IMG/VR virus record: IMGVR_UViG_3300007512_000001
Location: 1 to 64,000 of that record
Source of the DNA: a virus
Length of the DNA stretch: 64,000 nt
Reading direction: 5' to 3' (one strand)
Part shown: piece after piece, positions 1 through 64,000 of the stretch
Layout of the letters: every line of letters starts with the position of its first letter
Numbering within the stretch: the stretch's first letter is position 1
The notes under the pieces: model-generated
Databases searched by the model: none
Seen by the model: only the letters and a program-made list of their open reading frames with translations
What the model was told of the DNA's origin: nothing
Program-made: the position numbers and the translations under genes

Positions 1-104
1 AGGTGTATCCTTGTTGGCATGATGCTGTGTGTCATAAGAAAGGTATACATAAAATTTTTACTGAATGTGATCCGATGGTTCTTCCCATCGACAATTCAGT
101 ATAA
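1..104 (+). CDS. C-terminal end of an upstream gene (partial)
   Basis: An open frame runs in from the left edge, with its first full codon at base 3, and ends at TAA 102-104. The visible 33 residues contain three cysteines and the end DNSV. Its frame and spacing to the next gene suggest a real gene tail, but too little is visible to name it. An interrupted inverted repeat (ACTGAAT at 60-66, ATTCAGT at 94-100) overlaps the end of the gene and may form a hairpin at the mRNA 3' end. Confidence 0.5.
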   Translation, partial: VYPCWHDAVCHKKGIHKIFTECDPMVLPIDNSV

Positions 105-144
105 AAAAGGAAAAATGAAACCGTTATTTGCATAAGGAGCGACC

Positions 145-450
145 ATGCCTACTACTGCCAACGAAATCATTAATGACGTTTGGATTGAAGGTGGCTATAC
201 TGTTCGCTGGAAATCAAATAACAAAGTTCCGCCCAAGGAGTGTATGGATATGCTTCTTGAAGCGAACTTGATCACAGACACAACCTACAACTGGTCTGCT
301 CGCTCTCGTGACTACGAGATGAAGAAAGAGATTCAGAAGTATGTCGAGTGGCGTATGGCAACACCGTATACTGAAGAAGAACTGGTTGAGATCCGTGCCA
401 ACTTAGGCGAGGATGCGGTTGATGCTCTCACAGGACAAAAAATTGGATAA
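145..450 (+). CDS. Hypothetical protein, 101 aa
   Basis: No function recognised. The start is supported by the Shine-Dalgarno sequence AAGGAG about 8 bases upstream of ATG. The product is small, soluble and charged, rich in Glu and Lys, with no membrane segment. Its 3' end overlaps the next gene by up to 38 bases in another frame, so the two are probably translated together. Confidence 0.7.
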   Translation: MPTTANEIINDVWIEGGYTVRWKSNNKVPPKECMDMLLEANLITDTTYNWSARSRDYEMKKEIQKYVEWRMATPYTEEELVEIRANLGEDAVDALTGQKIG

Positions 451-1303
451 CAAGATTAGGAACAGAGTCGTGCTACAAGTTGGTGACAGTCGTGGTCAAA
501 ATCCCGTAAGCGCATATAAGATCTACAAAGGTCTTAGAACTAAAGAGCATTTACTTGATACGCGAATGTGTATTGAGTTAGCCGCCGCGGCGTATCGCAA
601 GAACGGCATGCAACATGTCAAGAGTAGTGACACCTATATGGCTTATGTCAATAGGCGCCACTCGCAAGTGATCACTGATCCACACACTGGATTGATTGAA
701 GCCGCCGGGAAGGTTAAGAACTTTCTTGCTAACAGGGACCATATGGTTTATGCCATATATGATATTTTAGATGGTGCAGACAAAGGCAAGTATATCAAGA
801 AAAAAGACATTGAACTTGCTGACAGCATGATCGAATACTTCAAAGGTCTGCTATTTAAGCAGTTGGCTGGCACTCTTAGCGAATTCAACGAAAAGGTGCT
901 TAAATTGATCAACACCGAGTCTATTCCAGTAGTTGATCTTGGACTCGTGTCTGCTTTGCCCAAGGCATACTTCTCAAGCATTCAGTGGGACAAACAGGCT
1001 GAATACGAACGTGAGTTGGCTGAAACCAGTGACTACTCCGGTACACTCCATAAACGTTGTGAGTTTACTCTCTCAGTCATCTCCAAACGTTTTATTCCGA
1101 AACACAGTTCACACGTTGTCACAAGCAGAGACGAAGACGGCAATTTAGTAAAGTTCTTTATTGGTGGCTATAATAATCTTTCATGTGAAGTAGGCGATAT
1201 AATGGAAGTTACGGCATACGTCAAGTCACATGAAGTGAGTAAGTTCAACGGCGCAAAGGAGACTGTAATCAACAGAATAAAAATAATAGATCCTCATGTA
1301 TAA
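413..1303 (+). CDS. Hypothetical protein with C-terminal OB-fold-like region
   Basis: This 296-residue protein is not recognised by name. The last 70 residues (VVTSRDEDGNLVKFF, GDIMEVTAYVKSHE, KETVINRIKII) show the beta-strand spacing of OB-fold nucleic-acid-binding domains seen in phage replication and repair proteins; this is a pattern judgement only. The N-terminal part is alpha-rich and basic. Two starts are possible, ATG 413 and ATG 422, both inside the previous gene. A role in nucleic-acid metabolism is inference. Confidence 0.65.
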   Translation: MRLMLSQDKKLDNKIRNRVVLQVGDSRGQNPVSAYKIYKGLRTKEHLLDTRMCIELAAAAYRKNGMQHVKSSDTYMAYVNRRHSQVITDPHTGLIEAAGKVKNFLANRDHMVYAIYDILDGADKGKYIKKKDIELADSMIEYFKGLLFKQLAGTLSEFNEKVLKLINTESIPVVDLGLVSALPKAYFSSIQWDKQAEYERELAETSDYSGTLHKRCEFTLSVISKRFIPKHSSHVVTSRDEDGNLVKFFIGGYNNLSCEVGDIMEVTAYVKSHEVSKFNGAKETVINRIKIIDPHV

Positions 1304-1309
1304 TAAATA
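1302..1309 (+). promoter_or_regulatory. T4-type late promoter variant AATAAATA
   Basis: AATAAATA lies 6 bases before ATG 1316 and differs at one base from the T4 late consensus TATAAATA. The same geometry is seen at 2682, 6823 and 24594. Transcription would begin at or next to the start codon. Confidence 0.5.
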
Positions 1310-1315
1310 TACTAA

Positions 1316-1978
1316 ATGGATATCAATATACACTTTTGTACGCCTTGTTATGGTGGTCAAATAAGCGAGTCATGCTTTCAAAGTTATATTAAATGGACTG
1401 TATTTGGTATGCAGAACAAGTTAGCATTCCAAATAGACACTTTGAGCAACGAAAGCAATATTAATCGCGGACGCAATAGTTGTGCCGCGAAGTTCCTTAT
1501 GGGTAAGGGCAGTCATCTAATGTTTGTTGATGCAGACATTGGCTGGGCACCAGAGGATATAGTTAAGTTAGTAACATACGATGTAGACGTTGCGTGTGGT
1601 GTATATCCACAAAAGACTATTCCACCCAAGTATGTGGTAAATATCAAAGAGAATGGCGAACGCAAGGGCGACTTAATAGAAGCACATAGCACAGGCACAG
1701 GCTTTATGCTTATTAAACGCCAAGTATTTGAGAAACTAATCGAAGCAGGTGCTACAAAATATCATGACGATATTGGTTTAGGTCCTGAGACAGAATTTCA
1801 ATATGATTTCTTTAATTGTACAGTAGATAAGACTGGGCAGTATTTAACAGAAGATTATAGTTTTTGTAGAAGTGTTCAACAGGCGGGTCTCAAAGTATGG
1901 ATAGATAAGTCTATCGAATTAAGACATACTGGGTTTTGGCATTTTAATGGCGATAACACATTATTATCTAAATTTTAG
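1316..1978 (+). CDS. Glycosyltransferase family 2-like (GT-A) protein
   Basis: This 220-residue protein looks like a compact phage GT-A glycosyltransferase. It has an N-terminal beta strand (HFCTPCYGG), an arginine-containing segment (NINRGRNSCA), and a DxD metal/nucleotide-sugar motif within FVDADIGW near residue 73. A late acidic motif (LTEDYSFCRS) resembles the catalytic ED of GT2 enzymes. No signal peptide is present, so it acts in the cytoplasm. The acceptor may be phage DNA, a virion protein or a host glycan; the sequence does not say which. The gene follows a late-type promoter and has no clear Shine-Dalgarno. Confidence 0.75.
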   Translation: MDINIHFCTPCYGGQISESCFQSYIKWTVFGMQNKLAFQIDTLSNESNINRGRNSCAAKFLMGKGSHLMFVDADIGWAPEDIVKLVTYDVDVACGVYPQKTIPPKYVVNIKENGERKGDLIEAHSTGTGFMLIKRQVFEKLIEAGATKYHDDIGLGPETEFQYDFFNCTVDKTGQYLTEDYSFCRSVQQAGLKVWIDKSIELRHTGFWHFNGDNTLLSKF

Positions 1979-1995
1979 ATAAATATTGCTACATT

Positions 1996-2031
1996 CCAAT
2001 TTTATAATTATAAAATTGGTTTTCGCGAAAA
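1996..2031. repeat. Two adjacent perfect palindromes
   Basis: A 24-base perfect palindrome at 1996-2019 (CCAATTTTATAA and its complement) is followed directly by a 12-base one at 2020-2031 (TTTTCGCGAAAA). They lie between the glycosyltransferase stop codon and the next gene, just before its Shine-Dalgarno. They could form mRNA hairpins, act as a terminator, or serve as a protein-binding site. Confidence 0.6.
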
Positions 2032-2049
2032 ACAATAAAGGAACATAGA

Positions 2050-2604
2050 ATGAGCAATATCGGATTTACGTTTAGTAAGGAATCTACAAATGATTCCATG
2101 AAAATTGCAATTTATAAAGACGATCTTCTTAAAGAAGATATTCTAGAAGTTAACGAAGTTCAACCTGATTCTAATCCACTATTAGTATCTGTAACAGACG
2201 GCTATTTAAATGAAGATGACGATGCAAGTACTCACACACTCAAATTACGTTTAGAAGCAGTTGCTAAGACAGATGATGAGGCCGGATTCGAACAAAACGT
2301 TACTGCCTTATTCAACCAAATTCAAATCGACGGATGTATATGTGACGAATCAAACGACTTTCTTAAAGAACACGTAAAAGTATATAATCGATTAACAGAC
2401 GCGGCTGCGTCTGGTATTGTCGAAGGCAGCATCACTAGCGAAAGCACAGGCACTTATGACCTAGGATTGGGGGATGGCTCGCAAGTATACTACGTCACGG
2501 GTCCCTGGGCAAATGCAGGCTGGATGACAGAAGAATCAATACTTGTTTTAACATATGAAGGCAACTTCACAACCTGGTTCGCGGGACTTGGTTACTTCGA
2601 ATAA
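2050..2604 (+). CDS. Hypothetical acidic protein, 184 aa
   Basis: Not recognised. The start has a good Shine-Dalgarno (AAAGGA) about 8 bases upstream. The protein is acidic, beta-rich and without membrane segments, with a Gly/Thr/Ser-rich stretch near residues 120-150 and aromatic residues near the end. It is followed by a strong terminator (2627-2661), so it may be expressed as a short transcript. Its neighbours are probable late virion proteins, and a structural role is possible but unproven. Confidence 0.7.
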   Translation: MSNIGFTFSKESTNDSMKIAIYKDDLLKEDILEVNEVQPDSNPLLVSVTDGYLNEDDDASTHTLKLRLEAVAKTDDEAGFEQNVTALFNQIQIDGCICDESNDFLKEHVKVYNRLTDAAASGIVEGSITSESTGTYDLGLGDGSQVYYVTGPWANAGWMTEESILVLTYEGNFTTWFAGLGYFE

Positions 2605-2626
2605 TCAAATACTAAACAACAAACGT

Positions 2627-2661
2627 AAAGACATAGCATTAATAATGCTATGTCTTTTTTT
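2627..2661 (+). terminator. Rho-independent terminator
   Basis: A 14-base perfect stem (AAAGACATAGCATT at 2627-2640 paired with 2644-2657), a 3-base loop and a run of seven T at 2655-2661. It ends the transcript of the gene at 2050-2604. It also shows that an ATG at 2650, lying inside the right arm, cannot be the true start of the next gene. Confidence 0.95.
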
Positions 2662-2681
2662 CATTGGTATAAATTTCAATT

Positions 2682-2689
2682 TATAAATA
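2682..2689 (+). promoter_or_regulatory. T4-type late promoter TATAAATA
   Basis: An exact match to the T4 late promoter box, placed 5 bases before ATG 2695 and just downstream of a terminator. By analogy with T4, transcription starts at about the ATG, giving a leaderless mRNA. Confidence 0.8.
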
Positions 2690-2694
2690 GTAAT

Positions 2695-3291
2695 ATGACA
2701 ATAGAAACAATCCCTATTAAAGTATATTTTGAATTAACAGATTACATAGATGGTACTTTACCACTTCCTAGGTGTACTATAAAAATTAATGGAAAGATTG
2801 TAGCAGACAATGAAGAATTAGATAACCCTGATAACGAAACTATTAGTTGGCAGTCAGATAAAAAAATATCTATAAAAACCTTCAATGTTGACTTAGATGA
2901 TGACATAGAAAGCGATAACTTAATAGAAATCATTAGTATGTCTAACCGAGAAGACATTTGGGATTTACTGCCTGAAGATCCAGATTTGCCAGGCGGTAGA
3001 ATAGACTACGGATTTTTCATTAAAGATATAGAACTAAATGACATATCTATTGAATCTTTGCTATATCAGCACGGAAATTTAAAAACCATAGTGTGTCCTG
3101 AATCTGAATTTGAGACACACGGATTCATAGACTATATTCGAAGTGTTGATTTACTTAATGAGGTTACCATTGACAATGGCATGTGTGTATGGAGTACGCA
3201 CGGTGATTATCTTTCTGCAGATAATATGACCTATTCTTTTAAATTTAAAACACCATTATACCTTTGGTTATTGGAATTGCTCTTGCAATAA
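2695..3291 (+). CDS. Late-expressed beta-rich protein, adhesin-like family copy 1
   Basis: A 198-residue protein. ATG 2695 is chosen because it sits 5 bases after a late promoter and an in-frame ATG at 2650 lies within a terminator. It is the first of three consecutive related proteins. A shared middle motif (here FFIKDIELNDISIESLLYQHG) is followed by a variable region and a C-terminal FKFKTPLYLWLLE that matches the FKFRTPLYSW and FKFKTPFYGW ends of its neighbours. The beta-sandwich-like pattern resembles carbohydrate-binding domains. Late expression suggests a virion or tail-fibre-associated protein. The function is inferred. Confidence 0.75.
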   Translation: MTIETIPIKVYFELTDYIDGTLPLPRCTIKINGKIVADNEELDNPDNETISWQSDKKISIKTFNVDLDDDIESDNLIEIISMSNREDIWDLLPEDPDLPGGRIDYGFFIKDIELNDISIESLLYQHGNLKTIVCPESEFETHGFIDYIRSVDLLNEVTIDNGMCVWSTHGDYLSADNMTYSFKFKTPLYLWLLELLLQ

Positions 3292-3292
3292 A

Positions 3293-4126
3293 ATGATTAA
3301 ACCCCGTATAGATATTGAATATACGTGTCCTTCATCCGTTAAACCAAGTTGGAATACATATCTATTAGATTCTAATCGCAACAAAATATCAGAAAGTTGC
3401 ATCATATCCGATCGTTCAGAAACTACAGCACTTTTGGAAGCATCGATAGATGATAGTATAGATACTGAATATACGTTAGTATTAGAACTTTACGCAAGCG
3501 AAATAGAAGGAATAGATATATGTAACTTATGTATTAACGATATAGATCTTAATGATTTAATACACAGACGCAGCCACGTATATGCAAATTGCACAGATGA
3601 TCCGAATTATATCTTACAACTTATCAATGATGAACGATTTAGTGTGCATATGCTTCCGCACGAAGTTAATAAAGAACAAAAAAATTATAGATTATTAAGT
3701 TATAGACACAATAAAATAACTGGTAATACTCCTAAAGTTTTTAATAATAGAACTAACGAGTTTACAGAGTATACTGGTTACCTTTTAACAGATAATAATT
3801 ATGTTATTAAAGGTACTGAACTTTATTACGATTGTACTGATGATCTTTGTTTCATTGTTAAACATACAAATAATGAAAATTTATATGTCGAAGGGGAATT
3901 GTATGTGCCAGAACATAGTTACTTAGGAGGGGTGTACGAGCCAAAGTTTACTTATACTGGGTCTGGCAAAGCAGAAAATCTTTTAAATTTTATACATAAT
4001 AAAAAACTTATACACCATATTCCAAACAGCTCTTGTTTAAGTATGCCCGGAAGATGGGAATTTAAGTTTAGAACTCCTTTATACTCTTGGATTACAGATA
4101 ATATTTTTGGTGATGATCTAACTTAA
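3293..4126 (+). CDS. Beta-rich protein, adhesin-like family copy 2
   Basis: A 277-residue paralogue of its neighbours. N-terminal strands with EYTLVLELYA lead into LCINDIDLNDLIHRRSHVY. A block around residues 105-140 (CTDDPNYILQLINDERFSV, NYRLLSYRHN) is shared with the 4191 gene. The C-terminus is GRWEFKFRTPLYSW..NIFGDD. It begins one base after the previous stop, without a clear Shine-Dalgarno, so it may depend on translational coupling. Tandem duplication followed by divergence is the likely origin. A tail or appendage role is inference. Confidence 0.75.
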   Translation: MIKPRIDIEYTCPSSVKPSWNTYLLDSNRNKISESCIISDRSETTALLEASIDDSIDTEYTLVLELYASEIEGIDICNLCINDIDLNDLIHRRSHVYANCTDDPNYILQLINDERFSVHMLPHEVNKEQKNYRLLSYRHNKITGNTPKVFNNRTNEFTEYTGYLLTDNNYVIKGTELYYDCTDDLCFIVKHTNNENLYVEGELYVPEHSYLGGVYEPKFTYTGSGKAENLLNFIHNKKLIHHIPNSSCLSMPGRWEFKFRTPLYSWITDNIFGDDLT

Positions 4127-4141
4127 ATTATATGCTACTAT

Positions 4142-4165
4142 TTTAAAATTCAATTGAATTTTAAA
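4142..4165. repeat. 24-base perfect palindrome
   Basis: TTTAAAATTCAA followed by its exact reverse complement, in the 64-base gap between adhesin-like copies 2 and 3. It is AT-rich, so hairpin strength is modest, and the run after it is not a clean T-tract. It resembles the 24-base palindrome at 1996 in length and position. Confidence 0.55.
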
Positions 4166-4190
4166 TATACGTATATATTTTTGTGGATCA

Positions 4191-4943
4191 ATGGAGATAG
4201 AGATAGGAGTCGACTATAAGTATAATTCAGAAAAAACACCAAATGTAACATTTTATCTATTAGATAGTAACGGAAATATTCCTGATTACAATCATAAACT
4301 AAACGTCAATAATAAATTACAAGAAAAGTTTAATTTTAATGTACTTATTGACCAAAAAAAGGAAGAAAATTATACGTTAGTCGTTGAGCATTCAAACGGC
4401 ATATATCCTGACGACTATTTAAATGGTGACTTTGGTATAGACATAACGTCTTTGTATATGGATGGTGTTGATTTATTAGATCTTATACACAGAAGAGGAA
4501 CCGCGTATTTAGACTGTACACGGGATCCATTTTATCTAATTAATCAGATTAATAATGAAAAATTTTCTGTTGAAATTTTACCTACTGAGTTTGATAAATT
4601 TAAAAAAAATTACCATATATTAAATTACAGACATAGTGGAGTTAAGGGACTCAATCCATATACGTATAATAGAGAAAAAGAAGAAAAAGAATTTATAGAA
4701 GGTGTTTTTATTTCAAATTGTGGGACAAAATATATTAAAGATGGACAATTATATTATATCTGTAGCGATGATATACACTTTATTGCTGATAATTCAAACA
4801 ATAAAGATGTGTTTGTTAAGGAAGGAAAACTTATGCATCGAGTTTCTAAGAGTGCATGTTTAAATTTAAACGGAAGATGGGAGTTTAAATTTAAAACACC
4901 TTTTTATGGATGGGTTGTTGACAACATATTTGGTAACGATTAG
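4191..4943 (+). CDS. Beta-rich protein, adhesin-like family copy 3
   Basis: A 250-residue paralogue of the 3293 protein with the same order of blocks: NYTLVVEHSN, then LYMDGVDLLDLIHRRGTAY, CTRDPFYLINQINNEKFSV, NYHILNYRHSG, and the end GRWEFKFKTPFYGWVVDNIFGND. No signal peptide or membrane segment. The stop codon overlaps the converging guaC stop by 4 bases. It is probably a phage structural or receptor-interacting protein; this rests on late-gene context and the family's beta-sandwich look. Confidence 0.75.
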   Translation: MEIEIGVDYKYNSEKTPNVTFYLLDSNGNIPDYNHKLNVNNKLQEKFNFNVLIDQKKEENYTLVVEHSNGIYPDDYLNGDFGIDITSLYMDGVDLLDLIHRRGTAYLDCTRDPFYLINQINNEKFSVEILPTEFDKFKKNYHILNYRHSGVKGLNPYTYNREKEEKEFIEGVFISNCGTKYIKDGQLYYICSDDIHFIADNSNNKDVFVKEGKLMHRVSKSACLNLNGRWEFKFKTPFYGWVVDNIFGND

Positions 4944-6055
4944 CGGCCAATAGTATTTTTCTCATAAACAGAATTATGAGTTTGTGCGCAACGCACAAAC
5001 GTAGTGCATTTAGATAACTGTTTAAGTTTCCTAGCACCAGCATATGTACAAGTGCTACGAATGCCACCTAATATATCTTGTACAGTATTAGCAACAGGGC
5101 CGCGATACGGCACTAATACTTCACGCCCTTCGGAAGATCTATACTCTTTTAATCCACCAAAGTGTTTATTATTGGCGGCCTGTGAACTCATGCCATAAAA
5201 TTGTACAAACTGTTTCTTTTCCTCTACGTATCTAATATTTGCTGTTATTCCGCGCGGAGCAATTTCGTCTGTTCTATATGTTTTAGTAATAATCTTGCCT
5301 TCACCTTCATCGTGCCCGGCAAGCATGCCGCCCAACATTACGAAATCTGACCCCCCTGCGAACGCTTTCGCAATGTCACCAGGGCTATTGCATCCCCCAT
5401 CAGCAATAATATGCCCGCCAAGCCCATGAGCCGCGTCTGCACATTCAATAATAGAACTAAGCTGAGGGTAGCCAACCCCAGTCTGGAGGCGAGTAGTACA
5501 TACACTGCCAGGACCAATTCCAACTTTAATAATATCCGCTCCATTTAATAATAACTCCTCTGTCATTTCTCCAGTCACTACGTTACCGGCAATAATTGTT
5601 ACTGTTGGGTATTCATCTCTAAACTTCTTTACAAACTCACTAAAACGTTCTGAGTACCCATTTGCGACGTCAATACAGACATAACGCACATCAGTAGCAT
5701 TTCTAACTTCACGCCATTTTTCCAAATCTGTATCAGCAATGCCTATGCTCATTGCTACAGAGTTTAATCTTTTATAGTTTTGTGTGTCTTTAAAATACTC
5801 TATAAGTTCCTTTGCACTATAAGTCTTGACAAGACAAGTGAATAAGTTTAACTCTGTAAGTTTGTCAGCCATAGTAAATGTGCCAACACCATCCATGTTA
5901 GCCGCCATGATTGGAATACTGCCAAACTTCCAACCACTATTTCTAAATACAAATTTTCTATTTAAACTTACTTCTTTGCGGGATCCTAGCGTTGAACGCT
6001 TAGGACGAATAAGGACATCTTTAAAATCTAATTTAATATCTTCTTCCAGGCGCAT
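4940..6055 (-). CDS. guaC: GMP reductase
   Basis: This 371-residue protein follows the Escherichia coli GuaC sequence closely from end to end: LDFKDVLIRPKRSTL at the N-terminus, PIMAANMDGVGTF, CIDVANGYSE, AGNVVTGEM, the catalytic loop VGIGPGSVCTTR with the active cysteine, ADGGCNSPGDIAKAF and GGMLAGH. The family converts GMP to IMP with NADPH. In this phage it could rebalance guanine nucleotides or salvage host purines for DNA synthesis. The start overlaps the end of the GIY-YIG gene (TAATG), so the two are one operon. About 25 extra residues lie near residues 240-265 compared with the enterobacterial enzyme. Confidence 0.93.
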   Translation of the reverse strand: MRLEEDIKLDFKDVLIRPKRSTLGSRKEVSLNRKFVFRNSGWKFGSIPIMAANMDGVGTFTMADKLTELNLFTCLVKTYSAKELIEYFKDTQNYKRLNSVAMSIGIADTDLEKWREVRNATDVRYVCIDVANGYSERFSEFVKKFRDEYPTVTIIAGNVVTGEMTEELLLNGADIIKVGIGPGSVCTTRLQTGVGYPQLSSIIECADAAHGLGGHIIADGGCNSPGDIAKAFAGGSDFVMLGGMLAGHDEGEGKIITKTYRTDEIAPRGITANIRYVEEKKQFVQFYGMSSQAANNKHFGGLKEYRSSEGREVLVPYRGPVANTVQDILGGIRSTCTYAGARKLKQLSKCTTFVRCAQTHNSVYEKNTIGR

Positions 6056-6705
6056 TATTTCTTTTCCTTACAGTTATCAAAATGCCACCTAATCATTGCG
6101 TTACTTTTTCCTTCTTTACCGCAATGAGGACAAACGTGAGTAGGTTGAGGTTTGCCTTTATTTGCTTTGCCTATTTTATTTTTTGTTTCTTCTGAACGTT
6201 TTGTTCCTAACATACGTTGTCTTGCGTTTTCTCTAAACTCATCAGTACGCTTTTTTCCTTTAAACTTTTGTCTTGCATGTTCAGCATATTGCTCTTTGCG
6301 TTCCGAGTTTTCTCTCCAAAACTGTTTCATTGATTCTGAACGTCTTTCTAATTCTTCTTTAGAAGGCTTTCTTCCTTTTGCTTTTTCAGACATAAGTTTT
6401 TTTGCTTCTTCTGTATGATGTTTTATACCGTGAGATATAGGACTTGCATTGTATCCGTTATTAAAACTATCAAACTTTTCTATATAAAACTCTTCTCTTT
6501 TGTCTATTATAGTACCATCAGCTTTTTCAAGCAAGTCTATTTTAAAATTTTCAATTCCATGTTTTTTCATAGCTTTGTATAACTTTTTTTCTATACCTTG
6601 CTTACAATCTCTAACATGCCAATTATAACGTTCTTCAATACTGTAAGAAGTAATGCCTATATAAACCTTATCGTTTATAGTGTTGCTGATTTTATAAACA
6701 AACAT
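6055..6705 (-). CDS. GIY-YIG homing endonuclease with NUMOD-type repeats
   Basis: A 216-residue protein. Residues 1-90 form a GIY-YIG nuclease domain: FVYKISNTINDKVYIGIT, then R26-type YSIEERYNWHVRDC and a catalytic-type Glu. The middle has repeats of the type HTEEAKKLMSEKAKG, RTDEFRENARQRMLG and RSEETKNKIGKANKG, like NUMOD3 DNA-binding motifs. The end has a CPHCGKEG...H...C zinc finger. It is probably a free-standing homing nuclease of the T4 Seg type. It lies directly upstream of guaC in the same operon. A Shine-Dalgarno (AGGAG) precedes ATG 6705. Confidence 0.88.
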   Translation of the reverse strand: MFVYKISNTINDKVYIGITSYSIEERYNWHVRDCKQGIEKKLYKAMKKHGIENFKIDLLEKADGTIIDKREEFYIEKFDSFNNGYNASPISHGIKHHTEEAKKLMSEKAKGRKPSKEELERRSESMKQFWRENSERKEQYAEHARQKFKGKKRTDEFRENARQRMLGTKRSEETKNKIGKANKGKPQPTHVCPHCGKEGKSNAMIRWHFDNCKEKK

Positions 6706-6822
6706 AATATTCTCCTACTATGTTTATTTATCTCTTTATCAACTCTTATAAGCATTATCTTCTTCAATTCTCATAACATATATTATATATGCTAGGGTAA
6801 AATAAGTCAATAGTATTTTGAA

Positions 6823-6830
6823 TATAAATA
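6823..6830 (+). promoter_or_regulatory. T4-type late promoter TATAAATA
   Basis: An exact TATAAATA box 6 bases before ATG 6837, with no -35 needed and no Shine-Dalgarno between. Same geometry as at 2682 and 24594. Confidence 0.78.
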
Positions 6831-6836
6831 CATAAT

Positions 6837-7442
6837 ATGAAAGTTAGTGACTTAGCAAGCAAAGTGGGCAGTGCTTTACTTAAAACTAGAAAGAGCGGCC
6901 AAACGAAACACCGAGGAAGGAAGTATAAGATTGGTTATACTCCTGACGGCCTATCCTATAAAAAATATATTCAAGACGTATATGAAGGATTAGACGATTT
7001 ACCTGATGTACTATTTCACGTTACTTTCACAAAGAATGTTGACAACATTAAAAAGAAAGGGCTAGAACAGTTCCACCCAAGTAACTGGGTAAAAGGTCCA
7101 GGCGGCTCACGCTATAACGAAGACGCTGGTATATTTGCATTTGACAATCCAGAAGATGCTATTAACTGGGCAAGCAAAATGCGTTTCGACCATGATGCAC
7201 CTATCTCAATTGTAAGACTTACTATAGATCCAGACAATCCCATATGGGATGAAGATCCAGCGCAAGATGCCATCTTGCAAGCAACACTAAAAGGCAGAGC
7301 ATTACGAAGCGGTTCAAACATAAGCGCAGATCGTATTGTAGACGCTATAGACTTGGCAGATTTAGGCACACCGTTAAGTCATGACATGGGCAGAGATGAA
7401 TGGATCTCAAAAGTTGCCACCCCTGCATTAATTGCCAAATAA
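6837..7442 (+). CDS. ADP-ribosyltransferase-like fold protein
   Basis: A 201-residue protein. The centre (LFHVTFTKNVDNIKKKGLEQF, then GGSRYNEDAGIFAFDNPEDAINWA) has the layout of small ART-superfamily proteins: a His in a first strand, a helix with KKGL, then a Tyr/Phe strand before PEDA. A C-terminal catalytic Glu cannot be placed with certainty. The N-terminal 35 residues are basic. Late promoter and leaderless start suggest late expression, perhaps packaging into the virion and delivery into the host, as with T4 Alt. That role is inference. Confidence 0.55.
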   Translation: MKVSDLASKVGSALLKTRKSGQTKHRGRKYKIGYTPDGLSYKKYIQDVYEGLDDLPDVLFHVTFTKNVDNIKKKGLEQFHPSNWVKGPGGSRYNEDAGIFAFDNPEDAINWASKMRFDHDAPISIVRLTIDPDNPIWDEDPAQDAILQATLKGRALRSGSNISADRIVDAIDLADLGTPLSHDMGRDEWISKVATPALIAK

Positions 7443-7445
7443 ACA

Positions 7446-7474
7446 TTGACAAAAATCAATTCTAACTATATAAT
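7446..7474 (+). promoter_or_regulatory. Sigma70 promoter, leaderless
   Basis: TTGACA (7446-7451), 17-base spacer, TATAAT (7469-7474): both hexamers are perfect. The ATG of the next gene begins at 7481, where transcription would start, so the mRNA would be leaderless. Confidence 0.88.
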
Positions 7475-7480
7475 ATATGT

Positions 7481-7786
7481 ATGTCGGAAGTGAAAGAATT
7501 ACATTTTTATATCGATAGCGAATGGGATTTCAAACCCCCTGTTATACGCATATGGATAAATGATTTTCTACTAAGTGAGCGGGGAGTTACTCCCAAAAGG
7601 CAGGAAGGGAAATACTTAGATGAAAAAATTATCTTAGTATTAGAACCGGGGAGTTATAAATTAGTAGTGGAAAATATAAAAACCGCTTTAGCAGAAATAC
7701 AATTACATACTATTACGGTCAATGGTTTAAATTTATCATTCAAGACATTTGATGATATTCATTATGAAGCAACACTAGAAGTATAA
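7481..7786 (+). CDS. Small beta-rich protein, 101 aa
   Basis: Not recognised by name. The pattern YKLVVENIKT...IQLHTITVNGLNLSF matches the strand-loop-strand core (YTLVLEL...LCINDIDLND) of the 3293 and 4191 proteins, so it may be a single beta-sandwich domain of the same family. It starts directly at the predicted transcription start. The stop codon overlaps the ATG of the next gene (TAATG), indicating coupling. Confidence 0.7.
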   Translation: MSEVKELHFYIDSEWDFKPPVIRIWINDFLLSERGVTPKRQEGKYLDEKIILVLEPGSYKLVVENIKTALAEIQLHTITVNGLNLSFKTFDDIHYEATLEV

Positions 7787-8637
7787 TGTTAAAAATAAAA
7801 CTAGAACAAGACTCCAACACTAACTCTTATTATAGGATTAAAATAAATGGAGAACTACTGGATTATGGATTCTTAGAAAACAAAGAAGAGTTATTATGCT
7901 ATAAAGGCATAAAATTCTCAGATAAAGAAAAAACTTATATAAGCATTTCTTGTTCTGACGATAGATTTTTAAGAGTGAACGAAATTAGTTTTTATACATC
8001 TAGAGTAGTATCTTCAAAAGACAGTAAATATAAAAATTGGAATACTGATCATATTGCTAGTGGGGTTGTTGAAAATATTAATGAAGTAATGCAAGGGGAT
8101 TTCAGCAATGTAATCTTATCAGACGCTGTGGGTGGCAATCGAGAGTGGTTTTTTGTTATAGAAATTGATGAAACAATTTCGTTATGGGATCCTGACATTA
8201 GTTGGCGCAATCAGCCGCTACCGCCACCGCCACCGCCACCGCCGCCGCCACCGCCGCCACCGCCACAGGTTCCTGCAGACGAATTTGGTCCACCTAGACC
8301 TGACTCAGAATTCTGCTCTGATGTTTATAAGTTTGACAACGGCATTACATACGACGGTGAATTTCACCGTATAATATTCAATGATAAAACTATTGATATT
8401 ATAGTAGAAGGTTTTGGAAAAATGACTCTTGTTGACAAAACTTTACTAGATGGTGAATTTATAAATGGTAATTTTATTAGCGGAACAAAAACCAATCCAG
8501 ATAAAACAAAAGAAATAGGATATTTCTTAGGAGATAATAATAATATTAGACTTATTAAAGGAATTTATATAGATATAGAAGGACTCTCTCACAAAATTAA
8601 CACCGGGGAACAACATAACAAAGGAGAAAATCAATGA
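7786..8637 (+). CDS. Beta-rich protein with 15-residue polyproline linker
   Basis: A 283-residue protein in three parts. Residues 1-140 are beta-rich and end in EWFFVIEIDETISLW, like the C-terminal block of the adhesin-like family. Residues 146-160 are fifteen consecutive prolines encoded by alternating CCG/CCA codons (8221-8265). A C-terminal domain follows, with YDGEFHRIIF, DGEFINGNFISG and GYFLGD repeats that recall short beta-hairpin (MORN-like) units. The proline run would be a stiff linker. A virion fibre or adhesin role is likely but inferred. Confidence 0.7.
   Translation: MLKIKLEQDSNTNSYYRIKINGELLDYGFLENKEELLCYKGIKFSDKEKTYISISCSDDRFLRVNEISFYTSRVVSSKDSKYKNWNTDHIASGVVENINEVMQGDFSNVILSDAVGGNREWFFVIEIDETISLWDPDISWRNQPLPPPPPPPPPPPPPPPQVPADEFGPPRPDSEFCSDVYKFDNGITYDGEFHRIIFNDKTIDIIVEGFGKMTLVDKTLLDGEFINGNFISGTKTNPDKTKEIGYFLGDNNNIRLIKGIYIDIEGLSHKINTGEQHNKGENQ
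8221..8265 (+). repeat. CCG/CCA trinucleotide repeat (15 units)
   Basis: Forty-five bases of CCG and CCA codons only, inside an otherwise AT-rich gene. Length change by slippage would keep the frame and only alter linker length. Confidence 0.95.
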
Positions 8638-8786
8638 ATCTTAAAAGAGAAATGGAAGCGGTGCATGTTAGACTCGATAAACTTGAAAAATCACTAGCGA
8701 GTATATTAAAGGCAACCAAACCAGCAAAAGAAAAAACTACCAAGAAGGTAGCAAAAAAGAAAACATCTAAAAAGGCGGAGGCATAA
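8634..8786 (+). CDS. Small protein with lysine-rich tail, 50 aa
   Basis: ATG 8634 overlaps the previous stop (ATGA), with the Shine-Dalgarno AAGGAG upstream. Residues 1-25 form a likely helix (MNLKREMEAVHVRLDKLEKS). Residues 28-50 are a Lys/Thr/Ala tail (KEKTTKKVAKKKTSKK) like the tail of the 42814 protein and reminiscent of histone H1 tails. It sits immediately upstream of the DNA-binding dsbA-like gene. Nucleic-acid binding is inferred from charge only. Confidence 0.7.
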   Translation: MNLKREMEAVHVRLDKLEKSLASILKATKPAKEKTTKKVAKKKTSKKAEA

Positions 8787-8787
8787 A

Positions 8788-9045
8788 ATGGCAGAAACAT
8801 ATACACCAGAAGAAAAAGCACGACTATCCCAATTGGTCAATGAAGGTACTCGAGTACTGCAAGAAGTAGACGACCTTAAAGAAGGACTTAGAGACACTGT
8901 CAAAGCAATTGCTGAAGAAATGAATGTTAAGCCTTCCGTTCTAAATAAAGCAATTCGCACAGCATATAAATCAGACTGGCAAGATCAACTTGCTGATATT
9001 GGTGAACTTGAAGGTATTCTAGAATCAGTCGGAAAAACGCTGTAA
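8788..9045 (+). CDS. dsbA: DsbA-like double-stranded DNA-binding protein
   Basis: An 85-residue helical protein with the pattern of T4 DsbA and its marine T4-like relatives: NEGTRVLQEVDDLKEGLRDTVKAIAEEMNVKPSVLNKAIRTAYK. T4 DsbA binds DNA and is linked to late transcription. Length agrees with the family. It follows the lysine-tailed gene by one base, so the two are in one operon. Confidence 0.75.
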   Translation: MAETYTPEEKARLSQLVNEGTRVLQEVDDLKEGLRDTVKAIAEEMNVKPSVLNKAIRTAYKSDWQDQLADIGELEGILESVGKTL

Positions 9046-9074
9046 ATAACTAAATACTCCAAAGAGGATTTTTA

Positions 9075-10214
9075 GTGTTAAAACTAACTGATCAACATGT
9101 TGGTGGTTACGAACGAGTAGTTCGTGCAACCAATGACACTACAGGATTAGATGCCTGCATATCCATTCATAATACGCAACTAGGCCCCGCTATCGGTGGA
9201 TGTCGTTATATGGAATATAACGACTTTGAGGAGCAACGCTATGATGCGTTGCGTTTATCAAAGCACATGACATATAAAAATGCATTAGCCGGATTACACA
9301 ACGGCGGCGGCAAAACAACTATTAATACTCGTGCTTATAGTGGCGCAAATTCTTGTGACTTATGGAAATCGTTTGCAGAAGCATTAGAAAAACTAGATGG
9401 TATCTATTATACTGCGGGTGATATCGGAACTACTACTCAAGATCTTAAAGAAATACGTAGGCATACACAATATGTTTTAGGATATGAAGGAGACGATTCG
9501 GGATGGGCTACAGCATATGGTGTTTATAATTCTCTTTGTGGTGCTTACAAGTTCTTTCGAAACAAGCCCGTCATTGAATTCAATAAATATCTGTTAAATA
9601 AAAGGTCAATAGGAATCGTAGGACTAGGAAAGGTAGGAGAAAGATTAGTAAAATTTTTAACAGATAATGACTGTCAACGGTCATTAACTATTTACGTATA
9701 CGATATTCATAAAGAAAAATATGATAAAGTAAAAAAAGATGTAATTTCACGCAATGAACAGTGGCAATTGGGAGGTATATCGAATAGACTACAATGGTGT
9801 GATAGTATAGAAGAAATCAACCAACTTCCTGTAGACGTATATGCTCCTTGTGCCACAGGCGGTATGATTACTGAAAATTTTGCTAATGTTTGCCATGCTA
9901 AAATTATCTGTGGCGGCGCCAATAACCAATTAGAAAACAACGATGTTGCTCAAATATTATTTGATCGTGGTATTTTGTACGTTCCTGACTACTTAGCAAA
10001 TTCAGGAGGTGTTGTTCAAGTACGGTCTTCCTATGACATATCACACGACATAACCACTAGTTTAAATGTGTCGTGGGATAATCCATTAGTAAAAGATAGA
10101 TTAGAAGATCTTGATTTAAGAGCATATGAGATATTAGAACAAAGTCAAGAACAAAATAAACCTACCAATATTGTAGCAAAAGAAATCGTAGAAAACAAAC
10201 TAAAAGGCTTGTAA
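9075..10214 (+). CDS. Leu/Phe/Glu-type amino-acid dehydrogenase
   Basis: A 379-residue protein beginning with GTG after the Shine-Dalgarno AGAGG. The N-terminal catalytic domain has GPAIGGCRY and MTYKNALAGLHNGGGK, which match the substrate- and lysine-bearing motifs of leucine/phenylalanine dehydrogenases, followed by TAGDIGTTTQDL. The C-terminal Rossmann domain has GIVGLGKVGERL for NAD and VYAPCATGGMI, CGGANNQL and YVPDYLANSGGV. The family deaminates branched-chain, aromatic or glutamate-type amino acids with NAD. It is an unexpected gene for a phage. It could feed nitrogen or carbon metabolism during infection, or supply a 2-oxo acid to the biosynthetic genes further on. Confidence 0.88.
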   Translation: MLKLTDQHVGGYERVVRATNDTTGLDACISIHNTQLGPAIGGCRYMEYNDFEEQRYDALRLSKHMTYKNALAGLHNGGGKTTINTRAYSGANSCDLWKSFAEALEKLDGIYYTAGDIGTTTQDLKEIRRHTQYVLGYEGDDSGWATAYGVYNSLCGAYKFFRNKPVIEFNKYLLNKRSIGIVGLGKVGERLVKFLTDNDCQRSLTIYVYDIHKEKYDKVKKDVISRNEQWQLGGISNRLQWCDSIEEINQLPVDVYAPCATGGMITENFANVCHAKIICGGANNQLENNDVAQILFDRGILYVPDYLANSGGVVQVRSSYDISHDITTSLNVSWDNPLVKDRLEDLDLRAYEILEQSQEQNKPTNIVAKEIVENKLKGL

Positions 10215-10237
10215 AATAGCAAATATTCTGTTATAAT
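10209..10237 (+). promoter_or_regulatory. Sigma70 promoter, leaderless
   Basis: TTGTAA (10209-10214), 17-base spacer, TATAAT (10232-10237). The -35 overlaps the end of the dehydrogenase gene. The DNA polymerase ATG is at 10245, at the expected transcription start. Confidence 0.75.
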
Positions 10238-10244
10238 ATATTAC

Positions 10245-12899
10245 ATGTATGTAGACGCTTATTTAGATAAGGAACAAAACAAGATACACGTGGCCGAGCG
10301 TGTAGACAGTAAACGCAAGTTTAAAGAGTTTCCAGTAGAATATACCTTTTACTTTGACGACCCAAGGGGCAAGTTCCAAACCATACACGGCTGGCCTGTA
10401 AGCCGTTTCCATTCCAAAAGCAAAAAAGAGTTTAACAGAGAACTAAAAATAAACCGTAGCAATACTGTTTATGAAAGTGATGTTAATCCTGTATTTAGAT
10501 GTCTTTCTGAAAACTATTTAGGTGCAGAATCTCCTAATCTAAATGTTTGCTACGTAGATATTGAGGCAGACTTCGATCCAGAAAAAGGCTTTAGCGAGCC
10601 CGGTGATCCAACAGCACCTATTACTGCTATTACTGTTTATTTGTCACAAATGAAACAGTTAATAACACTTACATTGCGTCCCAAGGGAATGTCTGAAGAA
10701 ATTGGCAAGGGCATTGCTAAAAACTTTGACAATACATTTATATTTGATTACAAAGACGAAAAGAAACTAATAGAAACGTTTCTTGATCTCATACAAGACT
10801 CTGATATTATTACTGGCTGGAATAGCGAAGGGTATGATTTACCATATCTGATTAATAGAACTACAAAAGTAATGAGCAGAGACGATACACGGCGTTATTG
10901 TTTATGGAATCAGTTTCCTAAAAAGTATGAGTATGAAAAGTTTGGAGCGCGGCAAGAAGGCTTTCATTTAATAGGACGCATACATTTGGACTATCTGGAA
11001 CTATATCGTAAGTACACATATCATGAAATGCATTCCTATTCGCTGGATACAGTATCTGAATATGAATTAAATGATAGAAAGGTTCCATATGAAGGCACAC
11101 TTGACCAATTATATAACAGAGACTTCGAGAAGTTTATTGAATACAATAGGCAAGACGTTATGCTTATTGTGCGTATGGATGAGAAACTAAAGTTCATTGA
11201 TCTTGCTAACGTATTGGCACATGAAAATACTGTGCTTATTCCCACAACAATGGGAGCAGTAGCACTTACAGAACAGGCTATTATTAATGACGCCCATTCG
11301 CAAGGACTTATCGTTCCCAACAAACCTGACAGGGATAATGAAAAATCTGCCACGGCTGCCGGCGCTTGGGTTGCTAAGCCACGTAAAGGACTACACCATT
11401 GGATTGGTTCTGTAGATATTAATTCTCTGTATCCATCTGCTTTGCGAGCACTCAATATGAGCCCGGAAACCATCATTGGGCAATTACGTCCAACAATAAC
11501 ACAAAACCATATCAAGAGTGTTATTGATAGTGGTAAAACACATTCAGATAGTTGGGAAGGATTGTTTGGCTCGTTGGAATATGAAGCAGTAATGAACCGT
11601 GATAGAAATACTGAGATTACTATTGATTGGGAGGACGGTAAGATAGAAGTTAAAAACGCTATCGATATACATAAGATGGTGTTTAACAGTGATAATAAAA
11701 TCATACTTAGTGCCAATGGAACATTGTTTAGAAATGACAAGAAAGGCATTATTCCAGGATTGCTTGAAAAATGGTATGCAGAGCGTAAGGTTATGCAGAG
11801 CAAATTGCGTGAAGCAAAGACACCTGAAGAGATTGCGTTCTGGGATAAAAGGCAACTTGTTAAAAAGATTAATCTAAATAGTTTATATGGTGCATTGCTT
11901 AATCCCTACTGTAGATTTTTTGATATGCGTTTAGGTCAAAGCACAACATTATCAGGTAGAACTATTACTAAGCATATGGCTAGTTATATTAATAAGATTA
12001 TTACAGGAGAGTATGACTATCAAGGCGATGCTATTATATATGGCGATACAGACTCTTGTTATTTTTCCGCATATAATGTACTTAAAGATGATATAGACGC
12101 TGGCAATATTCCATGGGACCGAGAAGCAATCATTGAACTATATGACAAAGTGTCTGATGAAGTCAACAAAAACTTCCCTGCGTTTATGCAACAAACATTC
12201 AATTGCAATCATGAACTAGGTGAAATTATTCAATGTGGTAGAGAAATTGTTGCAAGCAGTGGACTATATATTACTAAAAAGAGATATGCGGCCCTTATAT
12301 ATGATTTAGAAGGCAAACGCACAGATCAAGATGGACCAGGTAAAGTAAAAGCAATGGGCATGGATCTCAAGAGATCAGATACGCCGGTGTTTATGCAGGA
12401 TTTTCTAAATATATTATTGCTCGATGTGTTAACCGGAGCAAAAGAAGAAGAAGTGATAGAAAAGATTAAAGCATTTAAACATGACTTTGCTGATAAACCG
12501 GGCTGGGAAAAAGGCACTCCAAAACGTGTAAACAACCTTACAATGTATACAAAGAAAGAAGAACGCCAAGGCAAAGCAAACATGCCTGGACACGTTAGAG
12601 CCGCGATGAATTGGAATACGTTGCGTAATATGAATAGTGACAAGTACAGTATGCAGATTATGGACGGGCAAAAGACAATTGTTTGCAAACTTAAGAATAA
12701 TCCGTTAAATATGACTAGCGTTGCGTACCCTATTGACGAGCAACGAATACCCCAGTGGTTTAAGGAACTTCCGTTTGACCACATAGCGATGGAACAGACC
12801 ATTATTGACAAAAAGGTAGGAAATCTATTAAATGTACTTAACTGGGATTTGCGCCAAGGCACTTCTAGAAGCACGTTTGATGATTTATTTGAATTATGA
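10245..12899 (+). CDS. 43: Family B DNA polymerase (T4 gp43-like)
   Basis: An 884-residue replicative polymerase of nearly T4 gp43 length. Exonuclease motifs: ExoI in YVDIEADFD, ExoII in ITGWNSEGYDLPYL, ExoIII in YNRQDVML. Polymerase motifs: A in VDINSLYPSALR, B in KKINLNSLYG, C in YGDTDSCYF. All catalytic acids are present, so both synthesis and proofreading should work. It is expressed from an apparent leaderless promoter and overlaps the next gene by 4 bases (ATGA). The sliding clamp gene lies nearby, as expected for a replication block. Confidence 0.97.
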   Translation: MYVDAYLDKEQNKIHVAERVDSKRKFKEFPVEYTFYFDDPRGKFQTIHGWPVSRFHSKSKKEFNRELKINRSNTVYESDVNPVFRCLSENYLGAESPNLNVCYVDIEADFDPEKGFSEPGDPTAPITAITVYLSQMKQLITLTLRPKGMSEEIGKGIAKNFDNTFIFDYKDEKKLIETFLDLIQDSDIITGWNSEGYDLPYLINRTTKVMSRDDTRRYCLWNQFPKKYEYEKFGARQEGFHLIGRIHLDYLELYRKYTYHEMHSYSLDTVSEYELNDRKVPYEGTLDQLYNRDFEKFIEYNRQDVMLIVRMDEKLKFIDLANVLAHENTVLIPTTMGAVALTEQAIINDAHSQGLIVPNKPDRDNEKSATAAGAWVAKPRKGLHHWIGSVDINSLYPSALRALNMSPETIIGQLRPTITQNHIKSVIDSGKTHSDSWEGLFGSLEYEAVMNRDRNTEITIDWEDGKIEVKNAIDIHKMVFNSDNKIILSANGTLFRNDKKGIIPGLLEKWYAERKVMQSKLREAKTPEEIAFWDKRQLVKKINLNSLYGALLNPYCRFFDMRLGQSTTLSGRTITKHMASYINKIITGEYDYQGDAIIYGDTDSCYFSAYNVLKDDIDAGNIPWDREAIIELYDKVSDEVNKNFPAFMQQTFNCNHELGEIIQCGREIVASSGLYITKKRYAALIYDLEGKRTDQDGPGKVKAMGMDLKRSDTPVFMQDFLNILLLDVLTGAKEEEVIEKIKAFKHDFADKPGWEKGTPKRVNNLTMYTKKEERQGKANMPGHVRAAMNWNTLRNMNSDKYSMQIMDGQKTIVCKLKNNPLNMTSVAYPIDEQRIPQWFKELPFDHIAMEQTIIDKKVGNLLNVLNWDLRQGTSRSTFDDLFEL

Positions 12900-13807
12900 A
12901 ACTGAAAGAATATATTAAAGAAAAAACATTGTTTGATAGTATTAATACTGATGGTATTAAAAGAAATTATGCCGAAATTAAAAAATATTTGCAAAAAAGT
13001 AATACTAGTATAGATTTAGAAGTTATTGACAAATTTGAAGATAATATTAATGAAATAGATACAGTAATTAAAGATGGATATGAAAACTTACAAGCAAGGT
13101 TTTATAAAAGTGTACAACCTAAAAATCTTGCTCGCAGTTATGATCACTACGAAACGCGAAAATTTAGAGCGTTAGAAGAAGTAAGTAATAGTGAATGGGA
13201 TCATGAACTACAAGAAATAATTTTATCTAGAATAGCAAAATATGTTAACTATCAATATCCGGGCCTAGAAGTAACCCCTAGATCTAAAATCTGGACTAAA
13301 AATATGACTGGCATGGATCCATTTTTCATTGCTAGTAAAGATTTAGATGTAGTACATAATATAAACCAACAATTTCATCCTATGTATCAAAGAAGAATTA
13401 GAGTATATAACTACGAAAACGCAGACTTTTCACAACTTCCACATAATACGTTTGGTTTTGTGTTTAGTTGGAACTATTTTGAGTTTTTACCTTACGACAT
13501 CATTGACAAATATCTAGCAAGCATTTATGATTTACTATTACCAGGTGGCATAATGTTTTTAAGTTATGCTGATTGCTTGTTAGAAAAAACTGCTACAAAA
13601 TTTGAAAATTCATATTATTGTTATATGACTAAAGAATTATTAACAGGACTTGCTGATAAGAATGGATTTGATCTTCTTAAAGAAGAACATTATCAATATA
13701 GAACTAGTTGGGCAATTATAAAAAAGCCAGGAGAACTACCGAAGGGAATAAAACAAGTTCCAAGTCTTGGTTACGTAAAAGACGTTACGTCACATCCAAT
13801 ACCTTGA
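12896..13807 (+). CDS. Class I methyltransferase-like protein
   Basis: A 303-residue protein. The C-terminal half resembles the later part of a Rossmann SAM methyltransferase: FGFVFSWNYFEFLPYDIIDKYLASIYDLLLPGGIMFLSYADC matches the strand 4 / helix / post-motif III LLxPGG segment. A clear GxGxG motif I is lacking, so SAM binding is unproven. The first 130 residues are helical and charged. It lies between polymerase and clamp and overlaps the polymerase stop, suggesting it belongs to the replication operon. The stop codon lies inside a 20-base palindrome. Confidence 0.55.
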   Translation: MKLKEYIKEKTLFDSINTDGIKRNYAEIKKYLQKSNTSIDLEVIDKFEDNINEIDTVIKDGYENLQARFYKSVQPKNLARSYDHYETRKFRALEEVSNSEWDHELQEIILSRIAKYVNYQYPGLEVTPRSKIWTKNMTGMDPFFIASKDLDVVHNINQQFHPMYQRRIRVYNYENADFSQLPHNTFGFVFSWNYFEFLPYDIIDKYLASIYDLLLPGGIMFLSYADCLLEKTATKFENSYYCYMTKELLTGLADKNGFDLLKEEHYQYRTSWAIIKKPGELPKGIKQVPSLGYVKDVTSHPIP

Positions 13808-13820
13808 CAATTGTCAAGGT
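13801..13820. repeat. 20-base perfect palindrome next to clamp promoter
   Basis: ACCTTGACAA followed by its exact complement. A third copy of ACCTTGACA (13822-13830) forms the -35 of the following promoter. No T-run follows, so it is more likely an operator or repressor site than a terminator. Confidence 0.7.
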
Positions 13821-13824
13821 TACC

Positions 13825-13853
13825 TTGACAAAAAACAAAATACAATATATAAT
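13825..13853 (+). promoter_or_regulatory. Sigma70 promoter of the clamp gene
   Basis: TTGACA (13825-13830), 17-base spacer, TATAAT (13848-13853). The transcript would carry a leader of about 17 bases with an AGGAG Shine-Dalgarno before ATG 13877. Confidence 0.9.
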
Positions 13854-13876
13854 ATATCAATTACTAGGAGTAATAT

Positions 13877-14608
13877 ATGAAAGACATTTTAACAGACATT
13901 ATTAGCCACATACATTCTTTAGGCTTTTTAAACATTGTAAAAATAAATGGTTCTACAGAAGGGACAACCATTGAATCAATGGAAGAAAGTAGAGCAGTAG
14001 TATTAATAGCAGAAACACATGATCCGGTTGCTGAATTTATTGGTACATTCGGTATGCCAAACCTAAATAAACTTGATACGTTACTAAAAATTCCTGCATA
14101 TAAAGAGGATGCCGTTCTTACTATTAACCAGCAAGAACGCAACGGAACTGTGATTCCAGTAGGTATTCACTTTGAATCAGATGCCGGTGATTTTCAAAAT
14201 GATTATAGGTTTATGAATGCAGAAATTATTGAAAATAAATTAAAAAGTGCTAAATTTAAGTTATCTGAGTGGGATATTGAATTTGAACCATCTGTGCAAT
14301 CTATACAAAAATTTGGTTGGCAGGCACAAATCAATTCTGAAGAAGACGTATTTACAGTTAAAACCGAGAAAAAGAATTTAATATTTGAATTTGGTGACCA
14401 TAGCACACACGCAGGGCAATTTGTTTTTGAAACCAGTATCGACGGCACACTTAAAGGTAGTTGGTCATGGCCAGTGTTATTTGTACAAAAAATTCTTAAT
14501 TTGGCTGGTGACAAAGTTATGTCAATTAGTGACAAAGGCGCATTACAAATTATAGTAGACAGTGGTCTAGCAAAATACAAATATATTTTACCAGCACAAA
14601 GTAAGTAA
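13877..14608 (+). CDS. 45: Sliding clamp (T4 gp45-like)
   Basis: A 243-residue protein close to T4 gp45 in length (228). The region IAETHDPVAEFIGTFGMPNLNKLDTLL corresponds to the D-L-N-x-F-L-G segment of gp45-type clamps. The second half (FTVKTEKKNLIFEFGDHS, then SDKGALQIIVDSGLAKYKYILPA) has the repeated strand pattern and the YxxL-type end of clamp domains. Assignment also rests on the position just after the polymerase block. Similarity is distant, so a profile search would be useful. It is followed by dpdA with a TAATG overlap. Confidence 0.72.
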   Translation: MKDILTDIISHIHSLGFLNIVKINGSTEGTTIESMEESRAVVLIAETHDPVAEFIGTFGMPNLNKLDTLLKIPAYKEDAVLTINQQERNGTVIPVGIHFESDAGDFQNDYRFMNAEIIENKLKSAKFKLSEWDIEFEPSVQSIQKFGWQAQINSEEDVFTVKTEKKNLIFEFGDHSTHAGQFVFETSIDGTLKGSWSWPVLFVQKILNLAGDKVMSISDKGALQIIVDSGLAKYKYILPAQSK

Positions 14609-16098
14609 TGCAATCAGACTTTAGGAAAACACAGAAAGATTACGCAATATATTTGCCAGCAATTAGTTCTTTTTATGCCTCATATATTGGCAAGCAACGT
14701 TATGAAGAATACATTCCTGCTGACAGAATTCCTTCTCGCTTTACCAATGGCGTTGAAGGATTAAACTTTCTCAATATGGATGAAGGATACTTTAAGTATC
14801 CGTGGGCATTGTATTCTGCAGGCCATGCTAATATAAATCTTGATAAGCATGATCCCAAAGAGGATATGATTCGTAATAGAGATAACGCTAATACTATTTT
14901 ACTAGGTGATAGCGGAGGCTTTCAGATTTCTAAAGGTGTGTGGGAAGGACAATGGCTAGAACCATACGGAGTAGATGAAAAAACAGACAAAACTCGTGAA
15001 AAGGTTTTGCGTTTTTTAGAAGGTACCTTCGATTACTCTATGGTGTTGGACCTGCCTACTATGGGCGTTGATTGGGCCGCAGGAACAAAGCACGGATTAG
15101 ATACTTGGCAAAAGTGTTTACAAGGCACATTAAATAATAATGACTTCTTTGCTCAAGCAAGGACACCGGGTGCGACAAAGTTTTTAAATGTTCTGCAAGG
15201 TAATAACTGGGATCAAGCAGAGAAATGGTATGAAGCAGTAAAACCATATAGCACAGGTGAAAAAGCAAACTTTGAATGTTTTGCTATGGCGGGTTGGAAC
15301 AAAAAAGATATTGAGATTGCGTTGAAACGTTTTGTTACATTGCGTAGGGACGGGTTGCTACAAGATTGTGAATGGATACACTTCCTTGGTACAGGTGAAT
15401 TATTATGGAGTATTATGCTAACCGCACTACAACGAACAGTAAGAGATACAACGAGTCCAGATATTATACTTTCATATGACTGTGCTTCGCCGTTTCTAGC
15501 AACAGCATATGGTACAATCTATACAAGCATACATACAGATCATCTACGCAAGGGCGGATGGACTTATAGAATGATTAAAGCTATCGACGACAAGAAGTAT
15601 TCAACTGATAGCAGAATATATGATTATAACATTGAACATCCGGGTGTCGCGTGGGAACCCAGTGTTATTACAGAAATGATTGAAATGAAGGATGTTTGCC
15701 AATATGGTCCGGGCGATTTAAATAAAATAGGCAAGGAAGGAAAAACTAGTTGGGATAGTTTTAGTTATGCAATACAAATGGGGCATAACGTTTATATGCA
15801 TATCCTAGCAACACAGCGAGCAAATGAGTGCTATGACGAAGGAATATATCCCCCTAGTCTAGTAGCACCCAATGGCGCAACTATCTCTGATGTTATTACA
15901 GATATATTTGCCCATAAAGATTATAATAATGCCATGGCAGAAATACATAAGTATAGTAAGTGGTTTGCTAGAATACAAGGCGAATTCAAAGCAGATGCTA
16001 TGGCCGATGAATTTGGTATAGAACCAATGGGCAAAGTAGAAGAAGTAAGAAAAGAAAAATATAGCGCAGATAAGGCGTTCAACGAACTATTTAACTAA
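14608..16098 (+). CDS. dpdA: DpdA-like 7-deazaguanine DNA transglycosylase
   Basis: A 496-residue protein of the tRNA-guanine transglycosylase superfamily. It has the hallmark DSGGFQ at residues 101-106, where the first Asp is the general base, and a second catalytic-type Asp at residue 291 in LSYDCASPFLATAYGT, equivalent to the DCVMPT segment of TGT. A conserved LDLPTMGVDW block and FLGTGELL lie between. Known DpdA proteins swap guanine in DNA for a 7-deazaguanine base. Genes for the precursor (folE, queD, queE) lie at 20-24 kb, supporting DNA rather than tRNA as the target. It is coupled to the clamp gene by TAATG, so modification is transcribed with replication. Confidence 0.85.
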   Translation: MQSDFRKTQKDYAIYLPAISSFYASYIGKQRYEEYIPADRIPSRFTNGVEGLNFLNMDEGYFKYPWALYSAGHANINLDKHDPKEDMIRNRDNANTILLGDSGGFQISKGVWEGQWLEPYGVDEKTDKTREKVLRFLEGTFDYSMVLDLPTMGVDWAAGTKHGLDTWQKCLQGTLNNNDFFAQARTPGATKFLNVLQGNNWDQAEKWYEAVKPYSTGEKANFECFAMAGWNKKDIEIALKRFVTLRRDGLLQDCEWIHFLGTGELLWSIMLTALQRTVRDTTSPDIILSYDCASPFLATAYGTIYTSIHTDHLRKGGWTYRMIKAIDDKKYSTDSRIYDYNIEHPGVAWEPSVITEMIEMKDVCQYGPGDLNKIGKEGKTSWDSFSYAIQMGHNVYMHILATQRANECYDEGIYPPSLVAPNGATISDVITDIFAHKDYNNAMAEIHKYSKWFARIQGEFKADAMADEFGIEPMGKVEEVRKEKYSADKAFNELFN

Positions 16099-16109
16099 GG
16101 AGCAATAGT

Positions 16110-16751
16110 ATGGCAGTCAAAAAAATAAAAGCAAAGGTAGAAGATACAGTAGAAACAGACGACGACAAAGGGGGCCCGCGCAAACAGCGTCCACCTGCAG
16201 GACCACAGATGATTGGTGATCCACTTTATGATAACAATATACATATGTTTATGACAGACTTTAACGAAGAGTCATGTGCAATGGCAATTCGTTTTATTCT
16301 TGAGAAGAATGTAATACCTAAAAAACATAGACCAAAGCATTTAACACTTATGATTAACAGCCCCGGTGGTGCAGTACACGCCGCTTTTGCTCTTATTGAT
16401 GTTATGAAAGGATCTGCGATTCCTGTTAGAACAGTAGGTTTAGGAATGATCGCCTCATGCGGAATACTTACATTTATGGCGGGACAAAAAGGACATAGAG
16501 TTATTACTCCTAATACTTCTATTTTGTCACACCAATATAGTTGGGGTTCGCGTGGTAAAGAACACGAATTATTCGCAGTTGTACGTGAATTTGAAATGTC
16601 AACAGACCGTATGATAGCACATTATAAAAAATGCACTGGACTTTCTGAAAAGAAGATTCGTGAAATACTATTGCCGCCAGAGGATGTTTGGTTAAGTGCT
16701 GAAGAAGCAGTAGAATATGGCATTGCAGACGAGATTAGATCTGTTTATTAA
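16110..16751 (+). CDS. clpP: ClpP-like serine protease
   Basis: A 213-residue protein with the ClpP fold signature: LMINSPGGAVHAAFALIDVM (oxyanion segment), GLGMIASCGILTFMAG with the nucleophile Ser, ILSHQYSW with the catalytic His, and PPEDVWLSAEEAVEYGIAD with the Asp. A basic N-terminal tail of about 35 residues precedes the core. Marine phages often carry such clpP genes. It could act as a prohead-type protease or work with a host Clp ATPase; the position outside the head genes leans to the latter. Shine-Dalgarno AGGAG at a normal distance. Confidence 0.88.
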   Translation: MAVKKIKAKVEDTVETDDDKGGPRKQRPPAGPQMIGDPLYDNNIHMFMTDFNEESCAMAIRFILEKNVIPKKHRPKHLTLMINSPGGAVHAAFALIDVMKGSAIPVRTVGLGMIASCGILTFMAGQKGHRVITPNTSILSHQYSWGSRGKEHELFAVVREFEMSTDRMIAHYKKCTGLSEKKIREILLPPEDVWLSAEEAVEYGIADEIRSVY

Positions 16752-16778
16752 GATTGTAACATATGTGTAACAATAATT

Positions 16779-17042
16779 ATGGAACTAGGGAAGTTTAAAG
16801 TAGATAAAATAACCCGCCGAGATAGATGGATCGGAGAATCAAACGGAAATAGCGTAGAAGGCGGTGCTTTAAATGCTAACTATCGCACAGTAGAAGCAAT
16901 TGCGATGATATGCAACCACCTAGGCCAACTTGGTTTAATATATGGTGAGGACTTTGTTTGGGACGGTGTATCGAGCGATGAAATTAAAATACGCTACCTT
17001 AAAAATCACAAGACTTTACTTGACACAATCAAGTGGTCATAG
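16779..17042 (+). CDS. Hypothetical protein, 87 aa
   Basis: Not recognised. A soluble mixed alpha/beta protein with repeated Gly and Asp near the middle and KILYLKNHKTLLD-like helix at its end. There is no clear Shine-Dalgarno. The ferredoxin promoter begins within its last 25 bases, so it is probably transcribed separately from what follows. Confidence 0.65.
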   Translation: MELGKFKVDKITRRDRWIGESNGNSVEGGALNANYRTVEAIAMICNHLGQLGLIYGEDFVWDGVSSDEIKIRYLKNHKTLLDTIKWS

Positions 17043-17048
17043 TATACT
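17020..17048 (+). promoter_or_regulatory. Sigma70 promoter of the ferredoxin gene
   Basis: TTGACA (17020-17025), 17-base spacer, TATACT (17043-17048). The ATG is at 17058, about three bases after the expected start, so the mRNA is almost leaderless. Confidence 0.8.
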
Positions 17049-17057
17049 ATATGTATA

Positions 17058-17396
17058 ATGACTTACGTTGTAAATGAAAAGTGTATCAAGTGCAAACTAA
17101 CTGATTGCGTAGAAGTTTGCCCAGTTGATTGCTTTTACGAAGGAGAAAATACACTAGTAATCCATCCCGATGAATGTATAGATTGCGGTATCTGCGAACC
17201 TGAATGCCCAATTGGAGCAATTGATACAGATACCGATTATAAACAAACAGGCTCTATTGACTTTCTAGAGTTCAATAGAAAATATTCACTAGAGTGGCCT
17301 AACATTACAGAAACAAAAAGCCCAATGCCAGGAAGCGATGACTGGCGTGACAAAACAGACAAAGAACCCCTTATATCAACTGAACCTGCGAGTTAA
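17058..17396 (+). CDS. fdxA: 7Fe/FdxA-type ferredoxin
   Basis: A 112-residue protein with all cluster cysteines of the FdxA family: [17 protein letters not shown] in the first half and [12 protein letters not shown] in the second. The long C-terminal tail ([16 protein letters not shown]) is typical of Azotobacter-type and alphaproteobacterial FdxA. It should carry a [3Fe-4S] and a [4Fe-4S] cluster and transfer single electrons in the cytoplasm. In this phage it may supply electrons to QueE and the radical SAM proteins at 55-64 kb; this is inference. It has its own strong promoter. Confidence 0.92.
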
Positions 17397-17398
17397 TT

Positions 17399-17854
17399 AT
17401 GAACGAAGTATTCAACATAGACGATCATAGACGTCAACTGAGAACAGAAAAAGTTCAACAAATGCCCAAAATGATTTGGGTTAAATTTCAAAAAGAGGGT
17501 ATACACAAATACCCGGCCGCATTAGAAGATCCCGCATTAGCAACTGGTGATGAGTATGATGTATCCTTTCTCGGATATCCACATCGCCACACATTCCACT
17601 TTAAGGTTACTATACAAGTATTCCACGACGACAGAGATATTGAATTTATTCAATTTAAACGTTGGTTGGAAAATCTTTATTCCACAGGCACTTTACAATT
17701 AGACTACAAGTCCTGTGAAATGATAGCAGACGATCTCTACCTAGCAATCAACGAACGCTATAAAGGCAGAGAAGTCCAAATAGACGTAAGCGAAGATGAC
17801 GAGAATGGATGCCATTGCGTCTATCCTGTAATCGCTTATAAAAACATTAACTAA
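17399..17854 (+). CDS. QueD/PTPS-like T-fold protein
   Basis: A 151-residue protein two bases after the ferredoxin stop. The segment SFLGYPHRHTFHFKVTIQVFHDDRDIEFIQFKRWLENLY resembles the first half of a 6-pyruvoyltetrahydropterin synthase/QueD fold: an HxH strand followed by an acidic-Asp-Phe helix segment. YKSCEMIADDLY and VQIDVSEDD match the later helix and the Glu strand. A catalytic Cys is not obvious, so it may be a non-catalytic or altered paralogue of the true QueD at 21369. I recall similar proteins in marine T4-like phages. Confidence 0.55.
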   Translation: MNEVFNIDDHRRQLRTEKVQQMPKMIWVKFQKEGIHKYPAALEDPALATGDEYDVSFLGYPHRHTFHFKVTIQVFHDDRDIEFIQFKRWLENLYSTGTLQLDYKSCEMIADDLYLAINERYKGREVQIDVSEDDENGCHCVYPVIAYKNIN

Positions 17855-17875
17855 CAACAATAACAAGGTACTGTT

Positions 17876-18097
17876 ATGAAAAAAGCAGTGAAACAAATCT
17901 TTGATGATTTGGATGCATATCGTGACTTCTGTCGAGAATTTGGACGAGTCTTTGATGAGGCACATTTATATAAGGAAAAGAGTCCATATAGCGACTTTTT
18001 ACGCTGGAAGGAGACTGGCAAGGCAAGATATTGGCCAGGGTATCCACATTTTAGAAAACCTTATAAAAAAAGCAATGCAGAACAAAGACAACAATAA
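17876..18097 (+). CDS. Hypothetical protein, 73 aa
   Basis: Not recognised. A charged protein rich in aromatic residues (YRDFCREFGRVFDEAHLY, RYWPGYPHFRKPYKK). The Shine-Dalgarno AAGG lies upstream. It overlaps the start of the cupin gene by 23 bases. Confidence 0.65.
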   Translation: MKKAVKQIFDDLDAYRDFCREFGRVFDEAHLYKEKSPYSDFLRWKETGKARYWPGYPHFRKPYKKSNAEQRQQ

Positions 18098-18488
18098 ATT
18101 TGATATCCAACGAGATTGGGGAGTTTATGATGTTCTTGCTAACTTCAAAAGTATGAAGGTTAAGGAGCTAGTCGTAAATCCTAACTCCTGTATGAGTTTC
18201 CAACGTCATGAACATAGAAATGAGTTTTGGATTGTAGAATCTGGTGTTGCAAGACTTATATTAGCACCAAACTATACTGAATCTTGTAGCAAAGGAGATC
18301 TTAGCAATCGGCATAATTTTATAGAACGTGATGCTAGAACTATTATATTAAATAAGCATGAATCTTACCACGTGCCAGCCGGAGAATGGCATCAAATCAT
18401 GAACCCTTCTTATACACCATTGCATATTGTAGAAATACAATATGGAGAATTTTGTGATGAGGTTGATATAGAAAGGCTTTATCAATGA
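18075..18488 (+). CDS. Cupin, mannose-6-phosphate isomerase type II-like
   Basis: A 137-residue protein; ATG 18075 is chosen because the conserved cupin begins shortly after and upstream in-frame codons lie within the preceding gene. It matches the C-terminal cupin of GMP/PMI enzymes: DWGVYDVLANF, VKELVVNPNSCMSFQRHEHRNEFW (metal-binding QxHxHRxE), HVPAGEWHQIMN and VEIQYGEFCDEVDIERL. Such domains isomerise mannose-6-phosphate and fructose-6-phosphate. The glycosyltransferase that follows suggests a role in making a sugar donor. Confidence 0.8.
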   Translation: MQNKDNNKFDIQRDWGVYDVLANFKSMKVKELVVNPNSCMSFQRHEHRNEFWIVESGVARLILAPNYTESCSKGDLSNRHNFIERDARTIILNKHESYHVPAGEWHQIMNPSYTPLHIVEIQYGEFCDEVDIERLYQ

Positions 18489-18722
18489 ATAGGTTTATAC
18501 TTGCAGAGATGCAAATAGAAATTTTTATTTGGGCGAAAAATCTAGATTTGCCGCCTGGAACAAAGCAAGACCTGCACCTGAATGGTATGTAACTGGTCTT
18601 AAGACAACGAACATAGATGGAGTTACTGTTTAGAGGTAATACCAACAACGGCGATGTTTACTGTGCTAATAGCATGGTTCTTACAGTAACGCCCATCTAC
18701 TTAATTACTAAAGGAAAACACA
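18485..18722 (+). other. Gap with a possible broken small gene
   Basis: ATG 18485 overlaps the cupin stop (ATGA) and opens a 35-codon frame. A neighbouring frame from about 18493 to TAG 18633 reads more like a real protein (GEKSRFAAWNKARPAPEWYV) but has no ATG, GTG or good TTG start at its head. This could be a decayed or frameshifted gene. The rest of the gap holds only the Shine-Dalgarno AAAGGA of the next gene. Confidence 0.4.
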
Positions 18723-19922
18723 ATGCGTAAATTAATATACATGGGACTTGAGCCTTATGAAGGAAGATATACATTACAATTACAAGAATGGAGTGAGCGT
18801 GTATTTAAACGCAGAGGCATAGACTATATAGTTGTGCCCGGTGAGACTATTGACAATACTAAAGCAATATCTGTAGGACAAGTGTTAGACGCACATGGAC
18901 GCAGTTATTTTGGTATGAGCCAAATGATGAACCTAGTCCAAATGATGCGTGATGGAACTGTGACAGGGGAGGATGCTATCTTCTTTGAGGATATGTTTCA
19001 ACCTGGTATAGAATCACTTCCGTATATTATGAACCAGATTCCCGAAAATCAACGCCCCAAAGTTTATGTCCGTTGTCTTGCCCAGGCGGTAGATCCTGAT
19101 GACTTTGTCCATGTATGGGGTATGTCCAAGTGGATGAGTTTGTATGAGCAAATGGTTAATGAGTTTGCTACAGTATTGGCTACTAATGAAGAAATGGTTG
19201 CCCATATGCGTATTGCTAACTGGACTGCTCCTATATACAACATATCAGGATTGAGTTTTGGCAAAAGTGAAGTTCTTGAAAGAGTAGGAAATAAGGTAAA
19301 GAAGTGGAGTGAAAGATCTAATCGTGTTGTATTTGCGGCAAGATTTGATCAAGAAAAACAACCTGACTTCTTTATGGATATTGTTGAAACAGTAACTGGC
19401 CATCTAAAGCACCAAAATCAATATGTAGATAGTATAACTGATGTTGAGTTCGCTGTTCTAAGCGGCGGGCCTTTACGCAGTAACAATCAAAAATATTTAG
19501 ATCGTGCATTGAAATTACAAGCAGAAGGAGTTCTAAAAATTTATACTGACCTAAATAAGAATGATTATTATAATATCGTTAACGACAGTAAGGTATTATT
19601 CAATTGTGCGCTACAAGATTGGGTAAGCAATACTGTAAGTGAAGCGGATACACTAGGGTGTAATGTAGTATATCCTGCATATCGCAGTTTCCCTGAAACT
19701 TTTGCTAATGATGCAGATCGTTTGTATATTCCTTGGAGTATGCACTCTGCTATTGAAAAAATTGATACTGCTCTAAGAATGCCAAGTTTTAACATGGGAA
19801 GAATATCCGATTGGACGAATGGTACTATTGATCGCATATGTGATATTATGGAGGGCAACGGAGAACAGTGGCGCCGTGATGGAAATAGATATAGAGACCA
19901 TGTTGCGGAGTCTAAATTTTAA
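18723..19922 (+). CDS. GT-B glycosyltransferase
   Basis: A 399-residue protein of GT-B type. The N-terminal half has the strand RKLIYMGLEPYEGRY. The second half begins at VVFAARFDQEKQPDFF, the usual start of the donor domain, and continues with VLSGGPLRS, YTDLNKNDYYNIVNDSKVLFNCALQDWVSNTVSEADTLGCNVVYP, where the E in SEAD fits the EX7E-like nucleotide-sugar site. It could glucosylate DNA or build a glycan. The context of dpdA and the Que genes fits DNA, and the cupin fits a mannose-type donor; neither is proven. Confidence 0.78.
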   Translation: MRKLIYMGLEPYEGRYTLQLQEWSERVFKRRGIDYIVVPGETIDNTKAISVGQVLDAHGRSYFGMSQMMNLVQMMRDGTVTGEDAIFFEDMFQPGIESLPYIMNQIPENQRPKVYVRCLAQAVDPDDFVHVWGMSKWMSLYEQMVNEFATVLATNEEMVAHMRIANWTAPIYNISGLSFGKSEVLERVGNKVKKWSERSNRVVFAARFDQEKQPDFFMDIVETVTGHLKHQNQYVDSITDVEFAVLSGGPLRSNNQKYLDRALKLQAEGVLKIYTDLNKNDYYNIVNDSKVLFNCALQDWVSNTVSEADTLGCNVVYPAYRSFPETFANDADRLYIPWSMHSAIEKIDTALRMPSFNMGRISDWTNGTIDRICDIMEGNGEQWRRDGNRYRDHVAESKF

Positions 19923-19929
19923 CAAATAA

Positions 19930-19958
19930 TTGACATTTGCCTAAATAATCTTTATAAT
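19930..19958 (+). promoter_or_regulatory. Sigma70 promoter of the folE operon
   Basis: TTGACA (19930-19935), 17-base spacer, TATAAT (19953-19958): a perfect consensus pair. It starts the folE-PRT-queD-amidinotransferase-queE transcript with a short leader and a GGAG Shine-Dalgarno. Confidence 0.92.
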
Positions 19959-19979
19959 ATATAGTACTTGGAGAAATAT

Positions 19980-20666
19980 ATGAGCATTAGTAAAACAATT
20001 AGAAACAGAATGCTAGAACACGGTGGACGTTTTTGGGCAGGAGACAATATATCAGAATTTATCGAAGAAGAAGAAAAAGATCTGCTCATTGATGAACTAA
20101 CGGAAAAGTTTGAAGGAGTATTGGACACTCTGCTTATTGATAGGCATAGTGATCCTAACTCTATTGACACGCCGCGTCGTTTAGCAAAAATGTATATAAG
20201 AGAACTTATGAGCGGCCGTTTTGATAACATGCCCAATGCAACCGCATTTCCTAATCATGTAGAGGATGGTTACGAAGGCATGCTTGTTGTAAGAAGTGAA
20301 ATACGTAGCGTTTGCTCCCATCATTTTCAACCAGTAACCGGAGTTGCATATATTGGCATTATCGCGGCAGACACACTTATAGGATTATCCAAATATACAC
20401 GTATAGCACAATGGTGTGCCAGACGGGGAACACTACAAGAAGAACTTGCCAACGACATAGCACATGAAATTATTAAAGCAACAGGTTCTAGTAATGTAGG
20501 TGTTTACGTACAAGCAACGCATGGTTGCGTAGAAAATAGGGGTGTCATGGCACACTCTAGTCTAACACAAACAACAGTGCTTAAAGGATCATTTAAAGAA
20601 GATGCTTCTACTAAAAAAGAGTTCTTTGACAATATCAAACTTCAGCAAGAATTTGCTCCGCGATAG
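19980..20666 (+). CDS. folE: GTP cyclohydrolase I
   Basis: A 228-residue protein. ATG 19980 is preferred over an upstream TTG because it has GGAG six bases before it. The family's zinc site is present (VCSHHF with Cys and His; later Cys in THGCVENRG), as are the GTP-binding and catalytic blocks IGLSKYTRIAQW, RRGTLQEELANDI and ARLAKMY. The enzyme converts GTP to dihydroneopterin triphosphate, the first step toward CDG and preQ0. Here it feeds queD and queE in the same operon and, through them, dpdA. Confidence 0.94.
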   Translation: MSISKTIRNRMLEHGGRFWAGDNISEFIEEEEKDLLIDELTEKFEGVLDTLLIDRHSDPNSIDTPRRLAKMYIRELMSGRFDNMPNATAFPNHVEDGYEGMLVVRSEIRSVCSHHFQPVTGVAYIGIIAADTLIGLSKYTRIAQWCARRGTLQEELANDIAHEIIKATGSSNVGVYVQATHGCVENRGVMAHSSLTQTTVLKGSFKEDASTKKEFFDNIKLQQEFAPR

Positions 20667-20683
20667 CAAGGAGACTTAAATAT

Positions 20684-21226
20684 ATGAAAATGATCTATCT
20701 AAATACACAAGACATTAAGTCGCAAGTTTTAGATATTACTCAACAGATTTATGCTGGTAATTGGCGGCCTGAATACATTGTAGGTATTACAAGGGGAGGA
20801 CTAATTCCTGCTACAATGTTGAGTCATTATTTAGAAACACCGTTACATACATTAGATGTTAGATTACGAGATGGACACAATCTACAATCTAGTTTAGAAA
20901 TGGCGGCAGACGCGTCAGGCATAACTAAAACTAGTTTTAGTCATGAAGAAGTAATCGAACCTAAAAATATACTTGTTGTTGATGATATAAATGATTCTGG
21001 TGCTACATTTGATTGGATTGTAAATGATTGGATGAATGCGCCGATACCGGGTGTTAAGTCTTGGGACAAAGTTGTAGGCTCTAATGTTCGTTTTGCTTCG
21101 CTAGTTAATAATGAGGAGAGTAGATTTACAGAAATCTCTTACACCTCATTAGTGATTAATAAAATTGAAGATCCCTCGTGGATTGTTTTTCCGTGGGAAA
21201 ACTGGTGGAGTGATAAAAATTGGTAA
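20684..21226 (+). CDS. Purine-type phosphoribosyltransferase
   Basis: A 180-residue PRTase. The PRPP-binding motif is ILVVDDINDSGATFDWI near residue 100, and the N-terminal YIVGITRGGLIPATMLSHYL is the usual pyrophosphate loop of hypoxanthine/xanthine-guanine PRTases. The hood region is variable, so the base is unknown. Placement between folE and queD suggests it may handle a 7-deazaguanine or guanine base rather than ordinary salvage; that is inference. A strong Shine-Dalgarno (AAGGAG) is present. Confidence 0.83.
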   Translation: MKMIYLNTQDIKSQVLDITQQIYAGNWRPEYIVGITRGGLIPATMLSHYLETPLHTLDVRLRDGHNLQSSLEMAADASGITKTSFSHEEVIEPKNILVVDDINDSGATFDWIVNDWMNAPIPGVKSWDKVVGSNVRFASLVNNEESRFTEISYTSLVINKIEDPSWIVFPWENWWSDKNW

Positions 21227-21260
21227 TAAAAACATTAAAGATCAACTGAGGAGGAAATGA

Positions 21261-21368
21261 ATGTTATCAAAATATTTAGAAGGTGTTGATAAGACGCTAG
21301 TACGCAATCTAGTCATTATGCACACCATTGTATTAGGCTATAATCTTTTATGGCAAGGAGAAAAATAA
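21261..21368 (+). CDS. Small hydrophobic protein, 35 aa
   Basis: ATG 21261 follows a very strong Shine-Dalgarno (GAGGAGG). The product has one probable membrane helix (NLVIMHTIVLGYNLLW). The stop lies directly before the queD ATG, and GGAG for queD lies within its last codons, so it may work as a coupling peptide or a tiny membrane protein. Confidence 0.6.
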   Translation: MLSKYLEGVDKTLVRNLVIMHTIVLGYNLLWQGEK

Positions 21369-21845
21369 ATGAGCGGAGTACCTGAATTTACATCTACAAA
21401 AACATTTTATAACTTTCCGTGTGCTCATAGACAACACAAGCATGACGGAAACTGCGCTATGATACACGGCTATAGCCGTAGTTTTCATTTTACGTTTGGC
21501 GCACACACTATGACAAAAGAAGGATTTCTTGTTGATTATAGTGACTTGAAAGAACTAAAGAGATGGTTAGAAGAGAATTATGACCATACGTTTGTTATTG
21601 ATCACGATGACCCATATATGGAAACATTCCAAATGCTACACGATGCGGGTGTATGTAAATTAATTGTACAAGAAGAAGGGCCAGGTATGGAAGGCACTGC
21701 TATGCGTATCTGTAATTATGCTGATGGATGGTTACGCGAAAGAACAGGTGGCAGAGCATGGGTTATTAGTGTAGAAGCAAGAGAAAATGACAAGAACAGT
21801 TCAACCTATCATAACCCCGAAGCAGGGTTTAATGGATGGGTGTAA
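21369..21845 (+). CDS. queD: 6-carboxytetrahydropterin synthase
   Basis: A 158-residue QueD-type T-fold enzyme. The zinc and catalytic region is FPCAHRQHKHDGNCAMIHGYSRSFHF, with His20, catalytic-type Cys29 and His33; the usual HGH is HGY here, a variant I recall from some QueD-like proteins. DYSDLKELKRWL and DHTFVIDHDDP follow, and the substrate Glu lies in ISVEAREN. It turns dihydroneopterin triphosphate into 6-carboxytetrahydropterin for QueE. The last 10 bases overlap the amidinotransferase start. Confidence 0.88.
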   Translation: MSGVPEFTSTKTFYNFPCAHRQHKHDGNCAMIHGYSRSFHFTFGAHTMTKEGFLVDYSDLKELKRWLEENYDHTFVIDHDDPYMETFQMLHDAGVCKLIVQEEGPGMEGTAMRICNYADGWLRERTGGRAWVISVEARENDKNSSTYHNPEAGFNGWV

Positions 21846-23038
21846 TCAATTGTAACACAGGATTCCAACCACTAAAAGAATGTTGGTTAGGCGATTGCTA
21901 TCGTCCGGAGTTCTTTGACTACGTTGATAATATTAAAGTAAAAAATATTCTGCAACAAATTACTGAAGAAACCATAGAAGATTTAGAGAACATTAAAGAA
22001 GTATTAGAAAGTTATGGCGTAACTGTTAAACGCCCGAAACTTTTTGATTTTGATCAAGTATATAATATATACAAAGTTGGTGGAGCTTGTGTTGATGAAA
22101 ACTTAAACATTATTATTGATGAAGTATTAAATTATTTTCCAAGATTAATTGATAGGAAAGGTGTCGAAAGTTTTTTAGCAAACTACGATATATATGCAGA
22201 TCCAGGCGCACTCACCCGACCGCCATTATTTCCACGGGACGATCAAATCATAGTAGGAGAAACTTTTTATAAGTTAAGACCGTACAGCATGCCAGAAGTA
22301 AACCCGGCTTGTATAAATACTATTAATCCATTATATCCACAGGGAGGTGCCAGCCGAGCCCTTGCTATATTTTATGAACCATTATTCAAAGAATTAAAAG
22401 AACAAGGCGCAAATATTATTGAATTCCCGTGGAAAGACGATTATTTGAATGAGGGACCAAATATTGTGCGGCTTGGGGATACAATAATATTAGATGGATT
22501 GCGGCCGCATGTTTACAAATACTTTAAAAATCATTTTAAAGACAACTATAATATTATAACTGCTTTTAACGACGGGCATTCGGATGGTATATACGCACCA
22601 ATAAAACCCGGCGCATTTATATCAAATGGCGAAGCACTACAGTTTAAAAAGTATTTTCCAAATTGGGACGTATTCTACTTGCCAGACGCCCAATGGTCTA
22701 ATATGTCACCATTCTTAGAAGTTAGAGAAAAAGTACAAGGAAAATGGTGGATTCCAGGCGAAGAACACAACGACGAACTTATTGACTACGTAGATAAATG
22801 GTTTAGCGAGTGGGTAGGATTTTGTGAAGAAACAATTTGGGACGTTAATGTATTGATGGTAAATCCTGAAACTGTACTGTGCCTAACCGAAAATAAAGAA
22901 TTATTTAAATGGTTTAGAAAGCATAATGTAGAGCCTATAGTAACTCCGTTTAGGCATAGATTCTTTTGGGATGGTGGATTGCATTGCTTAACGTTAGACA
23001 TACACAGGGAAGGAGGCATTGAGAGTTATGCAAGATGA
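21836..23038 (+). CDS. Glycine-type amidinotransferase (AGAT-like)
   Basis: A 400-residue member of the arginine:glycine amidinotransferase / arginine deiminase superfamily. The triad can be read: an acidic residue in LNEGPNIVRLG, the His in DGHSDGIYAPIKPGAFIS, and the nucleophile Cys in WDGGLHCLTLDIHREGG near the C-terminus. Length agrees with AGAT. The family transfers an amidino group from arginine to an amine. It overlaps queD by 10 bases and is followed by a small gene and queE, so its substrate may be part of the 7-deazaguanine pathway. An alternative is a free-standing guanidino-acid product. Confidence 0.85.
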   Translation: MGVINCNTGFQPLKECWLGDCYRPEFFDYVDNIKVKNILQQITEETIEDLENIKEVLESYGVTVKRPKLFDFDQVYNIYKVGGACVDENLNIIIDEVLNYFPRLIDRKGVESFLANYDIYADPGALTRPPLFPRDDQIIVGETFYKLRPYSMPEVNPACINTINPLYPQGGASRALAIFYEPLFKELKEQGANIIEFPWKDDYLNEGPNIVRLGDTIILDGLRPHVYKYFKNHFKDNYNIITAFNDGHSDGIYAPIKPGAFISNGEALQFKKYFPNWDVFYLPDAQWSNMSPFLEVREKVQGKWWIPGEEHNDELIDYVDKWFSEWVGFCEETIWDVNVLMVNPETVLCLTENKELFKWFRKHNVEPIVTPFRHRFFWDGGLHCLTLDIHREGGIESYAR

Positions 23039-23354
23039 CATTAATAAGGCAAAAGACCTAATAGACAAATGCTTCGATAATTTTAAAATACCTCGACACA
23101 GTGTATACATATCACGAACTGAACGTAATACACTTGACAATCTTAAAGAAATTGTTATAATATTAGATAAACTTCCAAAAAGATTAGAAGAAGAAAAGCA
23201 AGAATGGAAAGAAGAATACGACGATATGCAAATTAAAATACAGCGAATGTTAAAGGGGCCTAGTTGGGGTATGACTAAGGAAGAACATCAAGCAATACCA
23301 CTACATAAATTATTTGGCGATAAATGGCAAGGAAATAAACCCGATGAAGATTAG
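23028..23354 (+). CDS. Hypothetical protein, 108 aa
   Basis: Not recognised. Start ATG 23028 has AGGAGG 11 bases upstream; TTG 23019 is a weaker choice. Residues 30-75 form a likely coiled coil (LDNLKEIVIILDKLPKRLEEEKQEWKEEYDDM). It overlaps the amidinotransferase and queE genes at its two ends (11 bases each), which ties it to that operon and makes it a candidate accessory subunit. Confidence 0.7.
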   Translation: MQDDINKAKDLIDKCFDNFKIPRHSVYISRTERNTLDNLKEIVIILDKLPKRLEEEKQEWKEEYDDMQIKIQRMLKGPSWGMTKEEHQAIPLHKLFGDKWQGNKPDED

Positions 23355-24228
23355 ATATACAGAAATATTTTATAGTTTACAAGGAGAGGGTAAGTTTACA
23401 GGCGTGCCGTCTGTTTTCTTGCGACTGTTTGGTTGTAATTTAAAATGCCAAGGTTTTGGAATGCCACGCGGTGAGTTAAGCAAAGAGCGACTCGGCGTTT
23501 TTGCCGCTGATTATACACACTTTGATGATTTGCCATTAGTTAGCACAGGATGTGACAGTTATGCAAGTTGGGATCCACGATTTAAATATTTAGCAACAGA
23601 TGTAGACTTAGACAAATTAGTAGATGATCTATTGGCAAAAACGCCCAATGGCAGTTGGATAATGCCCAATGGGCAAGACATACATTTAGTTATTACGGGC
23701 GGTGAGCCTATGATGTGGCAAAAAATATATCCTGATTTATTTGCACATGATCGTATGCAGGATTTAAAAAATGTTACATTCGAGACTAATACTACTAGAA
23801 ATTTAACTGACAAAATTTTTGAATGGTTTTACGACTGGCGAAATTGGACCGGTGATTTTGCTAATTACAGGACTCCTATCAGACCATATGTTACCTGGTC
23901 GTGCTCTCCTAAACTATCAGCAAGCGGCGAACCATGGGGAAAAGCAATTAAGCCTGATGTGGCGGCCGCATATTATAAAATGCCTTTCTCAGACATGTAT
24001 TTTAAATTTGTTATTGATAGCGAAGAAAGCATGGATGAAGTAGAAAAAGCCATTGCAGTATATAAAGAAGCAGGCGTTGACTGTCCTGTTTATTGTATGC
24101 CTGTAGGTGGTTTATATGATGATTATAAAAAGAATACACGCATTGTCGCAGAAGCAGTTATGAAACATGGATTACGTTATAGTCCAAGACTACACTCTGA
24201 TCTGTTTGGTAATGCATGGGGAACATAA
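23344..24228 (+). CDS. queE: 7-carboxy-7-deazaguanine synthase
   Basis: A 294-residue radical SAM protein. Start ATG 23344 is chosen because the conserved IRYTEIFYSLQGEGKFTG begins at once. Cluster cysteines are in FGCNLKC and then TGCDSYASWD, giving CX3CX34C: a 30-residue insert separates the second and third ligands compared with the CX3CX2C form. The glycine motif VITGGEPMMW follows. QueE converts 6-carboxytetrahydropterin to CDG. It depends on a reductant, for which the phage ferredoxin is a candidate. Confidence 0.9.
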   Translation: MKIRYTEIFYSLQGEGKFTGVPSVFLRLFGCNLKCQGFGMPRGELSKERLGVFAADYTHFDDLPLVSTGCDSYASWDPRFKYLATDVDLDKLVDDLLAKTPNGSWIMPNGQDIHLVITGGEPMMWQKIYPDLFAHDRMQDLKNVTFETNTTRNLTDKIFEWFYDWRNWTGDFANYRTPIRPYVTWSCSPKLSASGEPWGKAIKPDVAAAYYKMPFSDMYFKFVIDSEESMDEVEKAIAVYKEAGVDCPVYCMPVGGLYDDYKKNTRIVAEAVMKHGLRYSPRLHSDLFGNAWGT

Positions 24229-24602
24229 TGGATATATTTGAAAAACTAAAAAATGCATTTGGTTCTGAGCCAACCCCAGAACCAGTTAAAGAACCAAAGA
24301 AAAAATTGACGCCAAAGGAGAAAGCGACAAAAAAGGGTGAACCATGGTTTACCATTGTGGATGTAGAAATTAATAGTGAGAACCCACTTAATGGTGCGTT
24401 TGAATTAGATTGGAACGACCCATTCGTTAAAATGTTACGTGGTCACGGATTAACTGGTGAAACAGACGAAGAAGTGGTGGATCAATGGTTTCAAGACTTA
24501 TGTAGACAAATTGCTATGGAAACATATGATGAAGACGTCGTAGGTAGCAATATTAATATACAAATGCGAGACATACAAAACGGGAAAAAAGAATATAAAT
24601 AA
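24228..24602 (+). CDS. Conserved hypothetical protein, 124 aa
   Basis: ATG 24228 overlaps the queE stop (TAATG). After a Lys/Pro-rich linker (EPVKEPKKKLTPKEK) comes GEPWFTIVDVEINSENPLNGAFELDWNDPFVKML, a block I recall from T4-like marine phages. Function unknown. Its last codons contain the late promoter of the next gene. Confidence 0.75.
   Translation: MDIFEKLKNAFGSEPTPEPVKEPKKKLTPKEKATKKGEPWFTIVDVEINSENPLNGAFELDWNDPFVKMLRGHGLTGETDEEVVDQWFQDLCRQIAMETYDEDVVGSNINIQMRDIQNGKKEYK
24594..24601 (+). promoter_or_regulatory. T4-type late promoter TATAAATA
   Basis: An exact late box within the last codons of the previous gene, 6 bases before ATG 24608. No Shine-Dalgarno lies between, so the transcript would be leaderless. 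Confidence 0.72.
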
Positions 24603-24607
24603 TTTAA

Positions 24608-25207
24608 ATGAATACCATTAGTTCTATCATATGCGTAGGAGGGGCACATACATCAGGCGTTCAATGCGTCAATGATCATATATATGCCAACGAAGATTCA
24701 TTATATAAAACGCATGGTGATGACTCACACCCAGAAAATAAAGCACAGGCGTTCTGGATACATTTTACGCCTGTTATGAAAATAGGCACTTTTAATATAT
24801 CTAAACCAGGTTGGGTAAATAAAACCATTATAAATGAAGTAATGAAATATATTAGCAATAAGCCTAATCCAGAAGACACAGTTGCGGTAGTAGGTTTTGA
24901 GGAATGGAATTATTCCCTTGCTACTCCACAGGATCACTTAAAAGACGTGATTCAATTACACGAAGATTTAAAAACATTAGATGTTAAACATTTAATGTTC
25001 AATGCACAAAATTGCTTAGATGTTTCTACTGACGAGCAATATGATTTTGGCGATTCTTATATTAGTCCATATGATTCCGATGAAACCATGGTTTCTCAGT
25101 TAAAAGCACAAAATTTTGATTTTAACTCCGGAACACAGTATTTCGGACCTGCCGCACACAGAAAGTGGGCGAGAATATTATTAAAATACTTGACACAGTT
25201 AGTATGA
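24608..25207 (+). CDS. Hypothetical, possibly SGNH-like protein, 199 aa
   Basis: The N-terminal strand ICVGGAHTSG and the C-terminal GPAAHRKWARILLKYL occupy the positions of the GDS and H blocks of the SGNH-like proteins at 54162 and 56225, but the catalytic Ser-Asp-His set is not clear. The centre (HFTPVMKIGTFNISKPGW) is not recognised. Late expression suggests a virion or lysis-time role. The end contains the start of the promoter for the membrane protein that follows. Confidence 0.6.
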   Translation: MNTISSIICVGGAHTSGVQCVNDHIYANEDSLYKTHGDDSHPENKAQAFWIHFTPVMKIGTFNISKPGWVNKTIINEVMKYISNKPNPEDTVAVVGFEEWNYSLATPQDHLKDVIQLHEDLKTLDVKHLMFNAQNCLDVSTDEQYDFGDSYISPYDSDETMVSQLKAQNFDFNSGTQYFGPAAHRKWARILLKYLTQLV

Positions 25208-25219
25208 CAATGTTATACT
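25190..25219 (+). promoter_or_regulatory. Strong sigma70 promoter
   Basis: TTGACA (25190-25195), 18-base spacer, TATACT (25214-25219). It drives the small membrane protein with an unusually long leader of about 80 bases. Confidence 0.8.
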
Positions 25220-25225
25220 GAAAGT

Positions 25226-25306
25226 GTTGTAAAAATTCTGTAGTAATACAGAGTAACAACGATATAAAATATTTTATATCAAAAACAACCAAAAAGGAGG
25301 TAAGAT
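25226..25306 (+). promoter_or_regulatory. Structured 5' leader with perfect Shine-Dalgarno
   Basis: The leader holds GTTGT...ACAAC enclosing CTGTA-GTAA-TACAG, then a 20-base perfect palindrome (GATATAAAAT and complement, about 25260-25279), and then AAAAGGAGGT before ATG 25307. The hairpins do not cover the Shine-Dalgarno, which fits a stabilising 5' structure. Confidence 0.7.
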
Positions 25307-25540
25307 ATGGCTGGAAATATCGTTGACACAGCGTTAGGCTGGGTAAGAAAATTGACTGAAGTAGGCGTTGCTCTAGTTTCACTAGCAGTAGTCCTACAAA
25401 TCATTTTCGGCCCTGGTGTAGCGTTTTTGCCAGGCGATGTAGTAGGTAACATTATCGGACTTGTAAATGCACTAGGTAGCAACGGACTTGTTGGCTTAGT
25501 AGCGGTTGCAGTTCTTTATTGGCTATTTACGAAGAAGTAA
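25307..25540 (+). CDS. Small two-helix membrane protein (holin-like candidate)
   Basis: A 77-residue protein with two membrane helices: residues 18-40 (VGVALVSLAVVLQIIFGPGVAF) and 50-73 (IIGLVNALGSNGLVGLVAVAVLYWLF), ending in TKK. Small size, two helices and a charged tail fit class II holins, but no lysis gene is nearby. Its own strong promoter, structured leader, perfect Shine-Dalgarno and terminator imply high expression as a single gene. A membrane-remodelling or virion role is equally possible. Confidence 0.75.
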   Translation: MAGNIVDTALGWVRKLTEVGVALVSLAVVLQIIFGPGVAFLPGDVVGNIIGLVNALGSNGLVGLVAVAVLYWLFTKK

Positions 25541-25565
25541 TATCGCTTACTCTGATAAAGTGGTT

Positions 25566-25595
25566 CGGCTAGGCAGAGCTAGCCGTTCTACTTTT
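25566..25595 (+). terminator. Rho-independent terminator
   Basis: CGGCTAG (25566-25572) pairs with CTAGCCG (25579-25585) around a 6-base loop, extended by AGTGG/CTACT arms and followed by TTTT. It closes the membrane-protein transcript. Confidence 0.85.
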
Positions 25596-25627
25596 CATGT
25601 TTTTTAATCGGACATATAACGGACAAA

Positions 25628-25777
25628 GATTTAGATAAAAAATTAGACAGAGAATTAGCTAATACAATCTGGCTAGTTGTTAAGGGTTATGATATGCCCA
25701 GCGATTGGACAGATAAAGATGTACAAGAAATTATTGTTCGTTATTGGTCCAGAGCCATCGCAAAAGCAGAAGGTTAA
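25628..25777 (+). CDS. Small protein of uncertain start
   Basis: An open frame ending at TAA 25775-25777 reads DLDKKLDRELANTIWLV, VKGYDMPSDWTDKDVQE and YWSRAIAKAEG, which looks like a real small soluble protein. No ATG or GTG lies at its head, so the start is unknown: a rare start codon, or a gene broken near its 5' end. It touches the 5' nuclease gene that follows. Confidence 0.45.
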   Translation, partial: DLDKKLDRELANTIWLVVKGYDMPSDWTDKDVQEIIVRYWSRAIAKAEG

Positions 25778-26746
25778 ATGAAATATCTATTAATAGACAC
25801 CGCTAATATGTTTTTTAGAGCAAGGCACGTAGTTGCCAAAAGTGTTGATACTGACACTAAACTAGGTCTTGCTATCCATGTAACTCTTGGATCCGTGGCC
25901 AAAGTATGGCGTGAGTTTAATGCTGACCATGTTATATTTTGTTTGGAAGGCAGAAGTTGGCGCAAGTCCTTTTATGAGCCATACAAAAAGAATAGAGTAG
26001 TAGCACGACAAGCACTTACTGAAAAAGAACAGGAAGAAGATGAATTGTTTTGGGAAGTGTTTGAAGATTTTACTGCATTTCTTAGAAGCAAAACCAATTG
26101 TACTGTAATTCAAAATCCAACACTTGAAGCGGATGATCTTATTGCTGGATTTATACAAGGACATCCAGATGACGAACATTTTATCATTAGCAGTGACAGT
26201 GATTTTTATCAACTGCTAGATACTAATGTTAAACAGTATAATGGCATTACGGATCAGTTAATAACCAACGAAGGCATTTTTGACAAGAAGGGCAATATGG
26301 TTATTGATAAGAAAACTAAAGAGCCCAAAGAGATTCCTAATCCAGAATGGTTATTGTTTGAAAAGTGTATGCGTGGTGATCCAAGCGATAACGTGTTTAC
26401 TGCTTATCCACGTGTTCGTAAGACTGTGTTAAAAGAAGCATTTGAGGACAGGCACAATAAGGGTTATGTTTGGAACAATATGATGTTACAGCGATGGATA
26501 GACCATAACGAAATAGAACACCGCGTAAAAGATGATTATGAGCGTAATCGTATATTAATTGATCTTACAGCACAACCTGAAGAAATTCGTAATGAAATAG
26601 TCGAAACCATCGGAGAAATTGTCCAAAAAGACAATGGCAACGTTGGACTACACTTTCTTAAATTTTGCGGTAAGCACAATTTACTTAAACTAGGCGAAGA
26701 AGCAAACAAATTTAGCGACTTATTAAACGCAAGGTATTCACAGTGA
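25778..26746 (+). CDS. rnh: 5'-3' exonuclease (T4 RNase H / FEN-like)
   Basis: A 322-residue protein with the FEN/PIN-type 5' nuclease signature: LLIDTANMFFRARH with the first metal Asp, FCLEGRSWRKSFYEPYKKNR, EADDLIAGF, IISSDSDFYQLL, and MRGDPSDNVFTAYPRV in the helix-hairpin-helix region. Length agrees with T4 Rnh (305). It removes RNA primers and flaps during lagging-strand synthesis. It ends with a GTGA overlap into the next gene. Confidence 0.9.
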   Translation: MKYLLIDTANMFFRARHVVAKSVDTDTKLGLAIHVTLGSVAKVWREFNADHVIFCLEGRSWRKSFYEPYKKNRVVARQALTEKEQEEDELFWEVFEDFTAFLRSKTNCTVIQNPTLEADDLIAGFIQGHPDDEHFIISSDSDFYQLLDTNVKQYNGITDQLITNEGIFDKKGNMVIDKKTKEPKEIPNPEWLLFEKCMRGDPSDNVFTAYPRVRKTVLKEAFEDRHNKGYVWNNMMLQRWIDHNEIEHRVKDDYERNRILIDLTAQPEEIRNEIVETIGEIVQKDNGNVGLHFLKFCGKHNLLKLGEEANKFSDLLNARYSQ

Positions 26747-26946
26747 CTACAGATATAAAAGAAAAAATAGAAGAATTTGAAAAGTGGTATTTTTATCAAA
26801 AAATGCCAAGAGAAGTTTCAGTAATGTATATGGACTATTATTGGGACTTATATTGTGATAATTTCCAAAACAATGATGATGTTACAATACAAGATTTTGT
26901 ATTATCAGTAGCAAACGATAACTTAAATGACGATCAAAAAAACTGA
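26743..26946 (+). CDS. Hypothetical protein, 67 aa
   Basis: Starts with GTG overlapping the nuclease stop (GTGA). Acidic and aromatic (MYMDYYWDLYCDNFQNNDD). Function not recognised. It overlaps the next gene by 20 bases. Confidence 0.65.
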   Translation: MTTDIKEKIEEFEKWYFYQKMPREVSVMYMDYYWDLYCDNFQNNDDVTIQDFVLSVANDNLNDDQKN

Positions 26947-27172
26947 AAAGCAAAAAGCAATCGAAGAACTCATTAAACAGCAAAGAGAGTTCATGGAAAA
27001 CGTTAACAAAAGTGGATACACTGAAGAAGAGTATTGGCTCAAGCAAGGCGAATATCGTGAACGTCAAGCGAAACTTGCTAAGTTAATTCATACTGAAGCA
27101 CACAAGAAATACTGGGACGAATACAGAATAAACCTCAAAGTAGATATTGGTGATATAAACAAAGACGATTAA
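26927..27172 (+). CDS. Hypothetical protein, 81 aa
   Basis: Highly charged and almost entirely alpha-helical (KQKAIEELIKQQREFMENV, EYRERQAKLAKLIHTEAH), probably a coiled coil. Function unknown. No membrane segment. Confidence 0.65.
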   Translation: MTIKKTEKQKAIEELIKQQREFMENVNKSGYTEEEYWLKQGEYRERQAKLAKLIHTEAHKKYWDEYRINLKVDIGDINKDD

Positions 27173-27178
27173 TATCAC

Positions 27179-27207
27179 TTGACTATATAAACTTTTTCAA
27201 TTATAAT
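27179..27207 (+). promoter_or_regulatory. Sigma70 promoter, leaderless
   Basis: TTGACT (27179-27184), 17-base spacer, TATAAT (27202-27207). ATG 27215 lies at the expected transcription start. Confidence 0.85.
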
Positions 27208-27214
27208 ATTATAT

Positions 27215-27487
27215 ATGAGCACGTATCAAGAAAGGCAAGTAAGGGCGGCGCGGAAGAAGCGTCTAAAGGTATTTGGCCGGAAAAAGAAAATAAGATTAAC
27301 TTCTACGGTTAATCCCTTTCCCAATTACGAAACTAATAGCCCTAATTATCCTTCATTAGACACACGAATCCCATTGGGCCCGTGCCGTGATTCATTGAAA
27401 TCAACAAATCATACAATCGCTCCTGCTTATAATAAAGGAGCATATCAAGTTATCAGCAAAGACTGTATCAAGGACATAGGTAGATAA
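27215..27487 (+). CDS. Conserved small basic protein, 90 aa
   Basis: The N-terminal third is strongly basic (RQVRAARKKRLKVFGRKKK); the C-terminus APAYNKGAYQVISKDCIKDIGR is a block I recall from marine T4-like phages. Function unknown; nucleic-acid or virion binding is possible from its charge. It is translated from an apparent leaderless mRNA and directly abuts the next gene. Confidence 0.7.
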   Translation: MSTYQERQVRAARKKRLKVFGRKKKIRLTSTVNPFPNYETNSPNYPSLDTRIPLGPCRDSLKSTNHTIAPAYNKGAYQVISKDCIKDIGR

Positions 27488-27976
27488 ATGACAGATGACA
27501 CTGTAGCAAAACCACTAGTAAAAGACAGATTTTGGATACTATCACGAAATGGTGAAAGTGTCGGCTTATTAAACAGAATAGGAGACTCTCACTATGTTGT
27601 TACGCAACACGGCAAAAAGATAGCATTCAATTCTAAAAAAACATTGTTAGATAAGTATCCACTTCGCTTTATTAAATATAAAGCAAGTGATAAACCAACA
27701 AAAGCATCTGAAGAAGTACACAACTATCCAATTAATTCTAAGAATGCATATAATGTTATATATGATCTTAAAAGAAAACTTCCGATGTTTAATAAAAGAG
27801 AGGATAGTAAATGTTGGTTTTGTGCCGGATATTATATTGTTAACTTTATAAAAATAGGATGGACATCGGCGTTTTGTCCTAAACTTATTACATTAGATAG
27901 ATACGGATATAAAGGCCCGTTTAAAACGATTGAAAAGGCAAAGGAAGCATTAAGATATGCCAAATCCTCAACTTAA
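27488..27976 (+). CDS. Hypothetical protein, 162 aa
   Basis: Not recognised. The N-terminus (KDRFWILSRNGESVGLLNRIGDSHYVVTQHGKKIAFNSKK) looks like a small beta-rich domain. A central CWFCAGYYIVNF and the C-terminal YGYKGPFKTIEKAKEALRYA follow. It begins at the stop of the previous gene and overlaps the next by 20 bases. Confidence 0.7.
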   Translation: MTDDTVAKPLVKDRFWILSRNGESVGLLNRIGDSHYVVTQHGKKIAFNSKKTLLDKYPLRFIKYKASDKPTKASEEVHNYPINSKNAYNVIYDLKRKLPMFNKREDSKCWFCAGYYIVNFIKIGWTSAFCPKLITLDRYGYKGPFKTIEKAKEALRYAKSST

Positions 27977-28199
27977 TTTGCGCCCTGTAGAAAATCTACT
28001 TAACCAAATTGCCGGAATTAGACACACCGGACAAAATGAGTTAAGGATAGGCAAGCAACATTGCCAAGATCTTGAACATTGTTTGGCTGTACTTTTGACT
28101 CATATTGCAACTTGTCAAGAAGAAATCATTAGATTACAAAAAGAAAAACTTGAAGACAACGTTATTAAAGTAGAGTTTGACGCTGGAGAATTCGAGTAA
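27957..28199 (+). CDS. Hypothetical protein, 80 aa
   Basis: Mostly helical with a likely coiled coil in its second half (HCQDLEHCLAVLLTHIATCQEEIIRLQKEKLE). Four cysteines or histidines in the helix could bind metal. Function unknown. Confidence 0.65.
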   Translation: MPNPQLNLRPVENLLNQIAGIRHTGQNELRIGKQHCQDLEHCLAVLLTHIATCQEEIIRLQKEKLEDNVIKVEFDAGEFE

Positions 28200-28203
28200 T
28201 AAA

Positions 28204-28278
28204 ATATTTAATCTGCGGATAAATAGTTATATGTACATATTATGCCTTGTACATATAATGGAGAAGCAGATTAAATAT
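28204..28278. repeat. Nested inverted repeats overlapping a start codon
   Basis: Outer arms of 13 bases (28204-28216 and 28266-28278) are perfectly complementary; inside them, arms of 11 bases (28227-28237 and 28248-28258) enclose a 10-base loop. The start codon of the 28277 gene lies in the base of the outer stem, and its GGAG lies in the internal loop. This could be a translation-controlling RNA, a cruciform, or a protein-binding site. Confidence 0.85.
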
Positions 28279-28570
28279 GAGCAGGCCAAAACCTAAAGTT
28301 CTTTTAGAACACATTAACAAGGACACATATAAGTCAGACCAGATTTTAGAAGTAGAAGGTATCTGGACAGTGTTCTATGACGGTCAGCCAATCAACCTTA
28401 AGACAAGTAATCTATTAGTCAATTACCCTGGGCCAAAATACAAAAGAATAGCCTTTGGTAATCCAGGTCACGCACATAACTTGGCTAAAAAATTAAATTC
28501 CCAATTTAAGACAGATAAATTCTCAGTGTTTTTATTATCTAAAGGGAAAAAAGTAAAACCTAGTGAGTAA
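28277..28570 (+). CDS. Hypothetical protein, 97 aa
   Basis: Not recognised. Beta-rich N-terminus (ILEVEGIWTVFYDGQPINL) and basic tail (FLLSKGKKVKPSE). The start codon is paired in the nested hairpin described at 28204, so translation may be controlled. Confidence 0.68.
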   Translation: MSRPKPKVLLEHINKDTYKSDQILEVEGIWTVFYDGQPINLKTSNLLVNYPGPKYKRIAFGNPGHAHNLAKKLNSQFKTDKFSVFLLSKGKKVKPSE

Positions 28571-28979
28571 GCAATTAACAAAATTAGACTACACAACAAA
28601 ATTTTTTAGTCTGCTAGATATACCAGATAATCAAAAAAATAGAAAAAAATATCTTGATTTCTGGTGGTATAATATTAGAGAATCTAGCAATGGACTACGA
28701 CTTACTAAGCCGGGATATCTAACAATAACAAAAGAGTTGGATATAAAGGAATACAAGTTCGATCTAGATATAGATGATTACGAAGGGAAACTGCATCTGT
28801 ATCTAGATTTGGACCACTATATCCCAAGCCCGTATTTCATACATTCTAATAAAATAGGGAAATTACATAAAGCAATGAAAATCTCGATTTTTGAAGAAAA
28901 ACTGGCTACAATGTTTTATTTAAGCGGAAATTCCCTTAATAAAATTGTGGAATCTATGCGATTATCGCTTGAATTCTAG
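28563..28979 (+). CDS. Hypothetical protein, 138 aa
   Basis: Starts with GTG, overlapping the previous gene by 8 bases. Middle part is acidic and beta-rich (FDLDIDDYEGKLHLYLDLDHYI); the end is helical (EEKLATMFYLSGNSLNKIVESMRLS). Function unknown. Confidence 0.65.
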   Translation: MSKQLTKLDYTTKFFSLLDIPDNQKNRKKYLDFWWYNIRESSNGLRLTKPGYLTITKELDIKEYKFDLDIDDYEGKLHLYLDLDHYIPSPYFIHSNKIGKLHKAMKISIFEEKLATMFYLSGNSLNKIVESMRLSLEF

Positions 28980-29007
28980 TATTTTTTAGCATTTTTTTAA
29001 AAGTCCT

Positions 29008-29067
29008 TTAAAATCAACAACTTACATCACCTTTTTTCATGACAATTTCGCCCAGATCCCGTATAAT
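29008..29067 (+). promoter_or_regulatory. Shared promoter cassette, copy A
   Basis: A 60-base block ending in ATGACA (29039-29044), a 17-base spacer and TATAAT (29062-29067). It lines up without gaps with 36515-36574, sharing TCAA.ACTTA, CACC.TTTTTC and TGACAA..TCGCCC. Its downstream GCTAAAGAAA leader also recurs after copy B at 34904. Confidence 0.75.
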
Positions 29068-29098
29068 GTATATATACGCTAAAGAAACAGGCAGAAAT

Positions 29099-29590
29099 AT
29101 GAAAATCGTTATTACTACACAGATTCTCGAAAACTACGGCGCCCATGATTGGGACGGCCAGGGTGAATGTCCTCAATACTGGAAAGCCAAGGGTGGCGAA
29201 CTTTATGTGGTTGAAAACCTGTCACCCATGGAAGCCATTGAGGCTGTTAAACCCGGCGGTCTTGCTGATCGTGTTGGTGACGCGGTTACCGTCCGGGACA
29301 ATCCCGCCTTTGAGGAGTATGTGATCGGTTGTAACTTGCTCGACGAGTGCGAGCCGGTTGGCGAGGAGTGGGAAACTCCTTGGATCCTGGTCGAAACTGA
29401 TATCGGCTTTTATGCTGAACAGTTCCGCGCTCGGGACTACAGTTGGTCCGATGACGCTGAAGGCGTCATTGGAATGCGGTCGTCCAAGACCATCGTTGCT
29501 GGTGAAGCGGACAAATACAATCCTGTCCTTTATGTTTATGAGGACGGTGAAACCAAAACTTTCGAAGAATTTCGTGCGGAGGCCGCGTAA
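29099..29590 (+). CDS. Hypothetical protein, 163 aa
   Basis: First gene of a stretch with visibly higher GC and different codon use. ATG 29099 is chosen because it follows the promoter leader; the sequence KIVITTQILENYGAHDWDGQG starts there. The protein is acidic and Gly/Glu rich. I do not recognise its function, though the opening block looks like proteins common in accessory regions of phages and plasmids. It overlaps the next gene at one base. Confidence 0.72.
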   Translation: MKIVITTQILENYGAHDWDGQGECPQYWKAKGGELYVVENLSPMEAIEAVKPGGLADRVGDAVTVRDNPAFEEYVIGCNLLDECEPVGEEWETPWILVETDIGFYAEQFRARDYSWSDDAEGVIGMRSSKTIVAGEADKYNPVLYVYEDGETKTFEEFRAEAA

Positions 29591-30156
29591 TGGCATGGTA
29601 TAATCAAGAACGGAAGAAAGCAGTTCAACCCGCAATGCGAAAACTGCTGAAGGAGTACGGACTCAAAGGTTCATTGTCCGTCCAAAATCACAGCACAGTG
29701 GTCCTTACCATCAAGTCTGGTGCCATCGACTTTGAAAATTCCAGAACCGCAGAGCATACCCATAACCAGGTAAACGTATACTGGATCGATAGTCATTGGA
29801 CTGGCAAAGCCAAGGAGTTTTTGACCAAGGCCAACGATCTGCTCAACATCGATAACTACGATAACTCCGACATTATGACAGACTACTTTGATGTTGGTTG
29901 GTATGTTGACATTAATCTCGGCAAATGGAACCAGCCGTATGTTTACGAGCCTGGTGCGAGCGATCGAGTAAAGAAGGCGTCATCCAAGAAAAAGAAGGCC
30001 GCCAAGAAGAAGTCCGTAAAGAAGTGGACTGCTCTCGAAGGCGAAGCGACCAAGAAGCAGTTGTGGGCCTTGTTTTGTATCACCAAGAAGGACCATCGCG
30101 ATATGGGACTTTCGCGACAAGAAGCGTATGATATGATTCAGGAGTTGAACTCGTAA
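29590..30156 (+). CDS. LPD29-like domain protein with basic linker
   Basis: A 188-residue protein. Residues 1-125 (LSVQNHSTVVLTIKSGAIDF, NVYWIDSHWTG, YFDVGWYVDINLGKWNQPY) resemble the LPD29-type domain of polyvalent mobile-element proteins; this is from memory of the pattern. A lysine-rich linker (KKASSKKKKAAKKKSVKK) at about residues 130-147 leads to a C-terminal helical segment (ATKKQLWALFCITKKDHRDMGLSRQEAYDMI). Role unknown; DNA-binding or anti-defence are possibilities. Confidence 0.6.
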   Translation: MAWYNQERKKAVQPAMRKLLKEYGLKGSLSVQNHSTVVLTIKSGAIDFENSRTAEHTHNQVNVYWIDSHWTGKAKEFLTKANDLLNIDNYDNSDIMTDYFDVGWYVDINLGKWNQPYVYEPGASDRVKKASSKKKKAAKKKSVKKWTALEGEATKKQLWALFCITKKDHRDMGLSRQEAYDMIQELNS

Positions 30157-30446
30157 TGGCACATCGAAAGACAATCGAAGTTGAGAAAGTTAAGGGTATG
30201 GCAAATCGAGCCCTTGAAGCATCTATGCGTTGGAGCGAGGTAGAAAGCAAATACGTTCCTGTTGATCGCTACTGGCGCCAAGGCGTGATGTTGATGGTTG
30301 AGCAAGTCCTTATGGACTCTGGCAATTACAAGGGGTTTGGCTACTTGACTGAAAACGAAGTTCCGAAAGGAGCATTGCCCGGTATACGGCGCAACAAAGC
30401 GGATAAATTCGAAAACACTGACAATACTCGCGTGAGGTATTTTTAA
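30156..30446 (+). CDS. Hypothetical protein, 96 aa
   Basis: Not recognised. Soluble, helical start (VKGMANRALEASMRWSEVESKYVPVDRYWRQG). Overlaps the preceding stop by one base, so it is in one operon with 29099 and 29590. Confidence 0.68.
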   Translation: MAHRKTIEVEKVKGMANRALEASMRWSEVESKYVPVDRYWRQGVMLMVEQVLMDSGNYKGFGYLTENEVPKGALPGIRRNKADKFENTDNTRVRYF

Positions 30447-30447
30447 A

Positions 30448-30858
30448 ATGGTTGACTACACTATCACAGCATTGGGTGATGACGTTAACATTCACCTGAC
30501 AACCTATCAAGGGGCAGTTGTCGCAACCTACGAGGAGATTCGATCTCTCTTTATTTTTAATGTAGGTATGGACAAAGACCCCGAATACTCATTTGAGGAT
30601 GCGCGGATCCGCGCTTCGCGAGGATATCAAAACGTACATAACGAGTTTCGTGTAGAGATGAGCGTTACAGGAGATGATGTTGAACCAGAATATTGGAAGC
30701 ATAAACTAGTCGCTACTATATACGACTGGAAACCGAAAAAATCTGACGACGCGATGAAGGGATACTACCATTGGCGCGTCGGTGGCCACGAATCGTGTGT
30801 AGAAGGCTACATCAACGATATGGTTAAACGACAACGAAAGGTATTAACCAATGGTTGA
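30448..30858 (+). CDS. Hypothetical protein, 136 aa
   Basis: Not recognised. A soluble beta-rich protein (ITALGDDVNIHLTTYQGAVVATY, HKLVATIYDWKPK) with charged C-terminus (NDMVKRQRKVL). Part of the same tight operon. Confidence 0.66.
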   Translation: MVDYTITALGDDVNIHLTTYQGAVVATYEEIRSLFIFNVGMDKDPEYSFEDARIRASRGYQNVHNEFRVEMSVTGDDVEPEYWKHKLVATIYDWKPKKSDDAMKGYYHWRVGGHESCVEGYINDMVKRQRKVLTNG

Positions 30859-30928
30859 TGTTATTATCGAGTTGTTTATTATGGCAGGCTTAGTTCTGAC
30901 TTTGTGGGCAACACTGACACAGCCATGA
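30851..30928 (+). CDS. Tiny membrane peptide, 25 aa
   Basis: ATG 30851 lies within the end of the previous gene and TGA 30926-30928 overlaps the next ATG. The product is one hydrophobic helix (VIIELFIMAGLVLTLWATL). Coupling on both sides supports a real gene. Confidence 0.45.
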   Translation: MVDVIIELFIMAGLVLTLWATLTQP

Positions 30929-31113
30929 GCAAGATTAATCCAAAGAAAATGTCTGATGTTGATCTTTACTTTGAAATGGATCGCATCTGGATAGCAGACG
31001 ATTGCCCTGAAATGACTACAAAACTGTTTAACAGATATATCTCAGAAAATTTCGCCGGCGAAACGGTGCAGAAGCGTCTTAATTATTATACCTGGAAAGA
31101 GGATAGGTGGTAA
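30925..31113 (+). CDS. Hypothetical protein, 62 aa
   Basis: ATG 30925 is chosen over an upstream GTG because it overlaps the tiny peptide's stop (ATGA). Acidic helix followed by KRLNYYTWKEDRW. Function unknown. Confidence 0.6.
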   Translation: MSKINPKKMSDVDLYFEMDRIWIADDCPEMTTKLFNRYISENFAGETVQKRLNYYTWKEDRW

Positions 31114-31114
31114 T

Positions 31115-31444
31115 ATGTATAATATTCATGTCAATCATGACGAAATGAGTTCGGCGTTCAAACGAATCATGAACACTGATTTTCGAGATCTATCCATGGA
31201 TGAGTTGGATATGATTCATCAAAATATTATTCGAGAACGCAGACGGAAAGGTAACACATTAATAAAATCTCTAAAAGTAGGAGATAAGGTTACTGTTGAC
31301 ACAGGACGCAAAACTAATAGAGGAAAGGTCCCCCCTACAATGTCTGGAGTAGTACGAGAAATAAAACGCTCTAGGGTTGTTGTGGATTGTATGCAACACG
31401 GCTTATGGAGAGTGCCTAGCACTCGTTTATCAGTAGAGGCATAG
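31115..31444 (+). CDS. Hypothetical protein with SH3/KOW-like end, 109 aa
   Basis: The C-terminal half (KVGDKVTVDTGRKTNRGKVP, SGVVREIKRSRVVVDC, GLWRVPSTRL) has the strand pattern of small SH3-like barrels used for nucleic-acid or protein binding. The N-terminal half is helical. Function unknown. Confidence 0.62.
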   Translation: MYNIHVNHDEMSSAFKRIMNTDFRDLSMDELDMIHQNIIRERRRKGNTLIKSLKVGDKVTVDTGRKTNRGKVPPTMSGVVREIKRSRVVVDCMQHGLWRVPSTRLSVEA

Positions 31445-31448
31445 CATA

Positions 31449-31619
31449 ATGTGGTTATTCATTTTGTTAGTGGTGCCAGTGTTAAGTGTTGGTATTAATA
31501 TCCACTATCTAGTAAACGATCCCGAAGGGTTTTTCAAAGGACTCGTTAAATCTTTTGCTGTATTCGGAATTGCGATCGGTGTAATAATTCTTTTGGCCAT
31601 CACAGGACATATAGATTAA
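31449..31619 (+). CDS. Small two-helix membrane protein, 56 aa
   Basis: Two membrane segments: residues 2-21 (WLFILLVVPVLSVGINIHYL) and 33-52 (VKSFAVFGIAIGVIILLAIT), separated by NDPEGFFKG. No match recognised. It could be a membrane-acting accessory protein such as an exclusion factor or small holin. Confidence 0.6.
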   Translation: MWLFILLVVPVLSVGINIHYLVNDPEGFFKGLVKSFAVFGIAIGVIILLAITGHID

Positions 31620-31630
31620 GGAGAAGCACA

Positions 31631-31828
31631 ATGAGAACTAATTTAACAATGTTGACCGATTACCAAGGTCCTGGGTTCTATGACGAGAATGGTGCTCGAG
31701 TATGCTCACTTCATCCGGATGCGATGATGTGGTTTATCGAGACGCTGGGCTACGCTCGCATAGATTCACCCAGTGACTTTGGCCAATTTTCTAACAAGTC
31801 TGAAAGAAAACAAGATGAGCATGTATGA
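31631..31828 (+). CDS. Hypothetical protein, 65 aa
   Basis: Preceded by AAGGAG. Contains DYQGPGFYDENGARVCSLHPDAMMWFIETLGY. Not recognised. The end overlaps the next gene by 14 bases. Confidence 0.62.
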   Translation: MRTNLTMLTDYQGPGFYDENGARVCSLHPDAMMWFIETLGYARIDSPSDFGQFSNKSERKQDEHV

Positions 31829-32060
31829 CACACCAAAATGTACGTACAAGAAGAAGTTTCCTGTGGACCAGTTTGGACGCCCGGGCGGATCATATTCGAC
31901 ATCCGATCTTCCAGTAGCAGGTGAAAAATCCCTAAACCGAGTAGGAATGATCATGGCCATGGATCTTGAGACTCAAGTCTATGAAATAAAAGACCATGAA
32001 AAAGGCTGGGTTTTTCTAGTGCCTTTCGCTGATGTAGAAATAGTTGAAAATAATTCATAA
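31815..32060 (+). CDS. Hypothetical protein, 81 aa
   Basis: Start ATG 31815 within the previous gene. Central KKFPVDQFGRPGGSYSTSDLPVAGEKSLNRVGMIMAMD and a C-terminal beta-rich ending (VYEIKDHEKGWVFLVPFADVEIVE) like a small barrel. Function unknown. Confidence 0.62.
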   Translation: MSMYDTPKCTYKKKFPVDQFGRPGGSYSTSDLPVAGEKSLNRVGMIMAMDLETQVYEIKDHEKGWVFLVPFADVEIVENNS

Positions 32061-32103
32061 AAAGAATTTATAATTGCTATAAGTTTATTTTATGTAGAAA
32101 TGC

Positions 32104-32132
32104 TTGATTTCTGTTATTGTCTTTGCTATATT
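32104..32132 (+). promoter_or_regulatory. Sigma70-type promoter
   Basis: TTGATT (32104-32109), 17-base spacer, TATATT (32127-32132), ahead of the 32165 gene. The sequence after the -10 (ATATACGATAAACAC) resembles the ATATACGCTAAAGAAA leader of promoter cassette A. Confidence 0.65.
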
Positions 32133-32164
32133 ATTATATACGATAAACACAACACGGAGCGTAA

Positions 32165-32344
32165 ATGTCTACTAAAAGACAAAAAAGACAAAAGCAATTA
32201 GCAGAATTAAGCATTGTATGGGGAAGGTTAGCAGACACACAAGCCTTGCTCATAGAGCTGCAACAAAATGAGATAAAATCTCTAGAAAGCCTTGTACAAG
32301 TTTTAACAGGACACGACGAAGACGAGGAAGTCACAATACACTAA
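32165..32344 (+). CDS. Small helical protein, 59 aa
   Basis: ATG 32165 with GGAG upstream. A basic N-terminus (KRQKRQKQLAEL) runs into a long amphipathic helix (LADTQALLIELQQNEIKSLESLVQVL) and an acidic tail (DEDEE). Likely a small coiled-coil protein. Function unknown. Confidence 0.65.
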   Translation: MSTKRQKRQKQLAELSIVWGRLADTQALLIELQQNEIKSLESLVQVLTGHDEDEEVTIH

Positions 32345-32358
32345 GTAGAAACCACACA

Positions 32359-32386
32359 GATTGCCCGGGATTAATCCCGGGCAATC
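32359..32386. repeat. 28-base perfect GC-rich palindrome
   Basis: GATTGCCCGGGATT and its complement after the 32165 gene. No T-run follows on either strand, so it is not a standard terminator; it may protect the mRNA 3' end or bind a protein. Confidence 0.75.
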
Positions 32387-32405
32387 AAAAAGTTAGTAAA
32401 AAAGG

Positions 32406-32434
32406 TTGACAAATAATGGTAGTGAGTATATCAT
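32406..32434 (+). promoter_or_regulatory. Sigma70 promoter of the HTH gene
   Basis: TTGACA (32406-32411), 17-base spacer, TATCAT (32429-32434). The transcript has a leader of about 90 bases. Confidence 0.75.
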
Positions 32435-32453
32435 TATATATAGTTGTAAAGAA

Positions 32454-32516
32454 TTTCGCGATATCGCGAAAGAGGTTGGCAGACCTTTTCTGCTATAGTA
32501 AATAGGGCTCGAGCCC
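32454..32516 (+). promoter_or_regulatory. Leader with three hairpins before the HTH gene
   Basis: Three elements in order: an 18-base palindrome TTTCGCGA/TATCGCGAAA (32454-32471), a GCAGA-CCTTT-TCTGC stem (about 32479-32494), and the 12-base palindrome GGGCTCGAGCCC (32505-32516) close to the start codon. They could be operators for the encoded HTH protein or RNA control elements. Confidence 0.6.
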
Positions 32517-32530
32517 AAGGAAAATGTAAA

Positions 32531-32776
32531 ATGAGCAATACTGATAAAGTACTAAACGCACTTCAAGAAGGACAGGAACTTTCAGCGGCGCAGATCTCTG
32601 CTCGTTGGGGAGTTGGTAACCCGGGTGCGACCATTCAGAATCTTCGATTCAAAGGTCACTCGATTTACTTGAATGCACACACCGACACAAAAGGTCGTGT
32701 TGTCAACAAGTATCGCATGGGTACTCCTTCTCGCGCAGTTGTAGCCGCTGGTTACCGCGCACTTGCTGGTCAGTAA
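32531..32776 (+). CDS. Helix-turn-helix (winged helix-like) protein, 81 aa
   Basis: The pattern KVLNALQEGQELSAAQISARWGVGNPGATIQNLRFKGHSIY fits a winged helix: a first helix, a turn with SAAQISARWGV, a recognition helix GATIQNLRF, and a wing before VNKYRMG. I recall similar small HTH proteins in marine phages. It may regulate its own hairpin-rich leader or the neighbouring operons. It is followed by a GC-rich hairpin (32801). Confidence 0.72.
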   Translation: MSNTDKVLNALQEGQELSAAQISARWGVGNPGATIQNLRFKGHSIYLNAHTDTKGRVVNKYRMGTPSRAVVAAGYRALAGQ

Positions 32777-32800
32777 TCATTACTAACCACACAGGACACA

Positions 32801-32817
32801 GGGGGGCGCTGCCCCCC
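32801..32817 (+). terminator. GC-rich hairpin, probable terminator
   Basis: GGGGGGC (32801-32807) pairs with GCCCCCC (32811-32817) around a 3-base loop; only TT follows. Position after the HTH stop supports termination, though the short T-run makes it weak. Confidence 0.6.
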
Positions 32818-32904
32818 TTACTCCTGAACTGATGTTGGCTTAGACCGAAGACATCATGTAAACAAAGTTGTAAACAAAATCATCATTCCACAGGAGAAAA
32901 AAAG

Positions 32905-33019
32905 ATGGCATACAATTCTAAACTGTTTCCAAGATACATCCTAAGGATCCCCTTTATAAAGAAACGCAGCCAGGCACCGGTAAAGCACCCGGATGGTTGA
33001 TGACCGTTATCGATTATTA
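32905..33019 (+). pseudogene. Possible frameshifted small gene
   Basis: ATG 32905 with AGGAG upstream opens a 31-codon frame (MAYNSKLFPRYILRIP) ending at TGA 33000. A second frame over the same DNA, ending at TAA 33019, reads KDPLYKETQPGTGKAPGWLMTV, which looks more protein-like. One inserted or lost base near 32940 would join them. This is tentative; it may instead be a genuine 31-residue peptide. Confidence 0.35.
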
Positions 33020-33032
33020 AGGAGACAGTATC

Positions 33033-34253
33033 ATGTATCCAGACAAAGATCCGAAAGAGATTTTCGGCGAAGACCTACTTCAGGTCTTCGGACCGAAGAC
33101 AAAGCGTAAGCATATCAGCAAACTTACTACTTCTGAAAGAATTGAACTTTGTAGTAAAGTACCTGAATATGTAGACACAAGCGGATTAGGCGATGATCCA
33201 TCCCTATTTCAAATTGCCAATCAAATTCTAACAGTACTGAAGAACTCACAGGCATTGCTTGGTATTGATTTAGATTGGTTAACCTCTAATGACTTAATAG
33301 AAAAAGGATTAAAAAGGCATCCTGATGCCTTTAAGCCAGTCATAAAAGTAGTAAAGAATAACCAAGTTCAACGCGGTATACAACTACGCCATTTGCTATT
33401 AGATATTCTTTTTGTATTTGACCCCAAATGGGTCCTTATGGGAACCGCGCGGTATAGTAAAAAAGAAGATCTATTTTATCTTAATGATGCACAACATCGT
33501 TATCTGTCATGCGTGATATTAGGCGTTCGTGACATTCCTTTAGAGTACGAAGAGAGTGAGCGCCGTAGTGTTGATGTATGGCAATATGCCGCAGTTAATC
33601 TAAACAGCCTTGTGGCTAGCCATTACGATAGATACCGCAACATGGTACAAGCAGTTAAATCTTTAATAGAAGAAGGCGCAAAGGATGAGGTACAGGCTTT
33701 AGAAGATACTAAACCAGCGTACACAACTGCTTGGAACATCTATAACATTTTAAAGCGTGTACAGGCTAAGATGATAGAGAAAGGTGGAGAAAAAGCAAAA
33801 TCAAAAGAGTGTACAGGTGTGTTCAATATGTCACGTCACTATGATGATTATGGCCAGGAAATATTTGAACGTGCTGTAAGAATCCACGTTGGCGCCCTTA
33901 GCAGTAGTCCTATTGCTAGTCCTAATATTTGGGGCATTTGTGAGTTTATTAAGAATCAAGAAGGACTTGATTTAGACATCTATCAAATAGACTATGAAAT
34001 AGGGCAAGCCATTAACCATAAGTACCTTCCTAGTAGGAATGGTTTGCACCTTGATGCCAAACGTGCCAAAAAGGAGGGAGTTGGAGAAGAACTAAACATT
34101 CCAGAGCCCTCTATTATTGCAGGCGCATTGCATAAGTTGATAAAAACTACTGCACCGCATGTTAAATGGAAGCCGATTACATTTAACAACAAGGTAATTG
34201 CCGACAAGTACCTTAAAGACTTTCGCGTAATGCCCTTACAAAAGGCGGCCTAA
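33033..34253 (+). CDS. ParB-like domain protein, 406 aa
   Basis: Shine-Dalgarno AAGGAG upstream. The central FYLNDAQHRYLSCVILGVRDIPLEY resembles the ParB N-terminal/DGQHR-type motif (D-x-Q/H-H-R followed by a Gly strand). The flanking regions, including YDRYRNMVQAVKSLIEEG and the basic C-terminus, are helical. It could bind DNA or act as a nucleotide-dependent switch. Followed two bases later by an HNH nuclease gene, which suggests joint action. Function uncertain. Confidence 0.62.
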   Translation: MYPDKDPKEIFGEDLLQVFGPKTKRKHISKLTTSERIELCSKVPEYVDTSGLGDDPSLFQIANQILTVLKNSQALLGIDLDWLTSNDLIEKGLKRHPDAFKPVIKVVKNNQVQRGIQLRHLLLDILFVFDPKWVLMGTARYSKKEDLFYLNDAQHRYLSCVILGVRDIPLEYEESERRSVDVWQYAAVNLNSLVASHYDRYRNMVQAVKSLIEEGAKDEVQALEDTKPAYTTAWNIYNILKRVQAKMIEKGGEKAKSKECTGVFNMSRHYDDYGQEIFERAVRIHVGALSSSPIASPNIWGICEFIKNQEGLDLDIYQIDYEIGQAINHKYLPSRNGLHLDAKRAKKEGVGEELNIPEPSIIAGALHKLIKTTAPHVKWKPITFNNKVIADKYLKDFRVMPLQKAA

Positions 34254-34254
34254 T

Positions 34255-34767
34255 ATGCCTACGTTAAATGAGCAAATACAAAACAGAGTCTTTACTACTC
34301 AGTATGATGATGACACGTATTATACTCAAGACCTTTATGATTACTTAATAGATAATATTAACGATCCCGATATACTTTTCAAGCATAAAATTTTAGGATT
34401 TTATAAACAAAAGTATAAGTGGACTAAAGAAGAAGCATTAGAATTTATTGAGAATAATCTAGAAAAAAGTAGAGGTCATTACGTAATTGACGAATGGTTT
34501 TCATATGATTGGGGCAGTGGATTGAATTCCATTACCAAGGACAAAATGTACAGTCCCCAATTGGATCATATTATACCCAAAGCAGAAGGAGGCACAGACC
34601 ATCCTAGTAATATGCGTATAAGGGCTGCCAGGCTAAATCAAAATAAAGGAGACACTAATACAGATATAGAATTTGTTGCTAGTATTCTGGATATGATATC
34701 TGATTTAGAGAACCCCGAAAAATATGCTGAGCATATTATTCAAGCAATTAATGAAAAACTAGGCTAG
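34255..34767 (+). CDS. HNH endonuclease, 170 aa
   Basis: The C-terminal half has a compact HNH motif: LDHIIPKAEGGTDHPSNMRIRAARLNQNKGD, with metal His, Asn and the final Asn/Lys region. The N-terminal 85 residues are acidic and helical. It may be a homing nuclease or a defence-related nuclease partnered with the ParB-like protein directly upstream. Ends before a strong terminator. Confidence 0.82.
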   Translation: MPTLNEQIQNRVFTTQYDDDTYYTQDLYDYLIDNINDPDILFKHKILGFYKQKYKWTKEEALEFIENNLEKSRGHYVIDEWFSYDWGSGLNSITKDKMYSPQLDHIIPKAEGGTDHPSNMRIRAARLNQNKGDTNTDIEFVASILDMISDLENPEKYAEHIIQAINEKLG

Positions 34768-34771
34768 GAAG

Positions 34772-34794
34772 AAGGGGCGAATCGCCCCTTTTTC
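34772..34794 (+). terminator. Rho-independent terminator
   Basis: AAGGGGCG (34772-34779) pairs with CGCCCCTT (34783-34790), loop AAT, followed by a T-rich run. It ends the ParB-like/HNH transcript. Confidence 0.9.
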
Positions 34795-34810
34795 TTTCTT
34801 TTTAAAAAAA

Positions 34811-34866
34811 CCCTTATTTTTCAAGCATTTACGTTATCTAAAAAGCCCTTATTTTTCAAGCACTTA
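34811..34866. repeat. Two 21-base direct repeats
   Basis: CCCTTATTTTTCAAGCATTTA (34811-34831) recurs with one mismatch at 34846-34866. The core TCAAGCACTTA is found again at 36521-36531 and, altered, at 29014-29024, always upstream of a promoter. Likely binding sites for a common regulator. Confidence 0.7.
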
Positions 34867-34880
34867 GGTGTTCAAAATAT

Positions 34881-34909
34881 TAGACTTTTGCACCAAAATA
34901 CGATATAAT
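34881..34909 (+). promoter_or_regulatory. Shared promoter cassette, copy B
   Basis: TAGACT (34881-34886), 17-base spacer, TATAAT (34904-34909). The following ATATGTATAGGCTAAAGAAA closely matches the leader after cassette A. Confidence 0.72.
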
Positions 34910-34946
34910 ATATGTATAGGCTAAAGAAATAAGGTAACCCAAGTAC

Positions 34947-35309
34947 ATGAAAAACACCCGTGAAATGAATGACCGAATCTATGAATATTGCGATTTGGTC
35001 CAGAGACTGCAAGATGAGTATTTTGAGCGCATGAAATTTACTCATTCTCCGTCAGACTACATCACTGTCAATTTTGGTAATCGCTATGCGAAGGTTATCA
35101 AAGTCAGTCGCGATTACGACGACAACGGCAATGAAGTGTTGCGTGACCGAAGCCAGTCTGTCCACAGTTTTGTTGATATGAACAACGGCGACATTCTTAA
35201 GGGCTCGTGGAAAGCGCCTGTCAAGAACGGAGTTCGTGGCAACATCTTCAGCGATGACTGTGGTGAGAGTGTCATCACCGAGCATGGTTGCGTATACCTC
35301 AGACGATAA
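34947..35309 (+). CDS. Conserved phage hypothetical protein, 120 aa
   Basis: The block VHSFVDMNNGDILKGSWKAPVKNGVRGNIF is one I recall from many unrelated phages, with no known function. The leader ends in CCCAAGTAC directly before ATG; the same words precede the next gene. It is probably co-transcribed with the MoxR-like gene. Confidence 0.75.
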   Translation: MKNTREMNDRIYEYCDLVQRLQDEYFERMKFTHSPSDYITVNFGNRYAKVIKVSRDYDDNGNEVLRDRSQSVHSFVDMNNGDILKGSWKAPVKNGVRGNIFSDDCGESVITEHGCVYLRR

Positions 35310-35329
35310 CTCAAGGAGACCCAAGTACA

Positions 35330-36454
35330 ATGAGCAAAAATCAAACAAGCGAAGTTCGCACTAATACCCTGAAGGAGGCCAAGAAGGCGATTCGTCGCGC
35401 GATGCTTCGTAAGCGACCCGTATTCCTTTGGGGACCTCCCGGAGTTGGCAAGTCTGATCTCGTGAGTCAGTTGGCCGATGACGTCAATGGTCTCATGTTG
35501 GACCTGCGTATGGCTCTTATGGAGCCTACTGATCTCCGTGGTATTCCTTACTACAACCAGACAGAAAACAATATGTCATGGGCTCAGCCAGTTGATCTTC
35601 CTTCAGAAGAATTGGCTAGCCAGTATGATGTCGTCGTCCTGTTTTTGGACGAGATGAACTCTGCTCCCATGGCTACTCAGGCGGCCGCTTACCAGTTGGT
35701 GCTTAACCGCAGAATTGGTACTTACAACCTGCCCGATAATGTCGTTATTGTGGCGGCTGGTAACCGCGAGACTGACCGTGGTGTCACTTATCGTATGCCA
35801 GCACCGTTGGCTAATCGCTTCGTTCATGTTGAAGTGGCGGCTGATTTTGAGACCTGGCAGGATTGGGCGATCGAAAATCAAATACATCGTGACGTTCTTG
35901 GTTACCTTACATTCGCCAAAAACGACCTTTATAACTTTGATCCGGGCTCAAATGAGCGGTCCTTTGCTACTCCCAGATCCTGGGTGTTCGTGAGTGAATT
36001 GCTTCAGGATGAAGATGGCGATCCTGAAATGACTGAAAGCGAAGTTTCGGATCTCGTTGCCGGTACTGTAGGCGAAGGTATGGCGATCAAGTTCAACGCC
36101 CATCGTAAACATTCTGGCAAATTGCCTAACCCAACCGACATTTTGGAAGGGAAGGTGAAAAGCCTTACGGTAAAGGAAGTGTCAGCGATGTACTCACTGA
36201 CGATTGCCATGTGCTACGAGTTGCGTGATGCTTTTAAGAAGTCAAAGAAAGCCAATCCGGGCAAAGAGTGGCATGAAATGTGCGATAACTTCTTCCGCTT
36301 TATGATGGATAACTTCCTTACAGAAGTTACGGTAATGGGTGCTAAGATGGCGCTCACTAACTATAACCTCCCGCTAGTGCCGGGCAAACTCAAGTCGTTC
36401 GACGAGTTTCATAAACGCTTCGGCAAGTATGTGATCTCAGCGATGGAGGGCTGA
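35330..36454 (+). CDS. MoxR-type AAA+ ATPase
   Basis: A 374-residue protein. ATG 35330 follows AAGGAGACCCAAGTACA; earlier in-frame codons overlap the preceding gene. Walker A is GPPGVGKS at residues 35-42, Walker B is VVLFLDEMNSA, sensor 1 is VIVAAGNRET and sensor 2/arginine finger lies in MPAPLANRFVH. LMEPTDLRGIP fits the MoxR pore segment. MoxR ATPases work with VWA proteins as chaperones or to insert metals or open complexes; a VWA gene follows directly. Visible GC is higher than in the 40-64 kb region. Confidence 0.87.
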   Translation: MSKNQTSEVRTNTLKEAKKAIRRAMLRKRPVFLWGPPGVGKSDLVSQLADDVNGLMLDLRMALMEPTDLRGIPYYNQTENNMSWAQPVDLPSEELASQYDVVVLFLDEMNSAPMATQAAAYQLVLNRRIGTYNLPDNVVIVAAGNRETDRGVTYRMPAPLANRFVHVEVAADFETWQDWAIENQIHRDVLGYLTFAKNDLYNFDPGSNERSFATPRSWVFVSELLQDEDGDPEMTESEVSDLVAGTVGEGMAIKFNAHRKHSGKLPNPTDILEGKVKSLTVKEVSAMYSLTIAMCYELRDAFKKSKKANPGKEWHEMCDNFFRFMMDNFLTEVTVMGAKMALTNYNLPLVPGKLKSFDEFHKRFGKYVISAMEG

Positions 36455-36469
36455 CAGAGTACTTGGGAA

Positions 36470-36509
36470 CCCCCTGGAGCCAGCGCAATGCTGGAATAAC
36501 TCCAGGGGG
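36470..36509 (+). terminator. Long hairpin after the MoxR gene
   Basis: CCCCCTGGAG (36470-36479) pairs with CTCCAGGGGG (36500-36509), with a second stem CCAGC/GCTGG inside. No T-run follows, so it may terminate weakly or protect the mRNA 3' end. The shared promoter cassette begins 5 bases later. Confidence 0.6.
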
Positions 36510-36514
36510 ACTCA

Positions 36515-36574
36515 TTTAAATCAAGCACTTAGAGCACCATTTTTCGTGACAAATCGCCCGAAAAATGCTAAAAT
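36515..36574 (+). promoter_or_regulatory. Shared promoter cassette, copy C
   Basis: A 60-base block aligned without gaps to 29008-29067; it ends in GTGACA (36546-36551), a 17-base spacer and TAAAAT (36569-36574). It drives the VWA gene separately from the MoxR gene. Confidence 0.75.
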
Positions 36575-36607
36575 ATTAGTATAGAAAGTAAAAACTCGAG
36601 TACAAAA

Positions 36608-37906
36608 ATGTCCGATAATTCTACTACCGCTGACAAAAAACTGAAGAATAATCCCAACCTTAAGGTCGGGTTTGAAACAGATCCGGATCTAGACAAAGAG
36701 ATTCGCGAAGCCCTTACTACAGCAAGAATTGGCTTGTTGCTCAAAGAACCGTTTTTTGGTAATTTGGCTACTCGCTTAACCCTTGTAAACGCTGACGCAT
36801 GGTGTCCTACTGCCGCCACAGATGGCCGCAGGTTCTACTACAATACTGAATTCTGCAAAATGCTGTCATCTAAAAATATGGAATTTCTGTTTGGACACGA
36901 AGTTCTTCATGTTGTATACGATCACATTGGTCGTAGAAACGACCGAGATCCGCAGTTGTCAAACATCGCCGCAGATTATTGCGTTAATGGTGATTTGATC
37001 AGATACAGAATCGGTGAGCCGATTGACGTAGTTCCTATCGTATACGACCGAAAATACGATGATTGGTCATATGAAGAAGTATATGACGATCTGTATGAGA
37101 ACGCTGAAAAGATCGATATTGACGATCTATTAAATCGTGTACTGGATGACCATCTTGATCAGGATGGAGATAGCGAAGACGGATCTGGTGATTCCGAAGA
37201 TGGTAATGAAAGCGGCAAGCGTCCGGTACTTTCGGAAAAGGAAAGAAAAGAAATCCGTGATGAGATGAAAGAAGCAATCATGTCAGCGGCTCAGACTGCT
37301 GGTGCTGGTAATGTGCCGGCAGGCGTCAAACGTATGCTCAGGGAACTCACAGAGCCTAAGATGAATTGGCGAGATCTGTTGGACGTCCAAATTAAGAGCA
37401 CTATTAAAAGCGACTTTTCCTGGATGAAACCCAATCGAAAGGCCTGGCATACTGGCGTGATGTTGCCTGGTATGATGCCTGATGATACGATCGATATTGT
37501 AATAGGTATCGACGTAAGCGGCAGTATCAGTGAAGATATGGTTCGAGACTTCTTGTCAGAAATCAAAGGCATTATGGATGCCTACACTACATTCAATATC
37601 AAGGTGTTTTGCTTTGATACTGACATATACAGCGTCAAAGATTTCACTGCTGACAATCTCTTCGAAATAAACGAGTATGAAATTGTTGGCGGTGGCGGTA
37701 CAAGTTTTGAAGCAGTATATGAATACCTAAAGGAAAACGCAATCGAACCTAAGAAACTTGTTATGTTCACGGATGGTTATCCGTGGGGTTCTTGGGGCGA
37801 TGAACAGTATTGTGACGTATGCTGGATTATTCATACTCACAATTTAGAGGGAGCACCGACACCACCGTTTGGTGCTCATGCATACTATGAAACATCTTAC
37901 AGTTAA
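36608..37906 (+). CDS. VWA protein with metallopeptidase-like N-terminus
   Basis: A 432-residue protein. Residues 30-130 resemble the DUF2201-type putative metallopeptidase, with HExxH in FGHEVLHVVYDHIG. An acidic linker (DQDGDSEDGSGDSEDGNESG) follows at about residues 190-210. The C-terminal VWA domain has the MIDAS motif DVSGSIS, the Thr in GGGGTSFEAV and the Asp in MFTDGYPWG. Such proteins are partners of MoxR ATPases. The pair could act as a metal-dependent remodelling system on a host or phage target; the target is unknown. Confidence 0.85.
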   Translation: MSDNSTTADKKLKNNPNLKVGFETDPDLDKEIREALTTARIGLLLKEPFFGNLATRLTLVNADAWCPTAATDGRRFYYNTEFCKMLSSKNMEFLFGHEVLHVVYDHIGRRNDRDPQLSNIAADYCVNGDLIRYRIGEPIDVVPIVYDRKYDDWSYEEVYDDLYENAEKIDIDDLLNRVLDDHLDQDGDSEDGSGDSEDGNESGKRPVLSEKERKEIRDEMKEAIMSAAQTAGAGNVPAGVKRMLRELTEPKMNWRDLLDVQIKSTIKSDFSWMKPNRKAWHTGVMLPGMMPDDTIDIVIGIDVSGSISEDMVRDFLSEIKGIMDAYTTFNIKVFCFDTDIYSVKDFTADNLFEINEYEIVGGGGTSFEAVYEYLKENAIEPKKLVMFTDGYPWGSWGDEQYCDVCWIIHTHNLEGAPTPPFGAHAYYETSYS

Positions 37907-37916
37907 GGAGATAGGA

Positions 37917-39986
37917 ATGAAGATAATAAAGGTGGTCGCTCTAATGGCTTTGGTAATTGGTTACCATAGTACAGCAGATGCATTAGAGGGACCGTATAGT
38001 TTCAAAGCAGGTCACGGAACCGTCCCGTGGCTTGAGCACTTTGCGGATAGCGGGAATGCCGTTGCAAGAGATTGGAACGGTGATGGAAAAACTGATGTGA
38101 TGGTTTTTCCAGCGGCCCATGGCGTTTACTGTAATCAAGGCTGTCCGATGGGCTGGACTAAGAGTGTTCCACCTTTTGTGTTTCTCAGTAATCCAGACGG
38201 ATCTTATAGTCCGACGAGAGCCGGGGGTGTTCCCTCTGCTTCGACAGTAAGCGAATGGACTGGAAATTATTTTGCCCAAGGGCCTATTGCGCTAGGAAAT
38301 GGTTGGGGTGGAGACCTACGTCCTGCTTTAATCTATAACGGCATTAATGCGGCCCCTGGCCCTAGTTTTCATTGGCACGGTTCAGCAATAGGAGATGTCA
38401 ATAAAGACGGGCGTTTAGATATTGTTGGCTTCTCTGGTGGTACGGTGGTTTATCTTGGCTTCAATCCTGGCGCAAGAGGAATGAACGTAAACGGGGAGAT
38501 CAGTGACCTCGGACAAATAAGGATGATGAACCAGGCTTTTGCAGGAACACTTATGGATCTGGACGGTGACGGGTATCCTGAACTTATTTCCGGAGATATG
38601 GACTCTCGTTCCTCGGGAGGCTACATGGATGATCACTCAACTATTGCGTTGGATGGTGTGTCAGCAAGGCGTGGCGCTATTAACGTGTATAAGAACAATG
38701 GGGGTAAATCATTCTCATTGATGCAAATATATCCAGATACGATTCCCGGCGTAGCAGGACTGAGGGCCGTCTATAACAACGGCCGCGACATCATTGTGCA
38801 TGACGAATGCGGTGACGTATGTGCCACAAATAGTTGGATTCGTGTTTTTGCTACAGGCCCAGGCGGTGTGAGTTTAAAACAGCAATTTGGTCTAAATGGT
38901 GTTGTCCCACACACAAAGGGCCAAGCGCCGATGCTGGTTGACCTAAACGGCGACGGTAGAAACGACCTTTTTATTAACCATTTTTTTAATTATGGAGGCA
39001 ATGTTGGTTCACAACACGGAGGGATCTGGTTAAACAACGGAAATGGAACATTCCGACAACTTGGCACTCCTATCTTTGCAAACGTGCCGAAGGCAGGATC
39101 CAAAGGCGCGTTGTTTCCCACTCATGCTAACAACGACGGCCGCATGGATTGGATTATTGTGTATGAAGACGGTTCCTTCGGAACGTTACTTTCTCCTGCA
39201 CCTGCGGCTGTGTCGACATCTAGCGACGACGAGACAGAAGAGCAAGATACTGGCGGCGGGTTTCATCGATTCAGGTTTGCTGAAGTGATGCAAGGCGGGC
39301 CGAATTTTTGGCAGTTAAGTTTTGTGCAGGATCAACTATTAAATATGCAAAATAGTTTTGTAGATAACAGCAAAATCATGTCCTTTAGTGACATTAATAT
39401 GGTTCCTGTGTTTGATTTTAATGGCAATACTGCTCTAACGTTTGGTGCTACTAAAGCAGACGAATATGGTGAGATTGACAATGCCGTCGTGGGTTTGCGT
39501 TACGGAGAAGTTGATGTCGCAATTGGTATGGATAACAGCCTTTTGGGTTGGTCACCTGGACAGAGCCTGATGCATATTAATAATCCTAACACTCGTTATA
39601 TTAATATTAGCCGTAAGAAAAGCATTGGTGAATGGAACTTTAGTGCTAATGCCACTTATGCATTTGGTACAGCAAACGGCAGTTATGGTTACGTCAAAGA
39701 CGTAGAAGACTTTCATGCTATGGGTTTTGGTGCTAACATGTCTTACAAGAAGTTAAAACTTAAAATCGCACAACCACTACGCATTGAGCAAGGTGGATTG
39801 CAATTTTCAGACTTTATTGCAGACATGGAGCCAAATGGCCGGCACATTGATTATACTATGTCATACGAGGAAAAAGTTTCTAAGAACAGTAACTTTGAGT
39901 TGAGCCTTAAGTATACGGACGATGTTAACCATGTGCAAGGCGATAATAACGCTCGTCTAATGGCGGCGGTTAAGGGTATATGGTAA
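37917..39986 (+). CDS. Secreted FG-GAP protein with C-terminal beta-barrel-like domain
   Basis: A 689-residue protein; ATG 37917 follows AAGGAG and starts a clear signal peptide (KIIKVVALMALVIGYHSTADA, cleavage after about residue 22). FG-GAP/VCBS-like calcium motifs occur at about residues 52 (DWNGDGKTD), 160 (DVNKDGRLD), 213 (DLDGDGYPE), 342 (DLNGDGRND) and 403 (HANNDGRMD), forming a probable propeller. An acidic linker leads to residues 450-689, with alternating strands (ALTFGATK, VVGLRYGEVDVAIGM, WNFSANATYAFG) and a final Trp, as in outer-membrane beta-barrels. Export to the outer membrane is inferred. Confidence 0.82.
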   Translation: MKIIKVVALMALVIGYHSTADALEGPYSFKAGHGTVPWLEHFADSGNAVARDWNGDGKTDVMVFPAAHGVYCNQGCPMGWTKSVPPFVFLSNPDGSYSPTRAGGVPSASTVSEWTGNYFAQGPIALGNGWGGDLRPALIYNGINAAPGPSFHWHGSAIGDVNKDGRLDIVGFSGGTVVYLGFNPGARGMNVNGEISDLGQIRMMNQAFAGTLMDLDGDGYPELISGDMDSRSSGGYMDDHSTIALDGVSARRGAINVYKNNGGKSFSLMQIYPDTIPGVAGLRAVYNNGRDIIVHDECGDVCATNSWIRVFATGPGGVSLKQQFGLNGVVPHTKGQAPMLVDLNGDGRNDLFINHFFNYGGNVGSQHGGIWLNNGNGTFRQLGTPIFANVPKAGSKGALFPTHANNDGRMDWIIVYEDGSFGTLLSPAPAAVSTSSDDETEEQDTGGGFHRFRFAEVMQGGPNFWQLSFVQDQLLNMQNSFVDNSKIMSFSDINMVPVFDFNGNTALTFGATKADEYGEIDNAVVGLRYGEVDVAIGMDNSLLGWSPGQSLMHINNPNTRYINISRKKSIGEWNFSANATYAFGTANGSYGYVKDVEDFHAMGFGANMSYKKLKLKIAQPLRIEQGGLQFSDFIADMEPNGRHIDYTMSYEEKVSKNSNFELSLKYTDDVNHVQGDNNARLMAAVKGIW

Positions 39987-41263
39987 ATCTGGAGATACTA
40001 AAAGCCCTGGAGAATCAGGCAACTTCTTCGGGGTTGCCTGTTTTTTCTACGAGTGAATGGCAGGAGTTTAAAGAGCACTACGAAAAGAAAGAAGCAATAG
40101 AAGCACTCGCTCATTATATCACAGAAAATAACATTCCATTTCCATTTCAAGATATAACTGAAAACGATGTAATAGAAAAGTTTAAAAAACTTAAAGGAAT
40201 GGACCATAACAAACTATTATATGGTTACACTACAAGCATCACAGATAAATTTAATGATTACAAATATTCCTGCCAAGACTATTGTAAAGACGTTATAGAC
40301 ATTAATCATTATTATAATGACATTAGCAATTATTTTCAGCAACAGAACAGACTAAAATGTGGTGGCTGGTCACACAATAGTCCATTAGATATATGGAGCA
40401 GTAAAGAAGCATTAAAATCCCTTAACTGGACATTTTGGCGTGATGGTGTTGTAAAGTTTGTAGATGAAAGCAAATACAGAGAAGCATTCAGACTCGGTGC
40501 TTATGTTGCTACCCAATTTAAACCAACTGTAGCAAAATACATTTATAACAGATTTAATGCTAAAACAGTTTTGGATACTAGTTGTGGGTGGGGAGATAGA
40601 TTAGCAGGCTTTTGGGCAAGTAATGCGGAAGTTTATGTAGGGTGTGATCCAAATCCTGATGTTTATAAAGCATATATGGAACAATGTAAGTTTTATGACA
40701 AGCATATTTTTAACAACGATGGACAGTTGATGCAGTTTAATGCCTGTAATGGATTAGAATGGTTTACCTACACAGGTGCAAAAACAGTAACCATTTTCAA
40801 TGCGCCTGCTGAAGATATAAAAGACTTCCCCAAACTAAACTATGATTTAGCATTTACTAGTCCGCCATATTATAATACAGAGCGTTACGCAGAGGGCATT
40901 AAAGAGGAAACACAAAGTTGGTTTAAGTATAAAGAGTTTGACAGTTGGCTTAAAGACTTTTTATTTGTGACATTAGAAAATGTTAGTAATCTAATTAATC
41001 CGCAAACAGGTGTTATAGCAGTAAATATAATAGATGCCAATATTAAAAACAAAAGACATTATGTTTGTGATCCAATGACAGACTTTATGGCTAGTGTTGG
41101 GATGCCGTTACAAGAAGTTATTGGTATGCGAATGAAACAGAGACCAAAAAATGAAGAAGGCGGCAATAAAGAGCATATGAAAGATTGTTTTATTGAGCCA
41201 ATTTGGGTTTACAGTTCTTCCAATGACAATACTTTAACACAATTTGAGAGATTATTCGAATAA
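39980..41263 (+). CDS. DNA methyltransferase (SPPY type)
   Basis: A 427-residue protein. Motif I is TVLDTSCGWGDRLAGF at about residue 197; motif IV is LAFTSPPYYNTERY at about residue 290, typical of N4-cytosine or N6-adenine DNA methyltransferases. Catalytic-domain strands follow (VIAVNIIDANI). The first 190 residues are unrelated and may recognise DNA. No restriction partner is nearby, so protection of phage DNA is the likely role. It overlaps the previous gene by 7 bases. Confidence 0.85.
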   Translation: MVNLEILKALENQATSSGLPVFSTSEWQEFKEHYEKKEAIEALAHYITENNIPFPFQDITENDVIEKFKKLKGMDHNKLLYGYTTSITDKFNDYKYSCQDYCKDVIDINHYYNDISNYFQQQNRLKCGGWSHNSPLDIWSSKEALKSLNWTFWRDGVVKFVDESKYREAFRLGAYVATQFKPTVAKYIYNRFNAKTVLDTSCGWGDRLAGFWASNAEVYVGCDPNPDVYKAYMEQCKFYDKHIFNNDGQLMQFNACNGLEWFTYTGAKTVTIFNAPAEDIKDFPKLNYDLAFTSPPYYNTERYAEGIKEETQSWFKYKEFDSWLKDFLFVTLENVSNLINPQTGVIAVNIIDANIKNKRHYVCDPMTDFMASVGMPLQEVIGMRMKQRPKNEEGGNKEHMKDCFIEPIWVYSSSNDNTLTQFERLFE

Positions 41264-41265
41264 AC

Positions 41266-41487
41266 ATGAGTACTAAAAAACCTTATCAAACACTTGCATG
41301 GATGAGTACTGCGATATTAATACTGGCGGCTACATTAGCGGCCTTTAATATACATCCGCAGTATGTTTGGATGTTTATTGTTGCTAATAGTATGTGGACG
41401 CTCACAGGTATATTATGGAAGGAAACCAGCCTTGTAGTTCTTAACGCAGGTCTTACGCTGATATACGTTATTGGAATGTTATGGTAG
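41266..41487 (+). CDS. Small membrane protein, 73 aa
   Basis: Three hydrophobic segments: residues 10-28, 32-49 and 53-72 (AWMSTAILILAATLAAF, YVWMFIVANSMWTLTGILW, SLVVLNAGLTLIYVIGMLW). The ANSMWTLTGILWKE block recalls half-size PQ-loop/SemiSWEET-like or related bacterial membrane proteins, but this is uncertain. It starts two bases after the methyltransferase. Confidence 0.7.
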   Translation: MSTKKPYQTLAWMSTAILILAATLAAFNIHPQYVWMFIVANSMWTLTGILWKETSLVVLNAGLTLIYVIGMLW

Positions 41488-41609
41488 ATAAAATAAAACA
41501 GATCTGGAAACTTTTTAGCAATATTGAAAGGATTATTTTCTCTCTTGCAATATGTTTATTGACAGGTTCTGTACTATTTTTGCTATATATTATATATGGG
41601 TCTATATAA
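41481..41609 (+). CDS. Single-helix membrane protein, 42 aa
   Basis: ATG 41481 overlaps the end of the previous gene. After a basic amphipathic start (VDKIKQIWKLFSNIER) comes one membrane helix (IIFSLAICLLTGSVLFLLYIIYG). It overlaps the next gene's start. Function unknown. Confidence 0.6.
   Translation: MVDKIKQIWKLFSNIERIIFSLAICLLTGSVLFLLYIIYGSI
41559..41589 (+). promoter_or_regulatory. Possible sigma70 promoter
   Basis: TTGACA (41559-41564) with a TATATA at 41584-41589 (19-base spacer, weak). If used, ATG 41596 again lies at the transcription start. Confidence 0.4.
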
Positions 41610-41976
41610 TACAAGAACGGTTAATCCACACAATGTTTTAAACACTAGAAAGTGTGAAAACATTCCACCTTATTTCACACCTGTAACAATTCCTATTAGA
41701 TCTAAATCATTTGCCACAAAATTAGACCTAGTACAAGACATGGATAGATGGATTTATCTTACACTCAATGGACGCTACTGTATTACAAAAAAGGTTTTAT
41801 TGGGCTTTGATACTAAAATATCACTTAATAAAACAATAGAAATAACCTCACCAATTAAGAATCAAACTAGTACATTTGATATGCTTTGGTCATTGGAATG
41901 GGTAGTGGGGTTTGAAGAACCCAGTGAAGCAAGTTATTTTGTTTTAACATGCCCACTTTTAAATGAAATTAATTAA
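41596..41976 (+). CDS. Hypothetical protein, 126 aa
   Basis: Not recognised. Begins GLYNTRTVNPHNVLNTRKCENIPPYF; the rest is beta-rich with FDTKISLNKTIEITSPI and SLEWVVGFEEPSEASYFVLTCP. It overlaps the converging minus-strand gene by 8 bases. Confidence 0.66.
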   Translation: MGLYNTRTVNPHNVLNTRKCENIPPYFTPVTIPIRSKSFATKLDLVQDMDRWIYLTLNGRYCITKKVLLGFDTKISLNKTIEITSPIKNQTSTFDMLWSLEWVVGFEEPSEASYFVLTCPLLNEIN

Positions 41977-42472
41977 TAGCAGTTTCGCCCAAACCTTCTT
42001 TAATCCAGTTTCTGCACCATCTTACATATTCAAACGTTTCTATTATTTGTTTTCGAATTTGTATTGGATCCGTAACGTCGCGGCGATAATATAACTTTTC
42101 ATAAGTTTTATCTCTGTTTTCATTAATAAACTCTGTTAATTGTTCTTCAGTAACATCTGGAATACTATCTAGATATCCAATTGTACTATAAACAAATTGT
42201 TCAAACAATTCTATATTTTTACCTAGCCTTACATCAACATCATTTATTCTATCTGGCGCCATTACTTGAAATATTTCGTTAAATGACTTATATGTATCCA
42301 TTAATCGTATAAGTTCTTCGTTAGCGTATAAACATTCTAAACCTTCTTGAGCATATGTAAAGAATTTTAGTACTGTTTCTGTCGATGGTTGCTCTGGTTC
42401 AGAATTTTCTTGTGCTGATGATATAGTAATAAATACTAGTGAAAGGATTATAGTTAATATGGTTCTTTTCAT
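41969..42472 (-). CDS. Secreted helical protein, 167 aa
   Basis: Start at 42472 is chosen because a clear signal peptide begins there (KRTILTIILSLVFITISSAQE, cleavage after SSA). The mature part is acidic and helical (TETVLKFFTYAQEGLECLYANEELIRLMDTYKSFNEIF, WCRNWIKEGLGETA) with two cysteines. It is alone on the minus strand among plus-strand genes, with no good Shine-Dalgarno. A periplasmic role, for example in superinfection control, is inference; lysozyme-type motifs are absent. Confidence 0.72.
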   Translation of the reverse strand: MKRTILTIILSLVFITISSAQENSEPEQPSTETVLKFFTYAQEGLECLYANEELIRLMDTYKSFNEIFQVMAPDRINDVDVRLGKNIELFEQFVYSTIGYLDSIPDVTEEQLTEFINENRDKTYEKLYYRRDVTDPIQIRKQIIETFEYVRWCRNWIKEGLGETAIN

Positions 42473-42498
42473 ACAATTAATTATCAGGAGAAAAACTA

Positions 42499-42789
42499 AT
42501 GTCGGACAATACTGAAAATGCAACAGAAACCCCAGTAGATGTTCTTGATGGCACGTCACAAGCATCCCCTGATGCAGGACAAGCACCAGAATTTAATCTT
42601 AAAGATTTGGCCGCTGTAAAGCAAATCATTGAAGTCGGAGCACGCCGTGGCGCATGGAATGCCGCAGAAATGACTGCTGTGGGTGTAACTTATGATAGAC
42701 TAGTACTATTTTTAAGACATCATATTCCTACAACAGAACCAGCAGAACAAGAAGTACAAGCAGACGCACCAGACGCGACTGCTGAATAA
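42499..42789 (+). CDS. Conserved hypothetical protein, 96 aa
   Basis: Shine-Dalgarno AGGAG. The core FNLKDLAAVKQIIEVGARRGAWNAAEMTAVGVTYDRLVLFL is a block I recall from marine T4-like phages; the ends are acidic and disordered. Function unknown. Confidence 0.75.
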   Translation: MSDNTENATETPVDVLDGTSQASPDAGQAPEFNLKDLAAVKQIIEVGARRGAWNAAEMTAVGVTYDRLVLFLRHHIPTTEPAEQEVQADAPDATAE

Positions 42790-42813
42790 TCAATAATATA
42801 AACGGAGAAATAT

Positions 42814-43362
42814 ATGAAACACGTTGGCAAGCAAATTTCAACTAACGATAAAATCGTATTACTTTTTAGGGAAGTACCCGGCGAGCCAGATAATTGTTTG
42901 GTAGCGCGAACAGCATCATTATCTCAAGATGATCACGATTCTTTAATAACAGTTTTAGAAAGTGATGAAGGTCAACAAGCCAACACACTAGCAGAAGTAT
43001 TACATACTAGAATGAATGGTGCAGGGAGACCAATTTTAGAAAGTTTGCATACAAGCGGACGAATTATGAAACTTCCAGCATCTGATGTTGCACTTACGCC
43101 AGACACAAAAACTAGTATTGCTTTAAATGAAGTTAATGCCGCAATACGCGGACAGGAAGCCACAACTTCAGAAGATACGGACGGCGCCTTAACAGACGAA
43201 AATATTGCGTCTGATTTGCGTAGGCAAGCCGCAGGACTACAAGCAGAAGCAGAAAGATTACTTACTAAAGCAGAAGAACTTTCACCTACTAAGAAAGCAA
43301 AAAAGACAACTAAAAAGAAAACTTCCAAGAAGAAGGCTACCAAGGCCCGTGTCTCAGCATAA
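42814..43362 (+). CDS. Conserved protein with lysine-rich tail, 182 aa
   Basis: The first 130 residues (FREVPGEPDNCLVARTASLSQDDHDSL, LAEVLHTRMNGAGRPILESLH) match a protein I recall from marine T4-like phages. A coiled-coil-like segment (LRRQAAGLQAEAERLLTKAEEL) leads to a Lys/Thr/Ala tail (KKAKKTTKKKTSKKK) resembling that of the 8634 protein. Role unknown; the tail suggests nucleic-acid binding. Confidence 0.75.
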   Translation: MKHVGKQISTNDKIVLLFREVPGEPDNCLVARTASLSQDDHDSLITVLESDEGQQANTLAEVLHTRMNGAGRPILESLHTSGRIMKLPASDVALTPDTKTSIALNEVNAAIRGQEATTSEDTDGALTDENIASDLRRQAAGLQAEAERLLTKAEELSPTKKAKKTTKKKTSKKKATKARVSA

Positions 43363-43666
43363 CGAAGTTTTCTTAACCGAATCTTTCAAAAAGCGATGGG
43401 AAAACATTATTGAAAACATTAATATCACTAATGTTCCCATCGAATATATTGATCACTTAATATTACACGACGAAAAAGGCAAGGAATTTGTGGTTAGTGT
43501 GATAGATCTCCTAGCAGAAGGAGTAGATCCGCGTGATTTAGAAGAAGAACTTACACACCGCATAGAAAGTTATGATGGTGTACTTTCAATTGACTATGTT
43601 TTAAACATTGAAAAAGTTACTACAGATATACAATCATCAACAAATAAAGTTTTAAAAAACTTATAA
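43349..43666 (+). CDS. Conserved hypothetical protein, 105 aa
   Basis: The conserved block NEVFLTESFKKRWENIIENINITNVPIEYIDHLIL begins just after GTG 43349, the chosen start, inside the previous gene's end; upstream codons in frame encode only the shifted lysine tail. I recall the family from marine T4-like phages. Function unknown. Confidence 0.7.
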   Translation: MSQHNEVFLTESFKKRWENIIENINITNVPIEYIDHLILHDEKGKEFVVSVIDLLAEGVDPRDLEEELTHRIESYDGVLSIDYVLNIEKVTTDIQSSTNKVLKNL

Positions 43667-43673
43667 TATTGCA

Positions 43674-43702
43674 TTGACAAAAATCAATTATAATCATATA
43701 AT
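43674..43702 (+). promoter_or_regulatory. Sigma70 promoter, leaderless
   Basis: TTGACA (43674-43679), 17-base spacer, TATAAT (43697-43702). ATG 43709 of thyX lies at the expected start. The upstream part closely resembles the promoter at 7446 (TTGACAAAAATCAATT). Confidence 0.9.
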
Positions 43703-43708
43703 ATTAAT

Positions 43709-44620
43709 ATGACAAAAATTTCAGACATTAATTTTGAAAAAGATGAAAACTATGTAAAGTATTTGGACTATGGTTTTGTAGGACTCGTTGACACTATGGG
43801 TTCAGACGAAGCAATTGTCCAAGCTGCAAGAGTATCATATGGTAATGGTACCAAAGGTACTCGTAACGACAGGGCACTTATCAGATATCTAGTTAAGCAC
43901 CGACACACATCACCGCTCGAGATGTGTGAGGTTAAATTCCATTTGAAAATGCCCATTTTTGTTATGAGGCAACACGTAAGACACAGAACGGCAAACTTGA
44001 ATGAATATTCTGGCAGATATAGTATTATGTCAGATGAGTTTTATGTTCCTGATAAAGCAAACCTTAAACCACAAAGTGTCATCAATAAGCAAGGTAGGGA
44101 CGGTACGTTAATTCCCATTGAAGAAACTATGTGCCATAACACTATTAAGCGAATTGGAAGAGAGAACTATAAAGATTATTTGTCTCTATTAGGGGAGAAT
44201 CCCAATGACAATTATAATATTGATAGTGATCTTAGGCAAGGATTATCAAGAGAGTTGGCCCGTGCGGTGTTGCCTCTCAACAACTATACAGAATTATATT
44301 GGAAAATAGATTTAAACAACTTTTTTCATTATGTAAAACTAAGAGCAGACTACCATGCACAATGGGAGATACAAGAACTAGCAAAAGCAATGTATGGTTT
44401 AATTGTAAATAAGTTTCCATTGGCGTGTGAGGCATATGAAGATTATATTGAAAACGCAACTACTGTGAGTCGCATGGAAAAAAGTCTTATTAAACGTATT
44501 ATGTCAGGTAAACGCTGGTTTGATATTTTAGAAGATTATAGATCTGAAGAACTTCTCGCGAAACACTTTGATATGAGCAAGCGTGAACTTTCTGAATTTA
44601 AAGACAAGTGGGAATTATGA
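43709..44620 (+). CDS. thyX: Flavin-dependent thymidylate synthase
   Basis: A 303-residue protein with the ThyX signature RHRTANLNEYSGRYS at residues 91-105 (RHR-x7-S). QAARVSYGNGTKG, TSPLEMCEVKFHLKMPIFVMRQ, and RELARAVLPLNNYTELYWKIDLNNFFHYVKLR complete the family pattern. It makes dTMP from dUMP with FAD, NADPH and methylenetetrahydrofolate. It heads the PIG-L/DegT/SDR operon (ATGA overlap with the next gene). Confidence 0.95.
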   Translation: MTKISDINFEKDENYVKYLDYGFVGLVDTMGSDEAIVQAARVSYGNGTKGTRNDRALIRYLVKHRHTSPLEMCEVKFHLKMPIFVMRQHVRHRTANLNEYSGRYSIMSDEFYVPDKANLKPQSVINKQGRDGTLIPIEETMCHNTIKRIGRENYKDYLSLLGENPNDNYNIDSDLRQGLSRELARAVLPLNNYTELYWKIDLNNFFHYVKLRADYHAQWEIQELAKAMYGLIVNKFPLACEAYEDYIENATTVSRMEKSLIKRIMSGKRWFDILEDYRSEELLAKHFDMSKRELSEFKDKWEL

Positions 44621-45189
44621 AAACTATCTTAGCTCTTAGTCCGCACCCAGATGATGTAGAGTTAGGAGCCGGCGGATTTTTGTTAAGCGAACTTAGCAAT
44701 AATAGTTTTGTTAAAATTGTTTATTTTTATAAGGAAAAAGAAGAATCGGTTGACATTAATTCTTTTAATTTAAAATATGAATATGAATTTTTTGACGATG
44801 TCCAAAGACCCTTCTTTAGTAGTGATAGTATTTCTAGACTAGACGATATATTATACAATAATAATTACGATTATTTGTTAATACCTCATTACGGCGACAG
44901 CCATCAAGACCATCAAACTGTAAATCAACTAGCATTAGCAAGTAGTAGAAAATTTTCTGGCATTATATTGCAATATGAAGTTACTGCTTATGTAAACAAT
45001 AATAAATCATTTAATCCAAATGTGTTTTTTGGAATGAATACTATACAAGATAAGTTAGATTGGTGCTCATCATTTATTGATGTAAGTGATGAATTATTAG
45101 AACAAACTCGTGCTCTTGCTATATTACGGGGGACATCTACGAAAAATCCTTATGCGGAGAGTTTTGAACTAGTTAAATGGACGATGTAA
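44617..45189 (+). CDS. PIG-L/LmbE-type deacetylase
   Basis: A 190-residue protein with the zinc motif SPHPDDVELGAGG at residues 8-20 and a second His in GDSHQDHQTVNQLALASSR. The family removes N-acetyl groups from amino sugars such as GlcNAc conjugates. ATG 44617 overlaps the thyX stop. The aminotransferase and epimerase that follow point to amino-sugar metabolism. Confidence 0.85.
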   Translation: MKTILALSPHPDDVELGAGGFLLSELSNNSFVKIVYFYKEKEESVDINSFNLKYEYEFFDDVQRPFFSSDSISRLDDILYNNNYDYLLIPHYGDSHQDHQTVNQLALASSRKFSGIILQYEVTAYVNNNKSFNPNVFFGMNTIQDKLDWCSSFIDVSDELLEQTRALAILRGTSTKNPYAESFELVKWTM

Positions 45190-46235
45190 AAGTATTTAAT
45201 CTTGATAGACTTTGGAATGAAATAGGGTCTAATGTTAAGCAAGATATAGATTCAGTTTTGTCTACCGGAGTATGTCAGGGTGGAGATATAACTAAACAAG
45301 TCGAAAATAAAATATCTTTTTTAATTAATACAAAAAATACAACATTGTTCCATAGTTGTACAGACGCCCTTGTACAAGGTTTACGCAATCTAAATTTACC
45401 TAGCAATAGCGAAGTAATTGTTCCTGCTTATACGTTTATTGCAACAGCATCTAGCATTTTACTTGCGGGACTAAAACCCGTGTTTGTAGATGTTGGGGAT
45501 GATTATCATCTAGATTTAACTAAAGCAAAAGAAAAAATCACTAACAACACAAAGGTATTATTATATGTTACATTATGGGGAAGCCCCGCAAATAAACTAG
45601 TTGAAACGTTTTGTAATGATAATAACTTATTACTAGTCGAAGACGCGGCGCAAAGTCTAGGAGCACCATTAAGTAATTCTGCGTTTAGTGTGCTAAGTTT
45701 TAGTCCTACCAAGCCCTGTACTACATTAGGAAGCGGCGGCGCATTAGTTACTAATAGCGATAACTTTGCTAAGTTAGCAACTCTAGGAAGATTACACGGA
45801 AAAATAAACAATTCTACTCCTAGTGAAGTTTTAGGAATGAATAGCATGATTAGTACCACAGAATCTGTGGTATTAAATAACACGTTAGATTTATTAACAG
45901 AACATAAAAATAAAAGACGATATATTGCTAAACTATATACCACAGAAATAGGCAACAAGTATGAACTTCCTGTATATAAAGAAGATTGTACCTATAGTAA
46001 ATTTGTAATTAAGTGCGAAAGCAGAGATAAATTAATAAAACATCTTAAATCTAATGGTATATTAACACAAATACATTATAGTATTTTACCTATACAAGAA
46101 AAACTGTTCAATATTAATATAAAAGAATATAATAATAGTTTAAGTTTACAACAAACTAGTCTAACAATACCCAATTGTCCTTATATGACAAATAATGAAA
46201 TAGAAAGAGTTATACAATGTCTAAAAGAATTTTAA
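45177..46235 (+). CDS. DegT/DnrJ-type aminotransferase
   Basis: A 352-residue PLP enzyme. Features: LFHSCTDALVQGLRNL, VPAYTFIATASSILLAGLKPVFVDV, LLVEDAAQSLGA (Asp/Gln for PLP), FSPTKPCTTLGSGGALVT with the PLP lysine, and a C-terminal KFVIKC..LIKHLKSNGILTQIHY. The family aminates keto-sugars bound to nucleotides. It overlaps both neighbours, so it belongs to a single operon for a modified sugar. Confidence 0.88.
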   Translation: MDDVKVFNLDRLWNEIGSNVKQDIDSVLSTGVCQGGDITKQVENKISFLINTKNTTLFHSCTDALVQGLRNLNLPSNSEVIVPAYTFIATASSILLAGLKPVFVDVGDDYHLDLTKAKEKITNNTKVLLYVTLWGSPANKLVETFCNDNNLLLVEDAAQSLGAPLSNSAFSVLSFSPTKPCTTLGSGGALVTNSDNFAKLATLGRLHGKINNSTPSEVLGMNSMISTTESVVLNNTLDLLTEHKNKRRYIAKLYTTEIGNKYELPVYKEDCTYSKFVIKCESRDKLIKHLKSNGILTQIHYSILPIQEKLFNINIKEYNNSLSLQQTSLTIPNCPYMTNNEIERVIQCLKEF

Positions 46236-47212
46236 TATTAGGTGGCCACGGTTTTATTGGATCGCATACTAGCGACATACTACGTAAACAAGGTCACGAA
46301 ATAGCGGTAGTAGACTGTTACCACCAGTATTATATTTTTCCAGACGATGAATACTTTTGTATATTGCAACAACGACAAGAACTTGCTTGTGCTGATCATA
46401 TGTTTCAAGGAAAAATAGAAGATACAGAGTTTATGTCCGGTGTTTTTTCTACTTTTAAACCAAATATAGTAATACATCTAGCAACATATCCAAACGCTTA
46501 CATGGTAAAACGCAATGTTGTTGATGCTACCAACAATATGATTACAGCAACAGCAACAACACTAGATTTATGTACAGAATATAACGTAGAAAAGATTGTG
46601 TTTTCTAGCAGTAGTATGGTTTATGGTAATTTTGAAAGTGAAGCGCCAGATGAAACAAGCAAGACAGATCCTAAAACATTGTACGGGAGTTATAAACTAC
46701 AAGGCGAACGTATGTGCGAAATATGGCATAGAGAAAAAAGATTAAACTATGCTATACTTCGACCTAGTGCTTTGTATGGCACAAGAGATATGATAGTTAG
46801 AGTAATTAGTAAAATGGCAGAATCTGCGTTAACTACAGGAAAAATACATGTCCACGGCGCAGAAAATAAATTAGATTTTAGTTGGGTAGAAGATGTCGCT
46901 AGTGCATTTGCTGTCTGTGCTATAAATGAAAACACCACTAACGAAATTTTTAATTGCACCCGTGGTAATGGAAAAACTATTTTAGAAGCAGCCATGCGGG
47001 TACAAGAAAGATTAGGTGGAGATATGGAAATATTGCCACATGACAGTTTTTATCCTAATAGAGACACATTAAACAGCAACAAACTAAAAGAATATACAGA
47101 CTGGAATCCTACAATGGATATTGAGATAGGAATTCCTACTTATTTAAATTGGTTTTTAGAACAACCATTTGTTAAAACTCTTCCTCGGTATCAAGAGGTA
47201 ATGGGTTGCTAA
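46217..47212 (+). CDS. NAD-dependent sugar epimerase/dehydratase (extended SDR)
   Basis: A 331-residue protein. The Rossmann motif is LILGGHGFIGSHTSDIL, the catalytic region FSSSSMVYGNF, then YGSYKLQGERM with the YxxxK pair, and RPSALYGTRDMI. The family acts on nucleotide-sugars. It completes the PIG-L/DegT/SDR set. The end converges with and overlaps the minus-strand repeat protein by 41 bases. Confidence 0.9.
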   Translation: MSKRILILGGHGFIGSHTSDILRKQGHEIAVVDCYHQYYIFPDDEYFCILQQRQELACADHMFQGKIEDTEFMSGVFSTFKPNIVIHLATYPNAYMVKRNVVDATNNMITATATTLDLCTEYNVEKIVFSSSSMVYGNFESEAPDETSKTDPKTLYGSYKLQGERMCEIWHREKRLNYAILRPSALYGTRDMIVRVISKMAESALTTGKIHVHGAENKLDFSWVEDVASAFAVCAINENTTNEIFNCTRGNGKTILEAAMRVQERLGGDMEILPHDSFYPNRDTLNSNKLKEYTDWNPTMDIEIGIPTYLNWFLEQPFVKTLPRYQEVMGC

Positions 47213-50200
47213 TATTAGAATAACGTTCTTCGAAAAAGGCTTTTAACCATGGCCAATCATAACTGTTTAACAATGCGTTATAATCACCATTTTCTTGTTC
47301 GTAATACTCTAATGCATCATTTGCTCCTGCCAAGCACCATTCCGCGTTCTGCCCTTCTGCAATAGTACACCATACTTTAAGTCTATATGCAATTTCTGGT
47401 CTAGGATCACCTAAATCTACTTCACGTTTAAGTTTTAATACTTCTCTAAATGCACTTCTCCAAGTTACCCATGGATCTTCATTGAATCTACTAATACTAG
47501 CAACAATAGGAATAGTGTCGTGATTGCTACTTAAAGTAAAGTCTAATCCGGGCTTAGTATCTAAAGTTAACTGTCTATTATACATGTTAATATTCATAGC
47601 ACCATATTCTAATCCGTTAAGAGGATTACGACTGTGTAACATATAATGTTTTGTTTCTTCTAAATAATTAGGAACTAGGTCAAATTTAAAATCTGGCATC
47701 ACTTCTGTTTTTGCAAATACAGCATAAAACCATTCTGTTCTGCTAAGATTCGCGGCCGCTTGATATGCCTGTGTTCTACCATTCACGCCGCTACTTCTTA
47801 ATAGTGTATTTGTACAGTTGTTATTCTTATATACTTCTACTAAGTGATCCCAATTTTTATTGGCGTTTTTTTCTCCATTGGAAATAAACACAATATCTAG
47901 TGGTTTATCTTCGCATTTGAACCCCGAATGGCGCAATATATGCGGGTAGTCATATAATTGTGTTCGAAATTCCCTTTTACAGTCACGGGGTACTAAGGAC
48001 ACGCTACCACTCCTGTTAAAAACGTGAAGTTCTGGCGTTTTCCAGAAAGGAGGATCATAATCTATAGTCTTTTGATTGTTGTGTAAAATCCATCCATATA
48101 ATGTATCTAGTTCATGTATATTATTAACTATAGGCCAACTACAACGCGAAACATTAATATCTTTAACATAGTTAACTGTATCAAACCAACCCAATACTTT
48201 TAAATTACTAGATTGTTCTTTAAACTTTTTAACAGGTACATAAAAAGTGTCGCCTTCAAGTTGCTTATTACTAGGAAATACATGAAGCATGTCTTGTTGC
48301 CATGGCTCAGGTTCCCAGCCGAAGTCAAATGATGAATAATCACATATACTCCCGCATACCCATATATAATCTTCGTCTGTTCTTTCTACAATACGTGTTA
48401 ATGTTTCTAACCAATTACCAAAGAATCTTGCTTTATTATATTCTAGTAATGGCGCAAAATCTACGTTGTTACCAAAATCAACATACCATATTTCTCTATT
48501 GTCGTCGTACAATTGTACCTGTTGATCTTCTACAAAATTTAAATTATAAACATCTTCAATATTTTCTGCCCAGTCAAAGGTGCGAATAAAATCATCAGCA
48601 TTTACTAAAAACGTGTTACTCCACTTGTTCCACTTACTGCCAAATACATGTAGCATTCCATTTTGCCATGGTTCGCAATGCCAATCAAAGTTAAAACTGT
48701 CATAATTGTTCTCGCTCGAAATCGCCCAGAATCGCCCTGTATTGGATTTTTTAGCACACCGTAGTAGTGTATCACGTATATTCCCAAAGAACCGTGTCTT
48801 GACCATCTGTGGGTGTCTTAGAAGCAGTGATTTAAAGCGTTCTGCGCTATTTTCTCCTCCCTTGTCGATATAGAAGATATCCAGGGTGCTATTCGCTACT
48901 ACCTTCTGATCTCCCACAAAATTTAAGTGGGTATTGCCTTTTAAGTAGGCAGGAGCATTTACGTAGAATGTTTGGCTATGCTTTTGCCATTGAGACCCAA
49001 ACACGTGAACATAATCCATTTGGCTTGCGTCTGGGTGCCAACTAAAGTCAAACTCTTCATAATCCATTTCTGAATTCAACGCCCAAAAGCGTTCAGTAGG
49101 ATGATCGTTTATTAAATCCTCTAGTGTTGTTTCAATATTATAACGAGGCAATGTGTCGCTTTTACTTGTTACACGTTGGTCTGTTACATAGTTTATTTTT
49201 GGATTAGAATTATTGCCATTGTAGTAAAACGTCTTACTAGTCTTTTGCCATTGTGATCCAAACACATGTTTAAAGTCTTTTTGTGACTCTTCTGGATGCC
49301 AGCTAAAATCAAATGTGCTATAGTCTGTTTCACTATCTGTATGCCAATGTTCTGTAGTGGGCAATGCTTTTGCTCTTGGTTCATCAATATAATTTATTTT
49401 AGTCGCACCTTCTACTTCATATATAGGTCCACCATCTTCCTGCCATTGTGTACCAAAAACATATATGTATGGGGGATCATCTGGATCAGGCATCCAACTA
49501 AAATCAAAACTATCTTCGTCTATATTACTAGGAATAATCCAATCTTCTTTTTTAGGTAGTGGTCTAATAACCTGGTCGCTTACGTATTTCTTTGGTGCAC
49601 CTTCTTTTGTAGTATAACAAACATTGCTATTACGTTGCCATAATGAAGGAAATACATATGTGTAGTCGCCGTGCGAGGGATCAGGATGCCAACTAAAGTC
49701 AAACTCACTTGTGTCTATATTGTCTGGCAATTCCCAATTATCTAGACAGTTGGTACGTTTTGTTACTTGGTCGCTAATATACTTTTTAGGCGAATCGAGG
49801 GCAGTTACATAATATGTGCCGCCATCACGTTGCCATTGCGAAGGGAAAACATACGTGTAGTTACCATATGATGGGTCAGGATGCCAGCTAAAATCGAAAT
49901 TAGTATAGTCAGTATATTTGTTGAGACTCCAATTATCTTTATTTGGTATTCTTTTTGTTACCTGATCACTAACATACTTACGCGGTGCATTAGGACTTGT
50001 AACATAGTATGTACCGCCATCTCTTTGCCATTGTGAAGGAAACACATAAGTAAAATCTCCGTGTGATGGATCAGGATGCCAACTAAAGTCAAAGTTACTG
50101 TAGTCTGTATCTTCATGTAGTTTCCAACCGTGTTTAATATCGCTAGTATGTTTAATATTATCTGCAGACACAACACTAGTATCGGAACTAACAGGAACAT

Positions 50201-50846
50201 CTCTTATTGTTGTTTGGTCATTAGCGTACTTACGCGGTGCGCCGGGTTCTGTAATATAGTGTGTTCCACTATCACGTTGCCATTGCGAAGCGAAAACATA
50301 CGTGTAAGGTTTTTCAGCAGGATCGGGGTGCCAACTAAAGTCGAACTCAGTTGTGTCTACATTCGGTAGTTTCCAGTTATCCAAACAGTTTGTGCGTTTT
50401 GTTACCTGATCACTAACATACTTCTTAGGCGCGCCAGGCTCTGTAACATAGTACGTGCCACCATCTCTTTGCCACTGCGAAGGAAAGACGTATGTAAAAT
50501 CGTCATCCAAATTGTCAGGATGCCAACTGAAGTCGAAGTTACTGTAATCAGTATCGTCATTGAGAATCCAATTTCTTTTCGTAGATTCTCGTGGAACAAC
50601 ATTACTATTATGTAATTTTATTTGTTCTTCGGGATGTTGCTTATTGACTAATCTTATTCCGCCGTCACGTTGCCATTTGCTTGGGAAGATATGTACAAAC
50701 TCGGATTCCCATGGTACAGGAACCCAATTGAAATCAAACCCAGTACAATCAACACCATGATCAACGTACCAAAAATATCTCGTTTTGCATTTGGCGGCCG
50801 CCTCGTGAATGTCATCGATGTCATCCCTGCTTATTATGTCATACAT
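47172..50846 (-). CDS. Modular repeat protein with C-terminal glycosyltransferase-like domain
   Basis: A 1224-residue protein. About eleven modules of 60-120 residues each carry a W-x-L...DY/T-x-FDFSWHPDP motif, then YVFPSQWQRDGGTYYV and a YVSDQ ending. Modules 2-7 are the most alike, at the DNA level too. Modules 9-11 are longer and have inserts such as TRFFGNIRDTL and ARFFGNWLETL. The last 230 residues (LDIVFISNGEKNANKNWDHLVEVY, NGRTQAYQAAANLSRTEWFYAVF, PLNGLEYGAMNINMYN) look like a GT-A domain. No signal peptide. It could be a glycosyltransferase with glycan-binding modules. It ends the minus-strand operon. Confidence 0.72.
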   Translation of the reverse strand: MYDIISRDDIDDIHEAAAKCKTRYFWYVDHGVDCTGFDFNWVPVPWESEFVHIFPSKWQRDGGIRLVNKQHPEEQIKLHNSNVVPRESTKRNWILNDDTDYSNFDFSWHPDNLDDDFTYVFPSQWQRDGGTYYVTEPGAPKKYVSDQVTKRTNCLDNWKLPNVDTTEFDFSWHPDPAEKPYTYVFASQWQRDSGTHYITEPGAPRKYANDQTTIRDVPVSSDTSVVSADNIKHTSDIKHGWKLHEDTDYSNFDFSWHPDPSHGDFTYVFPSQWQRDGGTYYVTSPNAPRKYVSDQVTKRIPNKDNWSLNKYTDYTNFDFSWHPDPSYGNYTYVFPSQWQRDGGTYYVTALDSPKKYISDQVTKRTNCLDNWELPDNIDTSEFDFSWHPDPSHGDYTYVFPSLWQRNSNVCYTTKEGAPKKYVSDQVIRPLPKKEDWIIPSNIDEDSFDFSWMPDPDDPPYIYVFGTQWQEDGGPIYEVEGATKINYIDEPRAKALPTTEHWHTDSETDYSTFDFSWHPEESQKDFKHVFGSQWQKTSKTFYYNGNNSNPKINYVTDQRVTSKSDTLPRYNIETTLEDLINDHPTERFWALNSEMDYEEFDFSWHPDASQMDYVHVFGSQWQKHSQTFYVNAPAYLKGNTHLNFVGDQKVVANSTLDIFYIDKGGENSAERFKSLLLRHPQMVKTRFFGNIRDTLLRCAKKSNTGRFWAISSENNYDSFNFDWHCEPWQNGMLHVFGSKWNKWSNTFLVNADDFIRTFDWAENIEDVYNLNFVEDQQVQLYDDNREIWYVDFGNNVDFAPLLEYNKARFFGNWLETLTRIVERTDEDYIWVCGSICDYSSFDFGWEPEPWQQDMLHVFPSNKQLEGDTFYVPVKKFKEQSSNLKVLGWFDTVNYVKDINVSRCSWPIVNNIHELDTLYGWILHNNQKTIDYDPPFWKTPELHVFNRSGSVSLVPRDCKREFRTQLYDYPHILRHSGFKCEDKPLDIVFISNGEKNANKNWDHLVEVYKNNNCTNTLLRSSGVNGRTQAYQAAANLSRTEWFYAVFAKTEVMPDFKFDLVPNYLEETKHYMLHSRNPLNGLEYGAMNINMYNRQLTLDTKPGLDFTLSSNHDTIPIVASISRFNEDPWVTWRSAFREVLKLKREVDLGDPRPEIAYRLKVWCTIAEGQNAEWCLAGANDALEYYEQENGDYNALLNSYDWPWLKAFFEERYSNISNPLPLDTEEEF
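49190..50700. repeat. Tandem DNA repeats within the modular gene
   Basis: Units of about 195 bases recur, each with forms of CCATC(A/T)C(G/T)TTGCCATTG(C/T)GAAG and GGATGCCAACTAAAGTCAAA. They encode modules 1-7 of the protein at 47172-50846. Copies differ mostly at third codon positions, which implies old duplications held by selection, with possible recombination. Confidence 0.8.
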
Positions 50847-50894
50847 GTGGGAAATCTTACTGTATATAATATTTAATTTTGTTAATAGAATTTA

Positions 50895-51824
50895 CTACAA
50901 TTCTTGAATCAATAAATCTGAATTATGATAATTATGATAATCATCTACAATATAGTTTATTTTACCAAGCGGAATGCCACACATTCTAGGATCATATTCT
51001 AAGTTATATTGTTGCAACCATTTGTAAAATATTTTGTTTTTGCAAAAATCTACTGGCGTTTTGTTAGGATAAAGTACAAACATACCAGTATAATTATTTA
51101 AATATTGTATATCCCATTCAGTAGGATTATCATGATTTATAAATCCTGTTATGTAATCTTTGCCTAGTAAATCTACTTTTAGCCACACATTCCAATTATT
51201 ACTATCATCTGCCGCACTTAAACATTCTTCGGGTGTAATAGGACAATGAACACTTTCTGACAGATACATGTTTTCATTATATAAATGATACTGTATACTG
51301 AAATAATCTAAAATAGGAATACTTTGCAAATGGGGAGTTCTTGTATAACTATCTAAGTCATGAACTGCTTGGTTGATTTCTTGTATTCTGTTAATCCAAT
51401 TGGATGTATCCTCTTCTTTTTTAATCATTCCATTTTTTAATAAATCTCTTCCATGAGGTTCGCGAATACCATTAGTAAAATGCCTATGGAATGTGTTTAA
51501 ATATTGCTGTGCTTCTAATCCATTTTCTAAGAAAATATCATAACTTGGAAAATTATCTGAATCATATGGGAATATATGTGTATTTGTAATAGAGTTTAGG
51601 TATAACCCCGCGTCTCTAATAGAATCAATTGATTTTTTAACTATGTCTATAGACGGTGCTGGCTTCCACGAATTTGTTGGATATAGATAATTTAGCGTAT
51701 ATGCTTGGAAATTAGAGTTTATATATTTCCAATGTTCGAACCATTTGTTAACAAATGGATGATTCCGAAACTCAATAACTGCCAAAGAACGCCCTTGGCT
51801 AACTAGTTCAATCCTGTTCATCAA
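50895..51824 (-). CDS. Hypothetical protein, related to the 57061 protein
   Basis: A 309-residue protein of unknown function. It shares with the 57061 protein a central segment (a K-F-x-W-x-H-R-W-F-E type motif here read as VNKWFEHWK and FHRHFTNGI), INQAVHDLDSY, and a C-terminal FYKWLQQYNLEYDPRMCGIPLGKI like INWLRQNGLDPDDPTLTLGHPQVG. No signal peptide. Both flank the biosynthetic operon, so a shared accessory or binding function is likely. Confidence 0.65.
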   Translation of the reverse strand: MMNRIELVSQGRSLAVIEFRNHPFVNKWFEHWKYINSNFQAYTLNYLYPTNSWKPAPSIDIVKKSIDSIRDAGLYLNSITNTHIFPYDSDNFPSYDIFLENGLEAQQYLNTFHRHFTNGIREPHGRDLLKNGMIKKEEDTSNWINRIQEINQAVHDLDSYTRTPHLQSIPILDYFSIQYHLYNENMYLSESVHCPITPEECLSAADDSNNWNVWLKVDLLGKDYITGFINHDNPTEWDIQYLNNYTGMFVLYPNKTPVDFCKNKIFYKWLQQYNLEYDPRMCGIPLGKINYIVDDYHNYHNSDLLIQEL

Positions 51825-51938
51825 ATGTTTTCCTAATCGAAAAACTATTTGATCGAATTTAATTATTAATTAATTGAAAATATTATTTGATTGAACTTGT
51901 TTATATTAATTTTATAGAAATTTTTATAGTATTAATTA

Positions 51939-51946
51939 TATTTATA
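51939..51946 (-). promoter_or_regulatory. Possible late promoter (TATAAATA on minus strand)
   Basis: The complement reads TATAAATA, 115 bases upstream of the 50895-51824 gene in an AT-rich gap of 127 bases. No start codon lies 5-6 bases after it, unlike the plus-strand late promoters, so this is uncertain. Confidence 0.35.
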
Positions 51947-51951
51947 TTATG

Positions 51952-52524
51952 TCATACATTTGCTAATTCAGGATAAAAAACTGTTTGTTGAAGATTAAAC
52001 GCTCGCCATATTTTTAAACAATATTCTTCTATGTCGCTTCTATTAAGCACATCTAAAATACCATCATAATTTAAGATTGCTTTTTTATAATATTCTAGAT
52101 CGCGTTTTGTGTATATACTGTTTAAATTTTTCTGTGCTATGGTATCATATAATATGAACTGGTATGGGCGAGTTGCTATAAGCGGTACCATGGTATCTGT
52201 AAAATCTTTAAGGTATTGGCATGCTGAACCAACAACTTGATATGGTATTTCTTGCGGAGATAAATCTGTTAATGGTCGATTTTTTGTGCCCACGCTATAC
52301 CCATCTTTATCAGCATTAAACATACTATAAGAGTTAGATATAATTTGGTCTCTAGGATTACGCACTAAAACTATTAGATGTTTTCCTTTTTCATCATATA
52401 ATTTTTTAGCGTAATCTGCTTCATGTCTAAATTCGCACTCATGCCCTTGGTTTTTAAAATAACTTTGCAAATAATGATTACCACTCCTTTTTGCGCCATA
52501 TATTACTATTGTATTTTTATCCAT
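51952..52524 (-). CDS. Sulfotransferase-like protein
   Basis: A 190-residue P-loop protein. The 5' phosphosulfate-binding loop is IYGAKRSGNHYLQSYFKN at the N-terminus; the 3' phosphate motif is LVRNPRDQIISNSYSMF near residue 55. Both fit PAPS-dependent sulfotransferases, though it is shorter than most. It would transfer sulfate to a hydroxyl or amino group. It follows the carbamoyltransferase by 4 bases (Shine-Dalgarno GAGGT lies inside that gene's end), implying modification of the same product. Confidence 0.8.
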   Translation of the reverse strand: MDKNTIVIYGAKRSGNHYLQSYFKNQGHECEFRHEADYAKKLYDEKGKHLIVLVRNPRDQIISNSYSMFNADKDGYSVGTKNRPLTDLSPQEIPYQVVGSACQYLKDFTDTMVPLIATRPYQFILYDTIAQKNLNSIYTKRDLEYYKKAILNYDGILDVLNRSDIEEYCLKIWRAFNLQQTVFYPELANV

Positions 52525-52528
52525 TATA

Positions 52529-54196
52529 TTAAAACCTCACATGCCTACCCATGGTAACTGCACCGGCGGCAGTATATACAGGAATGCCATATTTTTTAGT
52601 AAATCTTATAGCATCGGCAACATCATTTACCATTGGCTCACCTCTAATATTTAAACTGGTATTTAATAACATTGGACAACCTGTATAGTATTCCCACATT
52701 TTAAGTAAATTTCTTACATTTGGATTATCATTTGGGCCTACTGTTTGCACTCTACTTGTTCCGTCTGCATGTACAATAGCCGGGAACTCTTTTGGCTTCT
52801 TACATTTGGCTACAAACTGCATATAAGGAGATGCTAATTTCCTTTTATTGCGATGTAGTATTACGCCATGTTTGTTTGCATAATCTGCTCTAGTTGCTGT
52901 TTCAAACAATAAAGTATCTGGCATATCAAAATACTCATGTGCTCTTTCTTCTAATATCATTGGCGCAAATGGACGAAACTTTTGTCTGCGTTTTATTTCA
53001 TTTACTTTATCTTTAATATCATCACCGCGTGGATCTGCTAATAAACTTCTATTGCCTAATGCTCTTGGACCAAACTCTGCTTTACCGTTAGCAACACCCA
53101 CGATGTTTCCTTCTAACAACTCTTTTATAATCTCTGCTTCTGGATATTGGCCACTAATATCATAGCCGAGATATGGATGCTCCCAATTTAATTTTTTACC
53201 ATATGTTAATGCGGCGGCACCTAAACTGCTACCAGCATCTCCTGGATTAGGCATAATCCAAATATTATTCCAGTTATTTGCTACTTTTGTATTTGCAACG
53301 CAATTTAATGCAACGCCGCCCATATAAACTAAATTTGTAGATTTGCAATGTTTTTTAGCGTGAGTCATAATATGGCCTACCATAAACTCTAAAACTTGTT
53401 GCGAAGATGCCGCAATGTCATAATTATCTTGATCTTCCATTTCTGCCAAGTAATTGGCCGCGAGCCGTGCGCCGTACCGAAGTTCATTACTTCGCCAATT
53501 TGTACCAGCGTGTAAGTTCTCTTTTAGTTTAAAAACTATTTTATTTAAGTTATTTGTTTCCCAAAAGGTATCAATTAAGTCTCGCGAATATATTGGAAAT
53601 CCATATGCGGCCATTCCCATTAAAATGTATTCTTCATCTAGTGGGCGTAGGCCTACGCGATCAGTCATAGCACTATAAAACAAACCAATACTATTTGGAT
53701 ATTTTGCACCCCAAACTTTTTCGTATTTTGCATAACCATTGTGATTGTATTGTGCATTCCATATTGTAATAGTATCCCATTCTCCTATCGCGTCAATAAC
53801 TACTATAGTTGCATCATTAAATGGACTTGTTTGAAAGCCCGCGGCGGCATGGGATAAATGGTGATTATGATAATTAAAATGTTTGGTAAAATTCCAACTT
53901 AATTCAGTTTGCTTAACAAGCATTTTTTTAATGGAAAGATTTTTTAAACTTAATGCATCTTTCCATTGTCCGGAATATGCTTGGCGAGTTTTTTTAATCC
54001 ATGGATTTTCGTAATACGAAACAACTTCGGGAAATCCATGTTTAAGTGCGTCAATTATTAATTCATAATTTAAGTTATTGTCGTGTTTTTGCTTACTATA
54101 TCTTTCCGCGTGTCCAGCAAAAAGTATATTTCCAGAATCGTCTATTAAACTGGCGGCAGCGTCATGAAACCCGCAACTTATTCCTAATATTTTCAT
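52529..54196 (-). CDS. NodU/CmcH-type carbamoyltransferase
   Basis: A 555-residue protein of usual family length. The N-terminal Kae1-like domain has ILGISCGFHDAAASLIDDSG, NHHLSHAAAGFQTSPFNDATIVVIDAIGEWD, and MGGVALNCVANTKV. The C-terminal YrdC-like domain has FGPRALGNRSLLADPR, RRQKFRPFAPMIL and MLLNTSLNIRGEPMV. It forms carbamoyl-AMP from carbamoyl phosphate and ATP and moves the carbamoyl group to a hydroxyl of a sugar or natural product. It overlaps the SGNH gene upstream by 35 bases. Confidence 0.93.
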   Translation of the reverse strand: MKILGISCGFHDAAASLIDDSGNILFAGHAERYSKQKHDNNLNYELIIDALKHGFPEVVSYYENPWIKKTRQAYSGQWKDALSLKNLSIKKMLVKQTELSWNFTKHFNYHNHHLSHAAAGFQTSPFNDATIVVIDAIGEWDTITIWNAQYNHNGYAKYEKVWGAKYPNSIGLFYSAMTDRVGLRPLDEEYILMGMAAYGFPIYSRDLIDTFWETNNLNKIVFKLKENLHAGTNWRSNELRYGARLAANYLAEMEDQDNYDIAASSQQVLEFMVGHIMTHAKKHCKSTNLVYMGGVALNCVANTKVANNWNNIWIMPNPGDAGSSLGAAALTYGKKLNWEHPYLGYDISGQYPEAEIIKELLEGNIVGVANGKAEFGPRALGNRSLLADPRGDDIKDKVNEIKRRQKFRPFAPMILEERAHEYFDMPDTLLFETATRADYANKHGVILHRNKRKLASPYMQFVAKCKKPKEFPAIVHADGTSRVQTVGPNDNPNVRNLLKMWEYYTGCPMLLNTSLNIRGEPMVNDVADAIRFTKKYGIPVYTAAGAVTMGRHVRF

Positions 54197-54809
54197 AGAT
54201 AATCTCTGCTATTTCAGCATGTGCCAATTTTCCTGGATGGCCTTTAGGACCGTGATCCATACCATACACCCAATTAACTATTGCTTGGTTTGGCCACCCT
54301 ATAAAATACTTATCGTCAACTAGGTCTTTAAACTCAGAATTACATTGTGGTATTACTTTTTCATTATCAAAAGCATTAAGCATCAAATAAGGTATACGTC
54401 TAGACTCGAAAAAATCCTGTAATTCTCTTATTTGTACAAAAAAATTATCTAATAGATAATTTTTTTCATTCTCTCCTAACACAATATTCTTTGGTATAGT
54501 TTCGTTTGGCCCCAATCGAATATACGAAGTCCATTGTATTACAGCACATTCTATTTCAGTTACTGAATTCAATGATTTCCTTTTACCAGTATTAAAAACA
54601 GATAGTCTGGCCAAATCGTTAAAAAAGTTTTTGGTAGTTTCTACTATACGATTATTTGCGGCACCGGAACGTGCAAAATTAACTACTTGAAGTCTAGTTA
54701 TTTCACCCAACTTGGCTGGCCAACATTCAGAAAACGGATGTTCTAACTCATCCCCAAACGTAAAACTATCACCGTTTGTGAATATTATTTTTTCTTGACT
54801 AATATCCAT
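54162..54809 (-). CDS. SGNH/GDSL-like protein
   Basis: A 215-residue protein; ATG at 54809 is preferred over an upstream GTG at 54821. The N-terminus FTNGDSFTFGDELEHPFSECWPAKL carries the GDS block; NFARSGAANNRIV matches the Gly/Asn blocks; GHPGKLAHAEIAEIIYENI holds the His block. These fit an SGNH hydrolase fold with an esterase-type active site. A role as an acyl- or acetyl-esterase on the pathway product is inference. A paralogue lies at 56225. Confidence 0.72.
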   Translation of the reverse strand: MDISQEKIIFTNGDSFTFGDELEHPFSECWPAKLGEITRLQVVNFARSGAANNRIVETTKNFFNDLARLSVFNTGKRKSLNSVTEIECAVIQWTSYIRLGPNETIPKNIVLGENEKNYLLDNFFVQIRELQDFFESRRIPYLMLNAFDNEKVIPQCNSEFKDLVDDKYFIGWPNQAIVNWVYGMDHGPKGHPGKLAHAEIAEIIYENIRNKLRVS

Positions 54810-55018
54810 AGGTAAAAGCACCCGCCGTCGTCGCTTTGTTCTATTTTTCTTACTAGTGGGCTACATTCGATCCACTGTGGGAATTCTTGGCAAATACTTC
54901 CTTTGCCTGTAATTATTTTTATTTTTTTAATTCTTTCTTCATGGCATTCTTTAATAGTAGCAATAATGTCATCATATGCTTCTTGTATGGAATAGCCGTG
55001 GTAGTCGATTACTATCAT
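54785..55018 (-). CDS. Smr domain protein, 77 aa
   Basis: A free-standing Smr (MutS2 C-terminal-type) domain: IDYHGYSIQEAYDDII matches LDLHG, KIIITGKGS matches the HGKG/GKGS loop, and the end FYLWILV completes the fold. Such domains cleave branched DNA or RNA. ATG 55018 overlaps the upstream radical SAM stop (ATGA). Why it lies in this operon is not clear. Confidence 0.8.
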   Translation of the reverse strand: MIVIDYHGYSIQEAYDDIIATIKECHEERIKKIKIITGKGSICQEFPQWIECSPLVRKIEQSDDGGCFYLWILVKKK

Positions 55019-56085
55019 ATATTAATTAATGAACCCTTTAATGTTATATATCCATTTTTATAATGTTGGTGATTTTTAAGTTTGTTTAACATGTTTATGC
55101 AATCACTGTACAATGAATTGTTTGGCAAAAAAACTGCTTGCTCTAAAAATAAGTTGGTATTGTAATTGTTAACCCACCAAGAACCCCAATCTTCTATACT
55201 ACTAATAGTGGCACCAACATTGTACTTTTGACATAGGTTTGCAAAATTTATAACATCCCTATAATTATTTTTTTGTAATACGAATGATAAATGAAAATAA
55301 CGATTGTTCTCTTTCAAAAAGTCTAGACTATCAATAACAGTACTCCAGTTACCTGGGTAACGCACTTTTCTATATACTTCTTCACTTCCTGCATCAATAC
55401 TAACTGCAAAAGATGTTACTTGATCCATAACTTTTGAATTTAAAAGCTTTTTATAATTTATGCGTGTGGCGTTTGACCGAATTGTAAATTTATGATTTTT
55501 TCTAGGAATATAATTATAGATTATATCACCATAAATTCCACTAGCAAATGGTTCTCCGTCGCCTCCCAATTCTATTAAAGACGCGTGTTCAAAGTTTGAC
55601 ACCAAATCTAAAAAATGCATTGCATAACTTTTTCTTAACTCAAATTCAGGACCCTTATTAATAAACCTAAATTCTGGCCGGCAACTTGGACATTGTAAAT
55701 TGCAACTATCATCAATAGCAAATATAAATGAATACCTTTGAGGGAAATCACCGAATCGTATAGGCCCGGTGCATTTTGCTGTATTACAAAACTTAAAACT
55801 GCTTCCTGCTGAAGTATGTTCTTGTAGTTTTTTAGCAATTGAATTGTTCCATATTTCTTCTATAGTGTTAAAATCTTTTATATTACCAATTAGATAAGGT
55901 AAATGACCATGGCATGAACAGATGAATACGTGGCCAAGTTTGTTAACAAGAATTGAACTGCTTGGCATTATACAATAAACATCTTCTTTAAAAGGATGTA
56001 ATTGGTTATCTCCCAATTTATACTTGTGTCTAATAGAACTTATTGAAGGTGTGCTTCTTATATAACGTAAGTAATCAACTTTCAT
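55015..56085 (-). CDS. Radical SAM protein with N-terminal SPASM-like domain
   Basis: A 356-residue protein. The radical SAM motif is CNLQCPSC (CX3CX2C) in IDDSCNLQCPSCRPEF near residue 130, followed by LIELGGDGEPFASG and RSNATRINYKKL. The first 110 residues hold a cysteine-rich block (CIMPSSSILVNKLGHVFICSC, LIGNIKDFNTIEEIWNN, CNTAKC) like a SPASM/twitch auxiliary-cluster domain, which is normally C-terminal. It is a paralogue of the 60768 protein. Substrate unknown. Confidence 0.83.
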   Translation of the reverse strand: MKVDYLRYIRSTPSISSIRHKYKLGDNQLHPFKEDVYCIMPSSSILVNKLGHVFICSCHGHLPYLIGNIKDFNTIEEIWNNSIAKKLQEHTSAGSSFKFCNTAKCTGPIRFGDFPQRYSFIFAIDDSCNLQCPSCRPEFRFINKGPEFELRKSYAMHFLDLVSNFEHASLIELGGDGEPFASGIYGDIIYNYIPRKNHKFTIRSNATRINYKKLLNSKVMDQVTSFAVSIDAGSEEVYRKVRYPGNWSTVIDSLDFLKENNRYFHLSFVLQKNNYRDVINFANLCQKYNVGATISSIEDWGSWWVNNYNTNLFLEQAVFLPNNSLYSDCINMLNKLKNHQHYKNGYITLKGSLINI

Positions 56086-56090
56086 TTAAA

Positions 56091-56098
56091 TATTTATT
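56091..56098 (-). promoter_or_regulatory. Late promoter variant (AATAAATA on minus strand)
   Basis: On the minus strand AATAAATA lies 5 bases before ATG 56085, the same geometry as the late promoters at 1302 and 2682. It sits in an AT-rich palindromic stretch (AAATATTTATT and complement). Confidence 0.5.
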
Positions 56099-56115
56099 AA
56101 TAAATATTTAAATAT

Positions 56116-56250
56116 TTATTTGTATATAAATGGATCTCTCTTTTTAAGTTCTTTTAAACGCTTTCTATATCGTATCTCACGCTTAATTGCGTTAATAGGA
56201 CGCATAGCTTGATACTTTGCTTTTTTATAGTATTTTTTTAATGTGTTCAT
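56116..56250 (-). CDS. Small basic protein, 44 aa
   Basis: Start at 56250 lies within the end of the 56225 SGNH gene in another frame. The product is strongly basic (NTLKKYYKKAKYQAMRP, IKREIRYRKRLKELKKRDP). Possible nucleic-acid binding; no family recognised. Confidence 0.5.
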   Translation of the reverse strand: MNTLKKYYKKAKYQAMRPINAIKREIRYRKRLKELKKRDPFIYK

Positions 56251-57052
56251 AAATTATCTCTGCCGCGTCTTCGTGTGCTTTCTCTAAAGGATGCGAAGTT
56301 GCAAATTCATAATTATTTATAAGTGCCCAGTCATTGAATCCCAAATACTTACTTGTTGGCCATGCTCCGGGAAAATGAAACCATACATCTTTATCAATTA
56401 ATGTTCTTAAATTAATAGTATATTGATTAGTATGATCTTCAAATAATTGCGAAGGCGTATGATGTCCTACGTATGTGAATAAGTATTTAATATTTTTACT
56501 ATTCAAAAATTCTTGAAGTAATAATATTTCTTTTAAACTGGTATATACATCGTCTTCATCGCTTACAGTATAATACCATGCTTTTGCTAAGTCTACAATG
56601 CCTGCTTCTTTATATATATTATATTTTCTTTCTAAAGTGGCTTTAGTACTTTCGTAATTGGGAGCATCAGAACTAACCTTTTTAAACCATTCAGATTTTA
56701 CTTCATTGGTTGCGGCATAAGGATCTAACGATAACCACTCTGAATCTACTTTATACATTTGGTCATTCAATGTTCCATTTATTAATTTGAACTCGCGCCT
56801 TGCAATAAATGTATACATGACTTGTACAAAAACATCTTCAGGATCATACTTCTTTAAGAATTCAATAGTATAATATAACACTCGCCGTGCCATAAATGCA
56901 TTGCCTCTTCCACTAGCTGCCGTGTTTATGTGCTTGGCTCCTAGTTTATTAGATACTAAATTACTCCAAGCATATTTACTAGGTCCAATACTATCATTTG
57001 GTAATTCAGCACCATAAGTAAAACTATCTCCGGATGAGATGCATATTTTCAT
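56225..57052 (-). CDS. SGNH/GDSL-like protein, longer paralogue
   Basis: A 275-residue protein starting CISSGDSFTYGAELPNDSIGPSKYAWSNLVSNKLG with the GDS block, then NTAASGRGNAFMARR, and the His block HPLEKAHEDAAEIIYEH near the end. It is a larger relative of the 54162 protein, with an insert of about 60 residues. I recall similar GCSFTYGxELP proteins in marine phages. Enzymatic activity is probable but the substrate is unknown. Confidence 0.72.
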   Translation of the reverse strand: MKICISSGDSFTYGAELPNDSIGPSKYAWSNLVSNKLGAKHINTAASGRGNAFMARRVLYYTIEFLKKYDPEDVFVQVMYTFIARREFKLINGTLNDQMYKVDSEWLSLDPYAATNEVKSEWFKKVSSDAPNYESTKATLERKYNIYKEAGIVDLAKAWYYTVSDEDDVYTSLKEILLLQEFLNSKNIKYLFTYVGHHTPSQLFEDHTNQYTINLRTLIDKDVWFHFPGAWPTSKYLGFNDWALINNYEFATSHPLEKAHEDAAEIIYEHIKKIL

Positions 57053-57060
57053 ATTCTTAT

Positions 57061-58167
57061 TTAACGTATTTGATCTATTTGTAATTGTTTAAAGTTACTA
57101 TCGTGCCAAAAATAATCGAATGTAGCACTTGCGTCAGATGTTTGTAACTTATAAACATCTAAATAGTCATTCATAATATACCAAGTTAGATAAGGTATGT
57201 CAGTATTAAAAGACTTTTGTAAGTTAACTTGTCCTACCTGTGGATGCCCCAATGTTAATGTTGGATCATCAGGATCTAATCCGTTTTGCCTTAACCAATT
57301 TATAAATTCATTAATTCGTTCATTATGATGTGGGAAATCTGACTTCCTTGACCAACTAATATCAAAATCACCTGCGGCTTTTGTTTGTGATCGGCATGCA
57401 ATAGTAATTTCACCCAATGTCATTGTATTGCCACCACTGATATCTAATGCACCACCTTCATCTATAAAAACTTCCCAATGCGTTTTACCAACTGCTTTAT
57501 TAACACCTACATAAACACCGCCAAACACTTTGTCTAAGCTACCAATTCCAAACCCTTCGAAGTCTGATTCATCTACTAAATCAAAGCGTGGTGCATTTAA
57601 CCAACACATTAATTGTGACTTCTGCATCCACTCAGGCGCCTGTACTAACTTACGATTAGTTAATGCCCATGTTTCAAACTCGTGACATAACAAATTAAGT
57701 TGCCTTATATGATACTTTTCTTCAGGTGTGGCGTTTTTAAAATGCCGAGACATTGACGTTGACGTATCACCTGTATCAATGCCTTGTAATTCTTCAAACC
57801 ATCTATGTAACCAATTAAACTTTTCATGTTTAATGGATAGTCCTGGATGGCCAAACCCTACTTCACCATAATTAATACAATTTTCTAATGTATATGGCGC
57901 TGTTTCTATATTATAGTTTAATGAACTACTGTTAATAAAGTCTATCGTATCGTTGATTTCATCAAGAATCAATTGCCCTGATCGTTTTCCGTTTACAAAA
58001 CCCAAAAAGCAATAGTTTTTTTCAAGTATTAAATTGTCGTTAAGTATTCCGTTTAACGCTGTAAGCCATTTGCGACTTAACCCTGTATCATATACGTCAA
58101 TATAGACATCCATAGTACTATGATATCTTGTTCTTAACGTCATTACAATTTCATCTAATTTTTTCAT
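57061..58167 (-). CDS. Hypothetical protein, 368 aa
   Basis: Not recognised. Blocks include LHRWFEELQG, HIRQLNLLCHEFETWA, HWEVFIDEGGALDISGGNTMTLGEITIA and INWLRQNGLDPDDPTLTLGHPQVG. It is related to the 50895 protein in block order. It overlaps the 2OG oxygenase gene by 17 bases, so the two may act together. Confidence 0.68.
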   Translation of the reverse strand: MKKLDEIVMTLRTRYHSTMDVYIDVYDTGLSRKWLTALNGILNDNLILEKNYCFLGFVNGKRSGQLILDEINDTIDFINSSSLNYNIETAPYTLENCINYGEVGFGHPGLSIKHEKFNWLHRWFEELQGIDTGDTSTSMSRHFKNATPEEKYHIRQLNLLCHEFETWALTNRKLVQAPEWMQKSQLMCWLNAPRFDLVDESDFEGFGIGSLDKVFGGVYVGVNKAVGKTHWEVFIDEGGALDISGGNTMTLGEITIACRSQTKAAGDFDISWSRKSDFPHHNERINEFINWLRQNGLDPDDPTLTLGHPQVGQVNLQKSFNTDIPYLTWYIMNDYLDVYKLQTSDASATFDYFWHDSNFKQLQIDQIR

Positions 58168-58927
58168 TGATTAGTTTCTCCTTTACTTCTTCAAATGTTT
58201 TACCATATAGGCATACTCTAAGCGTAAGTCTTTCATTTGGTGTTGCTTCTACACGATGTTCTATACCACTATTAATTAACGCTACCTTGTAGGTATCTAC
58301 TTTATAATAATTGTCACCTTCTCTAAACTCTGTTGCTCCACGTTTACTAGTTTCGCTATCTAAGTTAATAGCTATAACAATAGGTGTAAAAGTAGTGTTA
58401 TTAGACTTTAACAATCTATCCGGAACTGTTATAACATTATCCACATGCCAGTCGATGCAAGTATTTTTTGCTGACCATACGTAATTTACATCATAATCTA
58501 AAATAAAGTCTTGCAAATTTAAATGTTCAATTAATTGTTTTCCTATTTCTTGCATGTATTTTTTATTATCAGTAAACTCTTTAATATTGTGTTGGTCCTC
58601 AAGAACATTAAAACGAGAGTACAACGGATTATCTGCTTGCCCTACTAATATAACTCCTTCTGTTCCTTTTTTGTCAGTAACTAGTGGGCGAATTTTTTCC
58701 ATATCTATAGAATCATAATAATCTTTGTTTTTTACTATTAGATCTAAGACTTTTTTCAGTGCTTTAGATTTATCTTTTTCCTCAACTGAATAATATGTTT
58801 CTCTATATTTTCTAAGTATAGAAAAAACTTCTCTTAACTTAGCAATATCAAACATGTCATATTTGTCGTTAAAATCAATGTGTTGTGAACCAACCCATGG
58901 TTCAGATTTGTCTAATATCTTATCCAT
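58151..58927 (-). CDS. 2-oxoglutarate/Fe(II) oxygenase-like protein
   Basis: A 258-residue protein. The metal triad reads HxD in CIDWHVDNVITV, and distal His in INSGIEHRVEA; the 2-oxoglutarate Arg fits ERLTLRVCLYG. Strand pattern and spacing agree with a double-stranded beta-helix hydroxylase. It would hydroxylate the pathway substrate or a protein. A strong Shine-Dalgarno (AGGAGG) is present. It follows the PPOX-like gene by 1 base. Confidence 0.75.
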   Translation of the reverse strand: MDKILDKSEPWVGSQHIDFNDKYDMFDIAKLREVFSILRKYRETYYSVEEKDKSKALKKVLDLIVKNKDYYDSIDMEKIRPLVTDKKGTEGVILVGQADNPLYSRFNVLEDQHNIKEFTDNKKYMQEIGKQLIEHLNLQDFILDYDVNYVWSAKNTCIDWHVDNVITVPDRLLKSNNTTFTPIVIAINLDSETSKRGATEFREGDNYYKVDTYKVALINSGIEHRVEATPNERLTLRVCLYGKTFEEVKEKLINEKIR

Positions 58928-58928
58928 T

Positions 58929-59477
58929 TTATATTCCTCCTATTGTTGTAGTATCAAACTTTAGAAATTCTTGTTCATCAATACTGGTGCGTATCCAAGC
59001 TGCCTTAGCAAATCCTCCATTTAACCTAATAGACTCGACATTGAGTCTATACATATTAAAGTCTAAAAAGTCAAAAAATCCTCTTGCTTTCTTATGCTTT
59101 TCTAAAAACTTTGATTTGTGTTCATTCTTGTCTACTAATTCTACTCTGCCTATAAAAGTGGCTCTGGGACTATTCATTCTCATACGTCCATGTAAACTAC
59201 CGTCAATTGTGCCATCTAATAATAAAGATATCTTTTTGTATGTTTGAATATTTTTACTATGGTCTGACAAATCTGATATAAAAATATAAGGAACTTTTCT
59301 AATAAAGCATGACTGAACCAAACTTACATATGGATGAGTTTGTAATGCATCATGACCATTTCCTAATGAAGTGGCCATATACATAAAACCACTATCAGCA
59401 GTTATTAAATTTTCAACAATATGTATTGCGTCTACTGTAGTAAAATTTGTTTCTAAACTTTTATCGTCTTCCACCAT
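58929..59477 (-). CDS. PPOX/HugZ-like flavoprotein
   Basis: A 182-residue protein of the pyridoxamine-5'-phosphate oxidase split-barrel type: HPYVSLVQSC, PYIFISDLSDHSKNIQTYKKISLLLDGT, PRATFIGRVEL and DFNMYRLNVESIRLNGGFAKAAWI match HugZ-type haem-utilisation or FMN-binding proteins. It may bind FMN or haem and could act as a reductase for oxygen-sensitive steps. It overlaps the radical SAM gene by 25 bases. Confidence 0.78.
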   Translation of the reverse strand: MVEDDKSLETNFTTVDAIHIVENLITADSGFMYMATSLGNGHDALQTHPYVSLVQSCFIRKVPYIFISDLSDHSKNIQTYKKISLLLDGTIDGSLHGRMRMNSPRATFIGRVELVDKNEHKSKFLEKHKKARGFFDFLDFNMYRLNVESIRLNGGFAKAAWIRTSIDEQEFLKFDTTTIGGI

Positions 59478-60766
59478 TCTAAAATCTCGCCATTCAAAAT
59501 ATTATCTATAGTATAACTGGTTTTACGCAGATTGTCAATTTTTGCCATGCGTTGTTTGCCTTTCAAGATGCCTTGTTCGTACTCGTCGGACCACTCTTCT
59601 TGGAAAGTTGGTCTTTCTTTTAGATTTTTTAATACATCTATTAGCGGTTGTTGTTTCCATGTTGCCTCCTTACATTCTTCTAATAATTGATCTACTTTGT
59701 CGTTTAATAAGTTACGTGGTAAACACAATGGACTCATTATAATGTCCGGTGTAAAAGCAAAAGTAACTTTTGCTAATAACATCGTATCTAACTCCTTACT
59801 TAATTCAAACATATTTTTTACTTCATATAATCCAGGTAAGGTTAAAGTAAAGTCTAAACGCATTTGGTTTGGATGCTTTTGTGCCGCCATACCTTGTTTA
59901 TAATAGTGTAAAAACTTACTCCAATCTAAACCATCGCGTATGTATTCTCCTATAGCACCTGTACCATCAATTGATGCACATATTTGCCAGTCGCGTATAT
60001 TGTCTAGTATATTTCTAAACAAATGCGTTCCTTTATACTCTATACGAGATAAGTTTGTATTATATCTTGCGTATACTTTACTTCCGTGTCCTTGTTCTAT
60101 AATTTGTTTCATATACTTCCAATGTTCTTCAAACATTAGAGGTTCGCCACCTACCCAGTATATCTCTTCTACTTTGCCATTTGCTACTGCATCAGCAAAT
60201 TCTTTTTCTACTACTTGCGATTGAACCTCGCTTATTTGTTTTCTTACAGTTGGGTCCATCCAATTATTTTTTGGATTACTGTAATCAATCATGTTGTTGT
60301 TACGTTGTTCTGTTTCCCAACTACTACTTAACATATCGCCACACATACGACATTTAAAATTACATAAATTACTAAAGCGATAATCCCAACTTACTGGCTT
60401 CATTGTAGTGTAGCCTGTTTCGTCTGTACTTGCTATCACTTCGTCGTATTTGTGTTTAAATAAATTCCAAAAATAATCTCTATATACGTCAGTGTTTAGT
60501 AATTTTTTATTACATACTTGGCAAGCATCTATTTCTTCTCCCGCCATGTGTGCTCTACGTACACTTTTCATATATTCACTATTCCAATGTTCTTCTAATG
60601 ATATTGGATTATATTCACCTGTGCCGGCTTCAGTGTCTATATATTGCTTAAAGCTTTGTGCAGGCTCGCGTGAAGCGCAACACAATCTACGTTCTGTTTG
60701 TGGACTTAGGTAAGTATGCACCCACGGTGCCATACACATTGTTTCTGGTTTTTGTATTTTTTTCAT
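59453..60766 (-). CDS. Twitch-domain radical SAM protein (1)
   Basis: A 437-residue protein. N-terminal MCMAPWVHTYLSPQTERRLCC and CQVCNKK bind an auxiliary cluster; the radical SAM site is LCNFKCRMCGDMLSSSW (CX3CX2C) near residue 138; WVGGEPLMFEEHWKYM is the glycine-motif strand. The arrangement is that of twitch-domain radical SAM proteins, which I recall from marine phages. Product unknown. Relatives lie at 61886 and 63229. Confidence 0.85.
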   Translation of the reverse strand: MKKIQKPETMCMAPWVHTYLSPQTERRLCCASREPAQSFKQYIDTEAGTGEYNPISLEEHWNSEYMKSVRRAHMAGEEIDACQVCNKKLLNTDVYRDYFWNLFKHKYDEVIASTDETGYTTMKPVSWDYRFSNLCNFKCRMCGDMLSSSWETEQRNNNMIDYSNPKNNWMDPTVRKQISEVQSQVVEKEFADAVANGKVEEIYWVGGEPLMFEEHWKYMKQIIEQGHGSKVYARYNTNLSRIEYKGTHLFRNILDNIRDWQICASIDGTGAIGEYIRDGLDWSKFLHYYKQGMAAQKHPNQMRLDFTLTLPGLYEVKNMFELSKELDTMLLAKVTFAFTPDIIMSPLCLPRNLLNDKVDQLLEECKEATWKQQPLIDVLKNLKERPTFQEEWSDEYEQGILKGKQRMAKIDNLRKTSYTIDNILNGEILEWWKTIKV

Positions 60767-60767
60767 T

Positions 60768-61904
60768 TTATTTTTTGGGTATTAATAATGAATCTTTACT
60801 AATGCTTATATTTCTGTTGAAAGTGATCGGAGGTACTTCCGGAGCGTGAAACCACGGATGTGTTATGATATTATTATAGATTTTAACCCATTCATCATAT
60901 AATTCGTGGTCAGGCATGAATACTTGTTGTCTTTTAAAATTTGTGTAGCGGTCTGCTTCCGTCAAGCCGTTATTCTGATCTACCACTGGCCATGTTATGC
61001 CCCACGCCGTGCCCCAATCGTGTACAGGGTTAAGAAATCCTTTAACTTCAAACTTTTCGCAAAGATTTATAAAATTTATAATATCTTTAAAATTATTTTT
61101 TTGCACAACAAAAGTCATATGAAATACATAATTATTATCTTTCAAAAATTGTAAATTATCTAGAACAGTTTCCCATTTGCCAGGAGGTCTAACAATGTTA
61201 TATACGTCCTTAGTGCCTGCATCAATGCTTATTGAAAATTCTTGTATATTATTTTTTAACATAGTAGATGTTTCAAACTTGGATTGATCTATTAATGTTG
61301 CATTTGATCTAATTGTAAAACGATGTTTTGGATTTGGTTTATAATTATATATAATTTCACTATATATTTTACTAGCAAAAGGTTCACCGCCGGCGAATTC
61401 TATAAGTACTGATCCTTTATATTTGTCCAAAAGTTCTAAGAATTTTTTTACATAACTTTTTTTCTTTTCAAACTGTTTTCCAGATTTATAATACATCAGT
61501 TCATTTCTGCAACTAGGGCACTGTAAATTGCAACTATCATCCGTTGTTATATTAATTGTAAAATCATGAAATGGATCCTCCTCCTCAAAAGGACCATGAC
61601 AATGTTTTAGATCACAAAATTTAAATGTTGATCCTGCTTTTGTGTTTTCTTGTAGTTTTTTAGCAACTGGGTTGTTCCATATATCATGCAATCTATAAAA
61701 ATCAAAAATATGGCCAACAGGATAAGGTAAGAATCCTTCACAACTACATATAAAAATATATCCATCTTTATCCATCGTCATGTTGGTTTCAGGAAGAATA
61801 CATGTAAAATTTTTAGCAGATAAGTCGACTTTATTTCTATACTTATTTTTTAAGGAGAAATTACCGCCGGTTTTTCGAACAAGGGTTAAATATTTTGTAT
61901 CCAT
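60768..61904 (-). CDS. Radical SAM protein with N-terminal SPASM-like domain (paralogue)
   Basis: A 378-residue paralogue of the 55015 protein with the same order: CILPETNMTMDKDGYIFICSC, VGHIFDFYRLHDIWNN, FCDLKHC; radical SAM motif CNLQCPSCRNE near residue 134; LIEFAGGEPFASK; RSNATLIDQ; and FVVQKNNFKDIINF. The two copies suggest successive or alternative steps on related substrates. It overlaps the twitch protein upstream by 19 bases. Confidence 0.83.
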   Translation of the reverse strand: MDTKYLTLVRKTGGNFSLKNKYRNKVDLSAKNFTCILPETNMTMDKDGYIFICSCEGFLPYPVGHIFDFYRLHDIWNNPVAKKLQENTKAGSTFKFCDLKHCHGPFEEEDPFHDFTINITTDDSCNLQCPSCRNELMYYKSGKQFEKKKSYVKKFLELLDKYKGSVLIEFAGGEPFASKIYSEIIYNYKPNPKHRFTIRSNATLIDQSKFETSTMLKNNIQEFSISIDAGTKDVYNIVRPPGKWETVLDNLQFLKDNNYVFHMTFVVQKNNFKDIINFINLCEKFEVKGFLNPVHDWGTAWGITWPVVDQNNGLTEADRYTNFKRQQVFMPDHELYDEWVKIYNNIITHPWFHAPEVPPITFNRNISISKDSLLIPKK

Positions 61905-63232
61905 TTTTTATAGTCATAATTTATGAATTCTGCTAACACAGAATCAACATCATTTAAAGTTTTGCTTCTTACACTATCTACTTTACAGATAATGGTATGT
62001 AACATGGTGTCTAGATATTCTTCACCATCTTTTTCCTTTCTAAGATCTTCACTATACATATAAGAAATTAAAGACTCTACTTCTTTTACGTTATCAAAGT
62101 TTTTATCTATTAACTCTTGCCAATTATATGCTCTTAACTTATTTGCAATAATATCTTTTACTTCAGGTGAATGCATTTGTATATTAAAATGTTTGGGATA
62201 ATGCATTAAATTTAGATACCAAGAATCTAAGTCTTTAATTTCTTTAACCCAGTCTGCAACATCTGTTATGTTATGGAAATTAAACAAGTTAAATGTAGTG
62301 CATATTTCTGTTTCCATGTTACTGGTTTTGTTCTCAGAAATATACAGTATATTACTGTTTACTTCATCCCATTTTGCACCATAACGTTGGTATTCAAATT
62401 TATCGCCAATATCATCTACACTAAAAGATATTCTACAATGTTTAAAATGTGGTAAAATATCATGAAATTCATCTTTTGGCAACTGAGTGCCATTTGTATT
62501 ATAATGAATATTTATATTTTTTGCGTGTCCGGATTCAATTAATGTTTCTAATACTGTAAAGTGTTCTTTAATCATCCAGGGTTCACCGCCTGTAAACTCT
62601 AAATGCTTTACGTTAGGCAATATTTCCTTTAGGTCTTCCCAAAATTGCGGACTTTTGCGTGGCCATTCGCCTTGCTTTAGATAGTAATATGCTGATGATT
62701 TTTTTGCATCTTCTTTTTTAAGTCCATGGAACTTTATATCTAATTCTATTTCTTCTTGCGCCCATTTGCTACTACTCCATGATCCGCATATTCTACATTT
62801 TAAATTACAAATAGTTCCTAACTTTAAGTCTAAATATGCAATATCATTTTCTGTAATATCTTTACTAAAAATATCACGCATTTCAGGCAAGTGATGTGTA
62901 AAGTAGTGTGCCCAATTTATACGTTTACTTTCCAATCCAGCGTCTTCCTCATCCCAACACTTTTTGCAAATCTCAGGCTTTTTGCCGTCTAAGAAGTCTT
63001 GTCGTAACTTTTGCATATCAGGACTATTAAACGCATTTGTAATATTGTCGCCATTGTTTAAATTATACGGCTCATTTGTTCCTTCTTTACGCACAGGCCC
63101 TTCTGTCATACAACAAGGTTTAAGCCATCCTTTAGCATCTGCTTCCATATGCATAAAGGGCAAGTAGCATAGTGTAGGTGTTTCCTTAAAAGAGTCTACT
63201 TTATGTATAACAGTTTTTAGTTTTTCATTCAT
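61886..63232 (-). CDS. Twitch-domain radical SAM protein (2)
   Basis: A 448-residue protein. The N-terminal LCYLPFMHMEADAKGWLKPCC and ICKKCWDEE hold auxiliary-cluster cysteines; the radical SAM motif is ICNLKCRICGSWSSSKW near residue 145; LEFTGGEPWMIKEHF follows. It shares the build of the 59453 protein. ATG 63232 overlaps the stop of the gene upstream (ATGA). Confidence 0.86.
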   Translation of the reverse strand: MNEKLKTVIHKVDSFKETPTLCYLPFMHMEADAKGWLKPCCMTEGPVRKEGTNEPYNLNNGDNITNAFNSPDMQKLRQDFLDGKKPEICKKCWDEEDAGLESKRINWAHYFTHHLPEMRDIFSKDITENDIAYLDLKLGTICNLKCRICGSWSSSKWAQEEIELDIKFHGLKKEDAKKSSAYYYLKQGEWPRKSPQFWEDLKEILPNVKHLEFTGGEPWMIKEHFTVLETLIESGHAKNINIHYNTNGTQLPKDEFHDILPHFKHCRISFSVDDIGDKFEYQRYGAKWDEVNSNILYISENKTSNMETEICTTFNLFNFHNITDVADWVKEIKDLDSWYLNLMHYPKHFNIQMHSPEVKDIIANKLRAYNWQELIDKNFDNVKEVESLISYMYSEDLRKEKDGEEYLDTMLHTIICKVDSVRSKTLNDVDSVLAEFINYDYKKWIQNI

Positions 63233-64000
63233 AGTTCACTCAACTCTGGAAATGTTTCTTTAAAGTTTTCATTTCTTACATCGTCTACTTGGTTGGTTAG
63301 TTTTAAAAAGTCTTGTAGCAATTGTTCGTTGGCAGGTTGATTAATAAAGTTAATAGCACTTTCATAACCGTTTGTTGCTCGTTGCAAGCCGTCCAACGGT
63401 CTAATATATTCAATATGCTCTTTGTATTTAGCGATTAGTTTTTCTTTAAGATTATTTGGTAGATTGTCTATGCGATAGTGTGGTGGATTCATTAATATGT
63501 TTATGTTAAAGTCTTGTGCTTGTATTAAACCTCTATCCATCCAATCACGATGAAAGTCTGGCATATGGAAACTGTTCATTATGCTTAACGTGCAACTAAT
63601 ATAAAAATCCACGTTAGGACAAATTTCTAACATTTCAAATCTATTTTGTTCAGTCTCTTTCCAAATAGTTCCTTTACGTATATACTCGGCACGTTTGCCC
63701 ATGCCATCCAAACTTGCGCCGACACTAACACTATCAAAATGTTTCCACATTTCAAAAATACTTTTTCCTTTAAACTTCATTTCGCTCATATTAGTGTTGT
63801 AAATAAGTTTTACATCAAAACGCTCTTGTCGTATAAGTTCTTCTAAAATTTTCCAATGCTCAACCATTGTAAGTGGTTCACCACCCGCAAAATAAAATTG
63901 CTCAATGTATGGCATATGTCGCTTTGCTTCTTCATAAAAGTCTTTGTCATCACCACATCGTATTACTTTGGGATGATTTGGCGTTTGTCCTAACTTAACG
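63229..64000 (-). CDS. Twitch-domain radical SAM protein (3), partial
   Basis: The frame is open to the right edge, so the N-terminal part with the cluster cysteines lies outside the window. Visible: YIEQFYFAGGEPLTMVEHWKIL, NTNMSEMKFKGKSIFEMWKHF, VGASLDGMGKRAEYIRKGTIW, like the 59453 protein. It is upstream in the same operon. Confidence 0.82.
   Translation of the reverse strand, partial: VKLGQTPNHPKVIRCGDDKDFYEEAKRHMPYIEQFYFAGGEPLTMVEHWKILEELIRQERFDVKLIYNTNMSEMKFKGKSIFEMWKHFDSVSVGASLDGMGKRAEYIRKGTIWKETEQNRFEMLEICPNVDFYISCTLSIMNSFHMPDFHRDWMDRGLIQAQDFNINILMNPPHYRIDNLPNNLKEKLIAKYKEHIEYIRPLDGLQRATNGYESAINFINQPANEQLLQDFLKLTNQVDDVRNENFKETFPELSEL

What the first reader, a model, noticed from the sequence alone, without database searches (positions are those of the whole stretch)
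9075..10214. Amino-acid dehydrogenase just upstream of the DNA polymerase
A complete Leu/Phe/Glu-type dehydrogenase, including the catalytic Lys region and NAD motif, is unusual in phages. It may redirect host nitrogen or feed 2-oxoglutarate-type acids to oxygenases such as the one at 58151.
Basis: partly seen in the sequence, partly recalled or inferred. Interest (0 to 1): 0.58.

Follow-up and report, generated by a model that had tools for sequence, protein, structure and literature searches.

The report
Phage-encoded leucine dehydrogenase-like enzyme
An uncultured bacterial virus carries a complete, selection-maintained amino-acid dehydrogenase fixed right in front of its DNA polymerase gene, and many other uncultured phages carry relatives of it, which suggests that phages burn or rebuild amino acids while they copy their DNA.

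Summary
ORF 9075-10214 (+) is a 379-aa Glu/Leu/Phe/Val-type dehydrogenase, 30 nt upstream of the DNA polymerase, in a 178,943-nt T4-like phage record. Catalytic residues and NAD motif are intact. The AlphaFold2 model (pLDDT 90.9) matches leucine dehydrogenases best (Z up to 43.5). The pocket is aliphatic and lacks glutamate dehydrogenase's Lys and Ser, so supplying 2-oxoglutarate to the 'oxygenase' is not supported.

It is not a stray host gene. One scan found 47 viral-contig loci (two look bacterial). Nineteen core viral rows form one clade apart from the nearest bacterial relatives (99/98). dN/dS is about 0.13-0.17. It precedes the polymerase in 19 of 19 loci with a close polymerase, 0 of 6 more distant ones. 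PHROGs has no match; BFVD only Pandoravirus proteins.

Other lineages place it beside a ClpP protease, an M42 aminopeptidase, or, overlapping, an omega-aminotransferase. I propose NAD-dependent deamination of aliphatic amino acids during replication. The chemistry is well supported; substrate, direction and benefit are inferred. Controls show ClpP is common in such phages, so that link is only suggestive.

The parts
9063..9068 (+). AGAGGA ribosome-binding site, 6 nt before the GTG start
   Evidence: read from sequence
9075..10214 (+). amino-acid dehydrogenase (ELFV superfamily, leucine-dehydrogenase-like), 379 aa
9276..9278 (+). Lys68, substrate carboxylate-binding residue
   Evidence: aligned to K68 of 1leh; role from PMC8766677 passages
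9312..9314 (+). Lys80, catalytic
   Evidence: aligned to K80 of 1leh; role from PMC8766677 passages
9420..9422 (+). Asp116, catalytic (D115 of 1leh)
   Evidence: role from PMC8766677 passages
9621..9638 (+). GLGKVG dinucleotide-binding loop
9702..9704 (+). Asp210 at the column of 1leh D203; the acidic residue expected for NAD preference (role recalled)
9924..9926 (+). Asn284 (N262 of 1leh), carboxylate contact
   Evidence: role from PMC8766677 passages
10245..12899 (+). family-B DNA polymerase, 30 nt downstream; partner fixed in 19 of 19 close relatives
8788..9045 (+). 85-aa ORF directly upstream (phrog_12534; weaker match to a phage transcriptional regulator family)
16110..16751 (+). ClpP-type serine protease 5.9 kb downstream; a ClpP lies close to the dehydrogenase in several other phage lineages
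4940..6055 (-). GMP reductase (also ammonia-releasing), 3 kb upstream; context, not shown to be linked

Best explanation
It is an NAD-dependent L-amino-acid dehydrogenase of the leucine-dehydrogenase type, carried by the phage as a stable metabolic gene. Shown by sequence or model: intact catalytic and NAD sites, leucine-dehydrogenase fold, aliphatic pocket, purifying selection, a viral clade, and a fixed place 30 nt before the DNA polymerase gene in this lineage. Inferred: it is made together with the polymerase during replication; it oxidatively deaminates branched-chain amino acids, such as those released from host proteins (in many relatives a phage ClpP or an aminopeptidase is encoded close by), to 2-oxo acids, NADH and ammonium, so that amino acids beyond the phage's need for protein feed energy and nitrogen metabolism of the infected cell. 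In one relative it would regenerate the 2-oxo-acid acceptor of a translationally coupled omega-aminotransferase.
For: Domains and fold: (Z 43.5 to 7vid, 41.1 to 1leh; glutamate dehydrogenases at most 34.3). Residues: K68, K80, D115, N262 (1leh numbering) in 30 of 30 full-length viral rows; pocket 40/113/291/294 is I/A/V/V in the window, L/A/V/V in 1leh. Selection: dN/dS 0.13 (L016; dS 1.08) and 0.15-0.17 in three pairs among L024/L027/L028/L032. Clade 99/98. Polymerase pairing 19 of 19 close, 0 of 6 distant. Neighbours in other lineages: ClpP within about 6 kb in 28 of 47 loci, abutting or nearly so in L033, L038, L039, L046, L056; M42 aminopeptidase directly upstream in L044; class-III aminotransferase in ATGA overlap in L327.
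Against: No activity was measured and no expression data exist. Leucine dehydrogenase is reversible and its equilibrium favours amination (recalled), so direction is open. ClpP is common in such phages: of 80 ClpP loci only 14 have the dehydrogenase within 8 kb, and in G022 the two lie about 64 kb apart. Six loci with enough flank lack ClpP. G000 has no SbmA and no class-III aminotransferase. The best NCBIfam model is tryptophan dehydrogenase ScyB, far under its cut-off.
Confidence: 0.6

Rival explanations
1. It works in the opposite direction: reductive amination of 2-oxo acids, fixing ammonium to restore branched-chain amino acids for phage protein synthesis in a starved host.
For: The reaction is reversible (recalled). 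One relative, L036, has a marine-type ammonium transporter 3.0 kb downstream (TIGR03644 554 bits over cut-off 514).
Against: The transporter was found in only 1 of the 3 L034-L036 loci. Leucine dehydrogenases need high ammonium (recalled). ClpP and M42 neighbours suit breakdown better.
Confidence: 0.22
2. It prefers another amino acid, such as an aromatic one or alanine (tryptophan- or phenylalanine-dehydrogenase-like).
For: Best NCBIfam model is ScyB (185 bits). Phenylalanine dehydrogenase structures score Z 41.2, near leucine dehydrogenases at 41-43.5. The L045 group has a different pocket, F/G/V/S.
Against: The window's own pocket is I/A/V/V. The ScyB cut-off of 600 is missed by far. Foldseek and VIA rank leucine dehydrogenases first.
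Confidence: 0.13
3. It is a glutamate dehydrogenase that supplies 2-oxoglutarate to a dioxygenase at 58151.
For: Same superfamily; gdhB and GdhA models match weakly.
Against: Lys and Ser at columns 40 and 294 in both glutamate dehydrogenase references are Ile and Val here. Glutamate dehydrogenase structures score at most Z 34.3. No library match for 58151.
Confidence: 0.04
4. Its role is to deplete branched-chain amino acids or their sensors' signal, so as to manipulate host regulation or defence, not to feed metabolism.
For: Consistent with a place beside the polymerase; no direct evidence.
Against: No regulatory domain; ordinary catalytic residues; nothing seen in the neighbourhood points to signalling.
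Confidence: 0.07
5. It is contamination or a recent host gene picked up by chance.
For: Two of the 47 viral loci, L040 and L057, do look bacterial (by eye).
Against: Same gene at the same place in several separate contigs; viral clade; closest bacterial sequences under 40% identity.
Confidence: 0.02

Closest known systems
Bacterial leucine dehydrogenase (1leh, 6acf, 3vpx, 7vid)
   Same: Fold over residues 7-379 (Z 41-43.5), catalytic and carboxylate residues, aliphatic pocket, NAD loop
   Different: About 30-34% identity; phage gene; Gly instead of Glu at 1leh position 114; longer inserts after residue about 165 and around 225-250
Tryptophan dehydrogenase ScyB (5b37; NF035922)
   Same: Best NCBIfam model; same fold
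   Different: 185 bits against a cut-off of 600; Z 38.6, below leucine dehydrogenases
Pandoravirus glutamate dehydrogenases (S4VTL3, A0A0B5JDG5)
   Same: Viral members of the same superfamily (glutamate dehydrogenase in giant viruses also named in PMC9270025, passages read)
   Different: 14% identity, glutamate type, eukaryotic giant viruses
Phage auxiliary metabolic genes in general
   Same: Host-type metabolic enzyme kept by a phage
   Different: I found no phage leucine-dehydrogenase-type enzyme in print in searches (listings only)

Membership tests
Glu/Leu/Phe/Val dehydrogenase superfamily | ELFV_dehydrog_N and ELFV_dehydrog domains over cut-off | tested here: met
   66.8 and 60.9 bits against 25.3 and 23.4
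Glu/Leu/Phe/Val dehydrogenase superfamily | catalytic Lys, substrate Lys, Asp, GxGxxG | tested here: met
   K68, K80, D116, GLGKVG
Leucine dehydrogenase | aliphatic side-chain pocket (1leh L40, A113, V291, V294) | tested here: met
   I, A, V, V
Leucine dehydrogenase | closest fold match | tested here: met
   top five VIA rows are leucine dehydrogenases, Z 41.3-43.5; phenylalanine dehydrogenase at 41.2 is close
Leucine dehydrogenase | NAD+-dependent activity on Leu/Ile/Val; homo-octamer (recalled) | not testable with these tools
   needs purified enzyme
Glutamate dehydrogenase | Lys and Ser at columns 40 and 294 (1leh numbering) that hold the gamma-carboxylate (role recalled) | tested here: not met
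   Ile and Val here; Lys and Ser in L143 and L144
Tryptophan dehydrogenase ScyB (NF035922) | NCBIfam cut-off of 600 bits | tested here: not met
   185.3 bits
Phenylalanine dehydrogenase | fold and pocket | tested here: inconclusive
   Z 41.2; pocket not compared residue by residue
Phage auxiliary metabolic gene | encoded inside a genuine phage genome | tested here: met
   portal, prohead protease, major head protein, tail sheath, terminase, UvsX in the same record
Phage auxiliary metabolic gene | alters host metabolism in infection | not testable with these tools
   needs a cultured phage and host

The most novel reading that the evidence does not exclude
A widespread phage-only lineage of amino-acid dehydrogenases forms, with phage-coded proteases (ClpP, M42 aminopeptidase), a peptide importer of the SbmA type and an omega-aminotransferase in various combinations, a phage-run protein-recycling route: host or imported peptides are cut, their amino groups released as ammonium and their carbon oxidised to give NADH while the phage copies its DNA.
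Probability: 0.22. Interest if true: 0.75.

Novelty: new variant of a known kind. Interest (0 to 1): 0.5.

Why it matters
Phages are known to bring photosynthesis, phosphate, sulfur and nucleotide genes; amino-acid catabolism by a phage enzyme would be a new entry. Because the gene is locked to the DNA polymerase in one lineage and recurs beside proteases or an aminotransferase in others, it makes the question whether infected cells turn protein into energy and ammonium directly testable with one recombinant enzyme, and it bears on how viral infection returns nitrogen to the environment.

Tried and rejected
Literature: ten searches. None of the listings named a phage leucine dehydrogenase; searches returned nothing; one search was judged from its 15 listed titles of 245 papers. 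Passages only were read of PMC9270025, PMC11170926 and PMC8766677.

GMP reductase as a functional partner: near the dehydrogenase in the window and L327, but PF00478 is in 8 of 11 dehydrogenase-bearing records and 5 of 8 without it, so no enrichment. Class-III aminotransferase: 2 of 11 with, 1 of 8 without.

ClpP link: 28 of 47 dehydrogenase loci have ClpP; 13 are too short to tell; 6 are covered and lack it. Counter-controls: dehydrogenase in 14 of 80 ClpP loci and 4 of 80 SbmA loci (both sets capped at the best 80); a further record, G022, has the two about 64 kb apart. SbmA was dropped as a part of the window's system because G000 has none.

ClpP as a head protease (as some PHROG labels suggest): rejected for the window because the record has its own prohead protease.

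Tree: the first, quick tree (114 rows, partial rows L044, L057-L059 and duplicates left out) put 30 viral rows together at 96, with long branches; L040 fell among bacteria. The careful tree (71 rows) left out the long-branch viral rows L043, the L045 group, L046, L056, the bacterial-looking L040, and L105, L144, and thinned 29 Streptomyces rows. One search added L327, which falls at the base of the viral clade (93/99) but by BLAST is closer to bacterial leucine dehydrogenases (43-45%). The bacterial set is only the 80 nearest genome-contig loci plus a few plasmid ones.

GenBank phage hits H1 and H2 are unverified records; only H1 and H2 were opened and their surroundings look bacterial by eye; H3 and H4 were not opened.

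Full report
What is there. The ORF at 9075-10214 (+) starts with GTG after an AGAGGA site and encodes 379 aa. It carries both domains of the Glu/Leu/Phe/Val dehydrogenases over their cut-offs. The closest solved proteins by sequence are leucine dehydrogenases (6acf 5.7e-45, 3vpx 2.3e-44, 1leh 3e-44). PHROGs has no match, and NCBIfam's best model, tryptophan dehydrogenase ScyB, is missed by far (185 against 600 bits).

The genome that carries it. The window is the first 64,000 bases of a 178,943-base virus record. The same record holds portal, prohead protease, major head protein, tail sheath, large terminase and UvsX of phage type. The neighbouring polymerase is closest to those of large myoviruses such as Agrobacterium phage Atu_ph07 (47% identity).

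Active site. In an alignment with 1leh the carboxylate-binding Lys68 and Asn262, the catalytic Lys80 and Asp115, and the glycine loop are kept in the window and in 30 of 30 full-length viral rows. Of the partial rows, L044 keeps all four; L058 and L059 cover only Asn262 and keep it; L057, cut at its start and bacterial-looking, has Asn at column 68. The roles of K68, K80, N262, D115 and the pocket residues were read in passages of PMC8766677. The pocket columns 40, 113, 291, 294 are I, A, V, V in the window, L, A, V, V in 1leh, and K, A, V, S in two glutamate dehydrogenase references. The L045 group has F, G, V, S, so specificity probably differs between viral branches. Position 114, Glu in 1leh, is Gly in the core viral clade; the same paper ties that residue to ammonia activation. 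Asp210 falls at the column that in NAD-preferring Rossmann folds is acidic (role recalled).

Structure. AlphaFold2 on a 29-row alignment gives pLDDT 90.9, pTM 0.90. Foldseek against the PDB ranks leucine dehydrogenases first. VIA-align gives Z 43.5 (7vid), 43.3 (8gxd), 41.1 (1leh), phenylalanine dehydrogenase 41.2, tryptophan dehydrogenase 38.6 and glutamate dehydrogenases 34.3 or less. In BFVD only two Pandoravirus proteins of the family are found.

Relatives. Close relatives in viral contigs are 3 near-identical loci. A profile scan gave 47 loci at 30-100% identity; L040 and L057 look bacterial by eye. The best bacterial loci reach 39% identity in their best segment. Trees: 30 viral rows together at SH-aLRT 96; without the long branches, 19 viral rows as one clade at 99/98; with the later-found L327, 20 rows at 93/99. 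Pairwise dN/dS is 0.13 against L016 and 0.15-0.17 in three pairs among L024/L027/L028/L032 (dS between 0.5 and 1.1). So it is a long-standing viral gene under purifying selection.

Place in the genome. In the window's lineage the gene is bound to the polymerase: 19 of 19 loci whose polymerase is at least 79% identical have it 32-33 nt (stop codon included) before the polymerase, although the dehydrogenase itself falls to 50% identity; 0 of 6 loci with polymerases of at most 55% have it. Several of the 19 are near-copies. This suggests co-transcription, which was not measured.

Neighbours elsewhere. A ClpP-type protease is near the dehydrogenase in 28 of 47 loci: 5.9-6.05 kb downstream in the window's lineage; one primase gene downstream in the L045 group; upstream by 8-50 nt in L046, L033, L056; overlapping in L038 and 68 nt downstream (aligned parts) in L039. 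In L033, L038, L039, L046 and L056 this sits in a cassette with an SbmA/BacA-type transporter (PF05992 421 bits in L038) and ExbB/ExbD-like membrane proteins (the ExbB call is sub-threshold, 19.5 bits; ExbD is by eye). Between L038 and L046 the transporter is 75% identical, but ClpP 43% and the dehydrogenase 35%, and their order is swapped. L044 has an M42 aminopeptidase directly upstream (288 bits). L036 has a marine-type ammonium transporter 3 kb downstream, not seen in L034 or L035. L041 lies by a T7-type primase/helicase and RNA polymerase. In G022 (L327) the dehydrogenase overlaps by ATGA a class-III aminotransferase (NF005447 659.6 bits; PDB relatives are omega-, putrescine and polyamine:pyruvate transaminases).

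Limits. ClpP and SbmA are common in these phages: the dehydrogenase is within 8 kb in 14 of 80 ClpP loci and 4 of 80 SbmA loci. ClpP is in 9 of 11 dehydrogenase-bearing records and SbmA in 6 of 10 (both sets include the bacterial-looking G012), without a matched control set. G022 has the dehydrogenase about 64 kb from ClpP. G000 has no SbmA. The association is therefore a lead.

Mechanism. I commit to NAD-dependent oxidative deamination of aliphatic amino acids during replication. Chemistry (about 0.9) rests on residues and model; the branched-chain preference (about 0.6) on four pocket positions; direction and benefit (about 0.45) on neighbours only.

Novelty. The enzyme family is known; a phage-only branch of it, fixed to a polymerase, I did not find in print in the searches named, in PHROGs, or in annotated GenBank phages.

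Noticed in passing
window 14608-16098, 19968-20666, 21369-21845, 23314-24228: Likely 7-deazaguanine DNA-modification set: GTP cyclohydrolase I, QueD-type PTPS, QueE-type radical SAM, and a 496-aa protein that by eye resembles a DpdA/TGT transglycosylase but matches no Pfam, NCBIfam or PHROG model; 13 phage records such as PA5oct and Paride carry relatives (about 37% in the rows listed, called hypothetical).
   Followed up: partly
window 21836-23038: 400-aa protein between QueD and QueE that by eye looks like an amidinotransferase; only a weak match to an unnamed PHROG. It might add a guanidino-type group to the modified base.
   Followed up: no
L327 1-10001 (G022:C1:153000-163000): Phage cluster with class-III aminotransferase, dehydrogenase, lipase, GMP reductase, Peptidase_C26 amidotransferase, cytidylyltransferase-like, NifU-type and redoxin genes.
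   Followed up: partly
L038 6922-11675 and SbmA loci L225-L304: SbmA/BacA-type transporter with ExbB/ExbD-like genes (45 of 80 loci) and ClpP (41 of 80) in viral contigs; a possible peptide-import cassette in phages.
   Followed up: partly
L036 14051-15259: Marine-subtype ammonium transporter (TIGR03644) in a contig with a phage virion structural protein.
   Followed up: no
window 47172-64000 and G000 64000-72800: Long minus-strand run with several radical-SAM-like, GDSL-like and carbamoyltransferase genes (the carbamoyltransferase 52529-54196 confirmed, the rest by eye), perhaps tail or surface decoration chemistry.
   Followed up: no
window 28000-40000: GC rises to 0.40-0.46 against about 0.33-0.37 in most other stretches.
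   Followed up: no
window 7786-8637: Protein with an uninterrupted run of about 15 prolines.
   Followed up: no
GenBank OQ572413.1 and MT835825.1: Unverified phage records whose dehydrogenase regions look like bacterial chromosome by eye.
   Followed up: partly
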